From Thermodesulfobacteriota bacterium (GTDB taxonomy: Bacteria; Desulfobacterota; Desulfobacteria; Desulfobacterales; JAUWMJ01): a stretch of 61,974 nt of DNA. The notes below the pieces were generated by a model. It saw only the letters and a program-made list of their open reading frames with translations, was not told the origin of the DNA and made no database searches. Shown one piece after another: positions 1 to 61,974 of this stretch (within the stretch, counting starts at the first letter, position 1; each line of letters begins with the position of its first letter). The DNA lies in the NCBI GenBank assembly GCA_034189135.1, contig JAXHVO010000090.1, forward strand, positions 1-61,974, read 5' to 3'. The translations under genes and the position numbers were made by a program.

Positions 1-164
1 GCCCTTACCGGATGGGTTTTGAACCCATTAGACTCCTTCAGCGAATTTCAAATGTGGCTCTTTCGCCACCTATTCCAACGCTCCAGACTTCGCCTGGCGC
101 TACGATGTTCGATGTTCATTTGTTTTTCATTACCTTTCTCTTTTGCCTCCTGCCCTTCCCTTTT
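1..164. other. Window edge, no gene recognised
   Basis: This stretch lies downstream of the rseP stop codon. It holds a short inverted repeat around positions 80-105, with complementary CCAG/CTGG arms, in a sequence that resembles the dispersed intergenic repeats seen elsewhere in the window. I see no coding signal; the open frame across it on the plus strand is antisense to rseP and has no family resemblance. Confidence 0.3.
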
Positions 165-1229
165 TTAGTTAAAAAATATACGAGAGATATCGTTATAAAA
201 AACAAATATCATCAGCATAATGAGTATGAACATTCCTGCCTGCTGTGCCACTTCACGCACCTTTACCCCTACAGGACGCCCAATTAGCGCTTCCAAAAAG
301 AAGAAAAGTAAATGTCCCCCGTCCAGCACAGGTATGGGGATGAAATTGATTATAGCAAGGGTGATGCTTATAATTGCAATAAAGAACGATAAGCTGCCGA
401 CCCCTTTTTTTGCATAATGACCGGCCATTTGCGCAATCAGAATTGGACCGCCTATGGTTTTTACAGACTCTGTGCCTTTGATCAACCTGGCAATGCCGGT
501 GACGGTCCTTTTGGTCCATTTCCATGTTTCGCTTAAGCTCTCGACAAAGGCCTGAAAAGGATTCAGCTTTTTTATAAATCCATCGCTTCCGCTTCCTATC
601 CCGATAATATAGCTTTTTATCTCTGCGCCAAATATCGTGTCAATTTTAAGTTCTGGTACAATCGGTACATTGAACTCAGATTCGCCGCGGCGAACGGTCA
701 CGGTAATTTTTTTTCCATCGCTTAATGCAATCAGGTGAGCCATCTCTTCCCACTGTTCCACCCGGGCCCCATCAATGGCAACAATCCTATCTCCTTTCAT
801 CAGCCCGGCTTTTTGTGCGGGTTTTCCCTCCAGAACAGAACCGATGGAGGGCCTTAATACAAAAAGGCCGTATATTTGAAACATGACAAAAAATATGATC
901 GCTGCCAGAAGAAAATTAAAAAATGGTCCGGCGGCAACAATTAATATGCGTTTAAAGACATGCTTATGGGTAAAAGAGATGGGTATATCCTTGGGATCAA
1001 TTTGGGCATCAGGTTCTTCCCCCACCATCTTGACATATCCCCCAAGGGGAATGGCGGATACCCGGTAATCCGTAATGCCGATCTTTTTTCCAAAAATTCT
1101 CGGCCCGAATCCCAATGAAAATTTTTCCACGCCCACACCAAATAACCGGGCCACCAGGAAATGGCCCAATTCGTGGAAAAAAATAAGAATGCCCAACACA
1201 ATGATAAAGGCAAATAAATTTGTGGTCAT
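165..1229 (-). CDS. rseP: RseP-type site-2 zinc metalloprotease
   Basis: Intramembrane protease of the M50 family. In other bacteria it cleaves anti-sigma factors and remnant signal peptides within the inner membrane. The 354-residue product starts with a membrane segment carrying the zinc-binding HELGH motif at about residues 19-23. A PDZ domain lies at roughly 115-190 (KAGLMKGDRIVAIDG). The C-terminal membrane part has the third zinc-ligand motif NFIPIPVLDGGH. I chose the ATG at 1229 because an AGGAT sequence precedes it and the protein then begins directly at the first membrane helix; a start 15 bases upstream is possible. It is the last gene of the rpsB-to-rseP series, the usual position after dxr. 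Confidence 0.95.
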   Translation of the reverse strand: MTTNLFAFIIVLGILIFFHELGHFLVARLFGVGVEKFSLGFGPRIFGKKIGITDYRVSAIPLGGYVKMVGEEPDAQIDPKDIPISFTHKHVFKRILIVAAGPFFNFLLAAIIFFVMFQIYGLFVLRPSIGSVLEGKPAQKAGLMKGDRIVAIDGARVEQWEEMAHLIALSDGKKITVTVRRGESEFNVPIVPELKIDTIFGAEIKSYIIGIGSGSDGFIKKLNPFQAFVESLSETWKWTKRTVTGIARLIKGTESVKTIGGPILIAQMAGHYAKKGVGSLSFFIAIISITLAIINFIPIPVLDGGHLLFFFLEALIGRPVGVKVREVAQQAGMFILIMLMIFVFYNDISRIFFN

Positions 1230-1299
1230 GATAAATCCTGGCACAACGTTTAGCGCTTCACGCCATGCGTTTTATTAAAAGTTATTTTTTGGTGATTAC

Positions 1300-1385
1300 A
1301 GCATGGTTGCGGGTTACGGGTAAAAAAAGTATTTTTATCGATTTTCACAACTTGCAACCCGTAACTTGAAACTCGCAACCCGATT
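1300..1385. repeat. GTTGCGGGT-type intergenic repeat between dxr and rseP
   Basis: Alternating GTTGCGGGT / GGGTTACGGG and complementary GCAACCCGTAAC units flank an AT-rich centre (TTTTATCGATTTTCAC). Similar units recur between cdsA and uppS (about 3410-3510) and more weakly upstream of frr (about 4930-4965). They could fold as hairpins in the operon mRNA. Origin and function are unknown. Confidence 0.6.
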
Positions 1386-1410
1386 TTCCCTGTGAGCCAA
1401 TGACTTTGCG

Positions 1411-2568
1411 CTATGAGCAGGTTATCAACTCACCCGCTATTTTCCTGGCCCACTGATCCGCTTCCATAATATCCGAAAGAGTTGGATGGTTAACCACTGT
1501 GTGGCGATTCATGGTATCATTTATTATTTGATGAATGTCGGTAAATGATATACGCCGGTTTAAAAAAGCAATGACCGCTTCTTCATTGGCGGCATTTAAT
1601 ACTGCAGGGAAAGTCTCCCCTGCTTTACAGGTATCGTAAGCCAGCGCAAGACAGGGAAACTTTTCAAAATCCGGCTGTTGAAATGTAAAGGCCCCGATAC
1701 CTGCAAAATCAGGCAACTCCTGACATAAGGGAAGCCGCTCAGGATACGACAAGGCATATGCAATCGCTCCTTTCATATCCGGAATTCCTATCTGGGCCAT
1801 TACGGATCCATCCTTAAAGGAAACCATGGAATGAATCATGCTCTGGGGTTGAATCAAAACTTCGATTCTATCATGTGAAACCCCAAAAAGATCTTTGGCT
1901 TCCAGAACCTCCAGCCCTTTGTTCATCATGGTGGCAGAATCGATACTTATCTTTCTTCCCATCTGCCAGGTGGGATGATTCAACGCATCTTCCGGTTTGA
2001 TTTCGCCAAATTCCTCTAACGGACGTTGCAAAAAAGGACCTCCCGAACCGGTAAGAAATATCCGGTCTAAATCTTCCATCCGGCTTCCGGCAATACACTG
2101 AAATATTGCGCTGTGCTCGCTGTCAATGGGAAGTATTTTAACTCCTTTTTCAGCTGCCTGTTTTACAACAATTTCTCCTGCCATGACAAGTGTTTCTTTA
2201 TTTGCCAGGGCAATATCCTTTCCTGCATCTATGGCAGCCAGTGTCGGCAGCAAACCAGCCGCACCTACCATGGCAGTGACCACCATATCAACCCCGGACA
2301 GGGTGGCAGCCGATTTGTATCCTGCCAGACCGTGCATGATTTCAACCCCTCTTGCGCTAGGCATGAGCTTTTTCAGCTCATCCGCATTCTTTTTATCAAA
2401 AACTGCGGCAAGCTCAGGCTTCAAAGACTCGATCTGGCGAGCAAGCAAGGCAACGTTTTTTTTTGCCGCCAAAGCTTTAATGTTAAACCGATTGGGAAAT
2501 TGTTCTACGATCTTTACCGCATTCCGGCCTATGGAACCGGTAGAGCCGAGTATGGAAAGATTTTTCAT
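1411..2568 (-). CDS. dxr: 1-deoxy-D-xylulose 5-phosphate reductoisomerase
   Basis: Second enzyme of the non-mevalonate isoprenoid pathway: NADPH-dependent conversion of DXP to 2-C-methyl-D-erythritol 4-phosphate in the cytoplasm. The 385-residue length is typical. The N-terminal Rossmann motif GSTGSIGRN is at residues 8-16. Catalytic and metal-binding segments PIDSEHSAIFQ (about residue 150) and SIDSATMMNKGLEV (about 205-220) are intact. The start at 2568 is the only one that keeps the complete nucleotide-binding strand. Its neighbours cdsA, uppS and rseP are the standard Dxr neighbours in proteobacteria, and uppS belongs to the same isoprenoid route. Confidence 0.97.
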   Translation of the reverse strand: MKNLSILGSTGSIGRNAVKIVEQFPNRFNIKALAAKKNVALLARQIESLKPELAAVFDKKNADELKKLMPSARGVEIMHGLAGYKSAATLSGVDMVVTAMVGAAGLLPTLAAIDAGKDIALANKETLVMAGEIVVKQAAEKGVKILPIDSEHSAIFQCIAGSRMEDLDRIFLTGSGGPFLQRPLEEFGEIKPEDALNHPTWQMGRKISIDSATMMNKGLEVLEAKDLFGVSHDRIEVLIQPQSMIHSMVSFKDGSVMAQIGIPDMKGAIAYALSYPERLPLCQELPDFAGIGAFTFQQPDFEKFPCLALAYDTCKAGETFPAVLNAANEEAVIAFLNRRISFTDIHQIINDTMNRHTVVNHPTLSDIMEADQWARKIAGELITCS

Positions 2569-2600
2569 TGGGTTTATGGTTGTTGATGGTCGATCATCAA

Positions 2601-3404
2601 TTATATTAAGTAACTTTTAAAAAAATAGGCCACCGGCGCTGCGAATAAGAGCGCATCAATACGATCCAGAAAGCCACCGTGACCTGGAAGTAAGCCCCCT
2701 GAATCTTTGACCTTAGACGACCTCTTAAGCATCGATTCAAACAAATCTCCCACCTGCCCTGCAATCCCGATAACAACAAAAAACAAAAGACTTGACGTCC
2801 ATGGAAGTGTGGGTAGAAAAAAATACTTTACCAAAGATCCCACCAACAGATTTGCTGCCAGCCCGCCGATAGATCCTTCTACTGTTTTTGCCGGACTCAC
2901 CGCCGGGCATAATTTGTGGCGGCCCAGGTAAGAGCCAAAATAATATGCACTTGTGTCTCCGGCAAATATCACCGCCAAAATAAGAAATATCCAAATCATG
3001 CCGTCTGCCTGATTTCGTATCAGGACCAGGAAAGAAAGCAAAAGAGGAATGTAGATAACCCCCTGAACCTGCTTTTTAATTGTTTCAAGTACGTTTGGAT
3101 TTGTTTTGTATTGCGGAAGAGATATTAGGCCACAAAGTGTTATGTTTAACGCAATGACTATTGAAATAAGATCAAAAGCTCTGCCTGAAGCAGCGAGGAC
3201 AATCATAGCGCCGACCAACAGGCCGACAATCATCATCACAGAAACAATCTTTTCATTTGAATCTAAGACAATACGGAAATATTCCCACATGGACAGCAGG
3301 CACACGACTCCGATCAAAACAGCAAAATAAACACCTCCGTTGACAATTAATAAAATAAGAAAAGGAAGTGCAACGATTCCTGTTATCCAGCGTTTTAAGT
3401 GCAT
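2601..3404 (-). CDS. cdsA: Phosphatidate cytidylyltransferase
   Basis: Membrane enzyme that makes CDP-diacylglycerol from phosphatidate and CTP, the entry to phospholipid head-group synthesis. The 267-residue protein is almost entirely hydrophobic helices. It carries the family signature near its C terminus (SKVKDSGGLLPGHGGFLDR, about residues 230-248) and a conserved GDTSAYYFG segment near residue 145. It lies between uppS and dxr in the canonical order. The 175-base gap to uppS contains a copy of the GTTGCGGGT-type repeat. Confidence 0.95.
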   Translation of the reverse strand: MHLKRWITGIVALPFLILLIVNGGVYFAVLIGVVCLLSMWEYFRIVLDSNEKIVSVMMIVGLLVGAMIVLAASGRAFDLISIVIALNITLCGLISLPQYKTNPNVLETIKKQVQGVIYIPLLLSFLVLIRNQADGMIWIFLILAVIFAGDTSAYYFGSYLGRHKLCPAVSPAKTVEGSIGGLAANLLVGSLVKYFFLPTLPWTSSLLFFVVIGIAGQVGDLFESMLKRSSKVKDSGGLLPGHGGFLDRIDALLFAAPVAYFFKSYLI

Positions 3405-3409
3405 AATCT

Positions 3410-3515
3410 TTCGAGTTCCGGGTTGCGAGTTTCGAGTTGCGGGTTATAAAAAAGGATTATTTCCGATTTTCACCATTCGCAACACGAAATTCGTAACATC
3501 ATCTTGCAACGTAAA
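3410..3515. repeat. GTTGCGGGT-type intergenic repeat between uppS and cdsA
   Basis: Repeated GAGTTCCGGGTTGCGAGTT and GTTGCGGGTT units are followed by an AT-rich centre with TTTCCGATTTTCACC and then complementary CGCAACACG / TTGCAACG units. The layout and centre match the element at about 1300-1385, so it is the same dispersed repeat type. Confidence 0.55.
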
Positions 3516-3578
3516 AACAATATCCCGGCTGAAATCGACAACAAACTGTCAATATGATGTTTCTAAGCGTCTTAATAT

Positions 3579-4328
3579 TCATGCCTCTAACCCGCCGAAC
3601 CGACGCTCGCGATTCTGGTAATTCTTAATAATAGATACAAATTCATCTTCGGTAAAGTCCGGCCACAATGTATCTGTCACATAAATTTCCGTATAGGCAA
3701 TTTGCCACAGCAGAAAATTGCTGATACGCATTTCACCACTTGTACGAATCAGTAGATCCGGATCAGGAATCGAATCGGTGCAAAGATGTTTTGATATTGT
3801 TTCGGGTGTGATCAAATCCGTATCTATGTGGCCCTGTTTTACTTTTAATGCAATTCGGCGAACCATCTGTACAATTTCCCAGCGTCCGCCATAGCTAAGT
3901 GCAAGATTTAGCTGCATCCCGCTATTTTTTTTGGTCAGTGCCATGATTTTATCCAGTTGCTTGCGAACATCTTCATTCAGCCGTTCTATCTGACCGATCG
4001 CATTGAGCCGGATATTCTCATCTATCATCTCTTTCTTTTCTGACTTAAGAAATTTTAATAGGAGGGCCATCAGGGCATCGACCTCGTTTTTTGGTCTGTG
4101 CCAGTTTTCCGTGGAAAAAGCATACAGGGTCAGATGGGGTATTCCAATTTCTCTGGAAGCTCTAACAATGGTACGAACCGTTTCCACACCTTTTTCGTGT
4201 CCATTAATCCGGTTCATTAGACGCTTTTTTGCCCATCGCCCGTTTCCATCCATGATAATGGCAATATGTGAGGGAAGCTTTGCCATATCGAGATCTAGAC
4301 GGATAAGGGAAGGTTTGCTAGAATTCAA
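3579..4328 (-). CDS. uppS: Isoprenyl transferase (undecaprenyl diphosphate synthase)
   Basis: Cis-prenyltransferase that adds isopentenyl units to farnesyl diphosphate to make the C55 carrier lipid for peptidoglycan and O-antigen synthesis. The 249-residue protein has the diagnostic IMDGNGRWAKKR motif with the catalytic Asp at about residue 27, a TLYAFSTENWHRP segment near residue 80, and RTSGEMRISNFLLWQ followed by YTEIYVTDTLWPDF near the C terminus. The start at 4328 is TTG and overlaps the end of frr by 11 bases, indicating translational coupling. An ATG 42 bases further in lacks a ribosome-binding site. Confidence 0.95.
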   Translation of the reverse strand: MNSSKPSLIRLDLDMAKLPSHIAIIMDGNGRWAKKRLMNRINGHEKGVETVRTIVRASREIGIPHLTLYAFSTENWHRPKNEVDALMALLLKFLKSEKKEMIDENIRLNAIGQIERLNEDVRKQLDKIMALTKKNSGMQLNLALSYGGRWEIVQMVRRIALKVKQGHIDTDLITPETISKHLCTDSIPDPDLLIRTSGEMRISNFLLWQIAYTEIYVTDTLWPDFTEDEFVSIIKNYQNRERRFGGLEA

Positions 4329-4875
4329 GGATCTCTTTCTCTTTTTCTTTATTTACATCGTCAATTAACTGGATATGCTCGTCTGTAATTTTCTGGATCT
4401 GATCCTGGGCTTTGAACGCATCGTCTTCCGAAATATCACCATCCTTTTTCAGGCCTTTTAACAGTTCGTTTGAATCACGCCTGATGTTGCGCACCGCAAT
4501 TTTATGATCTTCGCTAATTTTATTAATGATTTTCACCAGCTCTTTCCGTCTTTCTTCCGTAAGCGGAGGAATGGATATACGGATAATCTTACCATCATTC
4601 GATGGGGTAAGGCCCAAATCCGATTTTAATATGGCCTTTTCAATTTCTTTTATCACCGATGCATCCCAGGGTTGAATCGTAATCAAGCGGCTCTCGGGAA
4701 CAGAAAGAGTGGCCATCTGGTTTAACGGAGTCAAGGTGCCATAATAATCCACCCGTATACCGTCTAAAATTGTTAAAGAAGCCCTGCCGGTCCTCACTTT
4801 ATTGAATTCATTTTTCAGCGCATTTACCGACTTTCCCATATTTTCCCTGGTTTCCTGGTATATCGATTCAATCAT
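4318..4875 (-). CDS. frr: Ribosome recycling factor
   Basis: Splits post-termination ribosomes together with EF-G. The 185 residues from the ATG at 4875 match the family length. The sequence shows the alternating helical domain I and the compact domain II segment VRTGRASLTILDGIRVDYYG. The ATG is preceded by GAGGT. The reading frame stays open 22 codons upstream, but that extension falls in intergenic repeat-like sequence and is not family-like. It sits in the rpsB-tsf-pyrH-frr order, though a 247-bp repeat element separates it from pyrH. Confidence 0.96.
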   Translation of the reverse strand: MIESIYQETRENMGKSVNALKNEFNKVRTGRASLTILDGIRVDYYGTLTPLNQMATLSVPESRLITIQPWDASVIKEIEKAILKSDLGLTPSNDGKIIRISIPPLTEERRKELVKIINKISEDHKIAVRNIRRDSNELLKGLKKDGDISEDDAFKAQDQIQKITDEHIQLIDDVNKEKEKEILEF

Positions 4876-5036
4876 GGCTTTTACCTCATAACTTTTTAAG
4901 TAGTTAAGTGGTTTTGCATACGTGATGCATAGTATCTGCAACTCACAACACGTAACTCGTATTCAACTGAGGGATCGGGGAGTTTCTGATCAACAGTCTT
5001 TCTTGTGAACCGTTTGAGCTTTAATGATTGTTAGTG

Positions 5037-5283
5037 GTTTATCCGGAGAAGCGCCCATTTGCCCGTATCAGCCTTAACAAATAAGTAAGTCCGGCACTCT
5101 GTACACGCCCCCTATCTTCTCAGTTAAATCCATACAGGCAGAGACGACCAACGCTGCCGTGGGCTTCCGTCTCTTGGGGCTGGTTCAAATCGAATCTCAG
5201 TCCGCCTCAGGCGGACCGTACGCCGATTTCTCGAAATTATTGTTACGGCGGATACGGACAAATGGGCGCTTCTCCGGACAAAC
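5037..5283. repeat. Hairpin element, family A copy 1 (MITE-like)
   Basis: A 247-bp element lies between pyrH and frr. Its 42-base ends are inverted repeats (38 of 42 paired), running from the GTTTATCCGGAGAAGCG end to the complementary CGCTTCTCCGGACAAAC end. The interior contains ACGCCCCCTATCTTCTCAG and CCATACAGGCAGAGA. The same interior occurs at 25414-25653 and, inverted, at 36331-36535, although the outer arms differ. It has no coding capacity. A mobile or formerly mobile non-autonomous element is the simplest reading. Confidence 0.8.
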
Positions 5284-5317
5284 TGAGCAGAGATTGAAAA
5301 ACTCTCTGACCCCTCAA

Positions 5318-6034
5318 TTAACTATTTATCATGGTGCCTACTTCTTCACCGCAGATCACTTTACGCAAACTTCCCTTTTGTTTCAAATTAAAAACAGACA
5401 AAGGAAGATTATTATCCATTGCCAGGGAAATTGCGGTCATATCCATTACTTTAAGCTGCCTTTCCAGGACTTCCATATAGCTAATTTTCTTTATCATCTT
5501 TGCCTCGCTGTTTTGAGCGGGGTCAAAATTATAAAGGCCATCCACTTTGGTGGCCTTTAAAAGCAGCTCTGCGTGAATCTCCTGGGCCCTTAAAACAGCC
5601 GCCGTATCTGTGGTAAAATAGGGATTTCCTGTGCCCGCCGCAAAAATAACCACCCGCCCCTTTTCAAGATGTCGGACAGCTCTGCGGCGAATATAGGGCT
5701 CAGCCACTTCGTGCATGGATATGGCAGTCTGTGTACGTGTTTGAATTCCCATTTTTTCCAGAGCGCTTTGCAATGCCAGGCTGTTTATCACTGTAGCCAG
5801 CATTCCCATATGATCTGCGGAAGCCCTATCCATACCAAACGAACTGGCGGCAACGCCCCGGAAAATATTACCCCCACCGACAACGATGGCAAGCTGAACT
5901 CCAAGATCAAATACCGAACGCACCTCATTGGCCACGTACTTTAGCATATCCGGGCTAATTCCATAGTCTTGTTCGCCCATCAGTGCTTCACCGCTTATCT
6001 TTACCAGTACTTTGTTATATCGAGAAAGTGGCAA
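5318..6034 (-). CDS. pyrH: UMP kinase
   Basis: Phosphorylates UMP to UDP in pyrimidine nucleotide synthesis; an amino-acid-kinase fold, not related to adenylate kinase. The 238-residue product has the N-terminal [13 protein letters not shown] strand, the glycine-rich [10 protein letters not shown] segment near residue 52 and the C-terminal [14 protein letters not shown] segment. The start is TTG at 6034; a GGGGAG sequence about ten bases upstream supports it and no better ATG exists. Only three bases separate it from the tsf stop, so the two are co-transcribed. Confidence 0.96.
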
Positions 6035-6037
6035 TGA

Positions 6038-6637
6038 TTAAGACTCCCCGGTTTGAAATCTGGCAAAACGCTTAATGGTAATATTCTCGCCGATTTTTGC
6101 TATTAGCTCGTTTAGCAGGTCTGCAATCGTTATTTTGGGATCACGCACATAAGCCTGATTTAGCAGGCAGCTTTCCTTAATAAATTTATTCAGTTTGCCT
6201 TCCGCTATCTTGTCTATCATATTTTCCGGTTTTCCCATTTCAAGCGCCTGGGCACGATAAATCTCCCTTTCCTTGTTGATTACATCTTCGGGCACATCTT
6301 CAGTGTTGATTCCCAGCGGGTTTGCCGCGGCAATGTGCATGGCAATATTTTTGGCAAATTCCTGAAAATCTTCATTTTTTGCGACAAAATCCGTTTCACA
6401 ACCGATCTCCACCAACACCCCTAATTTTCCACCCATATGAATATAGGACTGGATGACACCTTCCGTCATTGCCCTGCCTGCTCTTTTTGCAGCGGTTGCC
6501 AATCCTTTTTTTCTTAAAAAATCAACGGCCTTATCTACATCGACGTCACATTCTGAAAGGGCTTGCTTGCAATCCATTATTCCTGCCCCGGTCTTTTCCC
6601 GGAGTTGTTTTACCATTTCCGCACTAATCGTTGTCAT
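6038..6637 (-). CDS. tsf: Translation elongation factor Ts
   Basis: Guanine-nucleotide exchange factor for EF-Tu. The 199-residue product is the short form of the family. The N-terminal UBA-like domain contains VKQLREKTGAGIMDCKQAL, and the core carries the conserved ETDFVAKNEDF segment near residue 82. The ATG at 6637 follows GGAGAG at good spacing; a GTG two codons earlier is also in frame. The stop of rpsB overlaps the ribosome-binding region, consistent with tight rpsB-tsf coupling. Confidence 0.97.
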   Translation of the reverse strand: MTTISAEMVKQLREKTGAGIMDCKQALSECDVDVDKAVDFLRKKGLATAAKRAGRAMTEGVIQSYIHMGGKLGVLVEIGCETDFVAKNEDFQEFAKNIAMHIAAANPLGINTEDVPEDVINKEREIYRAQALEMGKPENMIDKIAEGKLNKFIKESCLLNQAYVRDPKITIADLLNELIAKIGENITIKRFARFQTGES

Positions 6638-6639
6638 CT

Positions 6640-7554
6640 TCACTCTCCTGTGGTGTCTTCTTGGCTATCTTCCTTATCTTTTTCGCTTTCGATTTCTTGC
6701 AGGTCTTCCGGCGGCTGTTCCGCTGTGGTTCTTTTTATGATCTCTACCACCGGCCCATCTGAGCCGTCAGAAATCACTTTTCTTTCACCAGGTTTCAGCT
6801 CTGCCCCAACATTGGCAATCTCCGCTTTTCCTTCTACTTCCTTATCAGCATCCGCCTGTTGTTTTTCGGCCAGCCGCTCTTTCCCTTCAATACATGCATC
6901 AGAAATTCTAGATGAAATCAGTCTGATGGCCCTTATGGCATCATCATTACCCGGAATGATATAATCAATTTCATCAGGGTCACAATTTGTATCCACAATG
7001 GCAATAATGGGAATGTTAAGTCTCCTTCCTTCCCTGACCGCAATTGCCTCTTTTCTGGGATCAACCACAAATATTGCTCCGGGAAGCCCGTTCATGGTTC
7101 TAATTCCACCAAGGTTGTTGTCAAGCTTCACTCGTTCCTTTTCCAGCTTCAGCCTCTCCTTCTTGGGGAAAAGATTAATTGAACCGTCATTCATAATATT
7201 GTTAAGATAGTTTAGACGATCGATGCTCTGCTTAATGGTCTGAAAATTGGTCAGCATTCCTCCCAGCCACCTGTTATGCACGTAAAACATTTCGCATCGG
7301 TTGGCCTCTTCATAAATAGATTCCCGGGCCTGCTTCTTGGTGCCGACAAAAAGAACCGGCTTGCCGCTGGCAACCGTATCGACCACAAAATCATAAACAG
7401 TCTTAAACATTCGAACGGTTTTTTGCAGATCAATAATATAAATACCGTTTCTCGCCCCGAAGATAAAAGGTTTCATCTTCGGGTTCCAGCGTTTGGTCTG
7501 ATGACCGAAATGCACCCCTGCTTCAAGGAGTTCCTTCATTGTTACGTAAGCCAT
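6640..7554 (-). CDS. rpsB: 30S ribosomal protein S2 with acidic C-terminal extension
   Basis: Small-subunit protein needed for S1 docking. At 304 residues it is longer than the usual 230-260. The first ~230 residues are standard S2 ([20 protein letters not shown], then [18 protein letters not shown] and [14 protein letters not shown]). After about residue 235 comes a charged tail rich in Glu, Lys and Asp. Such tails occur in some deltaproteobacterial S2 proteins and are probably disordered. The gene begins the rpsB-tsf-pyrH-frr series. Confidence 0.97.
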
Positions 7555-7614
7555 TACTCTCTCCTCTCATGGTTTTTCCACCGCCTTTTTCTTTCCAAAT
7601 TCCGACTTTATCTT

Positions 7615-7756
7615 GAGACTTTTGCAAAACGGCACTTTTTTTCCGATTTCTGCGTCAGGCTCAAATTTCAATCCTCGAAATATTCAATATATTCCTGTGG
7701 TTGAAATTTTCGCCTTCCTTGAACTCGAACAAAAATTACCATTTTTCAAAGGTCTC
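7615..7756. repeat. Short inverted-repeat element, family B copy 1
   Basis: A 142-bp element upstream of rpsB with ends GAGACTTTTGCAAAACGG and complementary CCATTTTTCAAAGGTCTC (15 of 18 paired). Its interior, read on the minus strand, contains CCACAGGAA followed by TATTTCGAGGATT. The same two words in the same order and similar spacing occur inside the element at 57460-57638. It has no open frame of note. It is probably a MITE-like non-autonomous element and could supply a hairpin upstream of the ribosomal operon. Confidence 0.65.
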
Positions 7757-7882
7757 ACAAAGCACCGGGAACAAGGTCCAAAGACGTGTGAGTTATAAAA
7801 AAATCTTTTGTGTTTAACAAACTAAAATCCAATTGGCAACATTTATTTATTTTATCAAATAAAACCTGATACGCACGAATAT

Positions 7883-8791
7883 TTACTTTTTGCTCAGCTG
7901 AGCCACTCGGTTATATCCACTATAATCTTTTGAAAAAATGATATTTTCATATTTACCACATTTTTCCGCAATCCGGCTGACATCGTTTTTCTGATCATGT
8001 CCTATCTCCAGAAATAACCTTCCGTATTGCTTTAAATAAAGATGTGCCGAACAGATAATTTGTTTCAGGCTGCCCAAGCCATCCTCTTTTCCATCAATCG
8101 ATAGACGGGGTTCGTGTCGGTAAATTTCCGGCTCAAGCCCGGCGATATCTCCTGACCGAATATAAGGCGGGTTGGATACAATCATATCAAAAGAAATCTT
8201 TTCCCTATTTAAGCTTGATAACCAATCGCCGGCAAAAAATGACACTTTCGCATCGATATTGTTCTTCTTTGCGTTCTTTTTTGCCACTTTAATTGTGCGT
8301 AAGCTGCAATCCGAAGCAAAATAATGATGCATGGGCTGCTCTTTGGCAAGAGCAAGCACAATCGCTCCTGATCCTGTACCCAGATCGAGTATACGCATCG
8401 GTCTAGATTTTAAATTTCCGAATGAAGCTGCAGATAAGAACGATAGGGACGCCTCAACAAGACACTCGGTTTCAGGTCTAGGTATCAAAACATCGTTTGT
8501 CACCACAAGCTCTAAAGACCAGAACTCCTTCACGCCTGTAATATAAGCAACGGGCTCTCGTGCGGTTCTTCTTTTAATCAGGGCTTTGAAACTCTCCAGT
8601 TCATTCCTGTTAAGCGGCTGATCATAACGCAGATACAGATCGATTCGGTTGATATTCAGGGTATGGGCCAGTAATATTTCAGCGCTGGGTCTGGGGCTCT
8701 CTATACTGCGGGATTCAAAATAAGACGCGGTCCACTTTAAGGTTTTAAGTATGGTCCATTCATCACCGCTGGAATCAGGCTGGTTATTCAT
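7883..8791 (-). CDS. prmC: Release factor glutamine methyltransferase
   Basis: SAM-dependent enzyme that methylates the Gln of the GGQ motif in release factors RF1 and RF2. The 302-residue protein has the N-terminal helical substrate domain, the SAM-binding motif [15 protein letters not shown] near residue 115-130 and the catalytic [11 protein letters not shown] motif near 190. The ATG at 8791 is preferred because it overlaps the prfA stop in ATGAATAA; a start 42 bases upstream would run further into prfA. prfA, encoding its substrate, is directly upstream. Confidence 0.95.
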
Positions 8792-9845
8792 TCTGCATGG
8801 CCTTGGCCTGGTAATTCGTTGTAAGTCCATCAATTATTTCAGTGATGTTGCCTTGCAGAATGTCTTCAAGTTTATAAAGAGTCAGCCCAACCCGATGGTC
8901 AGTGACTCTTCCCTGGGGAAAGTTGTAGGTTCTGATTCTTTCGCTCCTGTCCCCGCTTCCGACTTGGCTTTTCCTCTCCTGCGATCTTTCTTCATTTTGT
9001 TTTTGAATCATGGCATCAAGGAGACGGGCACGCAAGACCTTCATGGCCTTGTTTTTGTTTTTAAGTTGTGATTTTTCATCCTGACACGTCACCACCAGTC
9101 CTGTGGGCAGATGGGTGATGCGCACGGCCGAATCCGTTGTATTTACACTCTGCCCGCCTGGGCCGGTTGACCGATATACATCGACTTTAATTTCACTCGG
9201 ATCAATCTGAAGTTCAACATCCTCGGCTTCAGGCAAAACGGCAACGGTCACCGCAGATGTATGTATCCTGCCCTGTGTCTCAGTGGTCGGCACGCGCTGC
9301 ACACGATGTGTACCACTTTCAAACTTTAAGGCACTGTATGCCCCTTTGCCGTGTACCATTGCAATAATCTCTTTAAAACCGCCGACACCGGTTTCATGAT
9401 GAGACAGCACTTCAACTTTCCAATTCCTGTTTTCTGCATATTTGCTGTACATTCTGAAAAGATCACCCCCAAATAAAGCGGCTTCTTCTCCACCCGTTCC
9501 GGCACGGATTTCAATGATGACGTTTCTTTCATCATTTGGATCTTTGGGAACCAGGAGCTTTTTTAAATCTTCTTCAAGACGCTCTTTTTTTTGATTAAGC
9601 GAAGCAATTTCTTCTTTGGCAAGATCTTTTATGTCAGAATCTCCATCCGCCAGCAGTTCCGCACTTTCATCCAGGTCCTGCAGAACCTGATTGTATGTCC
9701 GGAAAACAGACACCACCTTGCCGAGCTCTGCATGCTCACGAACGTACTTCTGGTATACCGGTCGATCCTTAATAATATCAGGATCACTTAATAATGTTTC
9801 GATCTCTGAAAAGCGTTTCTCGACCCCTTTTAACTTCTCAAACAT
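8784..9845 (-). CDS. prfA: Peptide chain release factor 1
   Basis: Recognises UAA and UAG stop codons and triggers peptide release. The 353-residue protein has the catalytic GGQ in [17 protein letters not shown] (about residue 230), methylated by the neighbouring PrmC. The conserved [12 protein letters not shown] and [18 protein letters not shown] segments are intact. Length and domain order are normal. Since RF1 does not read UGA, it should not compete directly with selenocysteine insertion at the two UGA codons further along this window. Confidence 0.97.
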
Positions 9846-9862
9846 GAATAACTAAATTCCCA

Positions 9863-9925
9863 TAAAAAACAGGATGTCGGCAGATCGGGAAGCGATGAGA
9901 CAGCTTCCTATCCTCCAGACATCCC
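9863..9925 (-). terminator. Rho-independent terminator after rpmE
   Basis: Read on the minus strand, a long stem closes GGATGTC with GACATCC and has an inner GGAAGC/GCTTCC pairing, followed by TGTTTTTTAT. It lies 11 bases past the rpmE stop and just upstream of the prfA start, so it separates the two genes. Confidence 0.75.
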
Positions 9926-9936
9926 GGTTTCCCAAC

Positions 9937-10161
9937 TTATTTGCTTGTTTCCTCTTTTTTTTGGAATTTTTCGTATTTCCTGCGAAAACGTTCTATCCGC
10001 CCTGCGGTATCAACTAGTTTTTGTTTTCCGGTAAAAAACGGATGGCACTTGGAACAGATTTCAACTCGAATATCCGACTTGGTTGAACCAACCTCTACGA
10101 CATTGCCACATGCGCAGGTGATGGTTGTTTCAGCGTAATCAGGATGAATATCCTTCTTCAT
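9937..10161 (-). CDS. rpmE: 50S ribosomal protein L31 (zinc-binding form)
   Basis: Large-subunit protein bridging the subunits. The 74-residue product has paired cysteines in [16 protein letters not shown] and ICSKCHPF, the zinc-binding C+ form; zinc-independent paralogues lack them. The typical [19 protein letters not shown] segment follows. The ATG at 10161 follows AGGAGG at good spacing. rho lies upstream in the same orientation, a common arrangement. Confidence 0.95.
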
Positions 10162-10291
10162 TGTACTTTAACCTCCTGTATTAAATATTCTTGTGTGGAT
10201 AAATAATTTTTATGTTTATACATACGTTTGATGCGTTTGTAAAATAATCACCGTGCCGTCGGCCAAAGCCTCAGTTACCAAAACATCAAAG

Positions 10292-11539
10292 CTATGCGTT
10301 CATTCCATTTAAAAAGCTTTGATTATCTTTGGTTCCGCTCATTTTTTCAAGCAAAAATTCCAGGCTGTCCACAGGATTTAAAGAAGAAAGAAGCTTTCTT
10401 AAAATCCAGACTCGATTTAATGTTTCCTCGCTCAATAGAAGCTCTTCTTTCCTGGTTCCCGATTTTTTAATATCAATGGCAGGGAAGACACGTTTATCCG
10501 CAAGCCTTCTATCCAACTGTATCTCCATGTTTCCTGTTCCCTTGAATTCTTCAAAAATAACTTCGTCCATACGGCTTCCCGTATCAACAAGTGCCGTGGC
10601 TATAATCGTAAGGCTTCCCCCTTCCTCAATATTTCTTGCTGCACCAAAAAAACGTTTTGGGCGTTGAAGGGCATTGGAATCGACTCCCCCTGAAAGTATT
10701 TTTCCACTCGGCGGCATTACCGAATTATGGGCACGGGCAAGCCGGGTGATACTGTCTAACAGAATAACCACGTCTTTTTTATGCTCCACCAGTCTTTTCG
10801 CCTTCTCAATGACCATTTCTGCAACCTGAACATGCCTCTCCGCCGGCTCGTCGAATGTAGAGCTGATTACTTCGGCATTCACCGATCTCCTCATATCGGT
10901 GACCTCTTCCGGCCGCTCATCAATCAGCAGCACGAATGGAACCACATTGCTGTGGCTGGCAATAATGCTGTTGGCAATGTTTTGTAACAGCATGGTTTTT
11001 CCTGACCGGGGCGGCGAAACGATCAGTCCCCTCTGACCAAAACCGATGGGAATCATCAGATCCATGATTCGAGTGGAATAATTATCAGAATCGGTTTCAA
11101 TTTCCATTTTTCTTTCCGGATAAAGGGGAGTCAGGTTATCAAAAAGAATCTTGTCCCTGGCAATTTCCGGGTCTTCGAAGTTAACCGCCTCAACTTTCAA
11201 GAGGGCAAAATATCTTTCAGACTCTTTCGGCTGTCTGATCTGGCCGGATACGGTATCACCGGTTCTCATATTAAAACGTCGTATCTGCGAAGGGGAAACA
11301 TATATGTCATCAGGCCCGGGCAGATAATTCGAATCAGGCGATCGTAAAAATCCGAATCCGTCAGGAAGAATCTCAATCGTACCTTCACCGAAAATTAAGC
11401 CATTTTTTTCAATCTGCCTCTGAAGTAAGGCAAACATAAGCTCCTGCTTCCTCATTCCGGCGGCCCCTTCAATACTGTACTTTTTGGCCATCTCGTTCAG
11501 TTCTTTAATTGTTTTTTCTTTGAGTTCAACTATGTTCAT
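10292..11539 (-). CDS. rho: Transcription termination factor Rho
   Basis: Hexameric RNA-dependent ATPase helicase. The 415-residue protein has the N-terminal [16 protein letters not shown] helical domain, the cold-shock-like RNA-binding segment [22 protein letters not shown]-like (about 60-80), Walker A in [13 protein letters not shown] (about 173-185), Walker B in [16 protein letters not shown], and the Q/R-loop region near [19 protein letters not shown]. It is standard length without a large insertion. The ATG is preceded by a purine-rich AAAAAGGAAAAGGGG tract. Confidence 0.97.
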
Positions 11540-12101
11540 TAAACATTTACCCCTTTTCCTTTTTGATTTTTAAATTTTGCTGGTCGGGTAAAAAGTCAAA
11601 TTAACCACATAGGCCGTAGATATCACAAAGAAAAATAAATAAAATAAGCTAGTTTCTGTATTCTAGGTGAAATCAGTGGTCATAAAGCGACTTTTTACGA
11701 AAGCATCAATGCCAAACAGCTCATAAAAAGGCTATTTTTCTTCTTTTTATAAGACTACCAGATTCTTATATCTTTCCACCAGCCAAAAGGATACAAAAGC
11801 CTATCATTACCAAAGCACAAGCCGGCCACCATCTCAACATTGAGTTCGACTCCAGACCTGTAAAGTCGAATTTGATACTCATCACTTTTTTTTTATTTTA
11901 TAGTGCCCCTATAAAGGTAATTCATAGACTGGATCCAAATCGGTGATTGCGGAGGAATATGAGTGTTTTGTGATTTACTTTAGAAGAATTTTTTTTGACA
12001 TCCTCTCCAACAGGCAGGCTTCATGCCTGTAACAAAAACTTTTAATGAAGCAATAATATATGATGATTGTTTACCTGTCAAGCGCTTTCATCTATTTTTT
12101 A
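11540..12101. other. Intergenic region between rho and the divergent cca gene
   Basis: AT-rich, about 560 bases, without a convincing gene. It contains a small hairpin at about 12012-12032 with stem ACAGGCA/TGCCTGT and the loop GGCTTCA. No full promoter for rho could be identified with confidence. Confidence 0.4.
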
Positions 12102-12129
12102 CACAATTTATGATAAATTGTGCTATAGT
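12102..12129 (+). promoter_or_regulatory. Palindrome plus extended -10 promoter of the cca gene
   Basis: A perfect 9-bp inverted repeat, CACAATTTA-TGA-TAAATTGTG (12102-12122), abuts TGCTATAGT, an extended -10 element (TGnTATAnT type, -10 at 12124-12129). The ATG of the next gene lies seven bases past the -10, so the transcript would be leaderless or nearly so. The palindrome could be an operator or simply promoter DNA. Confidence 0.5.
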
Positions 12130-12135
12130 CATTGA

Positions 12136-13533
12136 ATGATTCCATTCGATTCGACGGTTATACCCGATATCATATCAGGCATTACCCCTTATTCCAAAAA
12201 CGCTTATTTGGTAGGTGGTTCTGTCAGGGACATTCTCCTGGGCAAATCACCTGCTGATTTTGATATTGCCGTTTTGCAAAATCCCCAACAGTATGCTGAA
12301 AAAATGACCCAAAAAACATCCGGTCGCCTGGTTCGGCTGGGAAAACCCGGACAAATGATATTTCGCGTGATTACCAAAAATTATATTTTTGATATATCAT
12401 CCGTAAACGGTTCGGTGATTGAGGATGATCTTTGGGCTAGAGATTTTACCATCAATGCCCTGGCGGTAGATTTAGGTTCGGGAAAAATGATCGACTGTAT
12501 GAACGGGTTGCAGGATTTGGCTGACAGAAAAATTCGCCTGGTTTCCCCAGCGGTGTTTCAACAAGACCCTATTCGTCTGATAAGGGCTTATAGAATGGCA
12601 GCTGCCTTTGATTTTAATGTAGAACCGCAAACATCTGCGAAGATAAAGGATAACGCAGCACTTTTACAAACTTCCGCCGGTGAGAGGATTAGAGCGGAAT
12701 TATTTAAAATTTTGGCCACATCAAATTCCTGTTTTTATTTCTCAGAAATGGCAACCACGGGGGTTTTGTTTACCATTTTCCCGGAACTCGCCGGGTTGCA
12801 AAATTGTTTTCAAAACAGATATCACCATTTTGATGTCTTTACACACACCATGAAAGCGTATTCTCACCTTGAAATCATACTCAACGATTGCCATCGTTTT
12901 TTGCCGGAAGCATACGGACAATTCGAACCTTGTAAGGATATCCTTAAAGGAGCGCTGTTAAAATGTGCCATTCTTCTGCATGATATCGGAAAACCTTCAG
13001 CCCGAACCATAGACAATAACGGCCACATCCATTTTTATGGTCATGGCAAAAAAAGTGCGGACCTGGCCATGCATATCGCCCGCAGACTTAAGTTTTCCAA
13101 TCATGAAACCTCGTATATCGATTTTATTATTCGCCACCACATCAGGCCTCTGTTTCTGTTTACCGCTTACACCAACAAAACCGTCACTCAAAAAGGAATT
13201 GCACGCTTTTTTTTAACATGCGGAAAAAATGCCCCGGATCTGCTGATTCATACCATGGCGGATATTAAAGGCAAAGGAAACCAAAACGATGAAAGAAACC
13301 AAGCGTTTATTAACTTTGCCAGGGAAATGTTAACCTACTACTTTTCCTATTTTCAGCCGGAAAAGTCAAAAGCGCCGTTACTCACCGGTAACGATCTGAT
13401 TCATGATTTGGCTCTGACACCGTCACCTTTATTTAAGACCATTTTGCGTCGGGTGGAAGAAGCCAGGATAACGAAAAAAATTTGCACTAAAGATGAAGCC
13501 ATGCAGTTTGTTAAGAAATTTTTAGCAGTATAA
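12136..13533 (+). CDS. tRNA nucleotidyltransferase / poly(A) polymerase family protein with HD domain
   Basis: Class II nucleotidyltransferase that most likely adds or repairs the tRNA CCA end; some relatives polyadenylate RNA instead. The 465-residue protein has LVGGSVRDILLGKSPADFD (about residues 26-44, with the DxD metal ligands), the RDFTINALAVD motif near 115-125 and the RIRAELFKIL segment near 195. Downstream is an HD phosphohydrolase domain (LLHDIGKPSA near residue 285, further His near 310-335). A tRNA tail is encoded for the tRNA in this window, so repair rather than de novo addition may dominate. There is no Shine-Dalgarno sequence before the ATG. Confidence 0.85.
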   Translation: MIPFDSTVIPDIISGITPYSKNAYLVGGSVRDILLGKSPADFDIAVLQNPQQYAEKMTQKTSGRLVRLGKPGQMIFRVITKNYIFDISSVNGSVIEDDLWARDFTINALAVDLGSGKMIDCMNGLQDLADRKIRLVSPAVFQQDPIRLIRAYRMAAAFDFNVEPQTSAKIKDNAALLQTSAGERIRAELFKILATSNSCFYFSEMATTGVLFTIFPELAGLQNCFQNRYHHFDVFTHTMKAYSHLEIILNDCHRFLPEAYGQFEPCKDILKGALLKCAILLHDIGKPSARTIDNNGHIHFYGHGKKSADLAMHIARRLKFSNHETSYIDFIIRHHIRPLFLFTAYTNKTVTQKGIARFFLTCGKNAPDLLIHTMADIKGKGNQNDERNQAFINFAREMLTYYFSYFQPEKSKAPLLTGNDLIHDLALTPSPLFKTILRRVEEARITKKICTKDEAMQFVKKFLAV

Positions 13534-13593
13534 ATCCGTCAGGCGCACTTAATGTTACAATAAAAGCCTGAGTGTCGGACAAAAAAGCGTTTC

Positions 13594-13620
13594 TTGACAA
13601 TGTCGCTTAATTTTTATAGT
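13594..13620 (+). promoter_or_regulatory. Possible adk promoter
   Basis: TTGACA at 13594-13599 and TATAGT at 13615-13620 are separated by 15 bases, slightly short for sigma-70. They lie 80 bases upstream of the adk start codon, in the only gap after the cca gene. Confidence 0.4.
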
Positions 13621-13701
13621 AAAGTTGCCAAACATTTCTGTAAAGCGGTACTGAACATTAAAGGGTAAGATTTTAACAACGGGGTTTGAAAGGAGAATCG
13701 A

Positions 13702-14376
13702 ATGAACATTTTATTTTTCGGGCCTAACGGCAGCGGCAAGGGAACCCAGGGTGCTATTTTAAAGGATAAATACAACACGCCTCATATTGAATCAGGCGCT
13801 ATTTTCCGTGAAAACATTTCCAATGGTACCGAACTTGGTTCTAAAGCCAAGGAGTATATTGATAAAGGCGATCTGGTACCTGACGAAATTACCATACCCA
13901 TGATACTCGACCGCCTTAAACGCGACGACTGTAAAAACGGCTGGCTGCTTGACGGCTTTCCCAGAAACAAGAACCAGGCCATCAAACTGGATGAAGCCCT
14001 TAAAGAGGCTCAAATGTCCCTTGATATTGTGGTCGAAATATTGCTTGACCGTGAAATCGCCAAAAACAGGATTATGGGGCGACGGCTCTGCGTAAACGAC
14101 AACAATCATCCCAATAATATATTCATTGACGTCATCAAACCGGACGGTGACAAGTGCCGGGTATGCGGGGGTGAACTAAAGACCAGAGCGGACGACCAAG
14201 ACGAGGAGGCGATTAACAAGCGCCATTCTATATACTATGACAGCGATACCGGAACACTGGCATCCGCCTATTATTTCAAGGAAATCGCCGAAAAGACGGG
14301 CGCTATTAAGTATATCACTTTAGATGGAAAGCCGAGTGTCAAAGAGGTGACTGCCGAGCTTATTTCCAAGCTTTAA
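13702..14376 (+). CDS. adk: Adenylate kinase
   Basis: Interconverts ATP + AMP and 2 ADP. The 224-residue protein has the P-loop GPNGSGKGTQG at residues 7-17, the AMP-binding WLLDGFPRNKNQA segment (about 91-103) and a LID region. The LID carries a CRVCGG pair plus an upstream Cys in RRLC, which may bind a metal. The lid is somewhat longer than in E. coli Adk. The ATG follows GAAAGGAG at ideal spacing. It is transcribed from its own region rather than with secY, its usual partner elsewhere. Confidence 0.93.
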   Translation: MNILFFGPNGSGKGTQGAILKDKYNTPHIESGAIFRENISNGTELGSKAKEYIDKGDLVPDEITIPMILDRLKRDDCKNGWLLDGFPRNKNQAIKLDEALKEAQMSLDIVVEILLDREIAKNRIMGRRLCVNDNNHPNNIFIDVIKPDGDKCRVCGGELKTRADDQDEEAINKRHSIYYDSDTGTLASAYYFKEIAEKTGAIKYITLDGKPSVKEVTAELISKL

Positions 14377-14435
14377 GCTTTGCTTTTCTCATATCCGGCA
14401 AAAAATTTGATTTAAAGTAGAAAAATATGTCAAAA

Positions 14436-14468
14436 TGTGCCTGGCGGTTGCGACTAGTCCCGGGCACA
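14436..14468 (+). promoter_or_regulatory. GC-rich hairpin in the adk-rpsU gap
   Basis: TGTGCCTGG (14436-14444) can pair with CCCGGGCACA (14459-14468), a strong stem in an otherwise AT-rich leader about 130 bases before the rpsU start. A real U-tract does not follow directly, although the next 40 bases are U-rich. It may terminate adk transcription or be a structured rpsU leader. Confidence 0.45.
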
Positions 14469-14599
14469 CTTATATTTATACTATTTTTTCTATTTTTTTC
14501 TTGCCAATTTATTTTTCTTTAGTTATAAATTTTTGTTTATTATCATACTTTTTTAATAACCATGGGAATAATCTCGATGGAAAGAAGGGGGCGAGGTGT

Positions 14600-14806
14600 T
14601 TGAAGGAAATTCAAGTTAAGGTTTTTGACAATGACATTGAAAAGGCAATGCGGATTTTAAAGAAAAAAATTCAAAATGACGGCCTTTTCAAACGTCTGAA
14701 ACTAAAAAAAGGTTATGAAAAACCGAGTGAATTTAAACGTCGGAAGCAACGTGAAGCCTTAAGACGGGAACGAATTGCAGCTTCAAGGAATAAATACCGA
14801 AGATAA
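14600..14806 (+). CDS. rpsU: 30S ribosomal protein S21
   Basis: Small basic ribosomal protein involved in initiation. From the TTG at 14600 the product is 68 residues and begins MKEIQVKVFDNDIEKAM, the family N terminus, with a basic C terminus (KRRKQREALRRERIAASR). The TTG follows GCGAGGTG. The frame is open further upstream to 14435, but that extension is hydrophobic, unrelated to S21 and covers the leader hairpin, so I reject it. A clear terminator follows. Confidence 0.93.
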   Translation: MKEIQVKVFDNDIEKAMRILKKKIQNDGLFKRLKLKKGYEKPSEFKRRKQREALRRERIAASRNKYRR

Positions 14807-14831
14807 GCGAAACGCTTTCATTTCTTTTATG

Positions 14832-14863
14832 CCCGGCAGGGATAACTTCTTGCCGGGTTTTTT
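14832..14863 (+). terminator. Rho-independent terminator after rpsU
   Basis: Stem CCCGGCA/TGCCGGG with a 14-base loop, followed directly by six T residues, 26 bases after the rpsU stop. It ends only 18 bases before the folC start codon. Confidence 0.85.
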
Positions 14864-14880
14864 ATGGCTATGACTCCATT

Positions 14881-16164
14881 ATGACCCAAATTGATTTATA
14901 CCATTCAACCTTAAAATCCATGTACAGCCTGCGAAGATTCGGCATCAAGCTGGGTCTTTCCACCATCAGAAAAATTCTTACCAGCCTGGGAAATCCGCAA
15001 CACAATTTTTCCTGCATTCACCTTGCAGGAACCAACGGAAAGGGATCGGTGGCTTCTTCCCTTGCCTCAATCCTGAATGCCTCCGGATATAAAACCGGCC
15101 TGTATACCTCCCCTCACCTGGTGCGCTTTAACGAAAGGATTACAGTTGATCGCCGTCCTATCACGGATGACAGGGTGGTTGAATCGTACCAAGCGGTCAA
15201 ACAGGTACATCATGGAAATCGTGAACCCACCTTTTTCGAACTTACCACCGCCATGGCTTTTTATGAATTCAGTCGGCAAAAAGTGAACTGGGCGGTAATC
15301 GAAACCGGCATGGGAGGCAGGCTGGATGCCACCAACATTATAAATCCGGCTCTTTCCATCATCACCAATATATCTGTTGAACATCGGGAGTATCTGGGAA
15401 ATACCATTGCCGAGATTGCATCAGAAAAGGGAGGTATTATTAAAAGTCGTATCCCTGTGGTTACCGGTATTAAGCAAAAAAGTGCTGTTTCCGTAGTTAA
15501 GAAAATTGCCCGGGAAAAACAGGCTGATTTTTTTCTTCTGGGTGATCATTTTAGAGTAAAGAGGAGCAAATCCGGAACCTTTACCTATTTCGGCATGGAC
15601 CGTACCTGGCGAAATCTGCAAACCGGGCTGCTGGGAAATTACCAGGTGGATAACGCCGCACTTGCTGTGGCTGCATGTGAAGTGTTAAACCGGAAAAAAG
15701 CCAATATCTCTATTGAAAGTATCAGACAAGGTCTGACCAAAAACCACTGGCCCGGAAGACTTGAGGTGGTTTGCCAAGATCCCTTTATCCTTCTTGACGG
15801 CGCTCATAATTTAATTGCTGCGCGAAATCTGGCACGCTACCTGTCCAACAATCTTTCAAATCGTCCCATCACCCTTGTGGTCGGCATACTGGACGACAAG
15901 CCCTATCAGGCGATGCTTAAATCCCTTCTGCCGGTTTGTAAAAGCGCCATCATCACATCTCCTAAAATCAATCGGGCTCTGGCACCGGAAACGCTTTCGG
16001 CAGTTGCAAAACGATTTATTTCCCACATAACGATTATTCCCGATGTGGGTAAAGCAGTGAAGTATGCCATTAAAAATTCCCAGCCGGGTGATGCGGTCTG
16101 TATTGCAGGATCACTTTATGTGGTCGGTGAAGCCAAAGAGGCGCTGGAAAAAATTGCATACTGA
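14881..16164 (+). CDS. folC: Folylpolyglutamate synthase / dihydrofolate synthase
   Basis: ATP-dependent Mur-ligase-family enzyme that adds Glu to dihydropteroate and extends the polyglutamate tail of folates. The 427-residue product has the P-loop LAGTNGKGSVAS (about residues 48-59), the TSPHLVRFNERI segment near 80, the ETGMGGRLDATN motif near 140 and the C-terminal LLDGAHN motif near 305. No clear Shine-Dalgarno sequence precedes the ATG, and a strong terminator ends just upstream. Read-through or a promoter overlapping the terminator must therefore supply the transcript. Confidence 0.94.
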   Translation: MTQIDLYHSTLKSMYSLRRFGIKLGLSTIRKILTSLGNPQHNFSCIHLAGTNGKGSVASSLASILNASGYKTGLYTSPHLVRFNERITVDRRPITDDRVVESYQAVKQVHHGNREPTFFELTTAMAFYEFSRQKVNWAVIETGMGGRLDATNIINPALSIITNISVEHREYLGNTIAEIASEKGGIIKSRIPVVTGIKQKSAVSVVKKIAREKQADFFLLGDHFRVKRSKSGTFTYFGMDRTWRNLQTGLLGNYQVDNAALAVAACEVLNRKKANISIESIRQGLTKNHWPGRLEVVCQDPFILLDGAHNLIAARNLARYLSNNLSNRPITLVVGILDDKPYQAMLKSLLPVCKSAIITSPKINRALAPETLSAVAKRFISHITIIPDVGKAVKYAIKNSQPGDAVCIAGSLYVVGEAKEALEKIAY

Positions 16165-16286
16165 TAGTCATTGGGTTCTTTGGCAACTGAATCACCCATG
16201 CATTCTATGATTAACAGTCCAATATCACATTCACCCTTGACTTCTTGGTGTGAATCTTCTATTTTTACTTTCACATTTCCCATTGT

Positions 16287-16362
16287 GCGCCCGTAGCTCA
16301 GGGGATAGAGCGTCAGCCTCCGGAGCTGAAAGCCGCTGGTTCAAATCCAGCCGGGCGTACCA
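16287..16362 (+). tRNA. tRNA-Arg (anticodon CCG)
   Basis: A full 76-base cloverleaf: acceptor GCGCCCG/CGGGCGT (terminal G-U), D arm GCTC/GAGC, anticodon stem TCAGC/GCTGA with loop CTCCGGA (anticodon CCG), T arm GCTGG-TTCAAAT-CCAGC, discriminator A and an encoded CCA. It decodes CGG. A decayed copy follows about 700 bases downstream. Confidence 0.95.
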
Positions 16363-16374
16363 AATAAAATACCA

Positions 16375-16407
16375 AGGGTTAGTCTAATTTGGCTAACCCT
16401 TTTTTTA
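16375..16407 (+). terminator. Terminator after tRNA-Arg
   Basis: Stem AGGGTTAG/CTAACCCT followed by seven T residues, starting 13 bases past the tRNA end. Confidence 0.85.
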
Positions 16408-16646
16408 TTTCAATTTCTTATATTAAAGAAAATACATTTTTTTGTTGACATTATAATTATTGTATTTTACACAGATATTGAATTTGGTTCATTTATTAGG
16501 TTTGTTTCCATTTCTTATTTTCTTCAATGTAGATATCAAGAAGATATCCCTGGCAAAAGCGGCTTAAATATCCAGCACCGTTTCACGGAGCAAGGATAAC
16601 CATTATTTTTTTAAGCTTAATTTTTAAATGAAAGGAGATTTTAGAT

Positions 16647-17021
16647 ATGAAATACAAAAATTTGCGTTACTGTTGTTTAGTGTTGGCGTTTGCTTTATGT
16701 ATGGCTTTTGTTGGATGTAGCGGAGCCAGCGGAAATAAACTCACTGCCCTATCGGGCATCTGGAAAGGCGGAAATGATGGCACTATGATAGAAATCAATC
16801 TTGCCGGTGAGCAAAATTTCTTGAAAATAGGGGACAAAAAGGTTGAAGCGACGGTTAAAAGCGTTCAGAATGATTTAATTTCTCTTGATGTAAAAACGGA
16901 TAATGGCCAGATGGAAAAATGGACGCTGATGAAGGTTTGGGCGGATAACGGCTCTTCATTCGATCTTGCATTTAACCAAAACGGTACAAGGGACAAATTG
17001 ACCCTGATAAAAAAACTGTAA
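16647..17021 (+). CDS. Small predicted lipoprotein, function unknown
   Basis: A 124-residue protein with a short basic start, a hydrophobic stretch and a lipobox-like FVGCSG (Cys near residue 24), so probably a lipid-anchored exported protein. The mature part is about 100 residues of alternating beta-like sequence (ALSGIWKGGNDGTMIEINL, then KWTLMKVWADNGSSFDL). It resembles small beta-sandwich lipoproteins in composition only; I recognise no family. The ATG is preceded by AAAGGAG. It sits alone between the tRNA-Arg gene and a decayed tRNA copy, so it may have arrived with an insertion there. Confidence 0.8.
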   Translation: MKYKNLRYCCLVLAFALCMAFVGCSGASGNKLTALSGIWKGGNDGTMIEINLAGEQNFLKIGDKKVEATVKSVQNDLISLDVKTDNGQMEKWTLMKVWADNGSSFDLAFNQNGTRDKLTLIKKL

Positions 17022-17057
17022 TAGAACACCAACAGACCTATAGCGCTTTGGGTTCGT

Positions 17058-17135
17058 TCATTTGCAAATAGACTATATCTCAGGATATGGGTTTCCCGGC
17101 CGGAACTGAAGACCACTGGTGGTAACTCATTCAGG
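17058..17135 (+). pseudogene. Decayed copy of tRNA-Arg
   Basis: This stretch follows the tRNA-Arg sequence in order (a TATCTCAGG D-arm remnant, CCGG anticodon region, AACTGAAG, ACTGGTGG and AGGCGTA 3' end) but with many substitutions that break the stems. It is followed by its own terminator, like the intact gene. Best explained as a degenerated duplication of the tRNA plus terminator unit. Confidence 0.6.
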
Positions 17136-17148
17136 CGTATCATAACAC

Positions 17149-17181
17149 TAGGGTTTACAAGAAATTGTAAGCCCTTTTTTT
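17149..17181 (+). terminator. Terminator after the decayed tRNA copy
   Basis: Stem AGGGTTTACAA/TTGTAAGCCCT (one mismatch or wobble) followed by seven T residues. Its layout copies that of the terminator behind the intact tRNA-Arg. Confidence 0.75.
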
Positions 17182-17258
17182 AATGACTTAAAATAAATAT
17201 TTCCCCTACTACTTCCCTTTTATTTTTTTCCTCAAAATATTATTTTTTGGGGTGCAGA

Positions 17259-19190
17259 TTACCATCCCCCACCACCACCTCCGCCACCGCCGCCGCCGGA
17301 TGAACCACCGCCACCGCTTCCTGAGCTTGATCCGGGAGGTGAAGAGGAAGAAGAGATGGTAGAGGAAAATGCTGATCCGAGGCTTGAGGCGAGCCCGGTA
17401 GCACCGTGGGTGTGCCATGGTCTGCCGGAATACCATGCCGGTGAGTATCCACGCTCAGTTTGCGCCTGGACCAGTACCTCGGCAAATTGTTCACTCCAGG
17501 CGTTTTCCACATCAAGGGCCAACGCAAAGGGAAGAAATTTTTCAAACAGCTCAGGAGTTTTTTCCGGTGGATTTCGCATATTAAGACTTTCTTTCTCCGC
17601 AACCGACAGGTACAGTTTAAACCCTTCAATCTGATCCATGATTTTTCGCCCATAAAGCGTGGGGGCTTTGATCAAATGGTAAAAAATAAAATTAAAAAAG
17701 ATGACTACCAGCAATGCCATAACGGCAAATGGTGAGGTCATGGTGGAAAAAGCCCACATACCAAAACATTCGGCCCCCAGAAAGGGAAGTGCAAATAGGC
17801 TGATACCGATGGCCCCAGACTTTTTAAAGATACCTGTCGAACTGCCGGATGTAAGAGCCCTTTGCCATGCTTTGATTGCAGCCACTACCAGGGCGAAGCA
17901 TGCGGCAGTCCATATGCTCAGCCAGATCAGCATAAAAACTGCACCGCTTATTTCGCCAGCGGTAAACACCATAGCCACCAGTGTCAACAGGGAGATAACA
18001 GCTCCTGGAATAAGCCATTTGGAATTGCGCTGGAAATGAATTTTTTCAAAGTCGAGTTTTAGACTGTTTTTGATAGCAACAATGGCCTGTTTTATTTTGC
18101 TGTGATTGCTTTTATCCAGGGCAATAGAATTAGAGCCCTTGAACAATTTTTTGGCAAGTCGCTTTTCACCTGCCGAAAGAACGCTTCCAGCTAAATCCGT
18201 TCGGGAAAGGCTGTAATCGCCCTCATCCTCGTCTATGGTCAGGTAACCTTTCACCGCCATGTTGACAATGGCGGCCGCAAAGGCTTTATGGTCGAAATTC
18301 ATCCGGCTGACAAATCGAACCGCAGCAGGGGTGAAACCTTTTGGAGGGCCAAACCGGGGTATGATTGCTCCTGATGCAGGATCGCGCCCTACCCTAATCC
18401 ATGCAATTAAAAAATAGATAAGTAGTGCAGTCACCCCAATCAAAGCGGCCTTTGAACCGGGATGATCACTCAACACATACCCCATCTCATCAGATAAGGT
18501 CGGTTCAGCTATGTACCCTTTGGGCCAGGATACAGCGATGGTCAATCCTTCCCTTGGTCTGAGCAATCGGTCGGTGACAAAACGAATATTTCCCGATTCG
18601 TCCTTGTCCGCAATAAAGTTGCGGCCACGCGCTCCCTGGGGGCCGGTATAACCTGCGTAATCCATCACTTCGGCATCAAATGGCAATTCAACCACCGCCT
18701 CAGCCCTTTCAATGGGAAACGACCATCCATTGCCGGTGACATTCCAATAAAGTTCATCAAACTCTTTAAAAAAACCAAGCTGCCGGTTGGTAGAATAGGT
18801 GAGAGTATAGGTATATTTGCCCGGTTGAAGCATCCGGTTTTTTCGGCCGATATACACCCGGATGCCGTTAGATATGGTCTTGAGATGATAGCCTTCCGAT
18901 TGACCGTCACGAAGCACTTGCAATACGTTGAATCCGACACGGATGGTATTCCCCCTCCTGTCTTTATAACGTGTGGGAAAATCTCGATATATTCCCCGTT
19001 TGATGCTATTTCCGGAAGCATAAACCGTAATGTTTTCAGTGACGGTCATACTGCCGTCCAAGCTGAGTTGAATATGACTGGTGAAATTTATTATACGTTC
19101 AGTTTCGTAGGCAACGGCAATTTGGGAAAAACATATAGAAATGATACTGAAAATAAAGATGGCGGAAAAGTATAAATTAAGCTTTTTCAT
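17259..19190 (-). CDS. DUF2207-family membrane protein with glycine-rich C terminus
   Basis: A 643-residue membrane protein. A signal peptide (about residues 1-27) precedes an extracytoplasmic beta-rich DUF2207 domain (RIINFTSHIQLSLDGSMTV, then GIYRDFPTRY and ELYWNVTGNGW) to about 230. A membrane segment follows near 250, a cytoplasmic region with LTIDEDEGDYSL, and further membrane segments near 400-435 and 465-500. The last ~40 residues are a Ser/Gly run ending in Trp, typical for this family. LemA is encoded next to it, a recurrent pairing of unknown function. The final residues read through a low-complexity GGN-type tract prone to sequencing slippage. Confidence 0.85.
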   Translation of the reverse strand: MKKLNLYFSAIFIFSIISICFSQIAVAYETERIINFTSHIQLSLDGSMTVTENITVYASGNSIKRGIYRDFPTRYKDRRGNTIRVGFNVLQVLRDGQSEGYHLKTISNGIRVYIGRKNRMLQPGKYTYTLTYSTNRQLGFFKEFDELYWNVTGNGWSFPIERAEAVVELPFDAEVMDYAGYTGPQGARGRNFIADKDESGNIRFVTDRLLRPREGLTIAVSWPKGYIAEPTLSDEMGYVLSDHPGSKAALIGVTALLIYFLIAWIRVGRDPASGAIIPRFGPPKGFTPAAVRFVSRMNFDHKAFAAAIVNMAVKGYLTIDEDEGDYSLSRTDLAGSVLSAGEKRLAKKLFKGSNSIALDKSNHSKIKQAIVAIKNSLKLDFEKIHFQRNSKWLIPGAVISLLTLVAMVFTAGEISGAVFMLIWLSIWTAACFALVVAAIKAWQRALTSGSSTGIFKKSGAIGISLFALPFLGAECFGMWAFSTMTSPFAVMALLVVIFFNFIFYHLIKAPTLYGRKIMDQIEGFKLYLSVAEKESLNMRNPPEKTPELFEKFLPFALALDVENAWSEQFAEVLVQAQTERGYSPAWYSGRPWHTHGATGLASSLGSAFSSTISSSSSPPGSSSGSGGGGSSGGGGGGGGGGGW

Positions 19191-19282
19191 AGGTCCCCCT
19201 AAGCTTTAAAGAGACATGGGTGTTTAACAGTATGTTGAATCTGTTTCTGAGGTAAAAATCTAAAACCGTCGGATAAGAATCA

Positions 19283-19837
19283 TTAAAACTTAACATCCGG
19301 CACTTCTCTATCGCCTGGTTCATCAATTTCAAAGAAATCAGCTTTTGCAAAGCCGAACTGTCCGGCCACGAGGTTGCTGGGAAAAGCTTCGATCATAATG
19401 TTAAGATTTCTAACCGTGCCGTTAAAGTAACGTCGGGCCATCTGAATATCGTTTTCGATCTGTGAAAGCTCGTTTTGCAGGTCCAGAAAGTTCTGATTGG
19501 CTTTCAGATCAGGGTAAGATTCGGCCACGGCAATCAGGTTGCCCAGTGACCGGGTTAACGATGTCTCCACCCGGCTTTTCTCGGCTACGGCCTGTGTATT
19601 GTTGCTCTGGGATCGAAGTTGAGTGATTTCGGACAACAGCTTTGTCTCGTGTCCCATATATCCTTTGACTGCTTCGATTAAATTCGGAATAAGGTTTGAG
19701 CGTCGCTTCAGCTGGACTTCAATCCCGCTCCAGCCCTCTTCCACCATATTTTTATTTCGCACCAGCCTGTTGTAGATACCAATCATCCATATAAGGATCC
19801 CCACCACAATGACTGCCGGAATGATCCAGATTATCAT
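19283..19837 (-). CDS. LemA family protein
   Basis: A 184-residue protein with one N-terminal membrane segment (about residues 3-20), then the LemA helical domain (MVEEGWSGIEVQLKRRSNL, then LIPNLIEAVKGYM, then the YFNGTVRNLNIMIEAFPSN motif). LemA proteins form coiled helical bundles outside or beneath the membrane; their biochemical role is unsettled. The gene lies just upstream of the DUF2207 gene in the same orientation, with 92 bases between, and probably forms one unit with it. The ATG follows AAGGAGG. Confidence 0.93.
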   Translation of the reverse strand: MIIWIIPAVIVVGILIWMIGIYNRLVRNKNMVEEGWSGIEVQLKRRSNLIPNLIEAVKGYMGHETKLLSEITQLRSQSNNTQAVAEKSRVETSLTRSLGNLIAVAESYPDLKANQNFLDLQNELSQIENDIQMARRYFNGTVRNLNIMIEAFPSNLVAGQFGFAKADFFEIDEPGDREVPDVKF

Positions 19838-19846
19838 TTTACCTCC

Positions 19847-20866
19847 TTATTTATAATACTCCTTATACCATGCGATAAAACGCTTTATTCCTTCTTCAAG
19901 GGGGGTCGCAGGTTTAAACCCCACATCATTAATCAGATCGTCTATGTCTGCATAGGTTGCCGGAACGTCGCCCGGCTGGAGATCCAGAAATTCCTTTTGG
20001 GCCTCCTGGCCAAGCACTTTTTCAATTGTTTGTATGAATTCCATCAGCTTAACCGGATGGTTATTGCCGATATTATAAATCTTATAATTTGCATACGATG
20101 TTCCCGGATCAGGATTATCCCCGCTCCAGGCTGGATCAGGCTGTGGAAGCCTTCCCATGATTCTCACCACCCCTTCTACGATATCATCGATATAGGTAAA
20201 ATCCCTCTCCATCCTGCCGTGGTTGAATACTTTAATCGGCTTTCCCTCTGTGATCGCCCGGGTAAATAGGAAAAGCGCCATATCCGGGCGCCCCCACGGT
20301 CCATAAACGGTAAAAAACCTCAGACCGGTACAGTGAAGACCGTATAAATGGCTGTATGTATGAGCCATAAGCTCATTTGCCTTTTTGGTGGCGGCATACA
20401 GTGAAACAGGATGGTCAATATTATGATGAACGGAAAACGGCATTCTGGTGTTCGCCCCGTAAACGGAACTGGACGAAGCAAACACCAGATGCTTCACGTC
20501 GTTGTGCCTGCAGTACTCAAGTACATTTACAAATCCGACCAGATTGGCATCCACATATGCCTGGGGATTTTCCAGTGAATACCTGACCCCGGCCTGTGCA
20601 GCCAGGTTTATCACCACATCAAAGGACCTGCTTTTCAAATTTTTTTCAAAAGCTTCCCCGTCACACAGATCCATTTTGAAAAAGGTAAAGTTTCTCTGCC
20701 CTTTCAGCATTTCAAGGCGGGCCTCTTTAAGCCTGACATCATAATAGGTATTTAGGTTATCAATACCGGTCACATGACACCCCTGTTTTAAAAGGCGCTG
20801 TGCCAGGTGAAAGCCGATAAACCCGGCACCCCCGGTAACCATCACTTTTTTAAAATTAAAATCCAT
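19847..20866 (-). CDS. NAD-dependent sugar-nucleotide epimerase (UDP-glucuronate 4-epimerase type)
   Basis: Short-chain dehydrogenase-like epimerase. From the ATG at 20866 (after AAAGGAG) the product is 339 residues. It has [12 protein letters not shown] (about residues 10-21, NAD binding), SSSSVYGAN (about 130) and the catalytic YAATKKANE pair near 157-161, then [17 protein letters not shown]. The segment [20 protein letters not shown] is typical of enzymes acting on UDP-glucuronate, so production of UDP-galacturonate for surface polysaccharide is likely. No other polysaccharide gene is adjacent. Confidence 0.85.
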
Positions 20867-20877
20867 AATTTCTCCTT

Positions 20878-21798
20878 TTACCCGGCGATATTCAACCACG
20901 CGGTGAATGTAATTGCAGACATCAAGGTACTGGTGGATATGGCTGCCACGGCAAAATCCGTATCCCCGTTCATTTCTTTTGCCATGACATAGCTCACGGT
21001 GGCAGTGGGTGATGCAAGCAAAATAATCCCCGGCAGATAATCTGCAGGTGAAAGGTCTGCCAGCTTAAAAAAAAGAAAACCAAGGCCGGGAAGCAAAACC
21101 AGTTTTATGATGCCGGAAGACAGAACCGTCAGCATATTCAGTCGCATCAGTTTAAAAGATAAAGACGCCCCTATGATCAGCAATGCCATGGGAAGCGCAA
21201 GTCCGCTTAAAATATCCAGACTTCGATCGATGACAAGGGGCATGTGAATATGACTGATGGAAAAAAACATTCCGCCAATAACCGAAAGTATAATCGGGTT
21301 TCGCATGATTCGTAAAGCAATATGCCACTTTTCTTCTTTCATCGATAGATGGTTGGAATACAGGGCAAGCACGGTCACCGCGAGGAGATTTTGCAAAATC
21401 ATCATAAACCCGGCAATAATGCTTGCTCTGGTAAGCCCTTCTGCGCCAAGATAGTAGTATGCCACCGCAAAACCGATATATCCCAGATTTCCATGAAAGG
21501 AATCCTGAACAAATGCACTCAGTTGCTCCTGTCTGATGCGTGTGATCAAACCTGCACCCCAGGCAAACCCAAAGATAACCAAAATAGACAAAAGGGCAAA
21601 AACCATGACCTGGATATTGAACTGACTGGTAAAGGATGACCTGGATATGGAGCGAAAAATCATTGCAGGAATAGCAATATAATAAACCAGCCGGTTGGCG
21701 GGAGCTAAAAATTCCCCTGGAATAAATCCTCTGACGTTGGCAACCCATCCAAGAATAATGATGGTAAATATCGGAATGATGGTAATTACGATATCCAT
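20878..21798 (-). CDS. AEC-family (auxin efflux carrier) permease
   Basis: About 306 residues and ten hydrophobic segments, with the Asn/Pro-rich breaks of the AEC/bile-acid-transporter fold ([16 protein letters not shown] near 110, [15 protein letters not shown] near 265). Members export or import organic acids such as malate; the substrate cannot be told here. I start at the ATG at 21798 because it leads directly into the first membrane helix ([11 protein letters not shown]). An upstream GTG at 21855 would add a non-hydrophobic leader. It ends 11 bases before the epimerase start region, so the two may be co-transcribed. Confidence 0.8.
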
Positions 21799-22323
21799 AA
21801 ACGACCCACTGTTGAGTTTCCCTGCTGTTTTTCCTTGCCGCGGCTTAACCGACACCCAAGACAGCTGCCTTTCCCTTTTGAGATAATATCCTGTATTTTA
21901 TAATATACATCGGTTTAAAAAATCGGACATATATATCATCATAACGACTTTCATTACAACCCAAACTTGGGGAAACAAAATCGCCTTTGATAAACGCTTC
22001 TATCCTTTTCAACACCGTTCAATTTTGTTTTTGTATCCATCTGGCAAACTTTTTGCATAAGATAAACCTACTTACATACGGCAAAACAAAAGTATCTTTT
22101 CTTTGCGACCTCTGCGATTCTGTGGTGAACATAAACGAGGAACTGCAGTTGATTTTTCAGTCCGTGAAATGTCTAAAATGAAAGAAAGTGCGACCAAATA
22201 TTAAATGGTTGAAGGAGCTGTATTTTTCTGATAAAATAAGTAAGTTTTTTCCAAATGTTATCATGCTGTTTTTAATGTATGCGTTATCCACATTAAATCT
22301 GTAAGACTGAAATGGGGGTATCC

Positions 22324-23823
22324 ATGACATTCGCCAAATCTTTTTTAGGTATTACGGTAAATCCGGCCCTTTCGGTTTTGATTTGGCTCATTCTGGTGCT
22401 GGCAGCGTTATATTTTGCCAGAAAACCGTTTCACCGAGCCATTAAAGCATTTTGCAGAGTCATTAACAATGCCCTGCGGTTGACCGCCTCGTCTGTTCTT
22501 CTGGCAGAGAAAAGACTGGTCCAGCGAAACCGCGAAGTGCTGGTCACCGAAGGCCTTGAGAATGCTGAACGTCTGGTCGAACGTGAGTTTGACCGTATCA
22601 ACACGGCTGTGACCAGAGATCTGCAGGGTTACCCCGCCCTTCACCGTCAAATGTCGGAGGTGATTACCTCCCTGGAGGAACATTTTAACAAAACTGCCGA
22701 TGTACCGCCATCTTTACCGAACTGGACAAATGTTATTGATGCAATCGCCAACATCAAACATTCCGGTGATCCTGTCGTGGCCAACATGCTGGCTGAAATT
22801 AACCGTAGTTTGACCGAACAACACAAGTCAGCCATAGAAGCTTACAGGGCTTCAACTTCTGCTCACCACTCCCTGTTGAACAGCATGAAGTCGATGTGGC
22901 GCAAACTCCACAAAACCATCTCCGATGTCGGCCAGTCGGTCACTGATTTAAACAAACGGGCCAAGCAAATCGACAGTTATATGGATCATTACGAACAGAT
23001 ACGAAAAGAAACCAACAAGGCGGTTCGAAAATTGGCATCATCCTCCATGACCCAGTTCTTCATTTCCGGCATTGTTCTTCTCATCGCTTTGGGTGGTATC
23101 ATCATCAATTTCAATCTCATTGCACTGCCCATGGCGGAAATGGTAGGCGGGGGAAGCTATATCGGTCCTTATAAGACTTCCGATGTGGCAGGGATGGTCA
23201 TTGTCCTGTTAGAACTTGGCATGGGTCTTTTTCTCCTGGAATCATTGCGCATCACACGCCTTTTTCCCATCATCGGCGGTTTGGATGACAAAATGCGCGT
23301 CCGCATGGTTTATCTCGCCTTAACCCTGCTCGCGATCCTTGCCGGAGTCGAATCCGCCCTTGCCTTCATGCGGGACCGCCTCATTGCCGACACGGAATCT
23401 CTGCAGCAAACCTTGACCGGTTTGAGTGAAACAACCATGCCGGCAAGCAAGATATCCAGCATCGGTCAGATGGTGCTGGGATTTGTCATTCCCTTTGCAC
23501 TTGCTTTTGTGGCCATACCCCTTGAATCATTCATATCCTCATCACGAATTGTAATAGGGATCGTCGCTGCCGGGATACTCAGGGCCATCGCTTTCATTCT
23601 TCGACTCATCGGCCATACAGGAATTTACCTGGGGGAATTTATTACCCGCATGTATGACCTTGTTATTTTCCCCACCGTCTGGCTCGAAGAGGTTATTGCT
23701 GCAAAACGAAACCCGGCAAATAAAATATCCAAACAAGCCGTAAAAACAAAGCTTTTTAAAAAAGCAAAAAAGCCGGTGACTAAGCAAACGATTCAGAATG
23801 AGGAAAAGGAACAGCCGGTATGA
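22324..23823 (+). CDS. Polytopic membrane protein with cytoplasmic coiled coil, unknown
   Basis: About 499 residues from the ATG at 22324, chosen because GGGGGT lies six bases before it. There is one membrane segment near residues 15-35, then ~190 residues of charged helical sequence (heptad-like KRLVQRNREVLVTEGLE, then DLNKRAKQIDSYMDHYEQI). Five or so further membrane segments follow between about 245 and 440, and a lysine-rich tail ends the protein. I recognise no named family. Its stop overlaps the start of the next gene (ATGA), which encodes a VWA-like lipoprotein, so the two products probably work together at the membrane. Confidence 0.8.
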   Translation: MTFAKSFLGITVNPALSVLIWLILVLAALYFARKPFHRAIKAFCRVINNALRLTASSVLLAEKRLVQRNREVLVTEGLENAERLVEREFDRINTAVTRDLQGYPALHRQMSEVITSLEEHFNKTADVPPSLPNWTNVIDAIANIKHSGDPVVANMLAEINRSLTEQHKSAIEAYRASTSAHHSLLNSMKSMWRKLHKTISDVGQSVTDLNKRAKQIDSYMDHYEQIRKETNKAVRKLASSSMTQFFISGIVLLIALGGIIINFNLIALPMAEMVGGGSYIGPYKTSDVAGMVIVLLELGMGLFLLESLRITRLFPIIGGLDDKMRVRMVYLALTLLAILAGVESALAFMRDRLIADTESLQQTLTGLSETTMPASKISSIGQMVLGFVIPFALAFVAIPLESFISSSRIVIGIVAAGILRAIAFILRLIGHTGIYLGEFITRMYDLVIFPTVWLEEVIAAKRNPANKISKQAVKTKLFKKAKKPVTKQTIQNEEKEQPV

Positions 23824-24494
23824 AAAAAACTGTTCTTTGCAGTTTAACCTTTATCATAATGCTTGCCGGATGTACCGATACGAAAAAGCATTCAAAGGGT
23901 GTTTACCTGCTTCTTGACGCTTCCGGTACCCACGCTTCTGAGCTTGAAAAAGCCCAATCGATTCTAAATGACCTGCTGCTGAGCCTTAATCCGCTGGACA
24001 CCCTGGCGGTGGCCCGCGTTGACACCGAAAACTTTGATGAAAAGGACGTTATTGCAAAAGTCACTTTTCATCAACGTCCATCCATTGTCAACAACCAGAA
24101 ACGCGCATTTCATAAGAAGATCGGTAATTTTATCTCCCAAGTTAAAAATTCCCGCTATACCGACATTTCCGGTGGAATTTTTCAGGCCGTGGCACACTTA
24201 AACGAAGTCGATCCCGGTCATAAATTTATTCTAATTTTCTCGGACCTTAGGGAAGAATTAAAACAACACCGCCAAAGCGATGTTCCCTTTCAACTTGTCG
24301 GTTTTAAGGTCATCGCTTTGAATGTGACCACCCTGAGAGCAAATATTCGTGATCCAATAAAATACATGGAGCAAGTTGAACAGTGGGGCAAAAAAATCGA
24401 AAAATGCAACGGTCAATGGCATGTGGCCGATGACCTGGATCGGCTTGATCACCTTTTTATGAAATCATCAACCTTATCCGGTCAACATACCTGA
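23820..24494 (+). CDS. VWA-like lipoprotein
   Basis: A 224-residue protein with a lipoprotein signal (lipobox MLAGC, Cys near residue 19). It is followed by a von Willebrand factor A-like fold: MIDAS-type LLLDASGTHAS near residues 30-40, SRYTDISGG near 118 and ILIFSDLREE near 145. VWA domains bind partner proteins through a metal ion. It is translationally coupled to the preceding membrane-protein gene. The VWA protein at 46780-47544 shares the same three motifs in the same order, so the two are probably paralogous. Confidence 0.8.
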   Translation: MKKTVLCSLTFIIMLAGCTDTKKHSKGVYLLLDASGTHASELEKAQSILNDLLLSLNPLDTLAVARVDTENFDEKDVIAKVTFHQRPSIVNNQKRAFHKKIGNFISQVKNSRYTDISGGIFQAVAHLNEVDPGHKFILIFSDLREELKQHRQSDVPFQLVGFKVIALNVTTLRANIRDPIKYMEQVEQWGKKIEKCNGQWHVADDLDRLDHLFMKSSTLSGQHT

Positions 24495-24512
24495 GGTGAT
24501 TTTGATCTATCG

Positions 24513-25280
24513 ATGCTTTTCTCTGTCATATCCTTTAACATAAGATTCGGCCTGGCTGACGATGGCATGAACCAATGGGCCTATCGAAAACATGCCGTGG
24601 CCAGATTGTTTCAGCAATATCGCGCTGACTTTATTGGCGTGCAGGAGCTGAACGATTTCCAAATCGAATTCTTAAACACATTATTACCTGAATATCATTA
24701 TATCGGGGTTCATCAACCTGCCCCGGACTTCTGGCAGAATAATGTGATCTTTTATCGCAATACCATTGAATGTTTGGACAAACAGCACTTCTTTTTAAGT
24801 GATACTCCTTTACAGCCCAGTCGTTCCTGGGGAAGCACATGGCCCCGTCAGTGTACCATCGGCCGATATAAGCTTGGTTCACGTGAACTGTTATGCATCA
24901 ACACACACTTTGACTTTAAAGAGCCGGCCCAACACAAGAGTGCCAAATTGATCTGGCATGAAATTACCACCCATTTTTATCGAGGTCTCCCTGCGATTCT
25001 AATGGGAGACTTCAACGCAGAACCTGACAGCAAGACCTACCAGTGGCTCACCGGCCAGCCAAATGAAGCCTTGGACACAATCCCTGATTTCAAGGAAACA
25101 TTTAAACATCCCTATCCTGGGACATGCCATCAATTCACTGGAAAACCGACCACCGGATTGATTGACTGGATACTGTACCGGGGAGATCTAAAGTTTAATA
25201 AATGTCTGGTTATCCAAGACTCCTTTGACGGTATGTTTCCTTCCGACCATTTTCCCATAATGGCCTATTTTACCGCTTGA
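24513..25280 (+). CDS. Endonuclease/exonuclease/phosphatase family hydrolase
   Basis: A 255-residue metal-dependent hydrolase of the EEP superfamily, related to the endonuclease/sphingomyelinase type. Visible motifs are ISFNIRFGLADDG (Asn at about residue 8), GVQELNDFQIEFL (catalytic Glu near 44), the catalytic MGDFNAEPDSKTY near 165 and PSDHFPIMAYF near the C terminus. There is no signal peptide. Relatives cleave nucleic acids, inositol phosphates or lipids; the substrate is not evident. It follows the VWA lipoprotein gene by 18 bases and is likely in the same transcript. Confidence 0.87.
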   Translation: MLFSVISFNIRFGLADDGMNQWAYRKHAVARLFQQYRADFIGVQELNDFQIEFLNTLLPEYHYIGVHQPAPDFWQNNVIFYRNTIECLDKQHFFLSDTPLQPSRSWGSTWPRQCTIGRYKLGSRELLCINTHFDFKEPAQHKSAKLIWHEITTHFYRGLPAILMGDFNAEPDSKTYQWLTGQPNEALDTIPDFKETFKHPYPGTCHQFTGKPTTGLIDWILYRGDLKFNKCLVIQDSFDGMFPSDHFPIMAYFTA

Positions 25281-25344
25281 TTGGAACGTAAAAAGTCTCA
25301 TCCATTGCATAGTGGCGATTATGCAAAGCTTTCTAAACCTCTTT

Positions 25345-25390
25345 AAACTGTTTCTTAAAAATATGTTCCGTTTTAAAAATTAGAAACGAA
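25345..25390. repeat. Half-copy of palindromic element family C
   Basis: AAACTGTTTCTTAAAAATA followed by TGTTCCGTTTTAAAAATTAG matches the arm of the long palindrome at 27879-28098. Only one arm is present. It adjoins family A copy 2. Confidence 0.55.
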
Positions 25391-25413
25391 CATACGTTTT
25401 TCCATTTTAGCTC

Positions 25414-25653
25414 GGTTTGACCGGGGAATTGCCTATGGGCCTGTTACCATACTTAATAAATAAGATCAGTTTGTGACACGCCCCCTATCTTCTCAGTTAA
25501 AGCCATACAGGCAGAGAGGATCACGCCGCCGTGGGATTCTGTCCCCTGGGGCTGGCTCAAAACTAATTGAAGCGAGATAGCTGCCGTACGTTTATTTCCA
25601 GATAGGATTGTTAAGTATGGTAACAGGCCCATAGGCAATTCCCCGGTCAAACC
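25414..25653. repeat. Hairpin element, family A copy 2 (perfect 43-bp inverted repeats)
   Basis: A 240-bp element whose terminal 43 bases (25414-25456 and 25611-25653) are perfectly complementary, starting GGTTTGACCGGGGAATTG. The interior matches copy 1 at 5037-5283 and copy 3 at 36331-36535. The perfect arms suggest recent formation or active maintenance. Sequence similarity to copy 3 continues about 60 bases beyond the right arm (to about 25715), including GCTTCGTTGTGCCC. Confidence 0.88.
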
Positions 25654-25795
25654 TTAGGTTTCATGCTTCGTTGTGCCCAGTCAGGCAGGAAAATTTATGA
25701 GAATTATCGCCTATCTGCCACCCCAGCAAAATAGTTTTGCTTCTTTATTTGTTGGTGTCTGAGCGAACAGCCAAAACCTTTTTAGAATATTTTGC

Positions 25796-25832
25796 TTGAC
25801 TCATTTCATATGTAGCTGTAATGTAGCTTTAA
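25796..25832 (+). promoter_or_regulatory. Promoter with tandem TGTAGCT half-sites before the DUF2080/GNAT genes
   Basis: TTGACT (25796-25801) and TAATGT (25819-25824) are spaced 17 bases. Overlapping them is an 11-bp tandem direct repeat, TGTAGCTGTAA (25811-25821) and TGTAGCTTTAA (25822-25832), i.e. half-sites one helical turn apart. The same TGTAGCT word sits in the palindrome at the bam promoter (36178-36198). Confidence 0.55.
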
Positions 25833-25894
25833 GACCCAATCTAAACTATTGATATTTTTTTTTATAAATTATATAAAATCAAAGATATTCTATT

Positions 25895-26083
25895 GTGCCT
25901 AAAGAAACCAAAACAGAAAACAACAAAAACTCCGCTGTTAATGCCACAAACAATAAAGTAAAATTCGAGATTTACGGCGAGGAGATGATTGAAAAAAAGG
26001 TCAAGTCGAGCGGAAACAGCGGCAGGGTATACCTCCCACCCAACTGGGTGGGCCATAATGTCAAAATAATCAGAATTGATTAA
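25895..26083 (+). CDS. DUF2080-like small protein
   Basis: A 62-residue basic protein. Residues 22-62 (KFEIYGEEMIEKKVKSSGNSGR, then VYLPPNWVGHNVKII in essence) look like the DUF2080 / AbrB-like beta-hairpin found in small archaeal and transposon-linked proteins; such folds bind DNA. The start is a GTG without a clear ribosome-binding site, so the true start may differ. It sits between a promoter with tandem half-sites and two GNAT acetyltransferase genes. It could be a small regulator for that unit or a leftover of a mobile element. Confidence 0.55.
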   Translation: MPKETKTENNKNSAVNATNNKVKFEIYGEEMIEKKVKSSGNSGRVYLPPNWVGHNVKIIRID

Positions 26084-26113
26084 CTATATTTTATTTTCCA
26101 GAGGCACTGATCG

Positions 26114-26551
26114 GTGGAAGACGCCCTTATTAGAAAATTAAAGGCCGAAGATGCTCAAGATATCAGCTTAATTTATGCGGGCATCACCCAGGCACCTGTC
26201 AAAGATGATTTTATCAACATCATTGAGGAACAGGTGAATAGAAAAGAAGACGCCAGCTTTGTGGCAGAACTTGATGGCAGAGTGGTTGGATATATGATCA
26301 GCATCGTCATCTCAGGAGGCTTTGGCATCAAGAAAAGCACCTGGATATCCAATATGGGAGTTAATCCCAAATTTATGGGTCAGGGAATTGGTGAGAGTCT
26401 GGCCAAAAAAATATTTGAATTTTCCCGGGAAAAAGGGATTAAAGATGTTTACACTTCGGTTCGCTGGGATTCCCCTGATCTGTTGTCATTTTTCAAAACA
26501 CTCGGTTTTGACCGAAGCAACTTTATAAATCTCAGGAAGGTTCTTGAGTAA
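26114..26551 (+). CDS. GNAT-family N-acetyltransferase (first of tandem pair)
   Basis: A 145-residue acetyltransferase that would use acetyl-CoA to modify an amine. The acetyl-CoA binding motif reads VNPKFMGQGIGESL near residues 87-100, preceded by FVAELDGRVVGYMIS. The start is GTG at 26114, preceded by AGAGG. It is followed by a second GNAT gene, which it nearly overlaps. In anaerobic aromatic degraders such enzymes can acetylate acyl-CoA ligases; a similar role here is suggested only by the bam genes nearby and the shared promoter word. Confidence 0.85.
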   Translation: MEDALIRKLKAEDAQDISLIYAGITQAPVKDDFINIIEEQVNRKEDASFVAELDGRVVGYMISIVISGGFGIKKSTWISNMGVNPKFMGQGIGESLAKKIFEFSREKGIKDVYTSVRWDSPDLLSFFKTLGFDRSNFINLRKVLE

Positions 26552-26567
26552 AGGGATTGGAGACCCC

Positions 26568-27020
26568 ATGAGCGAAAGTACCATTAAAGTCAGACTCATG
26601 AAGCCTGACGATTTTGACGCGGTAGTCAGGATTGATGAGAAAATACTCCAGTCTCCCCGGCCGGAGTACTATGAACAGAAGTTTGAAAAGCTTTTTAAAT
26701 CCAAAGATTATTTACCCGTGTCTCTGGTGGCAGAAGAAAAGGACGGAACGGTGGTGGGATTTGTCATGGGAGAGCTCTATCTGGGAGAATATGGTATTTT
26801 TCAGGATGAAGCCACCCTGGATACCATCGGTGTTGATCCTGATTACCAGCATAAGACCATAGGTAAACAACTGATAAAGGAATTTATGGATCATCTGGGA
26901 AAAGTTGGCGTTCAAAAAATAAATACCCTGGTCGACTGGAACGATTCCAAACTAATCAATTTCTTTAGCGCAAACCAATTTAACCCCTCCAAAACCATTA
27001 ACCTGGAACGAATCCTTTAA
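26568..27020 (+). CDS. GNAT-family N-acetyltransferase (second of tandem pair)
   Basis: A 150-residue acetyltransferase from the ATG at 26568, which follows TTGGAG; an in-frame start 24 bases upstream overlaps the first GNAT gene. The family motif is VDPDYQHKTIGKQL near residues 87-100; the classical Q/RxxGxG/A reads QHKTIGK, so the pyrophosphate loop is altered from the consensus but plausible. It is homologous to its neighbour (similar VAEEKDGTVVGFVMGE and C-terminal NFFSANQF), so the pair arose by tandem duplication. Confidence 0.85.
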   Translation: MSESTIKVRLMKPDDFDAVVRIDEKILQSPRPEYYEQKFEKLFKSKDYLPVSLVAEEKDGTVVGFVMGELYLGEYGIFQDEATLDTIGVDPDYQHKTIGKQLIKEFMDHLGKVGVQKINTLVDWNDSKLINFFSANQFNPSKTINLERIL

Positions 27021-27052
27021 TATCGATGAGGAATTGGTGAAGGGACTGTGAA

Positions 27053-27862
27053 TTAAAAAACGATACGGTTTTGGCCACAAACCAATATCAGTTCAGATTT
27101 GCCAAAAGCACAGGCAAGTGTCATGTTAAGAGCCCGTCCCATTTCCACGGCAAGGGCGGTGGGTCTTGATTTACTGATCATCATCGGCAGATGCGCTCTG
27201 GCCGCTTTTTGCACCAGCTCATAGCTTATCCTTGAAGACAGCACCAGAACGCGGGCTTGAGACAACTTCCTGCTCATCAAGGCTTTCCCGATTGCCTTAT
27301 CAAGAGCATTATGCCGCCCCACATCCTCAGCAAAAGAGATCATTTCCAGTTGGTTGTCAAATATTAATGCAGCATGTGAGCCCCTGGTTCTCGGATAGTA
27401 AGTCTGTTTTTCGGAAAGCTGGTTAACGCAATCAAAAATTCGGTTAATTTCAACCTCAAAACCGTTTTCTGCCGGAGTTAATATCTGATAAAGGTCTTTG
27501 ATCAGCTCTTTACCGCAAATTCCACAACTGGTTTGGCTGACAAAACCCCTCCTGTCAAGAAGGTGTTGAATTTTTTCGCGCCTTTCAGGTTTGAGTCGAA
27601 TATCAATCACATTCGGATCCAGATCTTTACAATATCCGATGGTGATGAAATCATCGACGGAATCCGCAATCCCTTCCCCAAGGCTGAACCCGGCCGCATG
27701 AAACAACTCTTCCCCAGGTGTCCTCATTACCACTGAATAAGGCTTCTCGTCGATACGAATCAAAAGGGGCTCCTCTCCGATCAATTCAAGCGAACTGTTC
27801 CGGCAGACCCCTTTTTTACATCCAACTGCCTGATAAGTTTCAGTAATTTTCCCGGCGCCCAA
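27053..27862 (-). CDS. fdhD: FdhD, sulfurtransferase for formate dehydrogenase-type cofactors
   Basis: Carries sulfur from the cysteine desulfurase to the Mo/W-bis-pterin cofactor of formate dehydrogenases. The 269-residue protein has the redox CxxC in QTSCGICGKEL (near residue 120) and the EDVGRHNALDKAIGKAL segment near 185, both diagnostic. The start is TTG at 27862 after AGGAACC. It lies downstream of bamF in the same direction, separated by a 220-bp palindromic element. No formate dehydrogenase gene is in the window, so the adjacency to a tungsten enzyme cluster is notable but not proof of a joint role. Confidence 0.92.
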   Translation of the reverse strand: MGAGKITETYQAVGCKKGVCRNSSLELIGEEPLLIRIDEKPYSVVMRTPGEELFHAAGFSLGEGIADSVDDFITIGYCKDLDPNVIDIRLKPERREKIQHLLDRRGFVSQTSCGICGKELIKDLYQILTPAENGFEVEINRIFDCVNQLSEKQTYYPRTRGSHAALIFDNQLEMISFAEDVGRHNALDKAIGKALMSRKLSQARVLVLSSRISYELVQKAARAHLPMMISKSRPTALAVEMGRALNMTLACAFGKSELILVCGQNRIVF

Positions 27863-27878
27863 TGGTTCCTGTTCCTTT

Positions 27879-28098
27879 TATACTGTTTGCCATAAATATG
27901 TTCCGTTTTAAATTAGGAAACTGTCTGAGTGTATTAGAAATCGTTAAGAAAGAACTTAAATGCAATATGGTTAATTGATTGTAGCCGTTGTCATACCGAA
28001 ATTAATTATCATAAAGACAGTGGGTTCTTTCTTTAGGATTTCTTATATACGAGTTTTTCATCGTTTAAAACGGAATATATTTATGAGAAACAGTATAA
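27879..28098. repeat. Long imperfect palindrome, family C (MITE-like)
   Basis: Two ~75-base arms are inverted copies, beginning TATACTGTTTGCCATAAA on the left and ending TTTATGAGAAACAGTATA on the right. They share TTCCGTTTTAAA near the outer ends and AAGAAAGAAC near the centre. The 70-base centre is unique. A single arm recurs at 25345-25390. It fills most of the gap between bamF and fdhD and carries no gene. Confidence 0.75.
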
Positions 28099-28174
28099 AG
28101 TATACTGCCTCAAGTTTACACCCTCATGAGTTTATAAATTTCTGCCCATGCTTTAATCGGTATAAGAATTTCGT

Positions 28175-29011
28175 TTATTTCTTTTTACTTTTTCTGACTA
28201 TCGTTCTTTCTTCTTCAGGAATAGGGAGCGGAACAGGTTCACCGGAAGACTTTTGCACCGCACCAAAGCGGGGGGGGCATGCGTCAAGGCAGGTTCCGCA
28301 CTTTATACACTTGTCTTGGTCAATGACATGGATCAAGTTCTTTCCGCCTGTAATCGCCTCTACAGGACATCGCTTTGCACAAATCATACAGGCCTGGCAC
28401 TTATCCGGATCAATATAGTAGGAGGGAACTTCACTGAACAACTCGTCTATCTCTTCACTGGTGAAACAGCCGTCGTACTCGTCTTCGTTTTCAATACGTA
28501 AATCCAGCTTCTCCCTTTTTGCCATTTTAATGTAGGGGATCAGCTTTCTAACTTCATCAAGTTTAGCTTTTAATTCATCCTGGGGTAATCCTTCTTTTTT
28601 TCCCAGAGGCCCTATCTCCCTCACCTTGTTGACAAACGCATCAGTCACTTCGGTCAGAAGGATTCCATCACCGGAAGACATGAATTTGATGTTTAACCTT
28701 TCCGGATTCAGCCCGATGTGTTCCATTAATTTTCTACATAGAAGCACCATGTTTAGTGCGTGGTAATTTCCATGAGTAAGATAGTTGCACTCGTTAAGCC
28801 GGCAACCACCAATGAACACCCCATCCATTCCATTTGCAAAGGCTCTGAGTACAAATTCCAGGTCGACTCTACCGGAACACATGACGCGAATAAACCTGCT
28901 TTCGGTTGTATATTGCAGTCTGGAAACTCCAGCCATGTCAGCAGCGCCGTACGCTCACCAATGGCAGACAAAACCCAATATTTTTGGTTTAAATTTAAGC
29001 CCTGTACTCAT
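28175..29011 (-). CDS. bamF: BamF-like selenoprotein (MvhD domain plus ferredoxin domain), TGA read as Sec
   Basis: Electron-transfer subunit of the class II benzoyl-CoA reductase complex. From the ATG at 29011 (after AGAGGTGAT) the frame runs 18 codons to an in-frame TGA at 28957-28955 and continues to 28175, giving 278 residues with selenocysteine at position 19. The context is GFVCHW-Sec-AYGAADMAGV, where MvhD relatives have Cys or Sec in CxWC. The MvhD part (to ~120, with RVMCSGRVD and GGCRLNECNY) is followed by two [4Fe-4S] motifs, CQACMICAKRC and CIKCGTCLDAC, near 195-235. A predictor that stops at TGA would start at 28936 and lose the N terminus. A GUU-loop hairpin lies 22 bases past the TGA. 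Confidence 0.9.
28920..28932 (-). promoter_or_regulatory. Possible SECIS hairpin in bamF
   Basis: Within the bamF coding sequence on the minus strand, CTGGA-GTT-TCCAG can form a 5-bp stem with a three-base GUU loop, 22 bases after the TGA. Bacterial SECIS elements are short hairpins just downstream of UGA with G and U in the apical loop. The stem is short, so this is tentative. Confidence 0.4.
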
Positions 29012-29062
29012 TCGTTATCACCTCTTTTATCAGTCATCCCGGCTCTATTTCTTGTTATAACT

Positions 29063-32000
29063 CTACACATCTCCAATCGCCGCATCCATGGGTGGGTTTA
29101 TTTGTTCCTCCGGAAGTGCCGCATCAATTTGGCTCAACAGTTCCTCATCGGTAAAATGTTTTAGAAAAATTGCCCCTGTGGGGCACTTTGCGTTACAAAG
29201 GCCATCTCCTTTGCAGATTACCGGATTAACCACCGCTTTTTTGCCCTGTTTGGTCTTACGAAACTCTATGGCACCATAGGTACAGGCCGAAATGCATGAC
29301 CCACACCCCATGCACTTTTTCTCATCCACTTCGCAAACAGAACCGGAAACGGTGACTATATCATGTGACAGAAGGGTTAAGGCCCGGCCTGCAGCACCGT
29401 ACGCCTGGTTAATCGCTTCCGGTATATGCTTAGGATAGTGAGCGATTCCACAAAGATAAACGCCTTCGGTGGCAAACTCAACCGGTCTTAATTTGACATG
29501 GGCTTCTTTGAAAAAATGATCCTCTCCCAAAGAGACTTTGAATAATTGAGATATTTCTCTGTTTGTTTGAGGGGGGATCACAGCAGCGGCCAAAGCAAGA
29601 TAGTCGGCATCTATGGCAAGTTTTTTGCCTAAAATAAGATTGGCGGTGGTGACCCTTAAAACAGCCCGCCCTCCCTCTTCCACGGCTTCTATCTGAGGTT
29701 TATCATCCGGCTCATATCGAATGAACTTGACGTCTTGATTCGACGCTTCCCGGTAATAATCCTCCATTAATCCATAGGTTCTCATATCGCGATAGATAAT
29801 GGTGATATCCATCTGGGGGTTTAACTGTTTTAGTTTCAAGGCATTCTTAACCGCATGGCTGCAACATACCCTGCTACAGTAATTTCTGTCTTCATTTCTG
29901 CAGCCCACGCATTGAATCATCACCAGACTCTTGGCGTTAATCAGCTTTTCTTCTCCTTTGTTGATTTGCTCTCCCAGTTCTAACTGGGTCAATACCCTTT
30001 CATCTTTTCCATAAAGGTATTCGGTGGGTTTATACTCATCAGCACCAATGGCGATAACGGCGACCCCGTGTTTTATCTCAGACACCCCTCTTTCAGATTT
30101 CACCTGGGTGACAAAGTTCCCCACATAGCCGGTCGCCTCTGTAATACTGGCATCAGTATATACATGTACCAAGGGGTGCTGGTAAACCTTACCTATCACA
30201 TCATGTAAATAGGCCTGAACATCCATCCCGTCCAGCGTATTATATATTCTTCTTGCTATTCCACCCAGTTCGGCATTCTTTTCCACCAGGTGAACCTCAT
30301 GCCCCTGTTTGGCAATGGAAAGCGCACAAGTCATCCCGGCGATACCTCCACCAACCACTAACGCTGACTTGTTGACCGGCAGGTCAATTTCCCGCAATGG
30401 CTCCAGGTGGCGAACCCGTGCCACCGACATCCGGATGATATCCTTTGCCTTTTCGGTGGCGGCTTCCTTTTCTTTGGAATGGACCCAGGAACAGTGTTCT
30501 CTAATATTCGCCATGTCGTAATAATATTGATTCAGCCCCGCCTCCCGCAGAGTATCCCGGAATAACGGTTCAAGGGTCCGGGGAGAGCAGGCAGCCACCA
30601 CCACTCGATTAAGCCCTTTCTCCTCGATCATGTCTGTGATTTCTTTGGCAGAATTGGTCGCACAGGAAAACAGCTGCTCCTGAGAGTAAACCACATCGGG
30701 TAAGGTTAAGGCATACTCAACTGTGTTAGGAACATCGACCACTCTTCCGATATTGGCCCCGCAGTGACATACAAAGACCCCTATCCTTGGCTCCTCTTGT
30801 GAGACATCCCTTTCAGGTGGATATATCCTTTCTCTGTTCAGCTTTCCTCGGCGGTAGTCAAGGAACTCACCACATTGGGAGCCGGCTGCGCTGGCGGTAA
30901 AAACCGACTCGGGAATATCGGTGGGACCTTGGAAAGCACCACTTACAAATATCCCGGGCCTGGTGGTCTCCATGGGATTGGAAGAAATTGCTTTACAGAA
31001 TCCGTGTGAATTGAGCTCAATGCCGAACTTCTTGGCCAACTGGTTAAACTCATGGGGGGGGGTCAATCCAACGGAAAGTACCACCATATCGAATTCTTCC
31101 TCTTTTACCCCGTCCTCGGGTGTAGAGTACCGTATGGTGACATTGTTGGTTTCCGCTTTCTCCTTTCCAATGGAGACGTAACTTCTGATAAATCGAACAC
31201 CGGGAAGTTTCTCTGCCCGTTGGTAGAAAAGCTCAAAATCCTTCCCATAGGAGCGGATATCATTATGAAATACGGTGCATTCGGCCTCAGGGTAATGATC
31301 TTTGGTCAAAATCACCTGTTTCTGGGTATAGGTGCAACATACGGCTGAACAATAGCTGTGACCGCCTTCGATAATCTGTCTGGAACCGACACATTGAATC
31401 CAGGCTATCTTTTGGGGATGCTGCCTGTCGGAAGTACGCAACACCTCACCTTCGTATGGCCCGGTGGCGCACAATACCCGTTCATAATCCATACTGGTCA
31501 ACACATTCTGCATCTTTCCATAGCCATATTCATTTCTCACCTTAGGATCAAACGGTTCAAGTCCGGGAGACAAAACGATCGCCCCAACTTTGACTTCCAC
31601 TTTCTCCGGTGTTTGATTCAAATCTATGGCTTCATTCTGACAAACGGCTTCGCAGATATGGCATTTCTTCTCTTTAAGGTAAAGACAGCTTTCATCGATA
31701 TAAGTAATCAGCGGAATTGCTTGAGAAAAGTATATATGAACGGCTTTATTCTGCGATATATCCTGATTATATGGATCCGGGTATTGGACCGGGCAGTATT
31801 CTACACAGGTACCACAACCGGTGCATTTATCCTCTAAAATGTATCTGGGCTTTTTAATCAGGGTGACTGTAAAGTTCGCCAATTCCCCTTCTACACTGTC
31901 AACTTCAGTATAGGTCAGGACCTCTATGTTGGGATGCCGGCCGACCTCGACCAGTTTGGGCGAAAGTATTCACATGGAGCAGTCATTGGTGGGAAAGGTC

Positions 32001-32185
32001 TTGTCCAACTGGGCCATATGGCCACCAATGCTTGGGGCTTTGTCAACCAAATAAACCTTAAAACCGGCAGTGGCAAGATCAAGAGAGGCTTGAATGCCAC
32101 TGATCCCTCCTCCAACCACCATTACGTCTCCGAAATTACTGTCAGCGTAACTGTTACAAAGCTGTTCAATTTGTTCTTTTTCCAC
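29063..32185 (-). CDS. bamE: BamE-like HdrA-family flavoprotein, selenoprotein with in-frame TGA
   Basis: Large FAD/Fe-S electron-transfer subunit, probably the bifurcation-type module of the benzoyl-CoA reductase complex. The full 1040-residue frame is 32185-29063 with selenocysteine at residue 72 (TGA at 31972-31970) in PTNDCSM-Sec-ILSPKL, the position of a conserved Cys/Sec in HdrA. There is a first FAD motif [16 protein letters not shown] (residue ~22) and a ferredoxin-like [12 protein letters not shown] second HdrA-like half has [16 protein letters not shown] (near 610), and the C-terminal clusters are [11 protein letters not shown] and [11 protein letters not shown]. Simple ORF calls would report a 71-residue fragment and a 939-residue protein. 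It lies 15 bases after bamD. Confidence 0.93.
31937..31954 (-). promoter_or_regulatory. SECIS-like hairpin in bamE
   Basis: On the minus strand CTGGTC pairs with GGCCGG (six pairs including G-U) around the loop GAGGTC, starting 15 bases after the TGA. The loop contains AGGTC, close to the AGGUCU apical loop of the E. coli fdhF SECIS as I recall it. Position and loop both fit a bacterial selenocysteine insertion element. Confidence 0.6.
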
Positions 32186-32200
32186 TTCTCTATTTCCTTA

Positions 32201-33370
32201 TCAGGTTTCTTCGGTTCCCATAATCGATTCCTGGATCATTTCCGTGATGTCTTTAATTTCTATCTTTTCGGTCACATCCAGGGTCAATCGGCTATCCTCA
32301 AAATTGGCGATGCAGTACGGGCAGCAGGTCACCAGTACTTCAGCCCCGACATCAATCGCCTGTTCCACCCTCAGGTCGGAAAATCTTTCACCTCTCGGGG
32401 TTTCCATCCAAATCCTGCCCCCTCCCCCTCCGCAGCAAAGGCTGTCTTCCAGTGAATCAGGCATCTCAATCAGCTCTAAGCCTGGTATTCTGTTTAGGGT
32501 CTCGCGGGGTTCGTCATATATACCATTGTGTCGACCCAGGTAACACGGGTCATGATAAGTCACCGCCTTACCACACTCCTGATTAAGCTCAAGCCTTCCT
32601 TCACTCACCAGTTCTGATAAAAATTGGCTGATATGAACCACTTCAAAATTCACTTTAAATTCGGCATACTCGTTTTTAAAGGTATGGTAGCAATGAGGGG
32701 AAGAAACCAGGATTTTTGTTACCCCGTTTTCAACAAACGTTTTGATGTTTTCCCTGGCCAAGGTTTTGAACAATTCTTCATTACCCGTCTTGCGGATGCT
32801 TTCCCCACAGCAATTCTCCTTGGACCCCAGTATACCGAAATCTACCCCCGCCCTTTTAAGTATATTGGCTGTGGCCACAGCCACCTTTTTTATTCTTGGG
32901 TCATAGCTGGGGTAGCAGCCGGGGAAGTATAAAATTTCCATCTCTTCGGTAAACGTTTTTACCCCCAGTCCTTCTGTCCAATCGGCTCTCTTTTTTCGCT
33001 CTTCATTTAACGGGTTGCCTTCGCCGGTGAGGCTTGCACTCACAGCGCGAATGGGACGAACGGGATCGGGGAAAACCCCAAATTCCGTGGCAATTCTGCG
33101 TGCGGATACCCCAATTGCGATTTGATCCACGCCCCTGGGACACCGCTGGGGACATCTTCCACAACTCGTACAGCGCCATATCTCTTCATTTTCTATCTCT
33201 GTCAAACCGAACATCGCCTGTCGGACGATCTTGCGCATACTAAAGTCTCTCACCCGGTTCCACGGACAAACAGAATCGCACAATCCGCATTCATAGCAAA
33301 ATTTGAAGGCTTCTCCACCGGTCTCTTTGATAAGATCGATGACTTCTTCTAAAGGTTCTACAGTCTCCAC
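32201..33370 (-). CDS. bamD: BamD-like iron-sulfur protein (HdrD/CCG-domain)
   Basis: Fe-S electron-transfer subunit of the class II benzoyl-CoA reductase complex. The N-terminal part has two [4Fe-4S] motifs, CYECGLCDSVCP and CTSCGRCPQRCP. The rest has two CCG (cysteine-rich) domains like the catalytic subunit of heterodisulfide reductase: YFPGCYPSYD with CCGESI, then YHDPCYLGRH with LCCGGGGGRIW and a final TCCPYC. From the GTG at 33370 (after AAGGGG) the protein has 389 residues. A TTG at 33430 is also in frame but overlaps bamC by 35 bases without a ribosome-binding site. Order and spacing match bamBCDEF. Confidence 0.9.
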   Translation of the reverse strand: METVEPLEEVIDLIKETGGEAFKFCYECGLCDSVCPWNRVRDFSMRKIVRQAMFGLTEIENEEIWRCTSCGRCPQRCPRGVDQIAIGVSARRIATEFGVFPDPVRPIRAVSASLTGEGNPLNEERKKRADWTEGLGVKTFTEEMEILYFPGCYPSYDPRIKKVAVATANILKRAGVDFGILGSKENCCGESIRKTGNEELFKTLARENIKTFVENGVTKILVSSPHCYHTFKNEYAEFKVNFEVVHISQFLSELVSEGRLELNQECGKAVTYHDPCYLGRHNGIYDEPRETLNRIPGLELIEMPDSLEDSLCCGGGGGRIWMETPRGERFSDLRVEQAIDVGAEVLVTCCPYCIANFEDSRLTLDVTEKIEIKDITEMIQESIMGTEET

Positions 33371-33395
33371 AGTCTTTTTTATCCCCTTCTTTGGC

Positions 33396-33941
33396 CTAAA
33401 TGGTTGAGCCCTTTTTTGACATTCGGGCAACGGTATCCATTATGGTCTGTATTCCATATTTGTCTGCCAATGATTCCAAGCCAATCTCCAGTTCCTCTTG
33501 CTCCTCCTCTTCTTCCACTTCCTCTTCCCTTTCCTCGTAAATCAGGGCATCATTTAAACACCATTTCACACACAGGGGCTCATCTTCATCCTCACACATA
33601 TCGCATTTTAGCGGAAGCCCCGAATCGGGCTCCTTGAACTCGTCTCTGGACGGACATGACGCCCTGCAAAAGGCACATTCTTCGTATTCCTTTCCGTCGA
33701 TCACATATTTATCTCTGCCCGCACATTCGGCCGGCGTATACTCTCCCGCGTATACCGGAACATATATGTCCTGCAGCGGATATCGAATCACCCGAATACG
33801 AGACCTCGCCGGATTATTGCTGCTATATTTGGGTGTAGCGTGATAGGCGGAGCAGATGACCTCACATGCCCGACAGCCATTGCACTTATCCACATCAACT
33901 TTTATTGTTTTAATCAGTTTCTTTGTTTTATCACCCTTCAA
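33396..33941 (-). CDS. bamC: BamC-like ferredoxin subunit
   Basis: The small Fe-S partner that binds BamB and passes electrons to its active-site subunit. The 181-residue protein has CNGCRACEVICSAYH (first cluster, residues ~20-34), a middle Cys set around CAFCRASCPS and CDMCEDEDEPLCVKWC (clusters 2-3), then an unusually acidic Glu-rich stretch (REEEVEEEEEQEELE, about 140-155). The gene ends 17 bases upstream of the bamD start and begins 17 bases after bamB. It resembles the two AOR-linked ferredoxins at 36633 and 41287 in general layout only. Confidence 0.88.
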   Translation of the reverse strand: MKGDKTKKLIKTIKVDVDKCNGCRACEVICSAYHATPKYSSNNPARSRIRVIRYPLQDIYVPVYAGEYTPAECAGRDKYVIDGKEYEECAFCRASCPSRDEFKEPDSGLPLKCDMCEDEDEPLCVKWCLNDALIYEEREEEVEEEEEQEELEIGLESLADKYGIQTIMDTVARMSKKGSTI

Positions 33942-33958
33942 AGTTCATGCCCTCCACT

Positions 33959-35965
33959 CTATTTTTTCTTTTTTGCTGCTGAAGCCTTTTTAGCAGAAAC
34001 ATTTTCATCATCCGTCAAGATCCCTCGCTGAAGGAAGTCTTCGCTCACGTAATTCAAACCCAGTTCATTTAAAGACTCCGTGGTGGGAATACCTTCCTCA
34101 TTCCACCCCTTGAATTGATAGTAGGTATCCAGAAGTTCCTTTTCAAGTTCGGGAAATCTTTTCTTCCAATGGTCCTCAGGGGGTTTCTCATCTTTTCTGC
34201 TCATGCCCCTTCTGATATTATTGGCTCTGACCAATGTCCGATACCTTTTGGCGGCCTGGGACAGTTTGTCTTCATCCATATCGATCCCGGCCCCTGATGA
34301 GATAAATTTCGGGTAATTGTGTATATGATAGGGAGGTTTAAGCGGAAATGAGGACAAACCGGCGCACATCCCGAGGGCATCATCAATGTAATGCATTTTC
34401 TCTTGCCAGTCGACAATATCACAGGACATTTGAACCGTTGGATAATAAGGATTTGAGTTTTCGCCGCGTGGTTCCCAGTCCAGAAAGTACTGCTTGAACT
34501 TTTCATCAGGAACCTGAAACCAGTCCTTGACAAACGCTTCTCGATGTTCTCTCTTAGGATAAGGCGCCTGGGGAAACTGTCCTTCAATCTGGGTAATGTT
34601 TATCTTTTCGCCGGTACAGTACATTAAAAAATAAACCGGATTCAGCATGGACAGTTTGAGAGGAAGCTGTTCATGCTTCTTAATATTATTGTGGGCATAT
34701 TCTTCCGCGCCGTTGCCGATCTCTTTTGCCGCCCAATAGGTACCATTGGCCAACACATCTCCTATTCCTTCCCGCCGGACAATTTTATCGAGTAAATAGT
34801 AGAATTTTCCCTCATTATCATCTGGCATTTTAGGAAAATCTTTATCCGTCAAAATGCCGTTTTCTAAAAGTTCAAGGGCAAAGGCCATCACTTGCGGGGC
34901 AGAGAACCCGTCCACCCCGTACTCCGTAGCGCTTTGAGCGATACCCAAACCAAATTCCAGATTTGACATGGCCGCCATGGTATAGGTCAGCTTGGAGAAA
35001 CATTTCATCATGTAGGTTGGCCGTCCCGGGGGCGAAATGGTTGCCCCGCAGGTCATGGGACAGTTATAGCAACTGATGAGTCGGGTCCGCATACTGTCCA
35101 TGGTTTCCATCCATTCTTTTTCGACCTCCTCGTTCCAAAAATCTCTCCTGCGCACGCGGGAGTTTCCCCACATGAAATTTTCGGTGTGCCACTTCTCATC
35201 ATGGACTTTCATCTCCTGTGGCGATCCAAGGCCGGCTAAAATAGGCATGACCCCAGGGATCGGATTATCATTACGGAATTTAATATATTCCAGCACTTCG
35301 TTGCAAAGCGCCATGTATTCCTCCGGTTGGGCGACATGAATATCTTTTGTTCCACGAACAACCACCGCCTTTACCCCTTTGTCTCCCATAACAGCGCCTA
35401 TTCCCAACCGGCTGGCACTGGAGCGTCCCTGTTCTATGGAAGCAAAATAAACCCTGTTTTCACCTGCCAGTCCGATGGCAGCTACCTGGGCTTTCGGCTC
35501 ATTCAATTCCTGTCGAATGAGTTCTGCGGTTTCAACAGCGCCTTTTCCTTTCAAATGAGCGGCATCACGTATTTCCACTTTGTCATTGTTTATCCACAAA
35601 TAAACCAGATCGGGGGATTTGCCGCGAAGGATGACTTTGTCATAACCGGCATACTTCAGTTCGGGTGCCCAAAACCCTCCCATCATGGAAAACGCCATTA
35701 ATCTGGTCTGAGGAGAAATGGTAGAAACAATGGTACGGTTACATCCTGTGGCTGGTGTGCCACATAAAAGGCCGGCGGCAAATATGAGTAAATTTTCAGG
35801 AGAAAAGGGTTCCACTTCAGGAGGAACCCTGTCCCATAATATTTTGGCGTTCGTACCCAGACCCCCCAGATAAAGCTCGGTGTCTTTTGGGTCCGTGGCG
35901 ACTCTCTCAATGTTTCCCCGGCTCAGATCCACTTCCAAGTTAAACCCTGTCTCTGCATACCTCAT
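33959..35965 (-). CDS. bamB: Class II benzoyl-CoA reductase catalytic subunit (tungsten AOR family)
   Basis: Reduces benzoyl-CoA to cyclohexa-1,5-diene-1-carbonyl-CoA at a W-bis-metallopterin, the ATP-independent dearomatising step of strict anaerobes. From the ATG at 35965 (after AAGGGG) the protein has 668 residues and begins MRYAETGF, strongly like Geobacter BamB as I recall it. Cluster ligands CYNCPMTC lie at residues 299-306. Glu251, His255, Glu257, His260 (QEMKVHDEKWH) and Cys322 (MKCFSK) fall at exactly the numbers reported for the BamB active site and tungsten ligand. That points to a true aromatic-CoA reductase rather than a generic aldehyde oxidoreductase. A start 36 bases upstream is less likely. 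Confidence 0.95.
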   Translation of the reverse strand: MRYAETGFNLEVDLSRGNIERVATDPKDTELYLGGLGTNAKILWDRVPPEVEPFSPENLLIFAAGLLCGTPATGCNRTIVSTISPQTRLMAFSMMGGFWAPELKYAGYDKVILRGKSPDLVYLWINNDKVEIRDAAHLKGKGAVETAELIRQELNEPKAQVAAIGLAGENRVYFASIEQGRSSASRLGIGAVMGDKGVKAVVVRGTKDIHVAQPEEYMALCNEVLEYIKFRNDNPIPGVMPILAGLGSPQEMKVHDEKWHTENFMWGNSRVRRRDFWNEEVEKEWMETMDSMRTRLISCYNCPMTCGATISPPGRPTYMMKCFSKLTYTMAAMSNLEFGLGIAQSATEYGVDGFSAPQVMAFALELLENGILTDKDFPKMPDDNEGKFYYLLDKIVRREGIGDVLANGTYWAAKEIGNGAEEYAHNNIKKHEQLPLKLSMLNPVYFLMYCTGEKINITQIEGQFPQAPYPKREHREAFVKDWFQVPDEKFKQYFLDWEPRGENSNPYYPTVQMSCDIVDWQEKMHYIDDALGMCAGLSSFPLKPPYHIHNYPKFISSGAGIDMDEDKLSQAAKRYRTLVRANNIRRGMSRKDEKPPEDHWKKRFPELEKELLDTYYQFKGWNEEGIPTTESLNELGLNYVSEDFLQRGILTDDENVSAKKASAAKKKK

Positions 35966-36171
35966 TTTTTTCCCCTTATGAATTATCTGAATCCGTAGCA
36001 ACTATGATGGGCCCTGGTTTTGTGCGGAATGACTTCTTTCTGTAAAAGAGAATCATCTCTAAATGCCCATCAAATAACTTGCCACAATTTTATCTAGACG
36101 AACATGCTAACTAAATGCAGTTTTTACAAATGCCTACCAATCTTTCCTGTTTTTTTTATTCTGATATTTAA

Positions 36172-36226
36172 TTACAATGTAGCTAAATTGTAACTACACT
36201 GATGCGTATTGGCTGTCAAGCAAAAA
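36172..36226 (-). promoter_or_regulatory. bam operon promoter with TGTAG...CTACA palindrome
   Basis: Read on the minus strand, TTGACA (around 36221-36226) is followed after 17 bases by TAGTTA. A 21-bp palindrome with TGTAG/CTACA arms (36178-36198) overlaps the -10, and a second nested inverted repeat, TTACAAT-N8-ATTGTAA, spans 36172-36193. The half-site word TGTAGCT also occurs twice at the GNAT promoter (25811-25832). Confidence 0.55.
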
Positions 36227-36330
36227 AAATCGTTTTTTAAGCGCCTGAAAGTGGTGGCACAGTCCAACTGAAGATAGTAATTCTCATAAATTTTCATGCC
36301 AGACCGGGCACAACGAAGCAGCAAACCTAA

Positions 36331-36535
36331 GGTTTGACCGGGGAATCGCCTATGGGCCTGTTACCATACTTGACAATCCTATCTGGAAATGAACGTACGG
36401 CAGCTATCTCGCTTCAATTAGTTTTGAGCCGGCCACAGGAGGACAGAATTCCACGCTGGCATTGACCGTGTCTGCCTGTATGGGTTTAACTGAGAAGATA
36501 GGGGGCGTGTAACACACTGTTCTTATTAGTTAAGT
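36331..36535. repeat. Hairpin element, family A copy 3 (inverted, one arm lost)
   Basis: Same interior as copies 1 and 2 but in the opposite orientation (contains TTTAACTGAGAAGATAGG and GGGGGCGTGT). The left arm GGTTTGACCGGGGAATCGCC matches the copy-2 arm; the right end no longer pairs with it, so one arm has decayed. Similarity to copy 2 extends outward to about 36271. It fills the region between the bam promoter and the second AOR operon. Confidence 0.75.
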
Positions 36536-36589
36536 GTTGTAACCAGCCGCAGAAGGTTTAAGAAAAAACGTTTAGGATAAGTTTGAAAG

Positions 36590-36627
36590 AAACCGGGGGC
36601 TGTCCTCAATGATGAAACCCCCGGTTT
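36590..36627 (-). terminator. Terminator of the leftward AOR operon
   Basis: A perfect ten-base stem AAACCGGGGG/CCCCCGGTTT starts six bases after the ferredoxin stop codon. On the minus strand it is followed by CTTTCTTTC; on the plus strand by TTTTT-like sequence, so it could work both ways. Confidence 0.75.
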
Positions 36628-36632
36628 TTCGT

Positions 36633-37139
36633 TTATGCGGCAGCTTGGAGGTCAGACGCCTTTTTTTGTGCAGCTGAAAGCTTTTTTGCAGCCTCTTTCT
36701 GTTTCAATACGGCAACATCGGAAGCATCGACGTACTCTATGGCGTTCACTTCGCAAAAACGAACGCACTGGGGGTCGCCGTCGCACAGATCGCACTTGGC
36801 TACTTTTCTATCAATATAGTTGAAGGTCATGGCTCCGAAAGGACAGACAGACACACAGGTGCGACATCCGATACAAATGTCATAATCAACTTCCACCCGG
36901 GCCAATTCGTCATTACGGAAAATTGCTTTTACCGGGCATGCATTCATACAAGGCGCGTCCTGACACTGCTGACATGACATGGGGATATACAGGCCCTCCT
37001 GTTCCCATTTCATCACCCTAATACGACTTCGAATGGGATTGGATATGCCGTCATGCTTTACCGCACAAACAAGTTCGCATAGCCTGCAACCGGTGCACTT
37101 TTCATAATTTATCATCAGAACTTTATTATTGGGTTCCAT
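36633..37139 (-). CDS. Four-cluster ferredoxin, AOR electron carrier
   Basis: Polyferredoxin of 168 residues with four [4Fe-4S] motifs: CTGCRLCELVC (about 15-25), CQQCQDAPCMNAC (about 56-68), CIGCRTCVSVC (near 88-98) and CDLCDGDPQCVRFC (near 115-128). This DMSO-reductase-subunit-B-like layout is shared by AorA, the electron carrier of aldehyde oxidoreductase in aromatic degraders. An Ala/Lys-rich C-terminal tail follows. The gene lies 54 bases after the AOR gene and before a strong terminator. The protein at 41287-41796 is its paralogue on the other arm of the locus. Confidence 0.9.
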   Translation of the reverse strand: MEPNNKVLMINYEKCTGCRLCELVCAVKHDGISNPIRSRIRVMKWEQEGLYIPMSCQQCQDAPCMNACPVKAIFRNDELARVEVDYDICIGCRTCVSVCPFGAMTFNYIDRKVAKCDLCDGDPQCVRFCEVNAIEYVDASDVAVLKQKEAAKKLSAAQKKASDLQAAA

Positions 37140-37193
37140 CGATTTTCTCCTTTAAAACCAAAAATCATAAATTTTAATATGTTCGCATACGAA

Positions 37194-39134
37194 TCACAAA
37201 AGATGAGACGGCTCTTTGTTAATACCCAGTCTTTTTAGTGTCTTTGGTTTTGGAACGCCGTTTTTATCAAAACCCTTGTGTTCATATAGTTCATCAACCA
37301 TTTTAATAAACTTGTCCTTGTCAATTTTTTCTCCGATTACATCCGGAGCCCCACGTCTGCATGGTTCATCAAAATAGCGATGATTTAGCATATCTCCCTT
37401 AGCCAGATCATTTCTAGTCAAACCTTCTCTAATATTGAACAACCTTTCAAGATTATTGCATCTTTCCGCTATTTCCCAAATTTCTGTAGGAGTCAGTTCC
37501 AGACCGGTATTGTAATAAATCACTTTAGACCAGTCCTCAAAATTTGGAAGCGTTGCCCCTAAAAAGGTTGTATGATATTTGCATATACCGAGACAATCTA
37601 CAGCCATGTAACAGTTTTCCTGCCAGAAAACCTGCCATGGTTTGCCCTCGTAAGACGTATGCTCCGAACTCAGGGGGCCATCATAAGGAACCGGATTGCT
37701 ATAAATTTTTCTTAACACTTTCTCCGGTAGATGATAAAGATCAATGGCAGGACGACTTCTCAAATGATCAGAACCTCTGGAGGCAGTGGCAACATTAAGT
37801 GCCAGAGCAGGAGTGGCCCTTTCATCAGAGTGGAGGTTGTTCATACCTTTAACCTGGATCAGATAGTCAAACGAATTCTTTCCGATTTTTTCAGCAGCAG
37901 GAATTCCGCCGTCCGCCAGTGTATCACCCAGCCATCCCTTTCTGAAACATATTCGGTGAACCATTTCAAGAAGCGCTTCGTCATTTCCAAATTTCAAATC
38001 CAGACCGTCGGTTTCTTTGGTGGTAATTATTCCCAGTTCATAGAGTTCCATGGCCCATGAAATAATGCTTCCAACTTCAAGGTTGTCCATGCCATACTGA
38101 TCCACCAAATGATTCCCGGTTAAAACGGTTTCTGCACTCTTGCAATCCGGTTCTCCGCCAAAAGCGCCCTGTGAGGTGTATTCCGGCCCTTCATCATATT
38201 TCCCTGCATAGGGGCCTGAAGGGATTTTGTACTGGGCACGGCAATGTACCTGACAGCCGAAGCAACCGGTCATATGATACGGTCCCATGGTTTCCTCACA
38301 AATCTCATCAATGCGCTCAGGCTCGATATCATCCGCATTTAAGCATTGGTTATACTGAAAATTTCGCGTTCTTATTCCGCCCCATGAATTGGTTGCGCCC
38401 CAAATAAAGGGTGTCCCAAGGGTTCCCTGGGTCTGGTTGACTTTGGCGCTTGTAATCTGATCAATAAAGCGCTTGTTATATTCGAAGGCTTCGACCGGAT
38501 GTGCGATCTTAATATCCATGGTCCCTCTGACGGCAACAGCCTTGAGGTTTTTTGAGCCCATTACGCAGCCCATGCCTGTTCTTCCAGCCGAATTTTTTAT
38601 TCCGGTCATTACATTGGCAAATCTTACCAGGTTTTCACCCGCAGGACCGATGACGCAGCTTTTTACCTCCTGATCGCCGAGTTCATCTCTTATGGCCCAT
38701 TGCGTTTCAGTGGTGGTTTTTCCCCACAGGTTGGCGGCATCAAGTATTTTTATTTCACCATTGTGAATAAAAAGGTACACCGGTTTCTTAGCCTTTCCCT
38801 TTATGACCAAGTGATGAAATCCCGCCCATGCCAGCTCGGGGGCAAAAAAACCACCCATGTTGGCACTGCCGAGGAGTCCGGTCAGTGGAGATTTGGCCAT
38901 AATATGTGTTCTTGCCGTTGCAGAAGCACATGTGGCAGTTAAGATGCCTCCGCTTATCATGAGTGTGTTGTCAGGTCCGAGAGGATCGCAACCCTTTTTG
39001 GTATGATTCAAAAGCAGATATGCGTCCAGGCCTCTGCCGCCTAAAAATTTCTTTCGTATATCGAGCGGGATAGGCTTTGTTTCAATCTCTCCGGTGGAGA
39101 GATTGATATATGCTATCTTTCTGTTTAATGCCAT
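37194..39134 (-). CDS. Aldehyde ferredoxin oxidoreductase-family tungsten enzyme
   Basis: Tungsten-pterin oxidoreductase of 646 residues from the ATG at 39134 (after GGAGGG). The pterin-binding N-terminal domain has FLGGRGLDAYLL, the middle domain has GTPFIWGATNSWGG, and the Fe-S ligands are CFGCQVHC at residues 291-298 with a fourth Cys in AVDCLGICKY. The DEGPEYTSQGAFG segment after the cluster is that of ordinary AORs. It lacks the Glu-x3-His-x-Glu active-site block of BamB, so it is probably an aldehyde or carboxylate enzyme rather than a second benzoyl-CoA reductase. It is co-transcribed with a zinc-ribbon protein and a ferredoxin. Confidence 0.92.
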   Translation of the reverse strand: MALNRKIAYINLSTGEIETKPIPLDIRKKFLGGRGLDAYLLLNHTKKGCDPLGPDNTLMISGGILTATCASATARTHIMAKSPLTGLLGSANMGGFFAPELAWAGFHHLVIKGKAKKPVYLFIHNGEIKILDAANLWGKTTTETQWAIRDELGDQEVKSCVIGPAGENLVRFANVMTGIKNSAGRTGMGCVMGSKNLKAVAVRGTMDIKIAHPVEAFEYNKRFIDQITSAKVNQTQGTLGTPFIWGATNSWGGIRTRNFQYNQCLNADDIEPERIDEICEETMGPYHMTGCFGCQVHCRAQYKIPSGPYAGKYDEGPEYTSQGAFGGEPDCKSAETVLTGNHLVDQYGMDNLEVGSIISWAMELYELGIITTKETDGLDLKFGNDEALLEMVHRICFRKGWLGDTLADGGIPAAEKIGKNSFDYLIQVKGMNNLHSDERATPALALNVATASRGSDHLRSRPAIDLYHLPEKVLRKIYSNPVPYDGPLSSEHTSYEGKPWQVFWQENCYMAVDCLGICKYHTTFLGATLPNFEDWSKVIYYNTGLELTPTEIWEIAERCNNLERLFNIREGLTRNDLAKGDMLNHRYFDEPCRRGAPDVIGEKIDKDKFIKMVDELYEHKGFDKNGVPKPKTLKRLGINKEPSHLL

Positions 39135-39135
39135 A

Positions 39136-39396
39136 TTACTTTCCCTCCTTTTTCGCAAATGCCTCTTCGGCGATTTTACGGTTTACGTCCCAGACAGGCC
39201 CGCGTATTCTTGGCAGGTTTGGATTCACCCAGAACAATCGGTATTCCATCCCGCATATGGGGCACTTGACATGTTCTGATCCCGGATCAGGGACAAGCCT
39301 TTCCATGCAACTCGGGTTATGGCATCTCACCTTTCCAAAAGACCGTGTTTTACGCAAGGTTTCAGCGGCCGACTTTTTATCTCTGTCAATGGCCAT
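39136..39396 (-). CDS. Small zinc-ribbon protein, first gene of the AOR operon
   Basis: An 86-residue protein, MAIDRDKKSAAETL onward, with a two-part Cys motif CHNPSCMERL and CPICGMEYR (residues ~25-50). It is most likely a zinc ribbon. I start at the ATG at 39396, which follows AAAGGAG; the frame is open 15 codons further but that part covers the promoter and operator. Only one base separates its stop from the AOR start, so the two are made together. It could be a structural partner or assembly factor for the AOR. I do not recognise a named family. Confidence 0.75.
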   Translation of the reverse strand: MAIDRDKKSAAETLRKTRSFGKVRCHNPSCMERLVPDPGSEHVKCPICGMEYRLFWVNPNLPRIRGPVWDVNRKIAEEAFAKKEGK

Positions 39397-39431
39397 GGTA
39401 TTCTCCTTTCCATCTTGGGCAATATTAATAA

Positions 39432-39449
39432 AGTTCATCATAATGAACT
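39432..39449. promoter_or_regulatory. IclR-type operator, leftward promoter
   Basis: AGTTCATCATAATGAACT, a near-perfect palindrome with seven-base arms. It lies directly downstream of the leftward -10 and so would block that promoter. It is nearly the same as the site at 39584-39601. Confidence 0.65.
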
Positions 39450-39460
39450 ATTTTACTATT

Positions 39461-39488
39461 ATCATACAGTAAAAATACGTTCTGTCAA
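39461..39488 (-). promoter_or_regulatory. Leftward AOR operon promoter
   Basis: On the minus strand TTGACA (39488-39483), a 16-base spacer and TATGAT (39466-39461). The operator palindrome begins 12 bases after the -10. Confidence 0.7.
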
Positions 39489-39539
39489 GCAAAAAAATAC
39501 TATTTTCATAACAATTTCCAATAATATAAGAATTTAGTA

Positions 39540-39567
39540 TTGACATATTTATCGCCAAAGTTATAAC
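39540..39567 (+). promoter_or_regulatory. Rightward AOR-paralogue operon promoter
   Basis: TTGACA (39540-39545), a 16-base spacer and TATAAC (39562-39567). The second operator palindrome begins 17 bases after the -10. Back to back with the leftward promoter. Confidence 0.7.
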
Positions 39568-39583
39568 ATGATCGATAGATATT

Positions 39584-39601
39584 TGTTCAATATAATGAAC
39601 A
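39584..39601. promoter_or_regulatory. IclR-type operator, rightward promoter
   Basis: TGTTCAATATAATGAACA, arms TGTTCA/TGAACA. The shape recalls the TGTTCGATnATCGCACA type sites bound by PobR/PcaU members of the IclR family. The IclR gene at the end of this operon (44485-45255) is the obvious candidate regulator. Confidence 0.65.
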
Positions 39602-39657
39602 TAGGTTTGCAAATTACCGTTTTTTAGGGTTTGACTTTTAGCTGGTAAGGATAACAA

Positions 39658-41274
39658 ATGGCATTAAATCGCAAAATTGCCTATATCGACCTGAATCGAA
39701 AAAAAATTGACATAACCCCCATCCCTCTGCAATGGAGGCGACGATTTTTAGGGGGTAGAGGTATCGGCGCTTACCTGTTGCTTAAGCATGCGTCTCCCAA
39801 ATGTGATGCCCTTGGCTCTGATAATGTAATCGTTATCAGTACCGGTTTACTGGGGGGCACATTGGCCACCCTTTCAGGCTGCACCTTTGTAATGGCCAAA
39901 TCTCCGCTTAGCAATCTTTTATGCAACGTTCAACTGAAAGGATTGTTTGCCTCTGAAATACGCTGGGCGGGTTTTGATCACCTGGTTATCACGGGTTGTG
40001 CAAGAAGGCCGGTATATCTTTATATAAATAATGGTACGGTAGAAATCAGAGATGCCAAAAAGGTTTGGGGAAAAAATGTGTCTAAAGCACATGAGCAAAT
40101 TCGGCAGGAACTAAAAAATGAAGACATCCGAATGATAGGCATCGGCCCTTCAGGCGAAAACCTGGTAAGGTTTGCCACCCTGACAACCGATGAGAACGCT
40201 ATTTCGGGCCGTACAGGTATAGGAGCGGTATTTGGTTCAAAAAACATTAAAACCGTTGTCTGCCGGGGAACCATGGATTTGGAAATAAAGCGGCCCGATG
40301 ATGTTCTGAAATTCAAAACAAAAAACGCTGGCCAGGCAGACGACATACAGAAAAAAAACGTAACCCAAACAGATCAATTGGAGCAGAAAATAGCTATAAG
40401 AGATATTACGCCATCCAAGCTTACTGATTGCGGCTTCAATTCGTTTGCAGAAAGTAAGTTTCTGACCAGAGAGCTCGGAATGGATCCTCTGGCGGTAAGT
40501 GGAATGCTCAACTGGGCGTTTACTTTATTTGAGAAAGGTAATCTCAAGGCAAATAAAGCAAACAGCTTAAAATTTAACCCGGAAAACCCTGATTCTGTTG
40601 GGGAAATGATTAAACATATCGCCTATCGCAAGGGGGTGGGGAATATCCTGGCAAAAGGATCATTTCGAGCTGCGGCAATAATCGGATATTCGTCCCTAAA
40701 TTATTTTGCTCCGGTGAAATGGTTGATCAAACTATATTCAGAAGATCCGCTACCTGCAAACTTTGCAAGCTTGATGCCAACCGGCAAAGATACCGACATA
40801 GTTGAACCGGATGGCCTTGAGCCGCTGGAAGGAAATGCCGGTTCCATCACTCTGGATGAAATAAATGAAATGATATTAAACTGTTTGGGAATATTTGTTG
40901 AAAAAGGCCTGGTTTCCTTGTTCGATGGTGACCCGCTCAAACGACTGATCGAACAGATCCGTTTCAATACCGGTTTGAACTTTGATGCGAATGAACTGAA
41001 AAAGATTGCCTGCCGCTGTTATGCGCTAGAACGGTTATTCAATATTGGAGAAGAGGTCACCTGGCGAAACGATTTTCATCCGGATTGCAGTTTTGATGTG
41101 CCATCAGGATTAGAAATGACCGGCCCCATGTGGGACAGTATCGATCTGAAAGAGTTTAAACGCAAGGTTAGCAAATATTACCGGCAGCGAAGATGGAGTA
41201 AAAAAGATCTTTTAAAGGCAGGGGTATTTAAAAAACTTGAAATTGATGACCTATGGCCATCGTTAAGAAGATAA
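39658..41274 (+). CDS. AOR-family paralogue lacking the Fe-S cluster motif (probable pseudoenzyme)
   Basis: A 538-residue protein whose first ~215 residues align closely with the AOR encoded at 37194-39134 (MALNRKIAYI start, FLGGRGIGAYLLL, RTGIGAVFGSKN). After about residue 225 the region that carries the CxxCxxxC cluster ligands, some 110 residues, is missing and replaced by a short Gln/Asp-rich linker. The region before the fourth ligand is also shortened, although a Cys in MILNCLGIF remains. The frame is intact and the C-terminal domain (YALERLFNIGEEVT) is kept. Without the cluster normal AOR catalysis is unlikely; a structural or regulatory role fits better. It heads an operon with ferredoxins. 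Confidence 0.85.
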   Translation: MALNRKIAYIDLNRKKIDITPIPLQWRRRFLGGRGIGAYLLLKHASPKCDALGSDNVIVISTGLLGGTLATLSGCTFVMAKSPLSNLLCNVQLKGLFASEIRWAGFDHLVITGCARRPVYLYINNGTVEIRDAKKVWGKNVSKAHEQIRQELKNEDIRMIGIGPSGENLVRFATLTTDENAISGRTGIGAVFGSKNIKTVVCRGTMDLEIKRPDDVLKFKTKNAGQADDIQKKNVTQTDQLEQKIAIRDITPSKLTDCGFNSFAESKFLTRELGMDPLAVSGMLNWAFTLFEKGNLKANKANSLKFNPENPDSVGEMIKHIAYRKGVGNILAKGSFRAAAIIGYSSLNYFAPVKWLIKLYSEDPLPANFASLMPTGKDTDIVEPDGLEPLEGNAGSITLDEINEMILNCLGIFVEKGLVSLFDGDPLKRLIEQIRFNTGLNFDANELKKIACRCYALERLFNIGEEVTWRNDFHPDCSFDVPSGLEMTGPMWDSIDLKEFKRKVSKYYRQRRWSKKDLLKAGVFKKLEIDDLWPSLRR

Positions 41275-41286
41275 GGAGCCCACTCC

Positions 41287-41796
41287 ATGACATCCAGGGT
41301 GCTTGTTGCAGATCTCAAAAAATGTACAGGGTGCAAACAGTGTGAACTTGCCTGTTCATTAAAACAGACCGGGGTAATTAATCCGGTCAAGTCCTGTATT
41401 CACATTATCGATTGGAATCATGAGGGCATTTTTTTGCCTGTATTCTGCCAGCAATGTGAAGATGCGCCTTGTATGGCTGTTTGTCCCAAAGATGCCATCT
41501 ATCGTGATATAAAACTGGAACGGATGGTGATTAATTACGATCTTTGCGTGGCATGCAGGATGTGCGTTTTTACCTGTCCATTTGGCGCACTGGGGTTTGA
41601 TCAGGAAAAAGCCAAGGTTTTAAAATGTGATCTTTGCGATGGAGACCCGCAATGTGTCAAGTTTTGCGATACCGATGCACTGTCTTACCTGGATTCATCT
41701 GTGTTTCAATACCAGACCACAAGCAAAACAGCACTTATGTTGAAGAGTGCGACCGACAGAAAATTCGGTCACACTTCACCGCCGGTTGGCCGATAA
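41287..41796 (+). CDS. Four-cluster ferredoxin, paralogue of the AOR carrier
   Basis: A 169-residue polyferredoxin with CTGCKQCELAC, CQQCEDAPCMAVC, CVACRMCVFTC and CDLCDGDPQCVKFC, the same four-cluster layout and length as the protein at 36633-37139. All sixteen ligand positions look intact, in contrast to the degraded AOR in front of it. It starts 12 bases after that gene. It may carry electrons to or from the leftward AOR or form a dead-end partner for the pseudoenzyme. Confidence 0.9.
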   Translation: MTSRVLVADLKKCTGCKQCELACSLKQTGVINPVKSCIHIIDWNHEGIFLPVFCQQCEDAPCMAVCPKDAIYRDIKLERMVINYDLCVACRMCVFTCPFGALGFDQEKAKVLKCDLCDGDPQCVKFCDTDALSYLDSSVFQYQTTSKTALMLKSATDRKFGHTSPPVGR

Positions 41797-41850
41797 AAGA
41801 GTTAAAGCGGATTCATATCCAACAGCCATATATTTTTAGGAGAAATAGTA

Positions 41851-42264
41851 ATGCTTTATTTCAAGGTAAACGAAAGATGCAACGGATGTTTGGCCTGTGT
41901 TCAAAACTGTCCGGCCAACGCCCTGGCTTTCAAAGACGAGGGGAACAGGCGGACCATCTTGCACAATATGGCACGATGCGCCCGTTGCGGCACCTGTTGG
42001 AGAGTATGCCCTCAAGACGCGATTGAGTTTCAGCATATGCTAAAGAATCAATGGGATGAGGTCGTCACGTTGGATCTAGTTCGCTGTAAGATATGCGACG
42101 AACTTCTTTATACTGTCGACCTTGAAAAGACTCTTTCTAAAAAAAACAATAAAAAAGCCGAGCCTCTGTGTTCCAGACACAAAGAAGCTCATTCACTAAA
42201 AACAGCGGCATGTTTTTTCCCCGGTAAAAAAAGACAGGAAGAGGTGAAAAATGATCGTCGGTGA
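41851..42264 (+). CDS. Two-cluster ferredoxin with C-terminal Cys-containing tail
   Basis: A 137-residue protein with two [4Fe-4S] motifs in CNGCLACVQNCPANAL (residues 10-25) and CARCGTCWRVCPQDAIEF (near 46-63). After a linker it has a CKICDELLYTV segment and a further Cys and His-rich region, which may hold zinc or contact partners. The ATG follows AGGAG. The last 14 bases overlap the following gene. The layout resembles the small Fe-S subunits that feed MetV or Hdr modules. Confidence 0.85.
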   Translation: MLYFKVNERCNGCLACVQNCPANALAFKDEGNRRTILHNMARCARCGTCWRVCPQDAIEFQHMLKNQWDEVVTLDLVRCKICDELLYTVDLEKTLSKKNNKKAEPLCSRHKEAHSLKTAACFFPGKKRQEEVKNDRR

Positions 42265-42931
42265 TTTAAAACCCTTAGATGAAATTGTTTCCTCCATTGC
42301 CGATTACCGTAAAGTGATGGTGCTGGGTTGCGGCAGTTGTGTGACTGTCTGCCTTTCCGGAGGTGACAGAGAAGTTAAAGCTCTTACCAGAGAACTCTCG
42401 CGAACCAGACATTATCAGGGAGATCCTCCCTGCTTTGAAGAAGGCACCATCCTAAGGCAGTGTGAACAAGACTTGGTTAAGGCGTATCAGGAAATCTCAC
42501 CGGATGTTGAAGCTGTATTGTCGCTGGCCTGTGGTGCAGGTGTCCAGATCGTGGCGGATGTATTTGAGCCTTTACCGATTATTCCTGCATTGAATACAAC
42601 ATTTATCGGCGCTTCAACAACCCCCGGCATTTGGCAGGAAATGTGTCAAGGATGCGGCGACTGCATGCTTTCCTTTACCGGCGGGATATGTCCGGTGGCA
42701 CGATGTTCAAAGGGTCTTTTTAATGGGCCATGCGGCGGTTCTCAGGGGGGGCGTTGCGAAGTTAATCCTGAAATTCCATGCGTCTGGGCTTTGATTTACT
42801 ATCGATTAAAAAAACAAAATAAACTTCACTTATTGCATGAAGTTAGACAGCCGAAAGACTGGAGACCCGGAGGGGCCTCGGGCCCCAGAGAGCGGAAACG
42901 AACGGGAATTGCCGGAAGCCCTGGAATGTGA
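42251..42931 (+). CDS. MetV-like protein (methylenetetrahydrofolate reductase C-terminal domain family)
   Basis: A 226-residue cysteine-rich protein of the MetV / MTHFR_C family. In acetogens MetV joins MetF and links methylene-tetrahydrofolate reduction to ferredoxin or Hdr modules. Motifs are LGCGSCVTVCLSGG near residue 25, LACGAGVQIVADVFE near 95, and CQGCGDCMLSF with RCSKGLFNGPCGGS and RCEV near 135-175. The last ~30 residues after YYRLKKQNKLH are not family-like. No metF is nearby, so it probably acts as an electron-transfer adaptor in another context. It overlaps the preceding ferredoxin gene. Confidence 0.85.
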   Translation: MIVGDLKPLDEIVSSIADYRKVMVLGCGSCVTVCLSGGDREVKALTRELSRTRHYQGDPPCFEEGTILRQCEQDLVKAYQEISPDVEAVLSLACGAGVQIVADVFEPLPIIPALNTTFIGASTTPGIWQEMCQGCGDCMLSFTGGICPVARCSKGLFNGPCGGSQGGRCEVNPEIPCVWALIYYRLKKQNKLHLLHEVRQPKDWRPGGASGPRERKRTGIAGSPGM

Positions 42932-43043
42932 AATTCTGCAGGCTGGCAAATGCACGGTGGTATATGGCTTTTCCAGGATAAAACGAGCTGGGATTGCAAA
43001 ATTTTCCAACCTGCCAGCTAAGTATAATAAAAAGTGAAACTTC

Positions 43044-44492
43044 ATGAAAAAAATGGACGTAAATGAAATTGAATTACTCAGTGTGGGTATAGATATAGGA
43101 AGCTCGACCAGTCATCTGGTATTCTCCAAGCTGTTGCTGGAAAGAGATGAGCAATCTCCGACCCGTCGGTTTATCATTGTAAATAGAAACATAATTTATG
43201 AGGGAAAAATCATAGACACACCCCTATTGAACGACCATACCATTGATATAGCGAAATTAACCGATTTTTTTAAACAAGAGTATAAGCACGCGGGAATAGA
43301 TCCCGCTGAAGTTCAAACCGGTGCGGTTATAATCACCGGCGAAACCGCCAAAAAACAAAATGCAGAGGAAATCGTAGAGACATTATCCAATGATGCGGGA
43401 AAATTTGTTGCGGCAACCGCAGGACCGAATTTCGAAAGCGTGATTGCCGCCATGGGTTCCGGCGCAAGAGATCGATCCCAAAAATACAACAAAACAATAC
43501 TCTGCTGTGATATCGGTGGGGGAACCTCCAACATTGCCCTATCGGTAAATGGCAAAATCGCATCTACCGGTTGTGTCTCTGTCGGAGGGAGACTGATCGC
43601 CTTGGATTCTGATGATAAAATTTCGCGCATCACCGATCCTGCGGAAACACTTATGGAAAACCTTGGCCTGGATTATCAAATTGGAGATCGAATCCTGAAA
43701 AAGGATATTGATCAAATCGCTGAAACCTTTGCCCAAGTACTAATCGAGGTCATTACCGGACAGCCGATTTCTCCTTTAGCTGAAAAGTTGATCATCACAA
43801 ATAATCTCGATTTTACCAACCGCATCGATGAATATATGTTTTCAGGGGGTGTCGCGGAACTCATATATGGCGGCAATGGTCATCACCACGACATGGGGCA
43901 AATTTTAGCCGAAAAAATTAATTTGCTGACGCCCAAATTAACCTCTCCGGTGATAGAACCGCTGAATAAGATTAGAGCCACTGTCATTGGCGCAGGCGCG
44001 CATTCGCTGTCAATTTCCGGCTCATCAGGATTTATGGATGATAAACTCAATTTTCCCATAATAAATATCCCTGTCATCAAGGTGAATATAGAGCATGCAA
44101 AATTAAGTGCTTCACATGTCATATCAGAGATAACGGCATCATTTCAGCGTGTTGATTTAGCAGAAGGAAAAGAAACGGTCGCATTGTACTTTAAAGATTC
44201 CATAAGGAATTCTTATCCTGAAGTGGAATTATTTGCCAAATCTATTGAAGCGGCTCTTCCCAATTCAATTGATAATGGAATACCCATTATCTTAATCTTT
44301 GAGAATGATATTGCGTGCAGCGTAGGGAACGTTATGCGCCGGGAAACCGGATTGAAAACCAATTTGCTGACCCTGGATGAATTGGACCTTAAAGAAGGAG
44401 ATTGGATCGATATCGGTAAACCTCTGGTTGGCAATCAGGTATTTCCCGTTACGGTTAAATCTCTCGTTTTTAATATGGTGGATAATGGCTGA
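43044..44492 (+). CDS. EutA-like ASKHA ATPase
   Basis: A 482-residue protein of the EutA family, which in enteric bacteria reactivates adenosylcobalamin-dependent ethanolamine ammonia-lyase. Seen here are the ATPase phosphate-1 motif GIDIGSSTSHLVFSK (residues 15-29), ITGETAKKQNAEEI near 97, the second phosphate motif CCDIGGGTSNIAL near 155 and the EYMFSGGVAELIYG segment near 270. No ethanolamine lyase (EutBC) or microcompartment gene is nearby. Its place in an AOR/ferredoxin operon suggests either a different B12 enzyme partner elsewhere or a new role as activator. Confidence 0.85.
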   Translation: MKKMDVNEIELLSVGIDIGSSTSHLVFSKLLLERDEQSPTRRFIIVNRNIIYEGKIIDTPLLNDHTIDIAKLTDFFKQEYKHAGIDPAEVQTGAVIITGETAKKQNAEEIVETLSNDAGKFVAATAGPNFESVIAAMGSGARDRSQKYNKTILCCDIGGGTSNIALSVNGKIASTGCVSVGGRLIALDSDDKISRITDPAETLMENLGLDYQIGDRILKKDIDQIAETFAQVLIEVITGQPISPLAEKLIITNNLDFTNRIDEYMFSGGVAELIYGGNGHHHDMGQILAEKINLLTPKLTSPVIEPLNKIRATVIGAGAHSLSISGSSGFMDDKLNFPIINIPVIKVNIEHAKLSASHVISEITASFQRVDLAEGKETVALYFKDSIRNSYPEVELFAKSIEAALPNSIDNGIPIILIFENDIACSVGNVMRRETGLKTNLLTLDELDLKEGDWIDIGKPLVGNQVFPVTVKSLVFNMVDNG

Positions 44493-45255
44493 AAAATATC
44501 AGGCCCCAATAGTAAAAAAGGCATTTCAAATATTAAGGCTGATCTCCGGCACTGACAGGGGGCTTAAGATTAGTGAGTTGTCAAGAAATTTGTCCATAAG
44601 CAAAAGTACCGTGCACGGAATTACCGCTGCATTGGAAGAATTGGGGGCCATTACCCGCGATCCGCTGACAAAGAGATTCACCCTGGGTTTTACTCTCTTC
44701 GAGTTGGGTCGGTCGGCCTATTCCAGGATAGATATAAAGGATCTGGCCCGACCCTTTATGCAAGATCTGATGGAAAAAACGCAGGAATCCGTCTTTCTCG
44801 GCGTCCGAAATGGGGAGCATGTCACCATCATTGATATAGTCGAATCGATGCAAGACCTTAAGATTACCTCTCCCATAGGTACCACAATTCCGCTTATGGC
44901 TGGGGCCACGGGAAAAATTTTTCTATCGTTGCTGGGGAAAAACCAAATCATCCAAATCATAGAATCAAAAGGTCTTCACCAATATACGGAAAACACAATT
45001 ACAGATCCCGATTTATACCTCAACGAAATATTAAAGGTAAAAGAAAAAGGGTATGCCGTGGACAATGAAGAGTATATCTCTGGAGTCAGCGCGGTAGCCG
45101 CACCTGTTCAAGTAAAAGGACATTTGAAGTCGGCGGTCTGGGTGGTGGGGTTTAAGGCAAGTATTGATGAAGACAAATTGAACACCCTGGCAAAACAAAC
45201 AAAAAATACGACCGAATTGATCAGCCAAAAAATCGAGCAGCAAACATCTAAATAA
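44485..45255 (+). CDS. IclR-family transcriptional regulator
   Basis: A 256-residue regulator from the ATG at 44485, overlapping the EutA-like gene by eight bases. It has an N-terminal winged helix (KAFQILRLISGTDRGLKISE, then LSISKSTVHGITAALEEL, about residues 10-52) and a C-terminal IclR effector domain (GKIFLSLLG, EYISGVSAVAAPV). The frame is open further upstream, but that part lies within the preceding gene. It probably binds the two palindromes at 39432-39449 and 39584-39601. The effector would be a small organic acid or aromatic compound. Confidence 0.92.
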   Translation: MAEKYQAPIVKKAFQILRLISGTDRGLKISELSRNLSISKSTVHGITAALEELGAITRDPLTKRFTLGFTLFELGRSAYSRIDIKDLARPFMQDLMEKTQESVFLGVRNGEHVTIIDIVESMQDLKITSPIGTTIPLMAGATGKIFLSLLGKNQIIQIIESKGLHQYTENTITDPDLYLNEILKVKEKGYAVDNEEYISGVSAVAAPVQVKGHLKSAVWVVGFKASIDEDKLNTLAKQTKNTTELISQKIEQQTSK

Positions 45256-45761
45256 CTCACGCTTCGAATCCCCTATCTACCAGCAGTGACTTTGATTGCC
45301 ACCCTTTGGCGACATACTCCGCTGGATATTCATTTGCCGGCAAAAGCGAACATTTCATCTGCTTGCCACCCAATCCACCCGTGAATATTGACATATTTTA
45401 AAGTCTATGTTATTATTTAAAATATTTTGCCAGCTCCCTGTCGTTCATAGCCAATATTATCATTTACATGCAGGTGAATCCTAGGCAAACAGTAAGTTGC
45501 CGTTTCTGTTGAAAAATGTTTTTCCTGATTTGGCAATAGCCTGCTAAGATGACCCTAATTCCAAATAATTTATATCCTTGACACACCATTTATTTTTAAA
45601 TATAGAAAGTCGCTTAACGGCCATAAATTTATTAAAAAACATACGATAGCGATTCTGCCATAATAAAAATGGCTAATTTGTATCTTATTTTTTCAATTAC
45701 AAACAGTTTTTCATTTAATCCAAGCTGCTTTTCCAACTTTTTTTGAGGAGGAAGAAAAAAA
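45256..45761 (+). promoter_or_regulatory. Intergenic region with a good sigma-70 promoter
   Basis: About 500 AT-rich bases between the IclR gene and the membrane-protein/VWA pair. A strong promoter, TTGACA (45579-45584), 17-base spacer, TATAGA (45602-45607), faces right and lies 155 bases before the next gene. I see no other feature. Confidence 0.7.
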
Positions 45762-46745
45762 ATGTATAAAAAAAGTCAAGTGGGTCAAAACGCAAAAATA
45801 GATGCAAAAAATAATATTCCCGGTATTAATGATGAAAATCCTTCTCAATTTGAGCAGGAGTTGATGGCAATGGCCCGACACGAAGCGCGCCAAGTCACCA
45901 CCAAGTATGGTCCCCAGTTGGAAAAACTCAATGGGAAACACAAACCTTTGCTTAAAGATTACCAGCGGATCTCCAAGGACTATGATGCCCACTCCACCAA
46001 GATTGAACGGAGTGAGCCCAGCGTGGAGCTATCCAGGGGGAAATATTACGTTTTGATGTTTCTGTTCGTTCTGGGAGAAATTCCTATGAATTCTCTTGCT
46101 TTTGCTGTGTTCGGCGAAAGCCAGATATTCACCTGGATTATGGCGGTGGGCGTAGCAGTGGCCATTCCCTGGATTGCCCACGCCGTGGGTATTCTATTAA
46201 AACGGGGCTCTACGCCATGGTGGAAGAGCGGAATCGGTGTTGGGGCGCTGTTTTTTCTTACCATAGCTGGTCTGCTTGCCATCGGTTACGTGCGGGTTCA
46301 ATATTTAGGAGATCTTTCCGAAGCCGGGGCGGTGGGCAGTTTCGGTAGTAGTAAATTCATAGGTGCGGCATTTGTCGGACTGAACCTGGTGATTTTGGCT
46401 GCAGCCACATTATGCTCCTACTTTGCCCATGATAAAGACCCCATGTTGGAACATTTGCACCGTAGGACCAATCAAATCAATAAGTCCATGCGTACCATTG
46501 AAGCCAAACACAATGAAATTCTGACTGAGCAACAGCAAGAAATTAACCGGATTCATCAAGAAGCCCAGGAACTGATCTATCACTATCGAAAAATCAATCA
46601 GCGGGAACGTCCTGATCACACAAAACCAAAGTCTTTCGAAAAAGAACATGAGATAGACGTTGATTTTGAACAACAGGAAAACACCAAGGAACTGCTAAAC
46701 GCAACTACCGCATTGCGTCGTTCCGAGGTACCAAATAAAAAATAA
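45762..46745 (+). CDS. Polytopic membrane protein with coiled-coil ends, unknown
   Basis: A 327-residue protein. There are about 90 hydrophilic residues at the N terminus (QFEQELMAMARHEARQVTTK), then about four membrane segments between ~93 and 220 (VLMFLFVLGEIPMNSLAFAV and following). A charged coiled-coil C terminus (NQINKSMRTIEAKHNEILTEQ-like, about 230-290) follows. No family recognised. It is followed at 34 bases by a VWA-like protein, the same arrangement as at 22324-24494, though the two membrane proteins are not obviously homologous. The ATG follows GAGGAGG. Confidence 0.8.
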   Translation: MYKKSQVGQNAKIDAKNNIPGINDENPSQFEQELMAMARHEARQVTTKYGPQLEKLNGKHKPLLKDYQRISKDYDAHSTKIERSEPSVELSRGKYYVLMFLFVLGEIPMNSLAFAVFGESQIFTWIMAVGVAVAIPWIAHAVGILLKRGSTPWWKSGIGVGALFFLTIAGLLAIGYVRVQYLGDLSEAGAVGSFGSSKFIGAAFVGLNLVILAAATLCSYFAHDKDPMLEHLHRRTNQINKSMRTIEAKHNEILTEQQQEINRIHQEAQELIYHYRKINQRERPDHTKPKSFEKEHEIDVDFEQQENTKELLNATTALRRSEVPNKK

Positions 46746-46779
46746 AACAATTTCATGAGATTTAAGGAGGTATACCCCA

Positions 46780-47544
46780 ATGAGACAGTGGAGATATAAA
46801 CTCTTTGTAATCATTTTTATCACTTCTTTCCTTTATTTGGGTTCAATGAACCGAAATGCAGATGCGGCTTCGCTATTCGGCAAAGATAAAAAGCCCCCAC
46901 GGGTAATAGTTGTTTTGGTCGACATGTCGGGGAGCACCAACAAAGCGCGTCGCACAGTTTATCGAAATGCGTTTGACAAAATTTATAAAAACCTGCGCCA
47001 AGAGGATCGTATTGTGGTGGGAACCATTACGAGCCACTCGTATATTGACTTTAAACCGGCAGTGGATGCGGAATTCCCCAAGCAAACCATATGGGATAAC
47101 CGCCTTCAATACGAACAAAAATTGGCCAAAACCAAGAAAAACGTCCGGCAATCTGTCGAACGACTCCTGTCTCGCAAGAAAGGGACTCCGTATACGGAAA
47201 TATTAAACTCTTTGAATGTGGCCGATACACTCTTACATAAGGAAAAACGAAAAAAAATCCTGGTAATCCTCTCTGATATGCTCCAGGATTCAAAGCAGTA
47301 CAAATTCGAACGCTACAAGATCACCAACAAATACATTGCCAATGTGATTCGAAACCAAAAAAGACAAAACCTCATCCCCAACCTTGCTGATGTTAAGGTA
47401 TATGTGGCTGGAGCCAGCGCTTCCAATTCTAAAAAGTTTCGATCCATACAGAAATTTTGGGCACGTTACTTCACCGAAAGTAAGGCAGATTTTTCCACTC
47501 ATCGCTATGGTCATTCCCTTCTCGAATTTGAAAAGGAATCATAG
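46780..47544 (+). CDS. Exported VWA-domain protein
   Basis: A 254-residue protein with an N-terminal signal or anchor (about residues 5-22) and a VWA domain. The MIDAS loop is VVLVDMSGSTNKA (near residues 43-55), the threonine segment KGTPYTEILNSL lies near 132, and the Asp-bearing strand is ILVILSDMLQDS near 155. This MIDAS is canonical (DxSxS), unlike the DASGT of the paralogue at 23820-24494. The domain probably binds a protein partner outside the cytoplasmic membrane. It is in an operon with the preceding membrane protein and ends before a terminator. Confidence 0.82.
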   Translation: MRQWRYKLFVIIFITSFLYLGSMNRNADAASLFGKDKKPPRVIVVLVDMSGSTNKARRTVYRNAFDKIYKNLRQEDRIVVGTITSHSYIDFKPAVDAEFPKQTIWDNRLQYEQKLAKTKKNVRQSVERLLSRKKGTPYTEILNSLNVADTLLHKEKRKKILVILSDMLQDSKQYKFERYKITNKYIANVIRNQKRQNLIPNLADVKVYVAGASASNSKKFRSIQKFWARYFTESKADFSTHRYGHSLLEFEKES

Positions 47545-47613
47545 GCTTTCTTAGGGTTATTGGGGCATGAGATGAAACGCCAATAACAAGAATCGAATTT
47601 AAAAAGGCAAAAA

Positions 47614-47652
47614 TAAAGGCTGTTGAAAAGTGACTTTTTCAATGGCCTTTTC
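47614..47652 (+). terminator. Terminator after the second VWA module
   Basis: An inverted repeat with AAAGGC/GCCTTT and TTGAAAA/TTTTTCAA arms, followed by TTCTGTTTT, about 70 bases past the VWA stop codon. Confidence 0.7.
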
Positions 47653-47767
47653 TGTTTTGGTGGGGCATAAGGGAGGTTCTTGATACATTGATTGCTTAAT
47701 TTGCAGGAGTTCTGATAAACGCAATAAAGTCTTAAAGCACTGGATGGGTGTAATCCATCGAATTTAA

Positions 47768-47815
47768 TGGTGCGCCCGGCAAGATTCGAACTTGCGGCCT
47801 ACGGATTCGTAGTCC
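47768..47815 (-). mobile_element. tRNA-Arg(ACG) 3' fragment, probable attachment site
   Basis: Read on the minus strand this is the 3' part of a tRNA: anticodon loop CTACGAA (anticodon ACG), 3' anticodon strand TCCGT, variable AGGCC, T arm GCAAG-TTCGAAT-CTTGC, acceptor CGGGCGC, then ACCA. The 5' half is absent and the sequence upstream is AT-rich. Such 3' fragments are the usual att core left when an integrative element uses a tRNA gene. No integrase gene was found in the window. Confidence 0.75.
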
Positions 47816-48186
47816 TAAATAGAAAAAATCGAAATTTTCAATATTTTTAACATGTTGATTATAAACATTTTTTAACTTAACTTTTGGTTTCGTTTGGAAC
47901 CATTTGGAAAAATTTGACCTTGACGGGCACAATTTGGGCACAATTTTTTAAACATCAGCTAACACTACCCTTCAAATTATCTCCATAATATATATTTTGC
48001 GTGGATACCCTCCGAGTAAATTCTAAAATCTTCACCAATTTTAAATGGCAACTTTCATCAGGCAGTATCGTAGAATTTGCACTTATCGAAAACGTTATTA
48101 CCTTTGATAACAGCCCCGATTTCAGCCTTCACCTTGCGTTGTCTTATCCGTTTTAAAAAATCATATTTAATCAGAGGGCAACCTGT

Positions 48187-48369
48187 TCATTCACCTAAGA
48201 ATTTACTTATTTGATTGCAGGCTTCTTTATAACCCTCGGCAATAGCTTCTTGGGCACGATTGTATTCAAGGAACTTGAGATGACCCAGATTAGGTTGAAT
48301 CAGGATGTCCGGAGGATCGGTTTTCAGCCTTATGGCTGTGTTTTGCAACCATCTGGTGTCAAAAGCCTT
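48187..48369 (-). pseudogene. 3' fragment of a patatin-like phospholipase gene (copy 1)
   Basis: On the minus strand the open stretch ends at 48187 and encodes DILIQPNLGHLKFLEYNRA followed by EAIAEGYKEA, the pattern of the C-terminal end of patatin-like phospholipases. There is no start codon and an in-frame stop cuts it upstream (48370-48372). A second copy is at 57739-57860. The rest of the gene is missing. Confidence 0.65.
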
Positions 48370-48487
48370 TCAGCGCTTTCTACCATCCGCTTGCTGGTAA
48401 TAACCGAAAAATATTTCTATTGATATCCTTGCCGTTAAAGTTTTATCTTCGACATCTTGAATCTTAAATACACCTGCCTGTCCAAAA

Positions 48488-49204
48488 TCATTTATGATCA
48501 GAATTCATTATTGAATTGTGATATTTTATAATTTTCTCAGATTTTAAATACTTATTCATCAGACTTGAAAGATGGGCTTTTAAAATCCTAACCGATAACG
48601 CGCTGTTTCTGGTTTGAATCGCTTTAAATAATTCCTGATGCTCCTCGTCAGATTCTATTATAATGTCTGGCAGGTTTTTCTTAGCAACATATAGATATCT
48701 CACCATCTTCTCACAAAGATTAAAATAGACATCATCTATCAATTTGTTACCAAGTTTATTTACAATCATTTTATGAAAACATAAATGATTTTCAAGTGCT
48801 GAAGCTTCGTCTGACTTTTTAATTTGCTCAACAGACATCTTTGTGACTGCTTCAAGGTCGTTAATGTCTGTTTCTGAATATGAATCAATTTTCTCTCTTA
48901 AACAAAACAATTCTATCGCGATTCTCATTTGAAAAATATCTTCGAATTCTGTAGCTGATAGCGTAGAAACAAAATATCCTCTATATGGACTGGCATAGAC
49001 GAAACCTTCGGATTCCAAACGCTGAAGCGCATCACGCACAGGGGATTTACTAACTCCCAATTCATGTGCAAGAGATTTCTCACTAAGTTGCTCTCCTGGC
49101 CTCAGGTTCAATCCGGTAATTTCCTTCTTGATAGCTTCATAAACTCTATCTTTAAGAAGCTGAAAATCTTCTATTTTCTTTATTTGGTATTTTGGCATCT
49201 TCAA
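48488..49204 (-). CDS. GntR-family regulator (FCD type)
   Basis: A 238-residue regulator with an N-terminal winged helix (LNLRPGEQLSEKSLAHELGV, then SKSPVRDALQRLESEGFVY, about residues 35-72) and a C-terminal all-helical FCD effector domain (about 90-225, IAIELFCLREK). FCD members usually bind organic acids and repress neighbouring catabolic genes. It is divergent from the dehydratase-family operon, and matching inverted half-sites lie in the gap between them (49331-49367 and 49586-49612). Either the first ATG or one two codons later could be the start. Confidence 0.9.
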   Translation of the reverse strand: MKMPKYQIKKIEDFQLLKDRVYEAIKKEITGLNLRPGEQLSEKSLAHELGVSKSPVRDALQRLESEGFVYASPYRGYFVSTLSATEFEDIFQMRIAIELFCLREKIDSYSETDINDLEAVTKMSVEQIKKSDEASALENHLCFHKMIVNKLGNKLIDDVYFNLCEKMVRYLYVAKKNLPDIIIESDEEHQELFKAIQTRNSALSVRILKAHLSSLMNKYLKSEKIIKYHNSIMNSDHK

Positions 49205-49328
49205 GTCTCTTAAATATTTTAATTGTCTGGTTAATATAATAAATATCGGTAACTTCTCAATAAATTCGGAATCCAGTGGATAGCCTGGATAGCCGCAAAA
49301 TATGATTTGCCAGGACTTATTGAGTTAC

Positions 49329-49369
49329 AAATATCGCATATAATGTTTTAAATATTATATGCGATATTT
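49329..49369. promoter_or_regulatory. Long palindrome with ATATCGCATAT half-sites
   Basis: Sixteen-base perfect arms separated by nine bases, containing ATATCGCATAT (49331-49341) and its complement ATATGCGATAT (49357-49367). The half-site nearly equals that at 49586-49612 (ATATCGGATAT). Likely a GntR operator or, read as RNA, a hairpin. Confidence 0.6.
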
Positions 49370-49563
49370 TTCTATTGTCAATAGACTGTCAGTATAATCT
49401 ATTTATTAGTATAGTTATACACACATCAGTTTTTCCATAAATCTCCCCGGCAATTACATAGCGCTTACAAGTAATACTATGTTCCAAATAACGTGCGACC
49501 CGTGCAGTGGCCTCCCATAATTAGCTCCCTCTCTGAACATAGAAATTTTTTAATAATTATTTC

Positions 49564-49612
49564 TTGACAACCTTAATTTATTATTATATTCGATATCTAA
49601 TATATCGGATAT
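49564..49612 (+). promoter_or_regulatory. Catabolic operon promoter with overlapping operator
   Basis: TTGACA (49564-49569) with a likely -10 around 49585-49592 (TATATT/TATTCG). An inverted repeat ATATTCGATAT (49586-49596) / ATATCGGATAT (49602-49612), centre CTAAT, covers the -10 and start region. This is the expected place for repression by the divergent GntR protein. Confidence 0.6.
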
Positions 49613-49785
49613 AAAAGGACTATTAAATAATATATAGAAATTATTTACTTCAGTGAAGACTTTATTGGATGAAATATTATTGTGACTCATTATATAAATA
49701 TGCTTGGCAGCTTGCCTTAGCAAATCTCCAAATGCTTTGCTAAAGCACTAATTAAACAACAAATAGATGACAATAAGGAGGAAAA

Positions 49786-51249
49786 ATGACATTAATGACA
49801 GGACAACAGTATAAGGATAGCATTAAGGACATGAATATTAATCTTTATTGTTTCGGAGAAAAAGTTGAGAATCAGCTTGAACATCCCCTTTTTAAACCCG
49901 CTATTGATGCAGTAGCCTTAAGCTATGATCTGGCAAATGATCCCGATTATCAAGATAAAATAACAACAACTTCACATATTACCGGTGAACGAATCAACTT
50001 TTTTACCCACCTCTACCAGAATGCAGAGGACTTTGTAAAACGGTTGGATCTTATGCGCGATCTTCTTCATTACCATGGTATGTGTACAGGAGCGCGATGT
50101 GTTTCAGGGAATATCGCTAATGGCCTTGAATCGGTTACTTACGAAATAGACAAAAAGAATGGTTCAAATTATTATGAAAGATTTCGTAAATATTGGGAAA
50201 AGGTACAACGTGAGGACCTTGCGGTCGGGGGATATATTACCGACCCAAAAGGTGATCGAAGCAAAAGACCTTCCGAACAAAATAATAAAGAAGCATATAT
50301 GAGAGTAGTTAAACAGAATAAAGATGGAATCATCGTACGTGGTGCAAAATTTATGATTTCCGGAGCATCTATTGCACATGAGGCATTGATAATGCCTACC
50401 AGAGGAATGAGGGAAGATGAAACATCTTATGCTGTGGCTTTTGCCGTTCCAACGGATACAAAGGGGTTGACTTTAGTAGAGCAATTCCCTTCTCCGGATT
50501 TTCGACGCATTGCTCCGGGTGCGAAGGGAATGGATTATGGTAATGTAAATTATGGAGTATATAATGCAGCAAATATTTTTTTTGATGATGTGTTTGTGCC
50601 ATGGGACAGAGTATTTATGTGTGGCGAATACGAGTTTACGAATACTTTGGTCAGCAGAGTTGCGCCAACTTTTAGATGTGTAACAGGTTCCTGTAAATGT
50701 GGACATCGTGATCTTCTTTTAGGAGGCTCGGCGATAATGGCGGATTTCAATGGCGTAGGCAAAGCTGGTCATATTAAAGAAAAGCTTTCCGAAATGAGCT
50801 ATGAGAGCGAGTTATCTTATGGATGTCTGATTGGTGCGGCTTATAAAGGATTCAAAACAGAGTCGGGCAACTATTTCCCGAGTGCTCTATATGCCAATGT
50901 TGGTAAATACCAGGCAAGCAAATCTCTGTGGTATTGTGCTCGGATGGGGGTTGATATGACCGGAGGGCTGGTAATGAGTATGAATACAGTTAAGGATTTA
51001 GAAAATCCCGAAACAGGGCCGTTTATAAATAAATATTTAGAAGCTAATCCTGAAGTGTCTGCAGAAAACAGAATGAAAATGATAAGAATGATGGAATATT
51101 TGACAGGTATTGGAAACATTCTGGTAGCTGAATCATCTCAAGGAGGAGCTCCAACAGCAAGTCAGCAATTAGTAATAAATGTTGAGCTTAGAAAAAAGAT
51201 AGAAGAGTATAAAAAGTGTGTTCTCGACTTGGCTGAAGTAAAAAAATAG
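49786..51249 (+). CDS. 4-hydroxybutyryl-CoA dehydratase / HpaB-superfamily flavoprotein with altered cluster ligands
   Basis: A 487-residue protein with the acyl-CoA-dehydrogenase-like fold of AbfD (4-hydroxybutyryl-CoA dehydratase/vinylacetyl-CoA isomerase): GEKVENQLEHPLFKPAI, DPKGDRSKRPSEQ, VRGAKFMISGASIAHEALIM, FDDVFVPWDRVF and LLLGGSAIMADFNGVGKA all resemble it. In the Clostridium enzyme the [4Fe-4S] ligands are Cys99, Cys103, His292 and Cys299. Here the first pair reads CTGARC (Cys100, Cys105; four residues between, not three). The His position is Phe296, seven before Cys303, and extra Cys298 and Cys305 flank it. So the cluster is either rearranged or absent and the substrate may differ. 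The ATG follows AAGGAGG. Confidence 0.85.
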   Translation: MTLMTGQQYKDSIKDMNINLYCFGEKVENQLEHPLFKPAIDAVALSYDLANDPDYQDKITTTSHITGERINFFTHLYQNAEDFVKRLDLMRDLLHYHGMCTGARCVSGNIANGLESVTYEIDKKNGSNYYERFRKYWEKVQREDLAVGGYITDPKGDRSKRPSEQNNKEAYMRVVKQNKDGIIVRGAKFMISGASIAHEALIMPTRGMREDETSYAVAFAVPTDTKGLTLVEQFPSPDFRRIAPGAKGMDYGNVNYGVYNAANIFFDDVFVPWDRVFMCGEYEFTNTLVSRVAPTFRCVTGSCKCGHRDLLLGGSAIMADFNGVGKAGHIKEKLSEMSYESELSYGCLIGAAYKGFKTESGNYFPSALYANVGKYQASKSLWYCARMGVDMTGGLVMSMNTVKDLENPETGPFINKYLEANPEVSAENRMKMIRMMEYLTGIGNILVAESSQGGAPTASQQLVINVELRKKIEEYKKCVLDLAEVKK

Positions 51250-51344
51250 ATTAAAGACAATTTGATATGAGCGTCTTATTTATAAACAAATATAGCGATC
51301 ATTCGAATGATAGTACGTTAGAATAAAAAACAGGGGAAAAAGGG

Positions 51345-51746
51345 ATGCTGAAGAAAATTGATCATATAGCAATAGCAGTAAAGGATATTGAATCGGCAGA
51401 ACGCTTTTTTACAGCAAATTATAATTTAGTCGCATCATCAAAGGATACAATTGGTGACACAAAGGTATGCTTCTTCAAGATCGGTGACACATGCCTTGAG
51501 TTAGTTCAGTCAGTAACACAGGATGGCATAATATCGAAACATATCGAAAAGGAAGGGGAAGGAATTCATCACATTGCTTTTGTAGTTGAAGATATCAAAG
51601 CTTCTATAGAAAAAGTAAAATCAAAGAAAATAAAATTAATTGACAATAAACCAAGACCCGGTGCTAATGGCACTCAGATTGCATTTCTTGATCCTATGGA
51701 CAATTACGGAATATCAATTGAATTTGTTGAACTGTCAGAAAAATAA
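51345..51746 (+). CDS. VOC-superfamily protein, methylmalonyl-CoA epimerase-like
   Basis: A 133-residue glyoxalase/bleomycin-resistance-fold protein whose sequence follows methylmalonyl-CoA epimerase: KIDHIAIAVKDIESAERFF (metal His at residue 7), GDTCLELVQSV (about 47-57), GIHHIAFVVEDI (His near 78) and ISIEFVEL (Glu near 127). Epimerases of this group invert 2-methyl-branched or other acyl-CoA stereocentres. In this operon it could epimerise a CoA thioester made by the adjacent transferase. No mutase gene is nearby. The ATG follows AGGGG. Confidence 0.85.
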   Translation: MLKKIDHIAIAVKDIESAERFFTANYNLVASSKDTIGDTKVCFFKIGDTCLELVQSVTQDGIISKHIEKEGEGIHHIAFVVEDIKASIEKVKSKKIKLIDNKPRPGANGTQIAFLDPMDNYGISIEFVELSEK

Positions 51747-51832
51747 GTATGAATAATTATCAAAAAGATTAGACTTAGCTTTTTAAGTTTTCCATTTAAG
51801 TGTCAGCAAAAAACATACAGGAAAGGATAAAT

Positions 51833-53041
51833 ATGAGTAAATCGCTCAAAGGATTAAGAGTTGTTGATTTAAGCCATGTATTGGCAGCACCGACATGTAC
51901 AATGTTCTTAGCGGATCTAGGCGCTGAGGTTATCCATATTGAGCCTCCGGATGGAGATGATTCCAGGGCATTTGGGCCTTTCGTTAATGAGCCTGATAAG
52001 AATCAATGTGGATACTTCATAAGCTTAAACCGCAACAAAAAAAGTATGGTTTTAGATTTGAAGCATAATAAAGGGAAAAAAATACTTCGGGAACTTATAA
52101 AAGTATCTGATGTTATCGTCGAGAACTACAGACCTGATACAATGAAAAAATTGGGATTCGACTGGCAGGAGATTACTAAAATAAATCCTCGCATTATTTA
52201 TGCATCAATCTCCGGCTTTGGACGCGATACTCTTCCGGAATATACTAACCGGCCGGCCTACGATATGGTTGCTCAGGGATATAGCGGAATCATGAGTATT
52301 ACCGGACCGGAAGACGGCCCTTTATGCAGAGTAGGAACGTCTATAGGGGATATTGTTGCGGGTCATCAAGCTGTTATTGGAATATTATCTGCTTTGTTAT
52401 GGAGAGAGAAAACAGGCAAAGGACAGTACTATGATGGTTCAATGGTTGACGGCTTATTTGCAATACTTGAGAATGCTGTTGCCAGATACGGAATAGAAGG
52501 GGTTATTCCGGAACCGTTAGGTAGCGCTCATCCTTCCATTACTCCATTTCAAGGATTTAAAACGCACGATGGCTGGATAATAATGCCGGTCGGAAACGAT
52601 AAACTGTGGAAGAAATTCTGTGAGGCTATCGACCGTGCGGATCTTATTTCCCATCAATATTTTAAAACTAACCCTGATAGGACCAAAAACAGAAAAAAAC
52701 TTATTCCCATCTTAGAAATTGAGATAGAAAAAAAGACGACAAAGGAGTGGTCTGATATTCTTGATAGGAAAAGCCTGCCATATTCGCAAATCAACAATAT
52801 AAAAGAAGTCTATGAATCTAAGCATATCCAATACAGGAAAATGCTTGTAGAAATAGAACAGCCAGGTGCAGGCAAGATGAAAATAGTTGGCTCCCCAATC
52901 AAATTATCCGAAACACCAGGTGAAGTCTATGCCCCCGCGCCACTATTGGGCCAGCATTCCGAAGAAATAATGAGCGAAATACTGGGTTATTCTACCGAAG
53001 AAATTACCATAATGAAAAATAAGGGGGTGATTAATAAATAA
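51833..53041 (+). CDS. Class III (CaiB/BaiF) CoA transferase
   Basis: Moves CoA between acyl-CoA and a free acid by an aspartyl anhydride mechanism. From the ATG at 51833 (after AGGAAAGGA) it has 402 residues; the frame extends 33 bases further without a better site. The motifs are RVVDLSHVLAAPTCTMFLAD, NRNKKSMVLDLK, ENYRPDTMKKLG, FGRD and the catalytic-Asp region VGTSIGDIVAGHQAVIG (about residues 160-176). It would activate the acid imported by the TRAP system using a donor acyl-CoA. Confidence 0.92.
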   Translation: MSKSLKGLRVVDLSHVLAAPTCTMFLADLGAEVIHIEPPDGDDSRAFGPFVNEPDKNQCGYFISLNRNKKSMVLDLKHNKGKKILRELIKVSDVIVENYRPDTMKKLGFDWQEITKINPRIIYASISGFGRDTLPEYTNRPAYDMVAQGYSGIMSITGPEDGPLCRVGTSIGDIVAGHQAVIGILSALLWREKTGKGQYYDGSMVDGLFAILENAVARYGIEGVIPEPLGSAHPSITPFQGFKTHDGWIIMPVGNDKLWKKFCEAIDRADLISHQYFKTNPDRTKNRKKLIPILEIEIEKKTTKEWSDILDRKSLPYSQINNIKEVYESKHIQYRKMLVEIEQPGAGKMKIVGSPIKLSETPGEVYAPAPLLGQHSEEIMSEILGYSTEEITIMKNKGVINK

Positions 53042-53099
53042 GGTTCGAGAAGCATTGTTGAGTTTCATACTAATAATTATTTATTAAAAGGAGGTAACA

Positions 53100-54212
53100 A
53101 TGAACAGCAAAACTTTGAAATATTATGCATGGGTAACTATACTGTTGCTATTTGTTATTGGTTATTCAAGTTCAGCTATGGCGAAGACTATAAGATGGAA
53201 AATGGGATCATGCTGGTCTTCAAGTAATGCACTTATCGACGCAGATCGGTATTTTGTAAAAACTGTCAATGAACTTGCTGCCGGTAAGCTTAAAATAAAG
53301 CTTTTCACGGTAGGAGAAATAGTACCAGCTTTCGGGCTGTTTGATGCTGTTCGAGATGGAACTTTACAGGCCGGAGGAGACTGGCCAGGTTATTGGGCAG
53401 GAAAAGATACCGCTTTTAGTACACTCTGTGGTTTTCCGATGTTACCTCGGCAGATTGATTATATAACCTGGATTTATAAGGGCGGTGGATTCGAAATGTA
53501 CAATGAAATATATGGCAAATACGGTTTGGTTTATTTTCCATATTTTATAGAATCTGCAGAATCAGGAGTCAGAAGCAATAAGAGATATGCCAAGTTGGAT
53601 GATTTTAAAGGTTCCAAAATTAGAATGGGCGGCAAGCTTCAGAGCGAAGCACTTGTAGAACTCGGTGCTATACCCGTGAGTATCACTGGTGAGGAAGTAT
53701 ATCAGGCATTAGAGAAAAAAATGATAGATGGAGCAGAATTTAATCTTCCGTATATGGATTGGCAACTTGGTTACCAGTACGTGACAACAGAGCAAAGCGC
53801 ACCAGCCTGGCAGCAACCGTCAACTGTAATGGGAGTTTGCATCAATAAAAAAGCTTGGGAAAAATTGCCAAAAGATTTACAGGCGGTCATAAAATATTCA
53901 GCGCAAGCTACTGTAACATGGTGTATCGCGCATTCCAGTATGGAATCTGGTAAAGCCCAGGAGCAATTTCTAAAAAGAGGCGTCAGGGTTACATATCTGG
54001 ACGACGCTGCTTTAGATAAAATTGAAAAAATATGTCGTAAAAATATATTAGAAGAAGCGAAAAAAAATCCTTTGTTTGCAAAATCAATATTTTCGTTCTT
54101 CAAAACTATTCAGCAGGTAGCTCCCTACAGAGATCTGGAACGTCCTCTTCTTAAAAGAAGTGTCAGGTTCTCTGAATCTGAAATGAGTGAACTCGAAAAA
54201 TTAGGGAAATAA
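53100..54212 (+). CDS. dctP: TRAP transporter substrate-binding protein, DctP type
   Basis: Periplasmic receptor of a tripartite ATP-independent transporter. The 370-residue precursor has a signal peptide (to about AMAK, residue 29). The DctP fold includes KLKIKLFTVGEIVPAFGLFDAV-like strands and the conserved KIRMGGKLQSEALVELGAIPV-like stretch near 175, whose Arg usually binds the substrate carboxylate. The ATG follows a perfect AAAGGAGG. The gap to dctQ is unusually long (about 600 bases). The substrate is probably an organic acid. Confidence 0.9.
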   Translation: MNSKTLKYYAWVTILLLFVIGYSSSAMAKTIRWKMGSCWSSSNALIDADRYFVKTVNELAAGKLKIKLFTVGEIVPAFGLFDAVRDGTLQAGGDWPGYWAGKDTAFSTLCGFPMLPRQIDYITWIYKGGGFEMYNEIYGKYGLVYFPYFIESAESGVRSNKRYAKLDDFKGSKIRMGGKLQSEALVELGAIPVSITGEEVYQALEKKMIDGAEFNLPYMDWQLGYQYVTTEQSAPAWQQPSTVMGVCINKKAWEKLPKDLQAVIKYSAQATVTWCIAHSSMESGKAQEQFLKRGVRVTYLDDAALDKIEKICRKNILEEAKKNPLFAKSIFSFFKTIQQVAPYRDLERPLLKRSVRFSESEMSELEKLGK

Positions 54213-54818
54213 TCTCTTTTCGGGCATGAATTATCCATATCTGTAGCAAAACTGTTGGAGGGTACATTAACTATGTAAAATCCTAATTAACGCAACAAAT
54301 AACGCGCAATTATAATTACGCATGGTTAAAATATTTATCCTAACTTATCGAATTAATTTAATTCATACTTTTTGTATGAACATAAATCAAACGGCAAAAG
54401 GGCATGTGCGTGCATTACATTCCCTTTCATGCCCTTTTGCCATTAAATTACGCGGAAAACCTGAATGTATATAAGCAGGAATATAAGGTTTCCTGTAAAG
54501 CAAGATTCAATTAAAAATTTACTTATACATAATAGTCAGTGTGTTGGAATGCAACATGAAAACAGGTAGAGACTTCTACACATAGATCTTTTCATACAAG
54601 CAAAGTAGGTAACTCAAGTGGATAGGCTGAAGGCTGTTAGGGAAAAGCGCATTTTGAAGCCATGTTTGGTGCAAAAATCAGACATTTCCTCCAAAGTACG
54701 GCAATTGTGCTCTTCGACCTCTTCAGCCTTCAGTCTAAACAGCTTCAGCCTAACTACGTGAGTAGTTGTTACCAAAGTAGTAATTAAATAATCTATTCAT
54801 ATGGGAGGTGAAATCGCC
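54213..54818 (+). other. Long dctP-dctQ gap with a perfect 14-bp hairpin and a repeat-like inverted element
   Basis: GGCAAAAGGGCATG (54393-54406) pairs perfectly with CATGCCCTTTTGCC (54428-54441). A smaller TTCATAC/GTATGAA hairpin lies just before (54362-54380). Further on, about 54610-54780, an imperfect inverted repeat shares TAGGCTGAAGGCTGTTAG with the complement of CTAAACAGCTTCAGCCTA. The hairpins could be a terminator or stabiliser that lowers dctQM relative to dctP. No gene seen. Confidence 0.6.
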
Positions 54819-55325
54819 GTGAAAATGATTATAGACTCTATTGACAATATTAATGAATGGGTTGGTAAAATATGTAGCTGGACGGTAATTATCATTTTAA
54901 TCCTTGTAGTTTTAGAAGTTATCAAAAGAAAGGTGTTTAATGCTCCATCTTTGTGGAGCCTTGATGTAACGACCCATCTTTATGGCTTCCACTTTATGAT
55001 AGTAACTGCTTATACCTTAAAACACGATGGACATGTTAAAATAGATATCTTTTCAAACAGGTTCTCAAAAAAAACTAAGACTATCATAGATATCATTTCA
55101 TTTCTTTTGTTTTATTTCCCGTTTTGCTTTGTTCTATTGTGGGAAGGGACTAAATTCGCATCCAAGTCCTGGGCGATGCTGGAAACAGGATGGGGTGCTT
55201 TTCATATGCCGCTATACCTGCTTAAAACGGTAATTCCAATAACTGCTTTTTTGCTTATTTTACAAGGCATTGTCATATTTACCAGGAAGCTGCAGTATTT
55301 AATTAAAGGAGTTAAACATGTTTGA
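54819..55325 (+). CDS. dctQ: TRAP transporter small membrane subunit, DctQ type
   Basis: The four-helix membrane partner of DctM. From the GTG at 54819 (GGAGGTG nine bases upstream) it has 168 residues with hydrophobic segments near 17-35, 50-70, 88-110 and 130-150 and the characteristic LWSLDVTTHLYGFHFMI and HDGHVKIDIF segments. An ATG at 54801 is possible but would place the ribosome-binding site inside the gene. It overlaps dctM by eight bases. Confidence 0.88.
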   Translation: MKMIIDSIDNINEWVGKICSWTVIIILILVVLEVIKRKVFNAPSLWSLDVTTHLYGFHFMIVTAYTLKHDGHVKIDIFSNRFSKKTKTIIDIISFLLFYFPFCFVLLWEGTKFASKSWAMLETGWGAFHMPLYLLKTVIPITAFLLILQGIVIFTRKLQYLIKGVKHV

Positions 55326-56652
55326 TATAAGCGTTGAAGTCCTTACAGCCGGAATGATTATCGGATTACTTCTGGGTATAGCTACAGGTCATTATCTTGC
55401 CTTTGTGTTAGGCGGAGTATCAATCATCTTTGGTGTTATAGGATGGGGACCTGAATGTCTGCCTATGCTCGTTAATCGCCTTTTCGGATCTGTCCTTGAA
55501 AATTATGTGTTGATGGCTGTTCCACTTTTTATCCTTATGGCAATGTTTCTAGAACGTTCCGGCATTATGGGAGACCTGTTTAATGTCGTACGGTATTTGT
55601 TAGGTCCAATAAATGGAGGGGTGGCTGTCGCGGTAATTCTCGTTTCAACCATATTTGGCGCATGTACTGGAATTGTTGGGGCTTCGGTTGTTACAATGGG
55701 GATTCTGGCTTTACCGGTAATGCTCAGTTATGGTTACGACAAAAAGCTTTCTTGTGGGGTTGTTTCTTCAGGTGGAACATTAGGGCAAATTGTTCCTCCC
55801 AGCATTATGCTTATTTTTATGGCTACTCAAACAGCCTTACCCGTTGGAAAGCTTTTCGCGGCTGCTATCATTCCAGCGATTTTATTATCATTTCTTTATT
55901 GCTGCTATATTTTGGTTAAGTGCTATTTGAATAAGGAGGCCGGCCCAGCCATATCAGCAGAAGAGAAGGAAATGATAACAGGTCCTAAGCTGCTCAAAAT
56001 GGTCATGAAAACTTTGGTACCGCCAACAATACTCATTTTTGGCGTACTTGGGAGTATTTTCGCAGGTCTGGCGACACCAACTGAAGCTGCTGGAATTGGA
56101 GCACTGCTATCCGTCATTTTAATTATTGCTTATGGAAGGTTTTCCTGGTCTTCATTAAAAGATTCAGTCCTTGGAACAGCAAAACTTACTTCTATGGCTA
56201 TGTTTATTGTTGTCGGTGCCAATTGCTTTACAGGAGTTTTTTTAGGCGTGGGTGGCGGTGATGTTGTTCAAGAATTCATCCTTGCTCTTGGGTTAGGGAA
56301 ATGGGGTGTTTTTGCTGTTATTGTGATAGTGTTGTTTGTAATGGGAATGTTTATTGACTGGATAGGAATTGTGTTAATAACTTTTCCAATTTTTATTCCG
56401 ATTGTGAAGGAACTAGGGATTGATGTACTATGGTTCGTTACAATGACAGCTCTTGTTTTGCAATCTTCATTTCTGACTCCACCATTTGGATACAGTCTTT
56501 TTTTTCTAAAGGGTGTTGCTCCCAAAGAAATAACTATGAATCATATCTATGTCGGAATAATTCCTTTTTGCGCAGCCATTTTTATCGCTATACTTGTTTG
56601 TGCAATATGCCCTCAAATAGTCACATGGTTGCCTGCCGTGTTAGTAAAGTAA
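55318..56652 (+). CDS. dctM: TRAP transporter large membrane subunit, DctM type
   Basis: The 444-residue channel-forming subunit that uses the sodium or proton gradient. It has about twelve hydrophobic segments, with family motifs FILMAMFLERSGIMGDLF (near 78-95), FGACTGIVGASVVTMGILALP-like (near 112-131), SCGVVSSGGTLGQIVPPSIM (about 144-163) and ATPTEAAGIGALLSVI (near 254-268). It completes the DctPQM set and is followed after 27 bases by the lactonase gene. Confidence 0.95.
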   Translation: MFDISVEVLTAGMIIGLLLGIATGHYLAFVLGGVSIIFGVIGWGPECLPMLVNRLFGSVLENYVLMAVPLFILMAMFLERSGIMGDLFNVVRYLLGPINGGVAVAVILVSTIFGACTGIVGASVVTMGILALPVMLSYGYDKKLSCGVVSSGGTLGQIVPPSIMLIFMATQTALPVGKLFAAAIIPAILLSFLYCCYILVKCYLNKEAGPAISAEEKEMITGPKLLKMVMKTLVPPTILIFGVLGSIFAGLATPTEAAGIGALLSVILIIAYGRFSWSSLKDSVLGTAKLTSMAMFIVVGANCFTGVFLGVGGGDVVQEFILALGLGKWGVFAVIVIVLFVMGMFIDWIGIVLITFPIFIPIVKELGIDVLWFVTMTALVLQSSFLTPPFGYSLFFLKGVAPKEITMNHIYVGIIPFCAAIFIAILVCAICPQIVTWLPAVLVK

Positions 56653-56679
56653 GTCGTGTTAAAAAGAAAGGAGATATAT

Positions 56680-57459
56680 ATGCCTGAAAAACTTGTAAAA
56701 AAATTATTTATTTTACCCGGTGGGTACCTTAACATTGACTACTCTATATTTGTAACAGGAAAAAATATGGGGAAAACAATAAAGGCGCCCGTTTACTCTG
56801 TTTTGCTCATTCATGACGATGGCCCAATTTTGATAGATGTAGGATTAAACCCTGACGGGTTGACTGATCCTAACCAAGCATGGGGACCGCGAGCCAAACT
56901 TATTAAACCGGAATTCACAAAAGAAGATACGATCCAGGAAAGATTAAGGCAACTGGACTTGAAAGTTTCGGATATAAAAATGGTTATCCTGACTCACCTT
57001 CATTGGGACCATACAGGTGGACTGCGCTTCTTTAAAAATTGTCCTATTATTGTTCAAAAAGCGGAATATCGTTTTGCCTTTAATCCCGATACATTTGTTT
57101 CAACGCAATACATGAGCAACCACTTCGATTTTCCTCTTAATTTCCAACAAGTTGAGGGCGATAAAGTTATTGCTTCCGGCATTTCTGTAATAGCAACACC
57201 TGGCCACACACCAGGGCATCAATCAATATTAGTAAGGCTTAACAGCGGACGCTCATATATCCTGCCAGGGGATGCGGTATGTATCGAAGAAAACTTAGAG
57301 CTTAAAATTCCACCCAGCAATAACGTAAATAATGAACAGGCAATGAGAAGTATTTACCGTCTCGAACATTTATCGAAAATACTTGAAAGTGAAATAATAC
57401 CCTCTCACGACATCGTAAAATGGGATAGCATAAAAAAATCACCGGATTTTTACAGCTAA
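56680..57459 (+). CDS. Metallo-beta-lactamase-fold lactonase (AHL/gamma-butyrolactone lactonase-like)
   Basis: A 259-residue dinuclear metal hydrolase of the AiiA/AttM lactonase group from the ATG at 56680 (after AAAGGAG). The metal site LTHLHWDHTGG places His106, His108, Asp110 and His111; further ligands are in TPGHTPGHQ (near 177) and LPGDA (near 202), with the C-terminal SHD near 248. There is no signal peptide, so it acts in the cytoplasm. AttM/BlcC opens gamma-butyrolactone to 4-hydroxybutyrate. A lactone-opening role fits the CoA transferase and dehydratase-family genes of this operon, but quorum-signal cleavage cannot be excluded. Confidence 0.88.
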   Translation: MPEKLVKKLFILPGGYLNIDYSIFVTGKNMGKTIKAPVYSVLLIHDDGPILIDVGLNPDGLTDPNQAWGPRAKLIKPEFTKEDTIQERLRQLDLKVSDIKMVILTHLHWDHTGGLRFFKNCPIIVQKAEYRFAFNPDTFVSTQYMSNHFDFPLNFQQVEGDKVIASGISVIATPGHTPGHQSILVRLNSGRSYILPGDAVCIEENLELKIPPSNNVNNEQAMRSIYRLEHLSKILESEIIPSHDIVKWDSIKKSPDFYS

Positions 57460-57638
57460 GGGTTCGCGCAAAAATAAGTTTACATTTTAGGCGCATGGAT
57501 TTAGGTCAGATTTGTTCGAGCCGATGCTTCAAAGCCACAGGAACAGCGAGCTATTTCGAGGATTTTGGAGTTGAGGATCGGGCAAAGCTGGCCTGAATCC
57601 GGGATGCATAAAATGTGAAGTTATTTTTGCGCGAGCCC
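57460..57638. repeat. Inverted-repeat element, family B copy 2
   Basis: A 179-bp element with ~35-bp ends: GGGTTCGCGCAAAAATAAG on the left and TTATTTTTGCGCGAGCCC on the right, extending into CATTTTA/TAAAATG. The interior CCACAGGAAC followed by TATTTCGAGGATT matches the element at 7615-7756. It begins at the stop codon of the lactonase gene and may serve as its transcription end. Confidence 0.75.
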
Positions 57639-57738
57639 TAACCATTTGCGAAATTCCATAGACAGAAAACCAGCCAGTCCGATAACCGGTATCCCGTACC
57701 ACTTAGGCTGGATACCGGAAAGCAGGTTCCAGTTCCCT

Positions 57739-57860
57739 TCACTGAAAACTTTTTATTTGATCCCGGCCCTCTTTATACCCTTCGGCAATGGCCTCTTTGC
57801 CCCGGTTGAATTCAAGGAACTTGAGATGACCCAGATTGGGCTGAATCAGAATGTCCTTTC
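57739..57860 (-). pseudogene. 3' fragment of a patatin-like phospholipase gene (copy 2)
   Basis: On the minus strand, ILIQPNLGHLKFLEFNRG then KEAIAEGYKEG, ending in a stop at 57739. It is the same C-terminal segment and orientation as the copy at 48187-48369, about 85% alike by eye over the shared ~115 bases. It joins directly, out of frame, to a foreign 5' fragment at its upstream side. Confidence 0.65.
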
Positions 57861-58003
57861 CCCAAAACCTTAAAATCAAGAACGGCAATTTTAGTCTTTT
57901 GAAATCCATCCCATACTGTCGTTGATATCAAAACAGTTATGCAGGAAACTAAAATCGTAACAACACATCTTTTTATAATAAAATCCTTCCTTTTGTTTTT
58001 CAA
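57861..58003 (-). pseudogene. 5' fragment of an exported-protein gene fused to the patatin remnant
   Basis: A start codon at 58003 leads into a signal peptide (basic MKNKRKDFIIKR, then a hydrophobic stretch) and then KTKIAVLDFKVLGKG, the opening strand typical of secreted CsgG/LpoB-like or curli-type proteins. At about 57860 the frame passes into the patatin 3' remnant in another frame and ends at 57812. This marks a recombination junction. Confidence 0.55.
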
Positions 58004-58053
58004 CTTTATACAGACTTAACAAGTTTTTTCAAATATAGGTTGTATTCTAATTA

Positions 58054-58065
58054 TTAGCATGCTAA
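58054..58065. promoter_or_regulatory. Palindromic operator upstream of marR
   Basis: TTAGCATGCTAA, a perfect 12-bp palindrome within the spacer of a possible promoter (TTGTAT, 17 bases, TAACTA). It lies 140 bases before the marR start, a fitting place for autoregulation. Confidence 0.55.
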
Positions 58066-58206
58066 CTATATTGGATAATGTCCGTTGTATAAAGATGTAA
58101 GCAAACCCTCATATAAGCTTGCAATTAAAAAACAATCTTTCCCCCTACTGTCTGAATGACATACTGGTAGGATTCAATTTTTTACTTGTTTATAAAAGGT
58201 AGACTC

Positions 58207-58614
58207 ATGGTTTTTCAAGACTGCATATGCTTTCAATTAGGTCGCGTAACCAGGAAACTTACCCGGTATTACAGGGATAAAATCTCTGTTTTCGGGCTCA
58301 CACACGGGCAATTTTTTATGCTGGTAGCTATTTTTGAAGAAAAATCGCTTTTACCGAGTCAACTGGCTGAAAAAACAGCGTTGGACAGACCTACTACCAC
58401 TGGGTTATTAGACCGTCTGGAACGTGACGGCTGGATAGAACGACGACCCGATTCCAATGATCGCCGGGCCTTGCGTATTCACCTTTCTCCCAAAGCTGAA
58501 AAAAACCGCAATTCAATTCTTTCAATATTCGGCGAAATAAACAGCCAGTTTGTAAATCGTTACTCAAAGGAAGAATGGCAACAGTTTCAATCTCTTTTGC
58601 AGAAGTTGGAATGA
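58207..58614 (+). CDS. MarR-family transcriptional regulator
   Basis: A 135-residue winged-helix dimer. From the ATG at 58207 (after AAAGGT) the sequence reads MVFQDCICFQLGRVTRKLTR, then a helix-turn-helix LLPSQLAEKTALDRPTTTGL (about 50-70) and the wing ERDGWIERRPDSNDRRALR (about 73-91). MarR proteins lose DNA binding when they meet small aromatic or acidic ligands. It precedes ptb-ptb-buk by 47 bases and probably controls them together with itself. Confidence 0.92.
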   Translation: MVFQDCICFQLGRVTRKLTRYYRDKISVFGLTHGQFFMLVAIFEEKSLLPSQLAEKTALDRPTTTGLLDRLERDGWIERRPDSNDRRALRIHLSPKAEKNRNSILSIFGEINSQFVNRYSKEEWQQFQSLLQKLE

Positions 58615-58661
58615 TTGAAGTTTCTCTGCGTTAATACTAATCTCCATGAAAAATAAGACAC

Positions 58662-59558
58662 ATGTACCGAAATTTTAGAGAAATCAAAAAAAGAGCCATA
58701 GAACTTGGCCCTAAAAAAGTTGCGGTGCTTTTTCCTGATGATTCAGATGTCCTGCGTTCGGTTATAGATGGCAATCGGAAAGGATTGATTCATCCAGTAC
58801 TCATAGGCAACAAAAACCGTATAGAAAAAGTAGCCTCAGAAAATAAACTGTCATTAAACAATTTTGAGTTTATTGATCAGAGTGATCCGCAGGACGCTGC
58901 CAACCAGTGCATTGAACTTGTGAGAACAAACCGTGTATCATTTGTTGTAAAGGGCAAGATAATAACCAGCTTTCTATACCGTTCACTGATACGGCATACC
59001 CAGGATTTCGCACCGGATCAGGTTCCATGCACTTTGTGTTTTCATCAAGCTCCGGGCATCGAAAAAATATTTGTTGTTACTGATCCGGGTGTTAATATTT
59101 ATCCCGATACCACTGTTAAACAAAAAATTCTCAACAAAGCCATTACCGTGTTTCACCATATAGGATGTAGACAACCCAGGGTTATGATCCTATCAGCAAA
59201 ACACTATGGCGATATAATCTCTGCAGCACAAAAAGATGCTGATATCTTAAGCCAGCTTGTAGTAAAAAATTTAGACGGAAAATGCAGAATCTGTGAAAGC
59301 CGGAATTTTATCGAAGCTTTTGGTAATCAGATAATTGATACAGCTTCTTTCCCTGATATTTTTCTGGTCCCCAATATAGATGCCGGTAATATTCTGGTAA
59401 AGAGCATCGATCATTTAGGCGGTGGTATCCGACAGTGCGTGACAATCGGTGGCGGTATCTTTGTACTGACACCTTCCCGATCCGACGGGTATTCTGCCAG
59501 GATCACAAATCTTGCTCTTGGTGTCGTTCTCTCATCACAAAAGCTGGAAAAACAATGA
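58662..59558 (+). CDS. Phosphate acetyl/butyryltransferase family protein (first copy)
   Basis: A 298-residue enzyme that would convert an acyl-CoA and phosphate to acyl phosphate. Family strands are KKVAVLFPDDSDVLRSV (near 18-34), HPVLIGNK, FVVKGKIITSFLYRSL (near 95), DPGVNIYPDTTVKQKIL, and C-terminal HLGGGIRQCVTIGGGIFVL followed by SDGYSARI. It is more divergent from ordinary Ptb than the next gene; the conserved N-terminal helices are kept. It overlaps the next gene by four bases (ATGA). Confidence 0.82.
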   Translation: MYRNFREIKKRAIELGPKKVAVLFPDDSDVLRSVIDGNRKGLIHPVLIGNKNRIEKVASENKLSLNNFEFIDQSDPQDAANQCIELVRTNRVSFVVKGKIITSFLYRSLIRHTQDFAPDQVPCTLCFHQAPGIEKIFVVTDPGVNIYPDTTVKQKILNKAITVFHHIGCRQPRVMILSAKHYGDIISAAQKDADILSQLVVKNLDGKCRICESRNFIEAFGNQIIDTASFPDIFLVPNIDAGNILVKSIDHLGGGIRQCVTIGGGIFVLTPSRSDGYSARITNLALGVVLSSQKLEKQ

Positions 59559-60424
59559 ATAATCCTTCTTTTAAAAATATTATCAAAGCAGCAAAAACGG
59601 GAAAAACTAGAAGTATGGTTATTACCGGGGATGGAAACAACGCTGCCGTCAACGCTGTTTTTAGAGCTCAAGATATTAAGCTTATAGAACCCGTCTTTTG
59701 CGGACAGGGATTTTCCGATCTAGATCGTAAAAATAATTTGTTATCGACTGATTCCGACACTGTAAATGCCCGTAAACATGCCCTTGGAATGGTGCGCTCC
59801 GGTGAAGCAGATATTCTTCTTGACACCGAAATGATCACTACCGAATTTTTACAGATGCTTTCAAAAGTGAATTTGATTAATGGACATACACTGAGCTATG
59901 TAAGTGTATTCGAATCGGTAAAGGAACAGCGTCTTACACTTCTGACCGACACTCTTATTAACTCCACACCTAATTTAAAGGAAAAAACAGCTATTTTGGA
60001 AAATGCTATCCCTATAGCAGATGTAATTGGAATCAAACACCCCAATATTGCCGCCCTTGCTCCTCTTGAGCTGGTCAACCCTGCCATAAAGTCAACAATG
60101 GATGCCGCAATACTTTCAAAGATGTCCCAAAGGGGACAATTCGGAAATGCTGTTATCGAGGGACCTTTGGCCATGGATAACGCCGAATCGGCTGATGCAG
60201 CGATTCAAAAAGGTATTCAAAGCACAGTGCCAGGCAATGCCGATATTTATTTTTTTCCTGATATTGAATCGGCGAATCTAACCGCTCAGTTTCTCGCATG
60301 GGTTTTTCGTGTTAAATTCGCCGGCGTGCTGGCCGGTACGAAGGTTCCGATTGTGGTTCATTCGCCCCTGGAAAATGATGATTCATGGCTACTAAGCATT
60401 GCTCTGGCGGTACTGAGCTGTTGA
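59555..60424 (+). CDS. Phosphate acetyl/butyryltransferase family protein (second copy)
   Basis: A 289-residue paralogue of the preceding gene from the ATG at 59555. Seen are RSMVITGDGNNAAVNAVF, a DTEMITTEFLQML segment (near 90), IEGPLAMDNAESADAAIQKG (near 205) and the C-terminal AGTKVPIVVHSPLENDDSWL segment typical of phosphate butyryltransferase. Two adjacent, divergent PF01515-type genes may form a heteromer or treat different acyl groups. It is followed eight bases later by the kinase gene. Confidence 0.85.
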   Translation: MNNPSFKNIIKAAKTGKTRSMVITGDGNNAAVNAVFRAQDIKLIEPVFCGQGFSDLDRKNNLLSTDSDTVNARKHALGMVRSGEADILLDTEMITTEFLQMLSKVNLINGHTLSYVSVFESVKEQRLTLLTDTLINSTPNLKEKTAILENAIPIADVIGIKHPNIAALAPLELVNPAIKSTMDAAILSKMSQRGQFGNAVIEGPLAMDNAESADAAIQKGIQSTVPGNADIYFFPDIESANLTAQFLAWVFRVKFAGVLAGTKVPIVVHSPLENDDSWLLSIALAVLSC

Positions 60425-60432
60425 GGAAAAAT

Positions 60433-61497
60433 ATGTGCTGCATTCTCGTAATCAATATCGGTTCTACATCAACCAAGGTTGGCTTTTATAAGGACCGTAA
60501 CTTTTTCTTCAAAGAGACCATAGATCACACGTCTGAACAAATGGCCGGTCTTAATGAATTTGAAAAATGGCTTAAGTTTCATAAGCGAGCAGTGGATGGT
60601 ATTTTAGATAGTCATGGTGAGAAAATAAAACATCTGGACATTGCAGTCAGCCGCGGCGGTTTGACTCGCCCGATTAAGACGGGAGCATATCGAATAACAG
60701 AATCCATGTTAAAAGACCTGCGCTCCGGTGGTTATGGTTGGCATCCGTGCAATGTAGGCCCTGAGATCGCTTATGAAATAGCAAATCGTTTTGAAGCAAA
60801 AGCGATTATATACGATTCTCCTGTATCTGATGAGATGATGCCGATTGCCAGGTTTTCTGGCCTTAAGGATGTTAAACGACATGCCGCCTTTCATGTTCTG
60901 AGCCAGAAATCAGCTGCAAAGAAAGCAGCATCGGATCTGAAACTCTCATACAGCAAATCTTCATTTATTGTTGCGCATATGGGTGGTGGAATTACTATTT
61001 GTGCCCACAAGAACGGAAGGATAATAGACGGCACGCACGGCATAAACGAAGGCCCTTTTACTCCCCAGCGAACAGGAACGTTGCCTTTGCAGGATCTGAT
61101 AACGCTATGTTTTTCAGGACAATTCACTCAAAAAGAAATAAACCGCAAACTCTTCGGGCAAGGCGGTGTCCATTCGTATTCAGGCACCCATGATATTGCC
61201 GCAGTTGAGAACCGCATCTCCAGGGGTGACACGGAAGCCGAGCTTGTGCTGAGGGCCATGGGATACCAAATCAGCAAAGAGATCTGTTCCATGGCAGCAG
61301 TACTTGTGGGGAAAGCGGATGCGGTTGTACTTACAGGTAATCTTTGTAAAGCAGATACAGTGACGAACGAGATCCGGAACCGAGTAATTTCCTTAAGTCC
61401 GGTTTTGATTTACCCGGACGAGGATGAACTAAAAAGCCTTGCAGAAGGTGGCTTGGAAGTCCTTCGCAGCTTTGAGACAATCAGGATATACATTTAA
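60433..61497 (+). CDS. buk: Butyrate kinase-family acyl kinase
   Basis: A 354-residue ASKHA kinase that makes ATP from butyryl phosphate (or a branched or longer acyl phosphate). From the ATG at 60433 (after GAGGA) it begins MCCILVINIGSTSTKVGFYK, the phosphate-1 loop. It continues with AVSRGGLTRPIKTGAYRI (near 80), AHMGGGITICAHKNGRIID (near 182) and VLTGNLCKADTVTNEI (near 298). Together with the two phosphotransferases it can conserve energy from acyl-CoA. Reversal for acid activation is also possible. Confidence 0.92.
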   Translation: MCCILVINIGSTSTKVGFYKDRNFFFKETIDHTSEQMAGLNEFEKWLKFHKRAVDGILDSHGEKIKHLDIAVSRGGLTRPIKTGAYRITESMLKDLRSGGYGWHPCNVGPEIAYEIANRFEAKAIIYDSPVSDEMMPIARFSGLKDVKRHAAFHVLSQKSAAKKAASDLKLSYSKSSFIVAHMGGGITICAHKNGRIIDGTHGINEGPFTPQRTGTLPLQDLITLCFSGQFTQKEINRKLFGQGGVHSYSGTHDIAAVENRISRGDTEAELVLRAMGYQISKEICSMAAVLVGKADAVVLTGNLCKADTVTNEIRNRVISLSPVLIYPDEDELKSLAEGGLEVLRSFETIRIYI

Positions 61498-61505
61498 TAA
61501 CGGAA

Positions 61506-61571
61506 AAAGCGCCTCAAAACAAGGGTAGGAGGTGCTATCCCTTTCGGGAACCTCTTGAATCAAGGCGCTTT
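61506..61571 (+). terminator. Structured terminator after buk
   Basis: Outer stem AAAGCGCCT/AGGCGCTTT with an inner AGGAGGT/ACCTCTT helix, just past the buk stop. The run of T residues after it is weak, so it could also be a bidirectional end. Confidence 0.6.
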
Positions 61572-61813
61572 ATAAAATTATGAAATATAATCGACTAAGT
61601 GATAATTATTCGTTATAGTCGTAAAGTCTCTTGCTTGTTTTTCTTCCTGAAAACCGGTTCAAGCTGGCAACTGTTAGACCATCGCTCCTATAGTGCCTGC
61701 GTCCAAAGCACTGAAATTTCAATTCGCAAATTGTGATCATCATTTCCTCAATCGAGACTTCCGACGTCAATAGTGCGGTTGAAAAATCTCATATTTCAGA
61801 AATTCTTTTGAAA
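61572..61813. other. Intergenic stretch between buk and the universal stress protein gene
   Basis: About 240 bases between the end of buk and the end of the convergent stress-protein gene. I see no gene and no clear promoter in it. Confidence 0.4.
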
Positions 61814-61974
61814 TTAACTTTTGTCCGGAATGGGTACCAGCAAAACAGGCTTCTTGCTTCGTCTTAGTACCTTTCGGCAAACTCCTCCGATAATCGACTC
61901 CGCCAGCATATTGCGTGAACGATAGGCCATAAGGATCATCCCACAGTCTTTGCTTTCTGATTGCGCAATGATTT
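61814..61974 (-). CDS. Universal stress protein, C-terminal part (cut by window end)
   Basis: The minus strand reads to the window edge without a start. The visible 52 residues, with DCGMILMAYRSRN, LAESIIGGVCRKVLRRSKKP and VLLVPIP, match the end of UspA-family proteins, where a G-2x-G-9x-G(S/T)-like nucleotide-binding segment and the final hydrophobic strand lie. The gene continues beyond 61974. It runs toward buk and ends about 240 bases past it. Confidence 0.8.
   Translation of the reverse strand, partial: IIAQSESKDCGMILMAYRSRNMLAESIIGGVCRKVLRRSKKPVLLVPIPDKS

Follow-up and report, generated by a model that had tools for sequence, protein, structure and literature searches.

Probable selenocysteine-encoding bamE and bamF genes in a predicted class II benzoyl-CoA reductase cluster of a Thermodesulfobacteriota bacterium

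In a Thermodesulfobacteriota bacterium of the order Desulfobacterales, two neighbouring genes for an HdrA-like and an MvhD-like protein are each interrupted by an in-frame TGA codon. The question raised by this locus is whether these codons end the proteins, are errors, or are read as an amino acid, and in the last case as which one. Here, we address this question using the window, i.e. the whole stretch of 61,974 nucleotides of DNA that was analysed, together with the remainder of the genome, the related genomes of the order and a collection of loci from named genomes. Based on this data, bamE and bamF are in our judgement, with a probability of roughly 0.93, genuine selenoprotein genes in which a single UGA is read as selenocysteine (Sec).

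The gene run and the two interrupted frames

The genes bamB, bamC, bamD, bamE and bamF form a run from position 36001 down to 28175 (Table 1). BamB aligns nearly end to end (residues 13 to 663 with chain residues 1 to 651, phmmer) with chain A of 4z3w, the BamBC structure of the Geobacter metallireducens class II enzyme. This match to a crystallised benzoyl-CoA reductase backs the bam identity that the sequence-only reading had given to the genes, and bamC, bamD, bamE and bamF beside bamB were identified from their domain types and order. The run would be the bamBCDEF portion of a cluster for a predicted benzoyl-CoA reductase of class II (tungsten, ATP-independent), the metal likewise being a prediction. 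No similar DNA was found among plasmids.

Table 1 Features of the bam locus in the window (all on the minus strand).
Feature	Position	Strand	Description
bamB	33959..36001	-	predicted tungsten benzoyl-CoA reductase subunit; phmmer to 4z3w_A 1283 bits
bamC	33396..33941	-	ferredoxin-like; named from position
bamD	32201..33430	-	CCG-domain, 4Fe-4S protein (HdrBC-like); named from domains and position
bamE	29063..32185	-	HdrA-like probable selenoprotein subunit, 1040 aa, GTG start
bamE in-frame TGA	31970..31972	-	probable Sec residue 72, DCSM-U-ILSPK
bamE candidate SECIS hairpin	31937..31954	-	7 bp, loop AGGU, begins after 15 nt from TGA
bamF	28175..29011	-	MvhD/FlpD-like probable selenoprotein subunit, 278 aa, ATG start, ferredoxin domain at the C-terminus
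bamF in-frame TGA	28955..28957	-	probable Sec residue 19, CHW-U-AYG
bamF candidate SECIS hairpin	28920..28932	-	5 bp, loop GUU, begins after 22 nt from TGA
fdhD-like gene	27053..27862	-	next after bamF on strand; Pfam FdhD-NarQ 1.8e-57

Translation confirmed exactly one TGA in each of two otherwise intact, family-conserved frames, in the contexts PTNDCSM-U-ILSPK (BamE) and GFVCHW-U-AYGAADM (BamF), and the end points proposed earlier for both genes were correct. The recovered N termini also have the proper starts and ribosome-binding sites that had been described: the GTG of bamE at 32185 lies 15 bases past the bamD stop with AAGGA upstream, and the ATG of bamF at 29011 is preceded by AGAGGTGAT. 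The HdrA domains (FAD, 4Fe-4S) are present in BamE (NF040770, 961 bits, under the curated cut-off of 1100), which scores up to 658 bits against solved HdrA chains, and BamF carries an FlpD domain with the CxxC/CxxU motif (PF02662, 148 bits, cut-off 22).

The claim that gene calls truncate both genes holds for the table-11 ORF list, a mechanical list rather than gene-finder output, in which bamE has 939 aa (29063-31882) and bamF 253 aa (28175-28936). If the UGAs were real stops, these shorter ORFs would have to be functional, perhaps via internal initiation, and possible starts do exist in them. However, BamE would then lose its FAD-binding start and the DCSM motif and BamF the CxxC/U motif of MvhD, all aligned with solved relatives, and starts with ribosome-binding sites precede both full frames; we regard a real stop as extremely improbable. 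As plain ORF reading shortens both subunits, leaving BamE without its N-terminal FAD-binding region, it is easy to conclude wrongly that genomes of this sort have no intact electron-transfer part of benzoyl-CoA reductase.

Conservation of the codons and candidate hairpins

Within the order, the 30 best BamE matches, the window among them, all have TGA at the identical residue, and so do all 27 BamF genes located beside them, a BamF match being absent at three of the 30 loci (L026, L046 and L047). Additionally, 80 loci from named genomes were compared, a collection that has five loci in common with that of the order. Here, the BamE codon was TGA at 39 loci, TGC at 28 and TGT at 13 (41 Cys), with nothing else observed, while the BamF codon was TGA at 49, TGC at 13 and TGT at 11 (24 Cys), with no match at seven. 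The expectation that relatives carry Cys or Sec at both sites is borne out by these TGA and Cys codons, and Cys is the sole alternative to Sec seen at the CxxU sites of BamE and BamF.

The genome is a draft of 140 contigs, in which the TGAs could be sequencing errors, or the genes could be decaying pseudogenes. However, because the same TGA is conserved across genomes (all 30 BamE and all 27 BamF loci compared within the order), sequencing error, which the sequence-only reading had named as a potential refutation, is untenable even without raw reads; both frames are otherwise intact and show synonymous constraint past the TGA, and the chance that error or decay accounts for the codons is close to nil. 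Another form of recoding, suggested by extra in-frame stops of relatives, was rejected, as the stops sit near the C-terminus: no TAA or TAG in L027, L038, L041, L047, L097, L099 and L100 lies within the BamE frame away from the C-terminus, and the additional TGAs of L029 are also C-terminal (G139, G100 and G131 were left out of this re-reading).

Bacterial SECIS elements are hairpins located just past the UGA with a G within the first two loop positions, and both candidate loops, AGGU in bamE and GUU in bamF, have a G at such a position. Synonymous variation in BamE has the lowest of its 955 twelve-codon windows starting exactly at codon 72 (observed/expected 0.30 vs a mean of 0.79), and the 14 lowest of 131 such windows in BamF start at codons 17-30 (lowest 0.25 vs a mean of 0.77). 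All seven pairs of the bamE hairpin are present in 69 of 69 TGA rows vs 4 of 41 Cys rows. For bamF, all five pairs are present in 70 of 76 TGA rows vs none of the 24 Cys rows, and four of the five in the remaining six TGA rows and also in seven Cys rows; with the five loci duplicated between the collections counted once, the fully paired TGA rows amount to 64 of 64 for bamE and 65 of 71 for bamF.

The case for the hairpins rests on invariance rather than covariation. Their stability is ordinary (z-scores of 0.46 and 0.09 vs shuffles), covariation in bamE is thin, with one compensatory change (G-C to C-G, L041) and a value reached by 14 of 500 shuffles, and the bamF count, reached by 500 of 500 shuffles, is uninformative. 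No Rfam family was over the threshold in the four loci searched, including the bamE-bamF locus. The comparison of TGA and Cys rows suggests that a stretch of the BamE protein sequence is shaped by a short RNA hairpin, which most Cys forms lack.

Sec machinery and a second UGA-reading pair

A search for selA, selB, selC and selD had been proposed as a check, and all four are present in the genome: selA (604 bits), canonical selB (375 bits), selD (379 bits, a gene that also contains one TGA) and a tRNA-Sec (75 bits, anticodon TCA, G73). The objection that selenocysteine machinery might be lacking therefore fails. In the mechanism that we favour, SelA and SelD would make Sec on tRNA-Sec(UCA), canonical SelB would bind the hairpin 15 nt (bamE) or 22 nt (bamF) downstream and deliver Sec, and ribosomes would decode the lone in-frame UGA of each gene as selenocysteine. 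In both subunits, the HdrA-like and the MvhD-like one, Sec would then be part of a CxxU motif, with a presumed role in electron transfer or bifurcation.

At a locus separate from the bam cluster, contig C62 carries a second selB with a tRNA directly upstream (anticodon UCA, U73, A1:U72, 53 bits). A cysteine-type UGA system of selC*, selB* and cysS* was reportedly described by Mukai et al. 2017. According to passages of PMC5330540, two tRNA-Sec genes within one bacterium are not unheard of; a second tRNA-Sec on C62 was rejected (U73 instead of G73, A1:U72), and because G73 is essential for tRNA-Sec in the same passages, the tRNA was filed as the known selC* type. Passages of PMC7609411 describe charging of the selC* tRNA by CysRS* and a second selB in Desulfobacterales. 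The pair shares with that system the UCA tRNA with U73 and A1:U72 directly upstream of the second selB but, going by those passages, differs in having no cysS* directly after selB*; the gene at that place is of HGD-D type, and G152 has a CysRS there.

SelB* was found in 20 of the 194 genomes of the order, with a tRNA of selC* type beside it at 18 of the 20 loci (U73 in 18 of 18, A1:U72 in 13 of 18). All 20 genomes have selA and 19 a second SelB match. In the present genome, SelB* can be aligned with canonical SelB almost end to end, C-terminus included. One genome, G005, was considered as having SelB* without canonical SelB, and hence as a test of cysteine decoding, and was dropped: since short matches to both SelB ends sit on separate other contigs (C128 and C44), the apparent loss is likely due to a broken assembly.

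The selC* tRNA (U73) and SelB* might instead decode the UGAs of bamE and bamF chiefly as cysteine, given that the pair is present in the same genome, that charging of selC* tRNA by CysRS* and a second selB are on record for the Desulfobacterales, and that Cys would naturally take the place of Sec at the two sites. However, SelB* was found in 20 of 194 order genomes, selA was found in all 20 of these and a second SelB match in 19, and among the 30 genomes with the same BamE TGA and hairpin, SelB* occurs in five (G000, G010, G126, G152 and G188) and not in 25; we consider decoding mainly as cysteine very unlikely.

A double decoding, with Sec inserted via canonical SelB and Cys via selC*/SelB* as a fallback at selenium shortage, is a tentative idea that we hold to be rather unlikely. 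Bearing on it are the coexistence of the full Sec machinery with a selC*/SelB* pair whose SelB* aligns nearly full-length with SelB, and Cys as the only substitute seen at both UGA sites. If true, the fallback would allow benzoyl-CoA reductase to keep working under selenium shortage. Further, if the Sec system and the cysteine-type UGA pair are both functional in this bacterium, the fate of selenoprotein genes without selenium becomes directly testable.

Paralogues, history and known counterparts

The 18-nt bamE hairpin has four exact copies in the genome, in bamE and three HdrA paralogues, each located 15 nt past the in-frame TGA of a gene from the HdrA family; the genome search gave no copies at one or two mismatches and none for a reversed control. 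The bamF TGA-plus-hairpin pattern has one further occurrence, in an MvhD-like ORF, and the bamE-type hairpin is absent from 3 of 15 TGA-bearing HdrA paralogues. It is possible that a UGA-plus-hairpin patch was transferred from HdrA paralogues. Sec (69) and Cys (30) BamE rows are separated by 25 positions (L176, L177 and L180 excluded from the Cys set), of which residues 72, 74, 78 and 81 cluster at the UGA-hairpin patch; RNA constraint by itself could give the same clustering.

The 110-row BamE tree alone has one Sec/Cys change, and a single origin of Sec in BamE was dropped once 25 HdrA paralogues joined the tree. Two Cys rows then fall inside the Sec group, under branches with support values of 82 and 93, which do not reach the star threshold (95). 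For the family with these paralogues, eight Sec/Cys changes are needed, at least six of them forced. As judged from the tree, which cannot tell gain from loss, the Sec BamE genes cluster.

The Sec bamE/bamF pair is largely a known kind of gene. BamE of Desulfococcus multivorans (dmul_C24500/10) is named in passages of PMC5109826 among genes with a UGA that is followed by a SECIS, likewise a bam subunit with UGA-encoded Sec in another organism; the list there includes HdrA and MvhD, and no Sec BamF is named for that organism in those passages. HdrA (NF040770, CxxU) and MvhD/VhuD (PF02662, CxxU) are listed as selenoprotein families in the part of PMC13188914 considered, and BamE and BamF have the same domains and CxxU motifs, whereas the genes here are neighbours of bamB, and BamE, with 1040 aa, is an HdrA-type protein of enlarged size. 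Relative to the Geobacter metallireducens class II BamBCDEFGHI as presented in passages of PMC1924859 and PMC12016498, the bamB-C-D-E-F order and protein types are the same, but here an fdhD-like gene comes after bamF; in the three Geobacter-titled loci of the scan (L152, L154 and L162), a Cys codon in BamE is combined with a TGA in BamF.

Reading frames and identity of the cluster genes

Translated on the minus strand with TGA read as selenocysteine (Sec, U), bamE and bamF, which encode HdrA-like and MvhD-like benzoyl-CoA reductase subunits, give intact products of 1040 and 278 aa, each containing a single TGA. The sequence-only reading had located both codons as well as the starts and ribosome-binding sites of the two genes, and re-reading of the sequence agrees with it throughout; the truncation by standard calls that it described is also seen in a mechanical table-11 ORF list, where the products shrink to 939 and 253 aa.

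The bamE product reaches 961 bits against NF040770 (HdrA family), under the model cut-off of 1100, and up to 658 bits against solved HdrA chains; the large protein belongs to the HdrA family. The bamF product has a FlpD/MvhD domain and a ferredoxin domain and also matches solved MvhD chains. The genes upstream are of CCG-domain, ferredoxin-like and AFOR type. The product of the last matches crystallised BamB (4z3w_A) nearly end to end (1283 bits; next best entry 215 bits), and the run was therefore read as bamB-C-D-E-F. Two further genes of the AFOR family adjoin the cluster, each with a ferredoxin-like gene after it, and two other genes lie near it (see table).

Features in the window and elsewhere in its genome, G000 (C, contigs; L, DNA stretches taken from genomes; G152, another genome of the order)
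Feature	Location	Remarks
bamE	29063-32185 (-)	
bamE TGA	31970-31972	residue 72
bamE candidate hairpin	31954 down to 31937	CUGGUCG-AGGU-CGGCCGG, past TGA
bamF	28175-29011 (-)	
bamF TGA	28955-28957	residue 19
bamF candidate hairpin	28932 down to 28920	CUGGA-GUU-UCCAG, past TGA
bamB-C-D-E-F run	36001 to 28175	
fdhD-like gene		first gene past bamF
AFOR-family gene	37194-39158 (-)	aldehyde:ferredoxin oxidoreductases outscore BamB
ferredoxin-like gene	36633-37139	
AFOR-family gene	39658-41274 (+)	
ferredoxin-like gene	41287-41796	by eye
methylenetetrahydrofolate reductase C-terminal-like gene	42251-42931 (+)	
EutA-like gene	43044-44492 (+)	
selA	C37	604 bits
selD	C62	379 bits; contains one TGA itself
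canonical selB	C140	375 bits
tRNA-Sec	C30	75 bits; anticodon TCA; discriminator G73
second selB	C62:115833-117877 = L053:9835-11881 (range of the pair with the UCA tRNA directly upstream)	
HGD-D and activase genes	L053:11900-13951	after second selB
molybdopterin oxidoreductase ORF	L053:54-2318 (C62)	two in-frame TGA
second CysRS	L101:1399-3684 (C27)	part of 761-aa ORF
CysRS of G152	L105:6758-8068	436 aa, cysS*-like

Codons and hairpins at the two sites

A BamE/HdrA match at E <= 1e-200 was found in 182 of the 194 genomes of the order, and one locus from each of the best 30 of these, the window's genome counted in, formed the order sample. The BamE site is TGA in 30/30 loci, and the BamF site in all 27 of them with a BamF match spanning it. 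Among the loci listed from named genomes, found with two peptide patterns, the BamE site is TGA in 39, TGC in 28 and TGT in 13, and the BamF site is TGA in 49, TGC in 13 and TGT in 11, with seven lacking a match; these proportions are not frequencies, because the 80 loci listed are a lower bound and one pattern contains the Cys form. Most record titles are deltaproteobacterial or firmicute; the others are bins of further bacteria and of a few archaea, and bins are possibly misassigned. No other codon occurs at either site among the order and named-genome loci listed, in line with the earlier proposal that relatives carry Cys or Sec at both.

Synonymous variation is the strongest sign that the hairpin regions may be functional. 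Of the 955 twelve-codon windows scored in BamE over the 30 loci, the one with the least variation begins exactly with the Sec codon, at 0.30 of expectation against a mean of 0.79, and the 14 lowest of 131 BamF windows begin at codons 17-30 (lowest 0.25, mean 0.77). In the order and named loci together, all seven pairs of the bamE hairpin are present in 69/69 TGA rows vs 4/41 Cys rows, and all five pairs of the bamF hairpin in 70/76 TGA rows (four pairs in the other six) vs 0/24 Cys rows (four pairs in seven); five loci, all TGA, are common to both collections, and with these counted once the TGA figures are 64/64 and 65/71. Pair counts gave one compensatory change in the bamE hairpin, a value reached by 14 of 500 shuffles, and none in that of bamF, and folding energies are unremarkable against shuffles (z 0.46 and 0.09, respectively). 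At the hairpin, the BamE protein sequence appears to follow the RNA: [11 protein letters not shown] or [11 protein letters not shown] is found in most Sec forms and IESPKFIEC in the commonest Cys forms, and residue 81 is V in 68/69 Sec rows and C in 38/41 Cys rows.

A genome search that allowed two mismatches found four copies of the 18-nt bamE hairpin, all exact, and zero of its reversed control. Every copy lies 15 nt past an in-frame TGA of an HdrA-family gene, in a DCSM or DCAM context. The bamF TGA-plus-hairpin has one further occurrence in the genome at up to one mismatch, in an MvhD-like ORF on C57. TGA is present in 15 of 25 HdrA-type loci of the order, selected partly for having it, and the identical 18 bases occur in 12 of the 15 and are absent from three. 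In a 110-row tree the Sec BamE genes form a single group, with one change (SH-aLRT 99); with the 25 HdrA-type loci added, two Cys rows fall inside this group (branch supports 82 and 93), and eight changes are required over the whole family, at least six of them forced. At two loci (L058 and L097), MvhD-like matches adjoining HdrA paralogues have TGA at BamF position 70, not 19, possibly a second Sec site in the MvhD-like family.

Selenocysteine machinery and a second UGA system

The search for selA, selB, selC and selD suggested in the sequence-only reading recovered selA, canonical selB, selD and tRNA-Sec in the window's genome, an assembly of 4.63 Mb in 140 contigs with 95.5% completeness. 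Contig C62 additionally carries a UCA-anticodon tRNA with U73 and A1:U72, directly 5' of a second SelB, whose identity to canonical SelB is 29% across nearly its full length. A passage of PMC7609411 describes selC* tRNA-Cys, tRNA-Sec-like RNAs of cysteine type, and, for Desulfobacterales and Syntrophobacterales, a second selB; the C62 pair matches this known selC*/selB* type and lies in the genome beside a complete Sec system. SelB* relatives (at least 35% identity; remaining matches listed, at most 34%) occur in 20 of the 194 genomes, with selA in 20/20. A selC*-type tRNA lies beside selB* in 18 of the 20 loci, and none was found there in L066, cut by the contig start, or L071. All 18 have U73, with A1:U72 in 13 and G1:C72 in five.

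Given this pair, the bamE and bamF UGAs could in principle receive Cys too. As 25 of the genomes behind the 30 BamE loci lie outside the 20 with SelB*, Sec decoding is the simpler reading.

After selB* in the window's genome lie a 2-hydroxyglutaryl-CoA dehydratase-like (HGD-D) gene and a BadF/BcrA-type activase. An HGD-D relative occurs in five of eight other SelB* stretches inspected, at 76-89% identity in L102, L103, L105 and L108 and as a cut 79% piece plus a 32% copy in L104; four of the five also have an activase relative, and their SelB* identities are 48-58%. A CysRS stands between selB* and the HGD-D gene in G152 and is absent at that place in the window's genome. Could the latter's second CysRS, with an N-terminus cysteine synthase-like by eye, be a candidate for charging the selC* tRNA? 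The molybdopterin oxidoreductase ORF, about 8 kb from selC*/selB*, is possibly a Sec formate dehydrogenase.

Proposed decoding and known selenoproteins

It is established in bacteria, according to a passage of PMC13188914, that SelA and selenophosphate from SelD yield Sec-tRNA, which hairpin-bound SelB delivers. Sec-tRNA made by SelA and SelD would be brought by hairpin-bound SelB to the bamE and bamF UGAs, and in both proteins the selenol would stand in for the second cysteine of CxxC, with a putative role at CxxU as cluster ligand or redox thiol. A hypothesis cited in part of PMC12054007 places two flavin-based bifurcation events in the class II reductase.

In related-topic searches covering titles and abstracts and few subscription papers, neither a letter-identical hairpin in BamE and HdrA paralogues nor a tie between selC*/selB* and bam genes was reported. 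For Desulfococcus multivorans, a passage of PMC5109826 names BamE, HdrA and MvhD as UGA genes that precede a SECIS, and HdrA and MvhD both stand among the CxxU families given in a passage of PMC13188914. The identification of bamE and bamF as selenoprotein genes is correct, and they are a further case of an already known gene type.
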